Shown here: piece by piece, positions 1-20,137 of the stretch
Position numbering within the stretch: the stretch's first letter is position 1
How the letters are laid out: each line of letters opens with the position of its first letter
Virus record (IMG/VR): IMGVR_UViG_3300003877_000013
Span: 1 to 20,137 of that record
Length of the DNA stretch: 20,137 nt
Origin: a virus
Reading direction: 5' to 3' (one strand)
Program-made: the position numbers and the translations under genes
Notes under the pieces: model-generated
Database searches by the model: none
The model's input: only the letters and a program-made list of their open reading frames with translations
Told to the model about the DNA's origin: nothing

Positions 1-30
1 CTCAATCAAATAGTAATGGACAAGCGGAAA

Positions 31-85
31 GTGCTGGCGCTGGCCCCGTGTGTTGCCAGATCCAAATGCCAGCACCCGCCAGCAC
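31..85. repeat. Three GCCAGCAC boxes, two direct and one inverted
   Basis: GCCAGCACC occurs at 68-76 and again at 78-86. The two copies are offset by exactly 10 bp, so they lie on the same helix face. The inverted copy GTGCTGGC is at 31-38; with its next base it forms a 9-bp inverted repeat (31-39 with 77-85). Spacing by one helical turn suits a protein-binding site (regulator, or terminase recognition at a packaging site), but the short GC-rich words could also be chance. Confidence 0.4.
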
Positions 86-150
86 CGCATGACACCAGCC
101 CTGACAGCCTTCACAAGCCTTTCTACAGCTAACCAGCTACCAATGCCTGC

Positions 151-327
151 CTAAGCGTTAGATATCGCCTCACACGGCTTCTCACGCCATAATTGCCTCG
201 CATCCCACCAGCCTGCAGCGTTGTTATTGAGCAACAACCGCCATTGAACCGGCATTCTGTTCAGCTTCACTGCATACCGAGAACGCAACCCATTGATATC
301 GTTATGTTTCTCTGCTTGATTTAACAT
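151..327 (-). CDS. Doubtful small hypothetical protein (58 aa)
   Basis: An open minus-strand frame of 58 codons from ATG at 327 (a GTG at 333 is an alternative). The product has a basic central part and Trp/Asn-rich text (QWRLLLNNNAAGWWDARQLW), which reads more like a protein than most shadow frames. Against it, there is no Shine-Dalgarno sequence next to either start, and the neighbourhood is otherwise non-coding. It points away from the late cluster, so it could be the last or only gene of a divergent module outside the window. No function is recognised. Confidence 0.33.
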   Translation of the reverse strand: MLNQAEKHNDINGLRSRYAVKLNRMPVQWRLLLNNNAAGWWDARQLWREKPCEAISNA

Positions 328-462
328 AATCACATATTATGCGCACTGCTCACCTGCCCTTGTGTTGCCAGCGTGGCATGGGTACGGGGTCACCCCCACC
401 CCCTTGGGCCGAGGAAGCAGCTGCTAGCACCCACAATATATCCAGCAAAATCCAAACGGATG

Positions 463-471
463 TGCTATATT
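463..471 (+). promoter_or_regulatory. Extended -10 promoter candidate for the late gene cluster
   Basis: TGC-TATATT matches an extended -10 element (TGn plus a hexamer two mismatches from TATAAT). No good -35 hexamer is present 17 bp upstream, which extended -10 promoters tolerate. A transcript would start near 478, about 38 nt before the GTG of the first gene. No other promoter of similar quality was found at the head of the run, so this may drive 516-1975 or the whole cluster. A phage-specific polymerase could use quite different signals. Confidence 0.38.
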
Positions 472-515
472 CACAAAAACGCACACATTAGTTAGAAATC
501 TACGGGGCGGGTATC

Positions 516-725
516 GTGGAATCTGTGAAATATGGTAATTTCGCCACAAAATCGGCTTTTGCGGAGTCGTTGGGGGTTAGTCCTAGCACTGTCAGCAAGT
601 GGAAAGGAGAGCTTCCTGGCTATGCCGAGAGGCATCTTGAGCTGTTGTCTGAGATTGATGAATTGAAGTCGGAGTTGGCCAGTTGGCATAAATTTCGAGA
701 TGTTGTTAAGGGGATTGTTGAATGA
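516..725 (+). CDS. Small helix-turn-helix DNA-binding protein (69 aa); possible small terminase or regulator
   Basis: Residues about 8-31 read as a helix-turn-helix of the Cro/XRE kind: FATKSAFAESLGVSPSTVSKW has the usual small residue-turn-GVSPSTVSKW recognition helix. The remainder is an acidic/hydrophobic helix, possibly for dimerisation. The start is GTG with only a weak purine run (ACGGGGCGGG) upstream; no ATG is available. It is the first gene of the late run, and its stop overlaps the next ATG by 4 nt. Small terminase subunits carry an N-terminal HTH and lie upstream of the large subunit, and no other candidate for that role is seen here. At 69 aa it is short for one, so a transcriptional regulator of the late operon is equally possible. 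Confidence 0.7.
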   Translation: MESVKYGNFATKSAFAESLGVSPSTVSKWKGELPGYAERHLELLSEIDELKSELASWHKFRDVVKGIVE

Positions 726-985
726 CTATCATTAAACTTTCTGAGAAAAAGCCTGTTCCTGATGTTATAGAGTTTATAGAGGGTCTTCTTGAGCAAGCGA
801 AGTCTGGCGATCTTGTTGGTATAGCGATAATTGGAGTAATGTCTGATGGATGTAGTGGTAATGGATGGAATAGCATAGAGGAGAATGTGATGAAAGTTCT
901 AGGAGAGATTAGCGTTCTTCAGCGAGACATAATGGACGTGAATGTCGATCTAAGAATTGACCCTGTTACTGGGGATGGATCATGA
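722..985 (+). CDS. Hypothetical phage protein (87 aa)
   Basis: ATGA overlap with the upstream stop and a Shine-Dalgarno AAGGGG about 8 nt before the ATG make this a well supported gene. It ends in another ATGA overlap with the glycosyltransferase, so the three genes should be translationally coupled. The N-terminal half predicts an amphipathic helix (VIEFIEGLLEQAKSGD) followed by a hydrophobic strand (LVGIAIIGVMSDG). The helix plus strand-plus-DG pattern recurs in small unassigned phage proteins. No catalytic motif, signal or membrane segment is seen. Function unknown. Confidence 0.75.
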   Translation: MTIIKLSEKKPVPDVIEFIEGLLEQAKSGDLVGIAIIGVMSDGCSGNGWNSIEENVMKVLGEISVLQRDIMDVNVDLRIDPVTGDGS

Positions 986-1632
986 GCATTTTAATTTGCA
1001 CGCCATGTTATGGTGGTCAGGCCACTGTCCCCTACATGAGGTCTATTCTATCCCTTCAGGAGTCTCTGCTGGCGTCTGAAGTTCCTCATGACTTCCTGTT
1101 CACGTCTAATGAGTCTCTGATCCAGAGGGCCAGGAATACTTCGGTAGCCACTTTCCTCAAGACTGACTATGAAAGTTTGATGTTTATCGATGCCGATATT
1201 GAGTTTTCCGCTGAGGACGTGGCCAAGCTGTGGAATCTTGATGTGCCTGTTGCTGTAGGCGCTTATTCAATGAAGAGACCTGACAAACCTGTCAGTGCGT
1301 GGAAGGATGGTAGGCTAGTTGATCTTGATGAGTTGAGTGGTCTTACTGAGGTAGATTATGCCGGCACTGGCTTCATGCTGATCAAGCGTCAAGTTTTTGT
1401 CGCAATGCAGGCGCAATATCCTGAGCTAGATCATGAAGAAGGTCATGTAGGAAAATGCCATGGTTGGTTTGATTGTCCGATTATTGATGGTATTCAGTTG
1501 AGTGAGGATTACAGTTTCTGCCGAAAATGGACTAAAATGGGCGGTAAGGTCATTCTTGACCCTTCAATTGAATTGGGCCATTGGGGTTCATACAGATACG
1601 GACATGATCCGTTTGGAGAGAAACATGGGTAA
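982..1632 (+). CDS. GT-A fold glycosyltransferase-like protein (216 aa)
   Basis: The N-terminus ILICTPCYGG is the first beta strand and nucleotide-binding loop typical of GT-A glycosyltransferases. The short hydrophobic strand SLMFIDADIEF contains a DxD metal/nucleotide-sugar motif (D70-A-D72). A second half has SEDYSFC (candidate catalytic acidic pair) and the ELGHWG histidine seen near the metal site in family-2-like enzymes. There is no signal peptide or membrane segment, so it would act in the cytoplasm on a soluble acceptor. Gene order (ATGA overlap upstream, 8-nt overlap with a likely virion surface protein downstream) suggests a structural protein as acceptor, though this is inference. 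Sugar donor and linkage cannot be predicted. Confidence 0.82.
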   Translation: MSILICTPCYGGQATVPYMRSILSLQESLLASEVPHDFLFTSNESLIQRARNTSVATFLKTDYESLMFIDADIEFSAEDVAKLWNLDVPVAVGAYSMKRPDKPVSAWKDGRLVDLDELSGLTEVDYAGTGFMLIKRQVFVAMQAQYPELDHEEGHVGKCHGWFDCPIIDGIQLSEDYSFCRKWTKMGGKVILDPSIELGHWGSYRYGHDPFGEKHG

Positions 1633-1975
1633 TGAAGTTGATTTCAATGCTGTTCAGACTCAGGAGCAGCAGGCAGCCAATATTCTGGCTTTGACTGCTG
1701 ATGGCAACATTAAGGGATTCTTCTATGGGTCTGAGACTCACGACTTCGGTTCGCTGGTCGATGGTGCCGGTGAGACCGGATCTCTTACTGTTGTTGGTGT
1801 TGAGCTTGGAGATGCTGTTATTGGTGTCTCGGCTGGTGTAGATATCGTCGACATGACATTTACTGCCTATGTGTCTGCTGCCAACACTGTTGAGTACCGG
1901 ATGCAGAATGAATCTGGCGCGACGGCCGATCTTGCTTCAACGACTATCCGGGTTATTGTTGCTGACCTGACTTAA
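1625..1975 (+). CDS. Small beta-rich phage protein (116 aa), probable head decoration or fibre type
   Basis: The ATG at 1625 is chosen over the longer open frame because GGAGAG (1615-1620) lies 4 nt upstream. The longer frame would run deep inside the glycosyltransferase. The sequence alternates beta strands and Gly/Asp/Ser turns: FGSLVDGAGETGSLTVVGVE, then FTAYVSAANTVEYRMQNESG, ending LASTTIRVIVADLT. This AYVSAANTV-type beta sandwich recurs in short phage proteins coded near head genes, usually unannotated. A role as capsid-surface decoration is inferred from fold-like pattern and location. It overlaps the glycosyltransferase stop by 8 nt, so the two are co-translated. Rich in Thr/Ser, which could carry O-linked sugar. 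Confidence 0.72.
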   Translation: MGNEVDFNAVQTQEQQAANILALTADGNIKGFFYGSETHDFGSLVDGAGETGSLTVVGVELGDAVIGVSAGVDIVDMTFTAYVSAANTVEYRMQNESGATADLASTTIRVIVADLT

Positions 1976-2087
1976 CTTGTTCGTGTTGCTTCCAGGTGTT
2001 TTAGAGTCAGATTACCAAAAGTTCCTCCCGTGCCAAGGACGGCTCTTATATGCGCATGAATGACATTAGAGATTAGAGCCTGAAACT

Positions 2088-3581
2088 GTGGATGTTGCTG
2101 AAGCTGCAAAAGTAGTAGCTAACTATTATAAATACAACAAGATGAAAATTCATCTTCCATATGGGCATCCTGACACTTTAACAACCGGCATTACATGGAA
2201 GGCAAAGAATGAAGGCGGGGTATGGGCAAAGTGGTCAAATAAGCCATGGCAATTAGACTTCCATAATGCAGGTGCAAATCATCGTGAAAGGATGATCATC
2301 TGCGCTAATCGTGTCGGAAAATCGATTTCAGCGGCATACGAAACATCTCTCCACATGACGGGGAATTATCCTGATTGGTGGGAAGGCAAGAGATTCAGTA
2401 AACCTGTTCTAATCTGGACAGGCTCTCCAACAAATGAAACCTCTCGTGATATCGTGCAGAAAGAACTGCTCGGTGGAATATCGAAGGAAGAACTTGGTAC
2501 AGGTTTTCTTCCGCAGAATATGATTATTGGCCGGCCAAAAATGCGGCAAGCCGGTGTTTCAGATGTTGTAGACACATTCAAAGTACGCCATATCTCTGGA
2601 GGGATCTCCACTTGTGTTCTGAAGACCTATGAACAGGGCTGGAGAAAGTGGCAGGGTACGCAGCCTGACGTTGTCTGGCTTGATGAGGAGCCTGAAGACT
2701 TCAAGATTTACACTGAGGCGCTGACTAGACTGCTTACCTCTAAAGGAATAATGATGGTAACTTTCACCCCTTTGCTTGGGCAGACAGATATCGTCCTTCA
2801 CTTTCAGGATTCAAACTCTTCTCAAGTATGGATGGAAACGGCGACGTGGGACGATGCTCCCCATCTGAACCCTGAAGACAAGGCCTCAATGATCGAATCC
2901 TATCCAGATCATGAGGTTCAGGCGCGAACTCAAGGCGTGCCGATGATGGGTGAGGGTAGAATCTTTACGACAAGTGAAGATGAAATAGCTATCGATCCTA
3001 TAGAGATTCCCAGTCACTGGCCTAGGATTTGCGGAATAGATTTCGGTATTGATCATCCGTTTGGCGCTGGATGGGTTGCTTATGACCGCGACACAGATAC
3101 GATATACGTCTATGATTGTTATAGGAAAAAAGGTGAGCTTCCAACCTACCACTCATCTGCTATTAATTCCAGGGGAGACTGGATACCAGTATCATGGCCA
3201 CATGACGGCGTAAACAGGGACAAGGGATCTGAAGTTGGGCGCAGATTGTTTGAGGTCTATAAGACGCATGGGGTGAACATGCTTAGCCGGTCTGCCAGGT
3301 ACAAGAACGATAAAGGCGGGGCTCAACCTCAATGGCCAATCATTGAGGAGATAAAGGAGAGAGAGAGGACTGGTAGATTCAAGGTCTTCAAGACCTGTTC
3401 GATTTATCTTGAAGAGCGACGAAATTACCATGTTAAGGCAAAAGACGGCAAGATAAAGATCGTTGACCGTAGAGATGACACATTAAAAGCTGTTTTCTAT
3501 GCAATAATGATGAAACGCTTTGCCTCTACACAGACAATTCGGACAAATAGGGCTAAAATGGCCCCTATGATGAGGATGTAA
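2088..3581 (+). CDS. terL: Terminase, large subunit (497 aa)
   Basis: This is the packaging motor ATPase and headful/cos nuclease. Walker A is ANRVGKS at residues 73-79, a form frequent in podovirus terminases. Walker B is DVVWLDEEP with D199 and catalytic E200/E201. The coupling motif TFTPLLG follows at 225-231. The RNase H-like nuclease has GIDFG (D318), a WPHDG segment and a C-terminal RRDDTLKAVF (D463/D464), giving the three acidic clusters expected. The N-terminus HLTG/YP..WW-type segment after Walker A (HMTGNYPDWWEG) is also typical. Start is GTG at 2088 with a weak AGAG upstream; the next in-frame ATG (2142) has no better site. A 112-nt gap precedes it. Length is normal for the family and all key residues are present. 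Confidence 0.95.
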   Translation: MDVAEAAKVVANYYKYNKMKIHLPYGHPDTLTTGITWKAKNEGGVWAKWSNKPWQLDFHNAGANHRERMIICANRVGKSISAAYETSLHMTGNYPDWWEGKRFSKPVLIWTGSPTNETSRDIVQKELLGGISKEELGTGFLPQNMIIGRPKMRQAGVSDVVDTFKVRHISGGISTCVLKTYEQGWRKWQGTQPDVVWLDEEPEDFKIYTEALTRLLTSKGIMMVTFTPLLGQTDIVLHFQDSNSSQVWMETATWDDAPHLNPEDKASMIESYPDHEVQARTQGVPMMGEGRIFTTSEDEIAIDPIEIPSHWPRICGIDFGIDHPFGAGWVAYDRDTDTIYVYDCYRKKGELPTYHSSAINSRGDWIPVSWPHDGVNRDKGSEVGRRLFEVYKTHGVNMLSRSARYKNDKGGAQPQWPIIEEIKERERTGRFKVFKTCSIYLEERRNYHVKAKDGKIKIVDRRDDTLKAVFYAIMMKRFASTQTIRTNRAKMAPMMRM

Positions 3582-3582
3582 T

Positions 3583-3921
3583 ATGGATTGGCCTGAATTC
3601 GAGCGGTTTTGCCAGATCAAGGGTCTAAGGCCGGTAAGAAAGGTTGATGACCCAGAAGCGATCATTGGGATTGCTGAAACAGATTGGGAGAATGATCGTC
3701 CTGGTGAATATCCTCTAGGATATTACCAGACTGCTTATGCAGTCGGCGGGCGTAATAGTAAAGGAAAGGTGGATTTCGCCGTCTGGATTGAGTTCGACGC
3801 GCTGCATGACAAGGATGAAGGCTGGACACAAGAAGCAAAGCGTCAAGCAAGAATCAACAAGACATTGAAAGAAGCCAGAACTCTTATAGAGAAATGTGAA
3901 TATGGCAAGACGCATAACTAG
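3583..3921 (+). CDS. Hypothetical protein between terminase and portal (112 aa)
   Basis: Starts one base after the terminase stop with GAGGA at 3572-3576, 6 nt before the ATG, and overlaps the portal start by about 20 nt, so it is firmly part of the operon. The protein is soluble and charged. Its N-terminus (MDWPEFERFCQIKGLRP) looks helical, a central part has strand-like YYQTAYAVGG and DFAVWIEFDAL, and the C-terminus is a Lys/Arg/Glu-rich helix. No motif is recognised. Position suggests a packaging or portal-associated accessory role, but there is no direct evidence. Confidence 0.78.
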   Translation: MDWPEFERFCQIKGLRPVRKVDDPEAIIGIAETDWENDRPGEYPLGYYQTAYAVGGRNSKGKVDFAVWIEFDALHDKDEGWTQEAKRQARINKTLKEARTLIEKCEYGKTHN

Positions 3922-5710
3922 CGATGACTGGAATCACATTTCGTCGTTCATAACAGATGAACTAAAGCGGAGACGTGATCGCAGGAAAGATTTAGACAAG
4001 GCAATCAAGACAATTGATCGTCAGATTGCGATGACTCCAGATATATCTTATAAGCTGGATGCCGATGGCCGTCCTGATATTAACAAGGCATGGATGCCTG
4101 AAACTGAACTCCCTCTGCAAGCCCAGACACTCGAAGTCCTGACGGCAGATGCTCGCAGGCTATTGTCTCCTGATTCAGGCCCTTGGTTCCAGGCTCACGC
4201 CAATGTGACTGACAGTTATCTTGATAGTATTGATCTGACTTCGATGATTTCAGGGGACGAGAATGATGTACCGAGCACGATAAATCAGGATAATGTCGAT
4301 AAGTTGGTAGCCGGTACGCTGGATCATTTTCATTCAAAATATGATTTCTGGGGGAACCTCGACAAGATTAATGCTGAAGCCTTTGCTTATGGAACGGGCA
4401 TAGGTCGAGGGCGAATGGTGAAGCAGACCATTGTTGATCGTGATGGTAAGGCTTCAGAGAAGATGATCCCAGTTCTTGTCCCAAGGAGCCTTAAAAATAC
4501 CTATCTGGATGATAGCCCGGCGGCGGTAATGAATGAGGGAATTTTCATCAATCCTGGAACAATTGAATGTAAATATTACCGACTAAAAGATATTCAGCTT
4601 TCTTCCAGAAAGGGGAATAAAGACCCAAGGAACATGGGTGGAGGCTGGATTCCTTCAAATCTTCAAGGCATTGAAGGTGATAATTCAGGAAACATTCAAG
4701 TTATTGAATATGAAGGTGATTTGGTCGTTCCAAGGAAAACAGGACGACCATTATTCCTTCCGAATGTCCTCATTACCGTTATTGAAGGTAAGAAAGGCAA
4801 AGAGCCAGCGCATAGGGTAATCAGATATAGAGAAAACCCATACGGGTGTACTTATATCGAATTCCCGTATCATTGCGAGAATATTGAATCACCTTATGCA
4901 ACTTCACCTCTAATGAAGGGGATGCCGATTCAGATAGCCGCTGTTGAGGCACTAAATCGCATGTTAATGGCTGCTGCAATTAACACACAGCCACCACTAA
5001 CTTATGATGCTGATGATCCTTATTTTGCCAAAAATGGTGGCCCAAGTTTATATCCTGGGGCATCGATCCCGACAACAGGAGACGTTGATCCTATAATTGT
5101 TGGAGATGCAGGCGCATTATTCTCAATCTATATGGGGCTTCTACAGCAGTATAATGATGTTACTGGAGTAAATGCCCCGCGACTTGGGGCGCAAACTGTC
5201 TCACATACTACTGCTTTTGCAAAGCAGGCAGAGTTATCAAGAGGAACTGTAAGAACGGTAGATTACGTCAAATCTGTATTGAAGAATCCGCTGAAGAGAT
5301 GGCTGGAGATGGAATATAGAATGGGGCGTGATACACTACAATCCACTGATATCTTTATAGAAAGTTATGGAGCATTCGTTACTGTTTCAAAAGAAACATT
5401 GCCAGAAAATGTTTTCTTTATTGCTCATGGCTCTGGCGGGCCTTCAGAAGAAGAAGCAATTAGAAGCGCCAGAATGTCGTCGCTGCAACTTGCTTTGCAG
5501 ATTGATCAGATCAATACTCAATATCAAGCGCAAGGCATTAAACCTTCAATCGATATGGAAGCAGCGATGGAGCAGACTCTGAGAGAGGGGAAATGGACAG
5601 ATGTTGATATTATCCTCAAACGACAAGATGCTGTTGAGGGAGTTACAGCGGAACCCGCAATGGGCCAGCTTCCTGGAATCATTACGCAGGGACCGGAAGG
5701 TGCGCTATAG
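3902..5710 (+). CDS. Portal (head-to-tail connector) protein (602 aa)
   Basis: This protein would form the dodecameric ring through which DNA enters and leaves. It is assigned from size, position directly after terminase and before scaffold and capsid, and sequence character. The N-terminal helix is Arg/Lys-rich (ELKRRRDRRKDLDKAI). An acidic/aromatic region around MPETELPLQAQTLEVL and DARRLLSPDSGPWF is typical of podovirus portals. A Gly/Pro-rich wing region (GNKDPRNMGGGWIPS) and a long C-terminal helical part with Gln-rich text follow. GAGA at 3889-3892 lies 9 nt before ATG 3902; a GTG at 3896 would give two more residues but a poorer spacing. Its last 110 nt are shared with the next gene in another frame. 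Confidence 0.88.
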   Translation: MARRITSDDWNHISSFITDELKRRRDRRKDLDKAIKTIDRQIAMTPDISYKLDADGRPDINKAWMPETELPLQAQTLEVLTADARRLLSPDSGPWFQAHANVTDSYLDSIDLTSMISGDENDVPSTINQDNVDKLVAGTLDHFHSKYDFWGNLDKINAEAFAYGTGIGRGRMVKQTIVDRDGKASEKMIPVLVPRSLKNTYLDDSPAAVMNEGIFINPGTIECKYYRLKDIQLSSRKGNKDPRNMGGGWIPSNLQGIEGDNSGNIQVIEYEGDLVVPRKTGRPLFLPNVLITVIEGKKGKEPAHRVIRYRENPYGCTYIEFPYHCENIESPYATSPLMKGMPIQIAAVEALNRMLMAAAINTQPPLTYDADDPYFAKNGGPSLYPGASIPTTGDVDPIIVGDAGALFSIYMGLLQQYNDVTGVNAPRLGAQTVSHTTAFAKQAELSRGTVRTVDYVKSVLKNPLKRWLEMEYRMGRDTLQSTDIFIESYGAFVTVSKETLPENVFFIAHGSGGPSEEEAIRSARMSSLQLALQIDQINTQYQAQGIKPSIDMEAAMEQTLREGKWTDVDIILKRQDAVEGVTAEPAMGQLPGIITQGPEGAL

Positions 5711-5816
5711 AAAGGGTGATGGTGATACAAAAGTCCATGACTGGGCTTATGAGAGTGGTCGTTTAGATGAAAACGATGAAATTATAAATATTCTTGAAGG
5801 AGAATATGATGAGTGA
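5601..5816 (+). CDS. Small hypothetical protein overlapping the portal 3' end (71 aa)
   Basis: This gene begins inside the portal frame; AGGGG at 5586-5590 precedes ATG 5601 by 10 nt, and ATG 5628 is an alternative. It ends 3-6 nt into the scaffold gene. The C-terminal half (HDWAYESGRLDENDEIINIL) fits a pattern I associate with short proteins coded just after portals in podovirus-like phages: an aromatic-rich segment with a SGR/SGK turn and an acidic amphipathic helix. The N-terminus LLRELQRNPQWASFLESL is helical. A minor head-assembly role is plausible but unproven. The first 110 nt are dual-coding, so the gene could be shorter than listed. Confidence 0.65.
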   Translation: MLILSSNDKMLLRELQRNPQWASFLESLRRDRKVRYRKGDGDTKVHDWAYESGRLDENDEIINILEGEYDE

Positions 5817-6360
5817 AGAGCAAGCCGTGGTCTCCGAGGATGCAGTGGCAGAGCCGACTGTTGACAATGGTGACGCACAGGATCTGGATTCTCTCCTGAG
5901 TGAGTTTGAATCCGAAACTGAAACGCAGGCTAATCAAGCACAGCCTGCTGGTGAACAGCAATCTTCTGATGATTACGCCGAGAGGATTAAGGCCCTCGAA
6001 ACGCGTATTGAGCAGGAAGAATACCAATCTGATATGTCCAATGTGGTCAAAGAGATTCGTGGCGAATCAGATTTCGATGACGATTTTATGGAGGCATGGA
6101 TAGATACGCAGGCCCGTAAAGATGAGCGACTTCGTGTTGCTTGGGCTAATCGCAAGTCAAATCCACAGGCTTTCAATAAGGTAATCAAGTCATTGGGATC
6201 TAAGTTCCGTGATAAGTATACGAATCCGATTGTAGAAGACACATCAGCCATGGTTAACGCTGTTCGTAATGCGTCTAATCAAGCGCCTGCTACAGAAATG
6301 CCTAACCTGAATCAAATGAGCGATGCCGAATTCGCCAGATTCAAGGCAGGACTAAAGTAG
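5809..6360 (+). CDS. Capsid assembly scaffolding protein (183 aa)
   Basis: The ATG at 5809 is taken because AAGGAG (5797-5802) ends 6 nt before it; a second ATG at 5806 and a TTG at 5794 are less well placed. The product has the character of a scaffold: a very acidic, low-complexity N-terminal third rich in Glu, Asp, Ser and Gln; a charged coiled-coil-like middle (AERIKALETRIEQEEYQSD); a basic segment (RVAWANRKSN); and a short helical C-terminus (SDAEFARFKAGLK) that in this class docks to the capsid shell. It lies directly before the capsid gene. It would be lost or degraded during maturation. No protease is seen nearby. Confidence 0.82.
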   Translation: MSEEQAVVSEDAVAEPTVDNGDAQDLDSLLSEFESETETQANQAQPAGEQQSSDDYAERIKALETRIEQEEYQSDMSNVVKEIRGESDFDDDFMEAWIDTQARKDERLRVAWANRKSNPQAFNKVIKSLGSKFRDKYTNPIVEDTSAMVNAVRNASNQAPATEMPNLNQMSDAEFARFKAGLK

Positions 6361-6374
6361 GCAAGGAGTAAATC

Positions 6375-7448
6375 ATGGCTTTAACTGTCTCTGATACCAC
6401 GAACCTTACCAAGCCGGTAAACGTGATATTTCAACAGACCCTTCTGCGGAACGCCAAGGTTCGTGCCCCATATTTTATTGGCACGATGCCTGGCGAACTT
6501 CAGAAGAATCGAGGATCTGCAACGGTAAGTTGGCGGCGGATTGAAAACCTCACTCCGTCCACTACAGCCATTGCAGAGTTGACTGGTACTGCATCGTATA
6601 TGCAGGGCCGTAGTTCTGCTGCATTGTCGGTAACTGACTACACTGCGACTGTCTCCAAGTATGGCAATTTTGTCATTCTTAATGAAGAAGCTGAGTTGTT
6701 CAACTTCAATGGACAGATGGACAAGATCATGGAAGTTATCGGCATTAATGCTGGTCAGTCTGTGAATCGTCTCCAGCGTGATATTGCTGAAGACAATCTG
6801 ACGCTTGTCTATGCAGGTGGAGCAGCTAATGATGCGGCTGTTAGCTCGAAGATCACCAAGTCTTCAATTCGTAGTGTCCTCAATACTCTGGATAAAAACA
6901 GCGCTACGACCTTCATGCCGATGACCAATGGAAGCTCGAATGTCGGTACTACGCCGATTCTTCCTGCTTTTTGGGGACTGACCCATCCTGATGTTGCTGT
7001 TGATATCACTGATTTGGCTGGTTTCAAGAGTGTTGAAACCTACGCTGGACAGACTGCAACAGCGCCAGGTGAGTTCGGCACGTTGACTGTCGCAGGAAAG
7101 GGCGTAAGGTTCATTTCCAGTGAAGATGCGAGCGTTGATGCTGATTCTGGCGTTAGTATCGGCTCTACTGGTTTGAACGGTACTACTAACGTCGATCTAT
7201 ACACCACTGTGATCTATGGTCGTGATTGTCTCGGTTCTGTCGGATTCGGTGAATCGTATGGTGACGGCATCTTTACTGCTGGTGATGAGCTTGGCCCTGT
7301 CGAACTCATCGTCAAGGGTTTGGGTTCTGGTGGTACTTCCGATCCTTACAATGAAATCTCTACGATTGCATGGAAGGCTTGGCATACTGGCCAGCTCCTC
7401 AATGCTAACTGGGGTCGTGGCATCCGCTCTGGTGCAACGAGTCTGTAA
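6375..7448 (+). CDS. Major capsid protein, N4-gp56-like (357 aa)
   Basis: AAGGAG at 6363-6368 is 6 nt before the ATG. The text matches the N4-gp56 family of HK97-fold capsid proteins: an early strand GSATVSWRRIENLTPSTTAI followed by ELTG (family form: strand, RR.E.L...T.pL.EG), then TVSKYGNFVILNEEAEL (family form: QYG.y..vsd), and a later WGLTHPDVAVDI loop. The central part is helical (INAGQSVNRLQRDIAEDN). The C-terminus ISTIAWKAWHTGQLLN resembles the family's final strand/helix. No membrane or signal sequence. It lies between scaffold and connector genes and is followed by a strong hairpin, which could help set its high expression. Confidence 0.9.
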   Translation: MALTVSDTTNLTKPVNVIFQQTLLRNAKVRAPYFIGTMPGELQKNRGSATVSWRRIENLTPSTTAIAELTGTASYMQGRSSAALSVTDYTATVSKYGNFVILNEEAELFNFNGQMDKIMEVIGINAGQSVNRLQRDIAEDNLTLVYAGGAANDAAVSSKITKSSIRSVLNTLDKNSATTFMPMTNGSSNVGTTPILPAFWGLTHPDVAVDITDLAGFKSVETYAGQTATAPGEFGTLTVAGKGVRFISSEDASVDADSGVSIGSTGLNGTTNVDLYTTVIYGRDCLGSVGFGESYGDGIFTAGDELGPVELIVKGLGSGGTSDPYNEISTIAWKAWHTGQLLNANWGRGIRSGATSL

Positions 7449-7459
7449 ATAACCAAACA

Positions 7460-7481
7460 GGGGTCGGCTTCGGTCGGCCCC
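7460..7481 (+). promoter_or_regulatory. Stable UUCG-capped hairpin after the capsid gene
   Basis: Arms GGGGTCGGC (7460-7468) and GTCGGCCCC (7473-7481) pair over all 9 positions (two are G-U), closed by the very stable C(UUCG)G tetraloop. The following bases (ACTTTGAGG) hold only three T residues, so this is not a canonical intrinsic terminator. It more likely protects the capsid mRNA 3' end or attenuates read-through into downstream genes. It lies 12 nt after the capsid stop and 5 nt before the next Shine-Dalgarno. Confidence 0.75.
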
Positions 7482-7497
7482 ACTTTGAGGAGGTAAT

Positions 7498-8070
7498 ATG
7501 GCTGGATTAGCTGGATTGGTATCTGAAGATAGTCGACCTCTATTACAGAGAATGCGTCGTAAGCAGCTATGGGACTTGGCAAAGGCCAACAATATTCCTT
7601 ATCCTGACGGTGCAGCTAAGACGGTAATGATTCCAATCCTTGAAGGAGCTGGAGTAAACCCTCTGTCTGCTGGAGACTGGGAACAGGTACAGAATAAAGA
7701 TGAAAATGGTAACGTTTCAGTAGAAATGTATCCTGTTGAAAAGCCTCACGCTTCATCTTTCAAGAACATTAATTACGACGAATTGCTGTCTTCAAAGGAA
7801 GTTGTTGAAGACGAGAATACCAAGCTTAAAGCGCAAGTTGAAAAGCTGACCAAGATGATGGAGCAGATGATGGGTGAAAAGCCTATTGAATCATCTGTTT
7901 CTGACCAGGAAGCCGAAAAAGGAGGTGATCTTGATCTATCTGCAATGGGCCATTTTGAGCTGAAGAAACTCTGCAAGGAGCGTGGCATTAAGACGAAGAA
8001 TACCGACAAGAAGCCAGACCTAATCAAGGTACTTGAAGATGGCCAAGACACTACTAAATGCGACGAATGA
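7498..8070 (+). CDS. Head protein with two SAP/HeH-like ends and a coiled coil (190 aa)
   Basis: A strong AGGAGG ends 5 nt before the ATG. Residues 12-50 (LLQRMRRKQLWDLAKANNIP then a K-to-M helix) and 146-181 (LSAMGHFELKKLCKERGIKT then KKPDLIKVLE) each show the helix-extended loop-helix layout of SAP/HeH/Rho-N-like domains: a helix ending in A..N or C.E.G, a short loop, Lys, and a second helix ending in IL/VLE. Between them, 98-127 is a likely coiled coil (ENTKLKAQVEKLTKMMEQMM). Small domains of this class bind nucleic acid or act as adapters, and similar ones are found next to phage capsid genes. A minor head or head-completion role is inferred from position. Confidence 0.72.
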   Translation: MAGLAGLVSEDSRPLLQRMRRKQLWDLAKANNIPYPDGAAKTVMIPILEGAGVNPLSAGDWEQVQNKDENGNVSVEMYPVEKPHASSFKNINYDELLSSKEVVEDENTKLKAQVEKLTKMMEQMMGEKPIESSVSDQEAEKGGDLDLSAMGHFELKKLCKERGIKTKNTDKKPDLIKVLEDGQDTTKCDE

Positions 8071-8743
8071 GGTACTCAAAAAAGTCAGAATTATCAATGG
8101 TGATTCTGGAGTTCTTGCGACTCTCACGGACTCACCTCGTCAAACCTACATTGATGTAGCAATTCAGGCTTGGAATGAGGTTGTAGAACAGCTTTATTCC
8201 GAGTCTGACCTTCCGTTCCCTCAAGAACTTGCTGAAGCAACAATTACTCTCGCAACTGATACGAGAGAATATGCCCTTGCTGATGATCTTGTTCAACTGA
8301 GATTCCCACTGCTAGATGAGACGAATGGCCAGTATATTATCAAATACCCTGGTGGGTATATCGATATGGTAATGTCTCAGTCTTACCCTGGGAATTATAC
8401 AGGGCTTCCTACTAATTGTGCGATTCGTGAAACAGACGGGAAGCTTTATGTAGATCGCTCCCCAACATCAGAATTTAACGGTCGAATCTACAAATATCGA
8501 TATGATAAGGACATTTCTTTATCAGCAGCCGCTGATGCAGTTCCTTTCTCTGACGCTGTCTTCCGTGCTGTAGTCCCTGCTGTTGCGGAAATATGGAAGC
8601 GCGATCAACGAAGCGAATTTGACGCAGGAATATACAAGGCTTCAATGGGCCGTGCGTCCAGGCTGTTGACCAAAAAGCAGATGAAGCGCTCATGGCTGCC
8701 AATCAGATCAACGACTAATTACACAGATCCTTTAAATGGCTGA
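8039..8743 (+). CDS. Head-tail connector / tail tube A-like protein (234 aa)
   Basis: The true start is probably ATG 8039, with AAGG (8026-8029) 9 nt upstream; an earlier in-frame TTG at 8033 is unlikely. It overlaps the previous gene by 32 nt. The N-terminal helix segment SPRQTYIDVAIQAWNEVVEQ is characteristic of podovirus adaptor proteins (T7 gp11 / tail tubular A class), followed by beta strands (EYALADDLVQLRF and GYIDMVMSQSYP) and a C-terminal helical return (VFRAVVPAVAEIWKRD). It would form the dodecameric ring between portal and nozzle. Its stop overlaps the nozzle ATG (ATGGCTGA). Confidence 0.82.
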   Translation: MAKTLLNATNEVLKKVRIINGDSGVLATLTDSPRQTYIDVAIQAWNEVVEQLYSESDLPFPQELAEATITLATDTREYALADDLVQLRFPLLDETNGQYIIKYPGGYIDMVMSQSYPGNYTGLPTNCAIRETDGKLYVDRSPTSEFNGRIYKYRYDKDISLSAAADAVPFSDAVFRAVVPAVAEIWKRDQRSEFDAGIYKASMGRASRLLTKKQMKRSWLPIRSTTNYTDPLNG

Positions 8744-10310
8744 CTTTAACACGGTACTGGAATTCGGCGGAGGCGTTCATTCAAGGGCATCTGAAAGCGA
8801 CATTGATCCCAAGGAATGCACTTCTGGCGAGAATTTTGACCTTGATCCTCAGAATAGAGACTTCAAGAACCGACAACCATTTGATTTAATCGGCACAGTC
8901 CCGAATGGGCTTGAGATCAGAGGGTTTGCCAATTTACAGAAAAGTGATGGCTCTATTTCACTTTTAGTACAGGCAGGAGGAACAGTATATGAGTGGGATG
9001 GATCTTCCACTTTCACTTCAGTAGGAACTGTAGTCCCTACAGCAAAACTGAGAGGCAAGCTTGAACATAATTGGCAGCTAGACGATAAAGTAATCATCAC
9101 CGATCTTAATCTCCAGCAGCCAGTAATGGAATGGGATGGAACTACTCTGCAAAACGTCAGCTTCACTACTGAAGATGGCTCTACACCTTTCGGTACTTTC
9201 AAAGCAAGATATTGTGCTGTAAGTGAGGAGCGGGTAATTTTTGCCAACGTTAATGATAATGGCACAGACACTCCTCATCTTATTGTCGGCTCGCAACGTG
9301 GGTCTTACACGATCATCACGGTTGCAAACCGTCCATCATCGGCATTGAGCGAAGAAGATCCTTTCTACTTAATACAGCCAGACTATCGCTACATAAATGG
9401 AATGACGCAGGGGTTCCATCAGCTTATCACATCATCAAAAAGCGGAAGTTTGTTCAACCTTAGCGGTTCATCGGCAAAGGACTTCGCATTTAATGAGTTC
9501 TTCGCACGCTCAGGCGCTTCTGGAGACGAATCAGTAACAAACGTAGGTAATGATATTACTTACGGGAGAAATGGTCGTCTTGAGTCTGTGATTGCCACTG
9601 ACAAGTTTGGTGACGTTGATGGCAATGACTTATCAAGTGATATCTACAACCTTGTTGAGAATTACAAGGAATGGACAGTTGTTTACAACCAGCGCAATCA
9701 GAGGATCTATTGTTTGCCCACTGGCGAATCACAGATATGGGTTTATCACAAACCGCTAGTTGGTTCTAATCTTTCACCGTGGTCTAAGTGGACGACAGTC
9801 CATTCTTCAGCTTTTAACCCTACAGTAATCATGAATATGCTCGACCCGGCTGATGGGCTTGAGTATGTATATTTCGGTGATTCAAATGGTAATTTTTACC
9901 GCCTTGAGGGGCAGACAAATGAGGGTGACGGTGGTGCCAATAATGTAAAAGCTAAACGACGCTCTGGCCTTATCCAGGCCCCGTCTGACTTGATGGTGAA
10001 CAATATTGAAGGGTGGATCAAGTACAGATCAGGCGATTCGGCTACTGTCACCATTACAATATATTATCGTGGAATGAACGTCTATAATGAGACAATAACC
10101 GTAAGTATTCCGGTAGTTACGAACAGGAAGGTGTATGGTGGTGGAAGCTATTACAACTCAGGAGAAGGATACGGATCATTCTCGGGGCGGCTCTACCGTC
10201 AAATTATCGGGATCGCAGGACAAAGTAACGAATTCCAAGTCGAAATCGAAGTCGACGGTAAAACGAACTTCCAAATCTCGGAAATCGGCCTCAACTTCAA
10301 GGGTTCCTAG
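8736..10310 (+). CDS. Tail nozzle / tail tubular B-like protein (524 aa)
   Basis: The N-terminus MADFNTVLEFGGGVHSRASE has the small-residue-rich opening usual for nozzle proteins (a variant of the ..F.GGv...). It is followed by repeated Trp/Gly beta-blade segments (VYEWDGSSTFTSVG, VMEWDGTTLQNVS, WTVVYNQRNQRIYCLP, YVYFGDSNGNFYRLEG), consistent with a beta-propeller nozzle such as T7 gp12 or P22 gp10. It would form the hexameric tip of the short tail and plug the channel. It overlaps the connector stop by 8 nt. Its final 176 nt overlap, in another frame, the leader of the next gene and have an odd repetitive AAGTCGAAATCG-type composition. Confidence 0.85.
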   Translation: MADFNTVLEFGGGVHSRASESDIDPKECTSGENFDLDPQNRDFKNRQPFDLIGTVPNGLEIRGFANLQKSDGSISLLVQAGGTVYEWDGSSTFTSVGTVVPTAKLRGKLEHNWQLDDKVIITDLNLQQPVMEWDGTTLQNVSFTTEDGSTPFGTFKARYCAVSEERVIFANVNDNGTDTPHLIVGSQRGSYTIITVANRPSSALSEEDPFYLIQPDYRYINGMTQGFHQLITSSKSGSLFNLSGSSAKDFAFNEFFARSGASGDESVTNVGNDITYGRNGRLESVIATDKFGDVDGNDLSSDIYNLVENYKEWTVVYNQRNQRIYCLPTGESQIWVYHKPLVGSNLSPWSKWTTVHSSAFNPTVIMNMLDPADGLEYVYFGDSNGNFYRLEGQTNEGDGGANNVKAKRRSGLIQAPSDLMVNNIEGWIKYRSGDSATVTITIYYRGMNVYNETITVSIPVVTNRKVYGGGSYYNSGEGYGSFSGRLYRQIIGIAGQSNEFQVEIEVDGKTNFQISEIGLNFKGS

Positions 10311-10779
10311 GCTTTCACGGACTCTTGGAAGGAAAGTCAGTTATCGGGATATGATTGAAGATGATATCAAGTATCTATGGGCTGCAAAGAGAATAATGGC
10401 AGATGATATCATTGACCCGAAAGAGTTTGCTGATTCGGTCATTGAAGAGATTGATCTTCGTTATGATGATGCATGGATTATTGAGGCAACGACGAAAAAA
10501 GGATTCAGGCCAATCGGAGTCATATTTGGACTTTATGCGGGGCCAATTGAGATAATTGGCGACATAATGTGGTTCCCATGGGCGTCTAAACGTAACGTTA
10601 TTGAAGGCATTGTTAAATTCTTCAATGAAGAACGGAAGAACAAGCTATTGGTTGGCTGGTGTAATCAGAAAGACAAGAACTTGTTTGTGCATGTAGCCAG
10701 ACATGGAATATTGAAGCGAATTGGAACACTTGATGGCATTTATGAAAATGAGCCTGCTGCTATGTTCCAATCGAGGTGA
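10135..10779 (+). CDS. T7 gp13-like GNAT-fold virion protein with Ser/Lys-rich leader (214 aa)
   Basis: From about residue 67 the text follows a GNAT fold: beta strand KVSYRDM, helix DIKYLWAAK, strands FRPIGVIFGLYAG and IIGDIMWFPWAS, helix NVIEGIVKFF, strand LLVGWC, and the ending FVHVARHGILKRIGTLDG. The terminal HxxRxxGLxxIG layout resembles T7 gp13, and the gene lies in the same slot before three internal proteins. No clear CoA loop (Q/RxxGxG/A) is seen, so catalysis is doubtful. The start is ATG 10135 with AGGAAGG (10125-10131) upstream, which makes residues 1-58 overlap the nozzle gene and be Ser/Lys/Arg-rich. ATG 10351 is the only later ATG, but it would remove the first beta strand and has a poor ribosome site. 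Confidence 0.72.
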   Translation: MVVEAITTQEKDTDHSRGGSTVKLSGSQDKVTNSKSKSKSTVKRTSKSRKSASTSRVPRLSRTLGRKVSYRDMIEDDIKYLWAAKRIMADDIIDPKEFADSVIEEIDLRYDDAWIIEATTKKGFRPIGVIFGLYAGPIEIIGDIMWFPWASKRNVIEGIVKFFNEERKNKLLVGWCNQKDKNLFVHVARHGILKRIGTLDGIYENEPAAMFQSR

Positions 10780-10782
10780 ATT

Positions 10783-11451
10783 ATGTGGTTTATAGAAAAT
10801 ACTTTTAATGAGATTACAGGTAGATCCGCTGTAAGGCGAGCCAAGAATAGGGCTCCAACCCCAGTTGGCTTGAGAACTGGCGGTTTATCTGCTGATGTTA
10901 CTAAAGGTGTTGTCGATGTAACCAGATCGCCAGAATTGCAAGGAATCCTTAAAAACCTTAAAGATACATCTTTGAATACTGCTGGTGAACTTGGTGCATT
11001 GAAATCACAGCTTCGGCCTGGATTTGGCGCACTTACTGAATCAGCTGTAAGCAACCTTGAGAACAGGCGGCGACGAGCTATAGGCAATCTGCGCGAGAAC
11101 CTCGCTAGACGCCGTGTAGCAGGCAGCTCATTCGGCCAAGATACATTGGCAAGGGCAGAGGCTGAATTCGCCAAGCAAGAAGCTGATATTCGGGCACAGA
11201 CAAAGCTGCAAGAGATTGACGCAACGAACAAGCTTATCCTTCAAGAAGGAGCAGCTAAATTGGATGCATTCAATGTTTTGCTGTCTCAATCGAATATTGA
11301 AGCGCAGCTTGGTGCAAATATGGCTGCTGGAGTAGCTAATCAGTTGCAGAGTAATTATCGAACAATTACTGAGCTTGAGGCTGCTAATGCTCAGGCAACT
11401 GGACAACTGATTGGTACAGGGATTGGAATCGCGGCAACTAGTGGACAGTAG
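10783..11451 (+). CDS. Internal virion (ejection) protein, gp14-like position (222 aa)
   Basis: GAGGTG at 10773-10778 precedes the ATG by 4 nt. The sequence is nearly all helical: a basic N-terminus, then a long charged helix (NLENRRRRAIGNLRENLARRR), an Ala/Glu/Gln-rich coiled coil (AEAEFAKQEADIRAQTKLQE), and a Gly/Ala-rich weakly hydrophobic C-terminus (LIGTGIGIAATSG). Such a combination of coiled coil and membrane-seeking end is usual for small podovirus ejection proteins (T7 gp14, P22 gp7 class), which insert into the outer membrane at infection. Assignment rests on position and composition, not on a specific motif. Confidence 0.7.
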   Translation: MWFIENTFNEITGRSAVRRAKNRAPTPVGLRTGGLSADVTKGVVDVTRSPELQGILKNLKDTSLNTAGELGALKSQLRPGFGALTESAVSNLENRRRRAIGNLRENLARRRVAGSSFGQDTLARAEAEFAKQEADIRAQTKLQEIDATNKLILQEGAAKLDAFNVLLSQSNIEAQLGANMAAGVANQLQSNYRTITELEAANAQATGQLIGTGIGIAATSGQ

Positions 11452-11523
11452 ATAAATGAACAGCATTAGATTGCATGATTGAGGTGCTGCTCAAAATATT
11501 AATGCGTTAAATTTGGTGTAACC

Positions 11524-12705
11524 ATGGCTTTTGGAACATTAGCAGGCGGACTTTCCCAGGGTATTAGCTCAGGCGTAAATATTGGCCTTGCTGTAAACGA
11601 ACAGAAAGCAAGACGTGAGCAGGAAAAGCTTACTGCCATACAAGAGATTCAGCAAAAAGCTGCCGAACAGTTGAAAGGCACTATTGCTAACGCTTCGGGC
11701 TTATGGGAATCAGCCCTAAAGAAAGCTGACTCGTTACCGCCTGAAGAGGCCCAGAAGCTCATCGCTGACACAAGAAAGACTATTGATGAGATTATGAAGC
11801 CAAGCGCTTTACAACTCGCACAGGGGCTTCAGCTTCCGCCTGAACAGGTAGATGCGCGTTTTCAAAGTATCCTCAATCAGCCTACACCTGCTGATCTTAG
11901 GGCCGCAAAAGCCAAAGAAACAGCTGCTGTAGAGACAGCTAAAGCAGAAGTTGGCCAGCAATTCCCTTCCCCTACCTCTGGACAGCAGAAGGTTGCTGTA
12001 TCTCCTGACGGAAAAACAGTAAGGCGAGTTGTGTTCGATCCGATTACAAAGAAGACAACCTTCGAGGATGGCACACCAGTGCCTGAAGATTGGATACCAT
12101 ATGCTGCATCAACTCAGCTTACTGGTGAAGAATCTGGATTAACCAGTAAGGCAAAGGGATTGCTTGAAGAAAAGCTGATAAATATAGGTGATACACTCGC
12201 AAATCTTGATGCAACAATGCAATCATTTGACCCGAAGTTTCTTGAACTTCCAACACAAGCAAAAGTAGGGGCATTAAAACTAGGCTCTAAGTTAGGTATT
12301 GATCTTAGCCCTGAAAACAAGAAGTTGGTTGAAGATGCCGCCGTATTCTTCCAGGATGCAATCACTGGTCTTAACTCGACAATCAAGGCAATGACTGGCG
12401 CCCAAATGTCAGAAAAAGAAGCTGTTAGGCTTAGAAAGCAGGTTCCAGATCCTGAAAAAGATGACCCAACTACTTTTTACGCTAAACTGAAAAATTCAGT
12501 AAAAATAACAAAGCTCGCCAATGCACGAGCATTATTCCTCAGAAAGAATGGTGTTATGTATGATTTCAATTCTAATGATGAACCACCTATCAGTATTCGC
12601 CAATTTGAGTCAATGATTGAGGCAAGGGGTAAGGAACTTATGGAAGACGAAGGGATGACTCGTGAACAAGCGCTTGGAGTTCTTAAAGAAGAGTTTAATC
12701 TGTAA
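11524..12705 (+). CDS. Internal virion (ejection) protein, gp15-like position (393 aa)
   Basis: The N-terminus is a Gly-rich amphipathic segment (GTLAGGLSQGISSGVNIGLAV). It is followed by a long Gln/Glu/Lys/Ala helix region (to about residue 120), a Pro/Thr linker, and a C-terminal part containing TGAQMSEKEAVRLRKQVPDP followed by an FYAKLKNSVK helix. That TGA.....E..RLR..vP pattern recurs in phage internal or ejection proteins. At 393 aa it is much shorter than T7 gp15 (747 aa). The ribosome site is weak (GGTG region, 72-nt gap from the previous gene), so expression may depend on read-through. The stop overlaps the next ATG by 1 nt (TAATG). Confidence 0.72.
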   Translation: MAFGTLAGGLSQGISSGVNIGLAVNEQKARREQEKLTAIQEIQQKAAEQLKGTIANASGLWESALKKADSLPPEEAQKLIADTRKTIDEIMKPSALQLAQGLQLPPEQVDARFQSILNQPTPADLRAAKAKETAAVETAKAEVGQQFPSPTSGQQKVAVSPDGKTVRRVVFDPITKKTTFEDGTPVPEDWIPYAASTQLTGEESGLTSKAKGLLEEKLINIGDTLANLDATMQSFDPKFLELPTQAKVGALKLGSKLGIDLSPENKKLVEDAAVFFQDAITGLNSTIKAMTGAQMSEKEAVRLRKQVPDPEKDDPTTFYAKLKNSVKITKLANARALFLRKNGVMYDFNSNDEPPISIRQFESMIEARGKELMEDEGMTREQALGVLKEEFNL

Positions 12706-14804
12706 TGTCTTTTACCGATGACCTACTGTTGTCTAAAAAGCAGGAAAAGCCTGCGAAGAAGCCTGCTGAGAATTTCACAGAAGAGCTTTTAGCTTCTCCT
12801 GCGCCTGCCGAAATAACGCAGCCTCAACCTGTCATTGCGAGTGGTCAGAGCGGATTTCCTGCCCCTTCTCAGGAAGGAATTACCAAGGAATTCATTACTG
12901 ATCCTCAGCAGGTAGAGGCTGGCAAGTTTATGTCTTTTGCGAAAGGCGTAAATGAGACATTCCAAGGGTTTCACCAACTTCTTACTCGTGCCGGCGAACA
13001 GCTTGGATTGATGGATAAAGGATCTCTTGAAGAATTCAACAAGATGACCAAGCAAGACCGTAAGGCGTTCAACGAATCATTCAGAAAGGAATTCGGCGAT
13101 GAAGCCGCGTTCACTATTGCTGAAGTTCTCGGGAGGTTAGCTCCTGCTCTTGCTGTCCCTGCCGGAGCAGGATTGCCAGGTGCTGTTGGTACTGGTGCAT
13201 TATTTGGTGCAGCAGAATTTACTGAGGATAACTTTGGACAGAATGTTGCAATTGGAGCTGCTACTGGTGCATTAGGGCCTATTATCAATGCAGTACCTGC
13301 CTTCAGGAAATTCCTTCGTAATCAGATAGGGGTCTCAAAGAAAGGCCGCCAGATAATCAAAGCGATTGATGACTTTCCTGATAAGGCAGATGATGAAATC
13401 GCAAAGCTGATTGGGGCCGACAAAGCACTAATTAAGCAAGCTAGATTCGCCAAGGAAGGTCTTGATCTTATCAATGATACAGGCGTTGACCTAAAGCTGT
13501 CACAGATCACTGGAGATGTACGCCAGGAATGGCTTGAGAGAGTAGCAAGGGATAGTGAGATTGGGGAACGACTTGGCAGGGAGATAGAAACAAAGCAAAT
13601 TGTCCAGTCATACAAGCTCTGGAAGCGTACTGCTGCAAAACTATTCCCTAAGTCGAAAATACTGCGTAGGGCAGCAGATCCAAATTCAGTCAGGTTCGGT
13701 GAACAGGTAAATAAAGCATTCCACTCAATTCTTGGTGATGTTAAGAAAGGTACTGGGTTGCTTGGCAAACGTGCGGTTACAGCCAAGAAAGACTTTGCCA
13801 TAATTGACAAAGTTACAGGGAATAAGCCAATTATTGAGCTTAACAACTTCAGGAACACCATTACCGATCTTATTGCTGAGAATTCAGGCCGTGCTGCCGG
13901 TAGTCAGCAGTTAAGGCTTGCTAAAGAGCTTACAGGTCTACTTGAGAGGTTTGATGAAATTCCTCTTGCTACCGGGAAAGAAATGCAGCTATTGCTTCAT
14001 AATTATGGTCGTGCGGCTAAAGGCAAGACACAGATATTCAAATCATTACAGGAAAGCTTTGATAAGCGTCCTTACAGAATGCTGTATGGCGCTATCGCAA
14101 AGGATCTTGATGATGCCGCAGAAGGAGGTACTGAGATAGCACAGCTTCTCGCTAATGCTCGTAATAACTATGCCATGAACACTGCATTGATTGATGAGAT
14201 TTCAGAATCAAGCATTGGGGCATTATTTGGTGCTACGAAGAAACCTACTATCGACGCAATAGAAGACTCATTCTTCAGGATGAAGCCAGCGGCTATTAAG
14301 GAGACGATGCAGGTTTTGGCAAAAGCAGATCCTACCTTACAACGCCAATTACAGAGATTCTGGCTTGAGCGATGGATGCTTGGTGCCACAAAGACAGCCA
14401 GTAAGGATGTGTTCCCATTCGTAGCAGGAAAAATGGCTGAACTTAGAACAGATCCTGCATTCAAGGCTGTGTTCAATGATGCAGAGTCTCAGAAGCTGGT
14501 AAAAAAAGGAATTGATGTAGCAAGGCGTATTGTAATGAATAACCAGCGTACAGGCGGTAAAACCGTTTCCAGGCTTAAAGAATTCGCAGGTGTACTTGCT
14601 TCTCGTGATCCGACTTTCGTCGCCAGGCTTGGAAGTGAAATATTCACCCCAAAGCTAATTTCAAAAGCATTACTTGATCCTGAAGGAATCAAGGCATTGG
14701 ATGCTTTAACGAAACCATATAATCAAAATATGGCAGCGGCTATATTGACCACGTTGAACAATATAGCAAGAGAGGATGACGATAATGTCGAACCCGTACA
14801 GTAA
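12705..14804 (+). CDS. Large internal virion (ejection) protein, gp16-like position (699 aa)
   Basis: The largest gene in the window and last of three internal-protein genes. Residues 1-35 carry two copies of a short motif (FTDDLLL at 3-9 and FTEELLA at 24-30) in a Pro/Lys/Glu-rich tail, which may be a docking peptide. Residues about 140-200 are a Gly/Ala-rich hydrophobic stretch (LGRLAPALAVPAGAGLPGAV to GAATGALGPIINAVPAF) suited to membrane insertion. The rest is charged and helical with basic patches. No lytic transglycosylase (ES...G..Q) or lysozyme motif was found, unlike T7 gp16, which is 1318 aa. It probably forms the trans-envelope DNA channel. Ribosome site modest (AAAGAAGAG upstream). 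Confidence 0.72.
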   Translation: MSFTDDLLLSKKQEKPAKKPAENFTEELLASPAPAEITQPQPVIASGQSGFPAPSQEGITKEFITDPQQVEAGKFMSFAKGVNETFQGFHQLLTRAGEQLGLMDKGSLEEFNKMTKQDRKAFNESFRKEFGDEAAFTIAEVLGRLAPALAVPAGAGLPGAVGTGALFGAAEFTEDNFGQNVAIGAATGALGPIINAVPAFRKFLRNQIGVSKKGRQIIKAIDDFPDKADDEIAKLIGADKALIKQARFAKEGLDLINDTGVDLKLSQITGDVRQEWLERVARDSEIGERLGREIETKQIVQSYKLWKRTAAKLFPKSKILRRAADPNSVRFGEQVNKAFHSILGDVKKGTGLLGKRAVTAKKDFAIIDKVTGNKPIIELNNFRNTITDLIAENSGRAAGSQQLRLAKELTGLLERFDEIPLATGKEMQLLLHNYGRAAKGKTQIFKSLQESFDKRPYRMLYGAIAKDLDDAAEGGTEIAQLLANARNNYAMNTALIDEISESSIGALFGATKKPTIDAIEDSFFRMKPAAIKETMQVLAKADPTLQRQLQRFWLERWMLGATKTASKDVFPFVAGKMAELRTDPAFKAVFNDAESQKLVKKGIDVARRIVMNNQRTGGKTVSRLKEFAGVLASRDPTFVARLGSEIFTPKLISKALLDPEGIKALDALTKPYNQNMAAAILTTLNNIAREDDDNVEPVQ

Positions 14805-15816
14805 GCCGTCAATATCTGGCTACAATTCTAATCCTCCGCCTGATGATGGAACTTCCATTGCTCAGAATGAGATCACATGGGCAAAGCATAAGGACAAACT
14901 TGGTGATCCTGTAAAGAATTACGCAGACGCCATAAATACCGCTACGTTTAATGCCTTTGCTGATATTTTCTTGAATTCTGTTTCAAGTCATTCTGCAAAT
15001 TACACGGTTTTAACATCAGATCAAGGTGCATTATTAGATTGCCAGAATACGATCACAATCACACTGCTATCTGCTTCATCCGCAGGTACTGGATTTCCAT
15101 TAGCTATCAGGAATGCAGGATCTGGAATTATTACCGTAGATGGAAGTGGCGCAGAGACTGTGAATGGATCTGCCACGATTAATTTAGATCCGGGCGGATG
15201 GATTATTATCACATCGGACGGTAGCAACTGGAGTGGACCGCAAGGCGTTACTAAAGCATCTCAGGCAGAAGTAACAGCAGGAACTGAAGATAGCAAGTTT
15301 GTTACTCCGTTAACACTTAAAGGAATTAAAGCCTCACAGGCAGATGTAGATGCTGGGACTGATACAAAGAAATATATCACTTCTCAGACTCTAGCTGCTG
15401 GGAATATACTGAGACCTTATTCAGCAGTTATTGATGCAGGCAGAGTATCGGATATTTCCAGCTGTTTTAATCAAGATGCAACTTATGGCAGTATTTATAT
15501 TGATGAAGTAAGTAGTAAATTGGTAATAAAGATTGATCTTTACCACCCATATAATGACCAATCTATTGGGTATACAAGAACAGCAGGATCTTCATTAACG
15601 CTGTATGAGGGAATCTATACCGTTCTTCTGCCTGCCGGAATGGTATTAGAGCATTATTTGAATGGCGCTTGGTATACAGATGCCGTATTCGATGGGAGCG
15701 CGCAAAAAGCAGGAACATTCACTGCAATAATAGATTCTCCACATGCCTCAAGATTGAGAAACACTACAGGTGGAACTCTCACTTATTATATGATGATGGC
15801 ACAACTGTATGGATAG
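14785..15816 (+). CDS. Tail fibre / receptor-binding protein (343 aa)
   Basis: ATG 14785 is preferred: AGAGAGGA lies just upstream at a good spacing, and the resulting N-terminus MSNPYSKPSISGYNSNPPPD aligns with that of the tailspike gene; ATG 14776 has no room for a ribosome site. Layout: virion-anchor domain (about 7-51, PPPDDGT, ITWAKHK, KLGDP); beta domain (68-153, TSDGSNW); two repeats of the ASQA-V-AGT---K--T--TL type (157-180 and 182-205), a known tail-fibre motif; and a beta-rich C-terminal tip (208-343). It overlaps the large internal protein by 20 nt. No chaperone gene is seen. Confidence 0.86.
   Translation: MSNPYSKPSISGYNSNPPPDDGTSIAQNEITWAKHKDKLGDPVKNYADAINTATFNAFADIFLNSVSSHSANYTVLTSDQGALLDCQNTITITLLSASSAGTGFPLAIRNAGSGIITVDGSGAETVNGSATINLDPGGWIIITSDGSNWSGPQGVTKASQAEVTAGTEDSKFVTPLTLKGIKASQADVDAGTDTKKYITSQTLAAGNILRPYSAVIDAGRVSDISSCFNQDATYGSIYIDEVSSKLVIKIDLYHPYNDQSIGYTRTAGSSLTLYEGIYTVLLPAGMVLEHYLNGAWYTDAVFDGSAQKAGTFTAIIDSPHASRLRNTTGGTLTYYMMMAQLYG
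14833..14849 (+). repeat. 17-bp direct repeat, first copy (anchor of tail fibre)
   Basis: CCTCCGCCTGATGATGG occurs here and again at 16128-16144, both inside the conserved N-terminal anchor codons (PPPDDG). It is a product of anchor duplication or exchange and could serve as a homologous crossover point between the two receptor-binding genes. Confidence 0.7.
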
Positions 15817-15825
15817 GATATTTTC

Positions 15826-16086
15826 ATGAATGATCTTATTCTTGGCATTGCAGTTCTCATCGGTGGAGCAGCCGCGCACGATGATGGTTACATAGATGTT
15901 GGCCTTGCCATGCACTCAAACGCATATGATGGCCCAGAAGTCAGGCTTAGCAATCCATTAGGTACTGTGGAAGCCGGTATTCAGAGTGGACGATATAAGG
16001 TGTACTTCGAGCACATTAGTGGACTTAGTACGGTTGAAGAAGGTGCTGGCTTGAATATGATAGGAATTAAGGTAAGGATCAAGTAA
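15826..16086 (+). CDS. Small protein with hydrophobic N-terminus between the two receptor-binding genes (86 aa)
   Basis: AGGA at 15815-15818 is 7 nt before the ATG, and the stop overlaps the tailspike ATG by 1 nt, so it is translated with its neighbours. The N-terminus (LILGIAVLIGGAAAHDD) could be a signal peptide with an AAA cleavage site, but it lacks a positive charge. The rest looks like beta strands (YIDVGLAMHSNAYDGPEVRL, RYKVYFEHISGL, GLNMIGIKVRIK), an alternating pattern seen in small outer-membrane or barrel-type proteins. No lipobox. Possible jobs are receptor masking (superinfection exclusion), or a minor structural or chaperone role. The function is not established. Confidence 0.68.
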   Translation: MNDLILGIAVLIGGAAAHDDGYIDVGLAMHSNAYDGPEVRLSNPLGTVEAGIQSGRYKVYFEHISGLSTVEEGAGLNMIGIKVRIK

Positions 16087-17882
16087 TGAGTTACACAAAA
16101 CCATCATTATCAGGATACAACGCAAGCCCTCCGCCTGATGATGGGACGACTGGAAGTAATAATGAAATCACTTGGTCTAAACATAAGACGAAGCTTGGTG
16201 ATCCATTACAGACATTCAGTAATGCGATAAATGATGCCGTAGAGGCTGCATGGTCAGATGCAGATTGGCCTCTAAAATCATCAGCAACATACGCAAGCGC
16301 AACCACCTTCACAGTCCCTGACGTTACCAGCTTCCACAATGGCCGCCGCGTAAAGACATCAGAAGACGCCTATGGCGTAATCACTAACGTTTCTGGCACC
16401 ACCATCACGGTAGAGCTATCAAGCGGCTCACTGACAGCCTCGCTGGCCTCTGTGCAGCTTGGGCCTGCTGCTGTGAATCCTGCAATAGATGCGCGTGGTA
16501 TTGTGCATCAAGATAAAATCTATTCAACAGAATATTTACAGACAACATCTGATATAGCAAATGGAGCCCCCTTATCTATATTACGGTTTATAGCACCAAG
16601 TGATCATACAAAAATAAGGGGGAGAATATCAACAACAGATCATTCACTTGCATTAAACAATGCGATTACTGAACTCAACGCTATTGGTGGAGGGAAAATT
16701 AATTTACCTCCAGGTGATTATAATTGTGAAGATGTTATACCAAAAACTGGCGTTACGCTTTCTGGTGAAATTGTAGGGTCTATGAGTGGTGGCCTGTCTA
16801 CTGGAGCCAGATTTGTTTCTCTTGGCAATGGTAGTCACATAATTAACCAAGCATCTGGTGCAGTGTATAACTTTGCTATAGATGGAATGATGTTTCAAGG
16901 CCCAGGATCTTCTATTGTAGGTCGCGGAGTTTATGGATTAGCATTACATAGGTTTAATCTAACCAATTGTGCTTTTAACAATTTTGCAGGTGAAGCTGCT
17001 AAGGTGGATGCTGGGACTGCTGCCATATACCAAAATCTGTTTGCTCAAAACTGTATTCTTGATAGAACGCAAACAGGGAAAATTGGTGTATTAGACATAA
17101 CTGCTAATGATAACTGGTTTGGCATCATGGAAATAACAACTAGCCAAGGTGGAACAGCAAATAAATCTGATGCAAATTTATATCTATGCGCCATCAAAAT
17201 ATCAGGGGCTAATCACTTTGTAAATGGAATTATCGGCGAAATTGCAGATATTGGAATCTATGTAGATTGTAGCGACTCTAGGTTTGTAAATTGTAGAGCT
17301 GATCTTAATCAAGGACATGGCTGGCAGCTCGTTAATGCCACTAGTAACAGGTTTACGAACTGTTCAGGAACAAGAAATTCACAAGATGCAAATGACACCT
17401 ATAACCAGTGGGATATAGATTCTTCTTCTAGATCAAATAGATTTGTAAATTGCAATGGTGACGGCCTCGGCTCTGATACAAATAAGGCCAAATATGGGTT
17501 TAACGATGCTGTGAATTCAGATTCTGGTAAGAACTATTACGATGACTGTAGTGGTAGCTTAAATGTTACTGCACCATTTAATACAGTAGATTACGCAGGA
17601 TCGTCTGTAAGATTCCACGAGGGCCCACCTAAAACATTCGCTTTAGCAGATGCAACGCCTAGTGTTGAACAGTATTCATTTTTCAGGACTGGGGGTGCTG
17701 ATACTTATACAAATTTTGATGATGGAATCTCAGGTCAGAGAATAAAAATCTTAGCAAGCCATGCTGCTACAATAAATAATACTGCTACAATAAAAACAAA
17801 CACAGGAGCAAGCAAGCTATTAACCGTTAATGCAATATATTCTTTCAAAAATTGGAACGGTGTGTGGTATGAATATTCGTAG
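16086..17882 (+). CDS. Tailspike with beta-helix, probable polysaccharide depolymerase (598 aa)
   Basis: AAGGA at 16074-16078 is 7 nt before the ATG. The N-terminal anchor (about 3-50; PSLSGYNASPPPDDGT, NNEITWSKHKTKLGDP) is homologous to that of the upstream fibre. Residues about 70-126 form a short beta module of higher G+C than its surroundings. From about 185 the text is a right-handed beta-helix: entry cap GGGKINLPPGDYNCED, then many N-rich strand/turn repeats (FNLTNCAFNNFAG, FVNCRADLNQGHGW, RFTNCSGTRNS, RFVNCNGDG). The C-terminus (FALADATPSVEQYSFF to WNGVWYEYS) is a common spike end domain. Catalytic Asp/Glu residues cannot be assigned by eye. Confidence 0.87.
   Translation: MSYTKPSLSGYNASPPPDDGTTGSNNEITWSKHKTKLGDPLQTFSNAINDAVEAAWSDADWPLKSSATYASATTFTVPDVTSFHNGRRVKTSEDAYGVITNVSGTTITVELSSGSLTASLASVQLGPAAVNPAIDARGIVHQDKIYSTEYLQTTSDIANGAPLSILRFIAPSDHTKIRGRISTTDHSLALNNAITELNAIGGGKINLPPGDYNCEDVIPKTGVTLSGEIVGSMSGGLSTGARFVSLGNGSHIINQASGAVYNFAIDGMMFQGPGSSIVGRGVYGLALHRFNLTNCAFNNFAGEAAKVDAGTAAIYQNLFAQNCILDRTQTGKIGVLDITANDNWFGIMEITTSQGGTANKSDANLYLCAIKISGANHFVNGIIGEIADIGIYVDCSDSRFVNCRADLNQGHGWQLVNATSNRFTNCSGTRNSQDANDTYNQWDIDSSSRSNRFVNCNGDGLGSDTNKAKYGFNDAVNSDSGKNYYDDCSGSLNVTAPFNTVDYAGSSVRFHEGPPKTFALADATPSVEQYSFFRTGGADTYTNFDDGISGQRIKILASHAATINNTATIKTNTGASKLLTVNAIYSFKNWNGVWYEYS
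16128..16144 (+). repeat. 17-bp direct repeat, second copy (anchor of tailspike)
   Basis: Identical to 14833-14849 over 17 bases while flanking bases differ, although the encoded proteins remain alike (SGYN, PPPDDGT, EITW, KHK, KLGDP). A crossover between the copies would delete the tail fibre body and the 86-aa gene and leave one intact spike. Confidence 0.7.
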
Positions 17883-17918
17883 TTGTTTCACAATTATCTA
17901 TCCTAAATCTTCTATTGC

Positions 17919-18221
17919 ATGAAACAAAAACAACCAGCCACAGAGCATCTACAGAGATGGCTATTATTTGCATCCACGCTGATCCTCGGGGCGCTGACGT
18001 ACCAGAGCCAGCAGATGACCGGAGTGCTGGTGGAGATCCGTGGAATCACGAAAGACGTTGCAGCTAATGCTCGCCAGATCCAGGAGCTGCAGCAGTGGCG
18101 CTACTCACAGCCGTTCAGGAAACCGACGGTCATAGAGGTGCCTAAAGTTGCGCTGCCGCTCGACATGCGTCGGCGGCTCCACATTGAGGGGCCATATCCA
18201 GGCTCAGATGCGAGGTTTTGA
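17919..18221 (+). CDS. Small single-membrane-span protein of the lysis cassette (100 aa)
   Basis: The N-terminus is basic/polar, followed by one hydrophobic segment (WLLFASTLILGALTY, about 14-28) and a long hydrophilic tail with a helical Gln/Ala-rich part (VAANARQIQELQQWR) and a Pro/Val-rich end. This is a signal-anchor (N-in) topology, as in i-spanins (Rz) or some holin-like proteins, but no overlapping Rz1 lipoprotein frame with a lipobox was found. There is no Shine-Dalgarno before the ATG, which follows a 36-nt gap after the tailspike. It begins the GC-richer lysis block. Identity uncertain; spanin-like or antiholin-like are the two main options. Confidence 0.62.
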   Translation: MKQKQPATEHLQRWLLFASTLILGALTYQSQQMTGVLVEIRGITKDVAANARQIQELQQWRYSQPFRKPTVIEVPKVALPLDMRRRLHIEGPYPGSDARF

Positions 18222-18222
18222 T

Positions 18223-18705
18223 ATGATGGACGCCAAGCAATTCAGAGAACAAATTGTCCGGCCAACGCTCGAATATCTTGAGCCGGAAATTCCATACACC
18301 CGCGCCGCCGAAGATCTGATTGTTGGCACCGCGATGCAGGAATCCAACCTAACCTATGTCCGCCAGCTCGACGATGGCCCAGCCCTGGGCCTGCTGCAGA
18401 TGGAGCCTGCGACGTACTCAGATATCCACAGCAACTACCTATCCTACCGCCCAGACCTCGACCAGAAAGTTCGGCGACTCGCCGCCCAGCGCTGGCACGG
18501 CCCTGTTCCTGCCGACGAGATGATCGCCAACGTGCCCTACGCCGTAGCCATGGCACGGGTGCATTACCGGCGTGTGAGCGAACCACTCCCGCCGGCGCAC
18601 AACGCCGCCGAACTAGGCAGGTACTGGAAGCTGCACTACAACACCAAGCTTGGCAAAGGCACGATCGGTGAGTTTATGAAGAACTATGCGAGGGCAGGAT
18701 CATGA
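18223..18705 (+). CDS. Endolysin, transglycosylase-like muramidase (160 aa)
   Basis: The ATG at 18223 is chosen since GAGG (18212-18215) is 7 nt upstream; the longer open frame runs into the previous gene. GTAMQESNL (E40, likely catalytic Glu in a QES triad) is followed by GPALGLLQMEPATYSDI (52-68), the ES...G..Q architecture of the lysozyme/transglycosylase superfamily. The C-terminal part has RVHYRR, YWKLHYNTKLGKGT and a terminal helix, as in a small phage cell-wall hydrolase family. No signal peptide, so export would need the holin. The stop overlaps the next gene's ATG by 4 nt. Confidence 0.8.
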   Translation: MMDAKQFREQIVRPTLEYLEPEIPYTRAAEDLIVGTAMQESNLTYVRQLDDGPALGLLQMEPATYSDIHSNYLSYRPDLDQKVRRLAAQRWHGPVPADEMIANVPYAVAMARVHYRRVSEPLPPAHNAAELGRYWKLHYNTKLGKGTIGEFMKNYARAGS

Positions 18706-18863
18706 ACGGATATACACCGCTATCAGATCTGATTGAATCATGGACAAAAGACACGAGGAAACGCCTCGCGCTGACCCGAGCGAAACGTGACCTCAGGTTG
18801 CCGACCAACCGCGTCGTGTATAGAAAACGGCGTAAATCTATACATGATTTGGTGAAGCCATGA
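18702..18863 (+). CDS. Small basic protein in the lysis cassette (53 aa)
   Basis: This gene was found by reading the gap between endolysin and holin. It starts with an ATGA overlap on the endolysin stop and ends with an ATGA overlap on the holin start, which strongly supports it. The product begins MNGYTPLSDLIESWTKD and is very rich in Arg/Lys, with a basic cluster near the C-terminus (RVVYRKRRKS). No membrane segment or lipobox. It could be a lysis regulator or a nucleic-acid-binding peptide; no homologue is recognised. Confidence 0.7.
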   Translation: MNGYTPLSDLIESWTKDTRKRLALTRAKRDLRLPTNRVVYRKRRKSIHDLVKP

Positions 18864-19429
18864 ACTTTTCAGCGATATTCGATTCGATAAAAGGCCCGCT
18901 TGCCTCGGTAGCGGCCTCTATGATCCCTTTTGGGCCGCAGATCCTTGGCGTGGTCAACGCCATGCTCCCCGACGACAAAAAGCTCCCTGAAACCGCCACA
19001 GGCAGCCAGATCGCCGATGCGGTTGAGTCACTGCCTCCTGAGCAGCGGGCAAGCCTGATGGAGAAGCGCATTGACCTCCAGATTGCCAAGGAAGAAGGCA
19101 TGACTGAGCGCTACAAGGCGATGGCGGAGGCAGACGGGCAGGAGACGCGGGCGAGGTTGGTCAATAAGGCAATGAACGCCCTGATCGCCCTGACCACCGT
19201 ATTCATCTCAGCGATGGCATGGGTGTACGTTGATCGCGGGGCCGCTGCGGCATTCAGCGGCGAGATGGCTGCGGTGTTCGGCGTATTCAGCGGAACATTT
19301 GCCTATGTCATTCGCTCATATTTCGGGGATCTCAGGACGGAAACCAAATCGAGGCACCATGTGATCGACAGCAAGCCGCAGCCTCTCGGGGCGATTGCTG
19401 CGTTTCTGGCGGGGAAGGCCGGATCCTGA
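18860..19429 (+). CDS. Holin, 3TM/GTA-type (189 aa)
   Basis: It starts by ATGA overlap with the previous stop. The N-terminus (SIKGPLASVAASMIPFGPQI, 9-28) is an amphipathic/hydrophobic helix; a charged central part follows (LMEKRIDLQIAKEEGMTERY, 66-85). Then come two membrane segments at about 105-124 and 135-153, ending in a basic tail (RTETKSRHH). The order (acidic/basic middle helix, RARLVNKAMNALIAL, two TM spans, then charged end) matches the GTA-type holin family, in which the first span is the weak N-terminal helix. It would permeabilise the inner membrane to release the endolysin. It is the last + strand gene of the window. Confidence 0.75.
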   Translation: MNFSAIFDSIKGPLASVAASMIPFGPQILGVVNAMLPDDKKLPETATGSQIADAVESLPPEQRASLMEKRIDLQIAKEEGMTERYKAMAEADGQETRARLVNKAMNALIALTTVFISAMAWVYVDRGAAAAFSGEMAAVFGVFSGTFAYVIRSYFGDLRTETKSRHHVIDSKPQPLGAIAAFLAGKAGS

Positions 19430-19441
19430 CGATCAAGTATT

Positions 19442-19657
19442 TCAGTCAGTCTTACTTGTGCCATTGTGGTAGTCACAATGCTTCTCATTTTTGTAGTGGT
19501 TATATGCAACAATTACATCCGCCAGCTTTTTCCCATCTTTGAATTTCCGCCATACCAAATTCATTACCCAGGCGGTGAAAACAGACATGCCAATCAAAAC
19601 AAAAAATCCAGCGCAGATAACGCCTACCCAATAAAAAACTGTTTCGTAACCGCTCAT
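19442..19657 (-). CDS. Small membrane protein on the opposite strand (71 aa)
   Basis: GGAG lies 6 nt before the ATG on the minus strand, a good ribosome site. The N-terminal half is one long hydrophobic span (TVFYWVGVICAGFFVLIGMS and on to about residue 34), followed by a basic/aromatic cytosolic tail (VWRKFKDGKKLADVIVAYNH). N-terminal-out or N-in topology cannot be told. It converges on the holin gene with only 12 nt between the stops. Function unknown; small phage membrane proteins at this position can be early or superinfection-exclusion genes, but nothing in the sequence decides. Confidence 0.7.
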   Translation of the reverse strand: MSGYETVFYWVGVICAGFFVLIGMSVFTAWVMNLVWRKFKDGKKLADVIVAYNHYKNEKHCDYHNGTSKTD

Positions 19658-19756
19658 TTTATGCTCCAGTTGTTAGCATGATTCGCTATGGCAGAATGGG
19701 TAGTTGGTAAATGCAAGTCCTAATTCGGCACCCCTTTGGTTGTACCATCAACAGCA

Positions 19757-19891
19757 TCAATGACGGCGGCAATTGTATGAAAGGTATGATGCACCCTGTA
19801 TTCCTGTAACAATTGATTCAACCATGTTCTCGAGCCGCAATACCCTACACTCAATCGATGAGATATATTGTTTCGTTTTATTGTCTATCAT
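19757..19891 (-). CDS. Small hypothetical protein (44 aa)
   Basis: A short minus-strand frame with AGGTGA about 5 nt before the ATG. The product starts MIDNKTKQYISSIECRVLRL and has a helical LRLENMVESIVTGIQ segment, then a basic end. It lies 21 nt after the 59-aa gene stop, consistent with one operon. It could be a real small phage gene, but length and lack of a recognised family keep it tentative. Confidence 0.5.
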   Translation of the reverse strand: MIDNKTKQYISSIECRVLRLENMVESIVTGIQGASYLSYNCRRH

Positions 19892-19912
19892 GTTGTCACC
19901 TAGCTTCTCCTG

Positions 19913-20092
19913 TTAATCCTCGTCGACAACGGTTATTTCGACCTTTGTTCCGACGGGTAGCTTGCGCAAAGGCAAGCAGTTTTGTGTGCCCCAGGTTTCC
20001 CCGTCGCTCAAAGAAACTAGGGTTGCTTTACCATCTTTACCGGCCCTGCACGTCACCCAGTACTCAGTAACAGGTAATGTCATCATCTCCAT
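19913..20092 (-). CDS. Small hypothetical protein (59 aa)
   Basis: GAGGTG lies 5 nt before the ATG. The product (MEMMTLPVTEYWVTCRAGKD, then LVSLSDGETWGTQN, ending KVEITVVDED) alternates beta strands and turns and reads as a small beta-sheet protein. Two later in-frame ATGs have poorer spacing. It leads a minus-strand run that includes the 44-aa and 71-aa genes. No function recognised. Confidence 0.62.
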   Translation of the reverse strand: MEMMTLPVTEYWVTCRAGKDGKATLVSLSDGETWGTQNCLPLRKLPVGTKVEITVVDED

Positions 20093-20100
20093 TATTCACC

Positions 20101-20137
20101 TCACATTTTTGCTTCTCTTTCTCGTTTGTGGTGCTCT
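20101..20137 (-). CDS. Possible partial upstream gene, C-terminus only
   Basis: The minus-strand frame ending in TGA at 20101-20103 reads EHHKREREAKM to the window edge. The stop lies within the ribosome site of the 59-aa gene, as is common in a packed operon. The tail is highly charged. Too short to identify; a second open frame through the same bases cannot be excluded. Confidence 0.25.
   Translation of the reverse strand, partial: EHHKREREAKM

Follow-up and report, generated by a model that had tools for sequence, protein, structure and literature searches.

What is the target of a glycosyltransferase whose gene overlaps, in a phage genome, the gene of a small β-sandwich protein and lies among the DNA-packaging genes? 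The question is raised by a virus record of 20,137 bases (IMGVR_UViG_3300003877_000013), which was analysed at its full length and is referred to here as the window. In it, a phage-encoded glycosyltransferase (GT) adjoins, by overlap, the gene of a candidate virion protein, P1. The original prediction was that the two genes may form a virion-glycosylation module, with the small protein or the capsid as the acceptor. The gene order of the window is podovirus-like, with TerL, portal/head-tail adaptor, a scaffold-like gene, the major capsid protein, tail genes, fibres and lysis genes following one another. The features relevant to the argument are:

516..725, + strand: HTH protein of 69 aa, which starts the short run leading to GT; weak HTH matches (P22_Cro, E 8.5e-5; phrog_4779)
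722..985, + strand: protein of 87 aa, function unknown, with a 4-nt overlap with the GT start (phrog_796, E 4e-4)
982..1632, + strand: gene of the GT-A glycosyltransferase (GT), 216 aa, phrog_1574 family, related to STIV A197
1189..1197, + strand: codons of the DxD motif (D70, A71, D72), with D70 and D72 invariant in 21 homologues
1363..1374, + strand: G-loop GTGF, residues 128-131, invariant in 21 homologues
1501..1509, + strand: xED motif S174-E175-D176, candidate catalytic base, with E and D invariant in 21 homologues
1579..1581, + strand: C-terminal His H200, candidate metal ligand, invariant in 21 homologues
1615..1620, + strand: GGAGAG, ribosome-binding-like site of the P1 gene, within the GT gene and 4 bases before the P1 start
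1625..1975, + strand: P1, β-sandwich protein of 116 aa with a tailspike LEC-like fold, from a putative decoration-type virion protein family
2088..3581, + strand: terminase large subunit (TerL), right border of the island described below (Terminase_6N, E 8e-18; Terminase_6C, E 4e-14)
3896-5710: portal/head-tail adaptor (phrog_332)
6375..7448, + strand: major capsid protein, candidate alternative acceptor (phrog_1357, E 4.6e-40)

Both reading frames of the original prediction, 982-1632 (216 aa) and 1625-1975 (116 aa), exist as claimed, and they share 8 nt (1625-1632). A GTG-initiated ORF of 157 aa (1502-1975) was considered for the small gene and rejected, as the GT gene covers the stretch that encodes residues 1-41; it is further disfavoured by the relatives L003, L008 and L024, which start at or near the equivalent of position 1625. 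The placement of the pair in front of the packaging genes has to be corrected. A second contig of the same virus (L001/L087) reaches further left and reveals a TerS gene upstream (L087:4483-4965), just beyond the left end of the window, whose position 1 lies near L087:5144; because of this gene the GT-P1 pair stands between TerS and TerL. Between the off-window TerS and the 69-aa HTH gene, about 500 bases (window 1-515) are devoid of a rightward gene; a promoter and terminator scan of this stretch gave nothing better than shuffled sequence, and no tRNA was found in it. Elsewhere in the window, two fibre-like genes (14776-15816 and 16086-17882), separated by a gene for an 86-aa protein, share the N-terminal anchor KPSxSGYNxxPPPDDGT...NEITWxKHKxKLGDP and diverge after it, which resembles the duplication of a tail-fibre anchor whose ends can be swapped. 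The tail region encodes a 214-aa protein (10135-10779) that has no PHROG match and whose C-terminal half reads like a GNAT-type acetyltransferase, and near 18 kb the G+C content increases from 0.39 to 0.57, across the lysis genes (18000-20137). A TerL search of bacterial genome contigs returned four MAG contigs only, and no host was found.

GT is a full-length match to the phrog_1574 profile (residues 2-206 of 216, E 1.2e-35), with no usable Pfam match for either GT or P1. In the motif alignment A1, which comprises 21 homologues from other viral contigs, D70, D72, G128-T129-G130-F131, E175, D176 and H200 are invariant; all four GT-A motifs (DxD, G-loop, xED and C-terminal His) are conserved, including the DxD pair to which the original prediction had pointed. 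The AlphaFold2 model has a GT-A fold (pLDDT 89.4, pTM 0.87). A profile search of solved structures retrieved A197 of the archaeal virus STIV (PDB 2c0n, E 7.9e-7), and VIA structural re-ranking placed the same structure first (Z 19.5, 2.5 Å, 170 residues), while the first Foldseek ranking did not have A197 in its top 50. The next best matches are the glycosyltransferase domains of LH3, mimivirus R699, Mnn9 and COLGALT1, and many GT-A chains score above Z 12 against the model. No membrane or hydrophobic segment was detected in GT (maximum Kyte-Doolittle value 0.83), nor a membrane segment in the products of the two genes upstream of it; Gtr-type serotype conversion involves a membrane GT with a flippase. 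As judged from motifs and model, and as originally proposed, GT is an intact-looking soluble GT-A enzyme without membrane signals, belonging to a viral family of which A197 is the nearest solved member, and sugar transfer is its predicted activity. In L001 (IMGVR_UViG_3300003876_000009) two bases corresponding to window 1486-1487 are missing from an otherwise identical stretch, such that GT is frameshifted before the xED motif; this is either an assembly error or a broken variant.

The P1 model is an all-β sandwich with one N-terminal helix (pLDDT 88.7), in line with the β-sandwich originally proposed; its Kyte-Doolittle value reaches 1.62, but it is modelled as β strands. The Thr/Ser richness ascribed to P1, on the other hand, carries no weight, its S+T content of 16.4% being below the 20.2% of the major capsid protein and the 19-21% of the tail fibres in the same phage. 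A PDB sequence-profile search with P1 gave nothing meaningful. By structure, residues 31-116 align best with the C-terminal domain of KP32gp38, a depolymerase of a Klebsiella phage (Z 9.6-9.8 over 85-86 residues), and weaker fold matches (Z 6-7) were obtained for the phi297, LKA1 and AP22 tailspikes and the R1-pyocin foot (Z 6.8). The matched residues of KP32gp38, 488-577, would correspond to its last, lectin-like LEC domain, with the boundary placed by position; this domain drives trimerization in KP32gp38 (PMC13082707). P1 shares the β-sandwich fold with these proteins but, instead of forming the end of a tailspike, is a separate chain of 116 aa that has an N-terminal helix.

A viral-contig search with P1 alone found only its own virus. 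Some sequence relatives are the C-terminal parts of tailspike-like proteins, with 41.5% identity in the case of HSE2; many others are stand-alone proteins about 90-120 aa long. The unrelated phages L085 and L086 have the stand-alone gene behind a major capsid gene of phrog_1328 and phrog_267, respectively, and L182 is another case of this order. With L085, L086 and L008 as seeds, a scan retrieved at least 473 relatives, and 80 of them were retained. The upstream ORF could be assessed for 37 stand-alone copies and is a major capsid gene in 29 of them (L085 type, 13; L086 type, 13; capsid family of the window, 3), at a distance of 10-82 nt in 27 of the 29; the seeds L085 and L086 favour capsid-adjacent relatives, yet three capsid families are represented. 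This position behind major capsid genes makes head decoration a likely role of the family, and we infer the same role for P1 itself, which is likely to be a surface virion protein on the strength of its sequence relatives. Like the head decoration proteins of tailed phages, P1 is small, non-enzymatic and β-rich. Its gene in the window differs in its location: it stands between the terminase genes, and the capsid gene follows only about 4.4 kb later (1625 versus 6375). A P1-like domain, at about residues 57-140, also occurs in a further family of 370-386 aa (L225:1353-2480 and some 30 comparable loci), which is matched by phrog_36974 at its N-terminus only.

To place the pair in its genomic context, relatives were gathered in two independent ways, by GT (80 loci) and by TerL (80 loci), the window and most of the relatives being incomplete records. 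Among the TerL loci assessable with at least 2.5 kb upstream, GT is present in 26 of 43, another sugar-type gene in 25 and either of them in 32. Within 6 kb upstream of TerL there are 31 matches to GT, 37 to a sialyltransferase-like family, 34 to a GT8-like family and 34 to other sugar-type families. The 6 kb downstream of TerL, 374 kb in all, gave no match to any of them; for the partner families, with profiles derived from the upstream region, this zero is in part circular, and less so for GT. The sialyltransferase-like family (about 200 aa) resembles CST sialyltransferases over a short stretch (E 8e-4), and the GT8-like family corresponds to phrog_1962 with glycogenin/Gat1 matches (E 5e-7). 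The island also holds a hexapeptide acyltransferase (Hexapep), Methyltransf_24 and FkbM methyltransferases and sulfotransferase-like proteins, of which the c10 family was named from sequence, without a database match. When 16 island records were searched over their entire length, the GT profile matched every one, in most cases at a single site. The TerS-TerL gap of relatives carries, in addition, large fibre- or spike-like proteins and small proteins without database match. L128 and L129 have the layout of the window with a different small protein, in the order sulfotransferase-like gene, GT, a protein of 134-135 aa and TerL; such unmatched proteins, small or medium in size, stand beside GT or TerL in the position of P1 at L128:9567-9974, L129:9579-9983, L131:8719-9333 and L155:9624-9920, and another small protein adjoins GT at L021:5687-6001. 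In L108 (4936-6018) and L109 (4766-5815) the gap holds a cytosine DNA methyltransferase-like gene together with a sialyltransferase-like gene, and GT is replaced. The GT-P1 arrangement is more than chance, as many relatives have GT in the TerS-TerL gap and homologues of both proteins are conserved.

The pairing itself is much looser. P1 is present in 4 of the 26 assessable GT loci of the TerL set and lacking in the other 22; conversely, GT accompanies P1 in 4 of 5 assessable P1 loci versus 26 of 43 overall, counts too small for statistics. Direct adjacency is seen in the window and L008 only, whereas other genes separate the two in L003, L024 and L111. These five distinct viruses have a readable gap and a P1 that is N-terminally extended by a 'T-x-DG-x-IKG'-type segment, and GT is present in all five. 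The shorter form of P1 (L098 and L101) is accompanied by other sugar genes but by no GT in the available 2.5-3.7 kb (0 of 2, small numbers). For P1 relatives in other phages, the GT profile found no match in 12 of 12 records, and further searches added no N-terminally extended relatives. The co-occurrence in relatives on which the original prediction had staked the module is thus seen in part only: from the P1 relatives without GT and the GT loci without P1, the association is one at the level of the island, and not strictly a fixed enzyme-substrate pair.

What, then, does the enzyme modify? Virion glycosylation offers the best explanation for GT and P1, and we would give it about an even chance of being correct. 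It is favoured by the GT motifs, by A197 as the best structure, by the lack of a membrane segment, by the island and by the capsid-following P1 family, as well as by the presence of GT in all five assessable viruses with extended P1 and the lack of a hydroxymethylase discussed below. Against it stand the independent occurrence of the two genes and their rare adjacency, the homologues in Caulobacter phage Cr30, which lie among replication genes and not virion genes, the incompleteness of the records and the two-base deletion in L001. Of the module as first conceived, the soluble enzyme and a likely surface virion protein are supported, a glycan island in relatives is added, and a specific, conserved pairing is not supported. 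Late in infection, GT would take a host-made nucleotide sugar and transfer the sugar, in the cytoplasm and before or during assembly, to a protein exposed on the particle, be it P1 or a different virion protein; in relatives, the GT8-like, sialyltransferase-like, sulfotransferase-like, methyl- and acyltransferase enzymes would extend or cap it. P1, probably oligomeric, would be a head decoration that either carries the sugar or binds host glycans. That P1 is the specific acceptor of GT is the least certain step, and we consider it doubtful.

Precedents for such a process come from two sides. In STIV, the capsid protein B345 is glycosylated, and A197, which is essential for the virus, is thought to glycosylate its capsid protein, its substrates being unknown (PMC10551542). 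Both A197 and GT are minimal single-domain viral GT-A enzymes (21% identity, Z 19.5, 170 of 216 residues); STIV differs in being an archaeal virus with another capsid type, no tail and no terminase-gap island. In the mycobacteriophages Che8, Corndog and Myrna, phage-encoded GTs act on virion proteins, and the glycosylation shields the particles from antibodies (PMC12363180, PMC11256854). The likeness lies in a phage-encoded GT with a virion protein as target, which for the window is a proposal. There, the sugar itself has been shown, and the gene lies elsewhere, near the right genome end in the F1 phage Maravista; a tblastn search with GT gave no mycobacteriophage among its named matches. In the literature searched, virion glycosylation of tailed phages is reported for a few mycobacteriophages.

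The main rival to virion glycosylation is modification of the host surface, which we regard as the less likely of the two. GT, with its partner enzymes in relatives, would alter a glycan of the host envelope or its cytoplasmic precursor, either hiding the receptor from later phages or keeping released particles off debris, and P1 would be an unrelated adhesin or decoration gene in the same island. Sialyl-, sulfo-, methyl- and acyltransferase-like enzymes are indeed typical of surface-glycan tailoring, the large fibre- or spike-like genes in several relatives give the island the look of a host-interaction locus, and the independent occurrence of GT and P1 fits as well. However, no membrane or polyprenyl-linked partner is found near the window genes, the enzymes sit with late packaging genes, so that any remodelling would come late, and the closest solved relative, A197, comes from a virus with a glycosylated capsid.

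Less probable again, and in our view improbable, is an accidental contact between the two genes, in which P1 would be a lectin-like protein for capsid decoration or adhesion that binds host glycans, while GT acts on some other host or viral protein. Phage heads with glycan-binding domains are known (PMC13033339), and the fold match of P1 to the lectin-like C-terminal domain of a tailspike and to the R-pyocin foot, as well as its distribution independent of GT, would agree with this. On the other hand, the presence of GT with the extended but not the short form of P1, small as these numbers are, and the 8-nt overlap, which suggests coupled translation, argue for a closer relation.

Phage GTs that glycosylate DNA bases are known from the T-even phages. 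Transfer of sugar to a modified base is nevertheless very improbable here: GT homologues do occur in large T4-like phages (tblastn), but a search of 15 records, none known to be complete and the larger ones mostly of 36-47 kb, gave no hydroxymethylase or thymidylate-synthase-type gene (PF00303), in agreement with the lack of base-modification genes originally noted, and the top structures include the protein glycosyltransferases LH3, COLGALT1 and GalNAc-T rather than DNA glucosyltransferases.

Returning to virion glycosylation, the analysis points to phages that may put sugar on their own particles. A wider reading, which we put forward tentatively and with less confidence than virion glycosylation as such, is that an environmental podovirus-like clade keeps a variable glycan island between TerS and TerL, with an A197-like GT joined in many members by sialyltransferase-like, GT8-like, sulfotransferase-like and methyl/acyltransferase enzymes, and builds a diversified, multi-step glycan on its own decoration or fibre proteins. 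No paper on a glycan island in this position, nor on such a multi-enzyme set there, was found in the literature searched; provided that the target is the virion, the location and the enzyme set would be new, phage virion glycosylation as such being known. If this is true, virion glycans would be common in environmental phages, by way of a modular and exchangeable set of enzymes, and the variable sugar coat of the virion would be encoded beside the packaging genes. The island would then offer a testable system for a multi-step glycan made by a phage without membranes. For the P1 family, the results provide a likely location on the particle, as head decoration with a lectin-like fold, for at least 473 unannotated small phage relatives.
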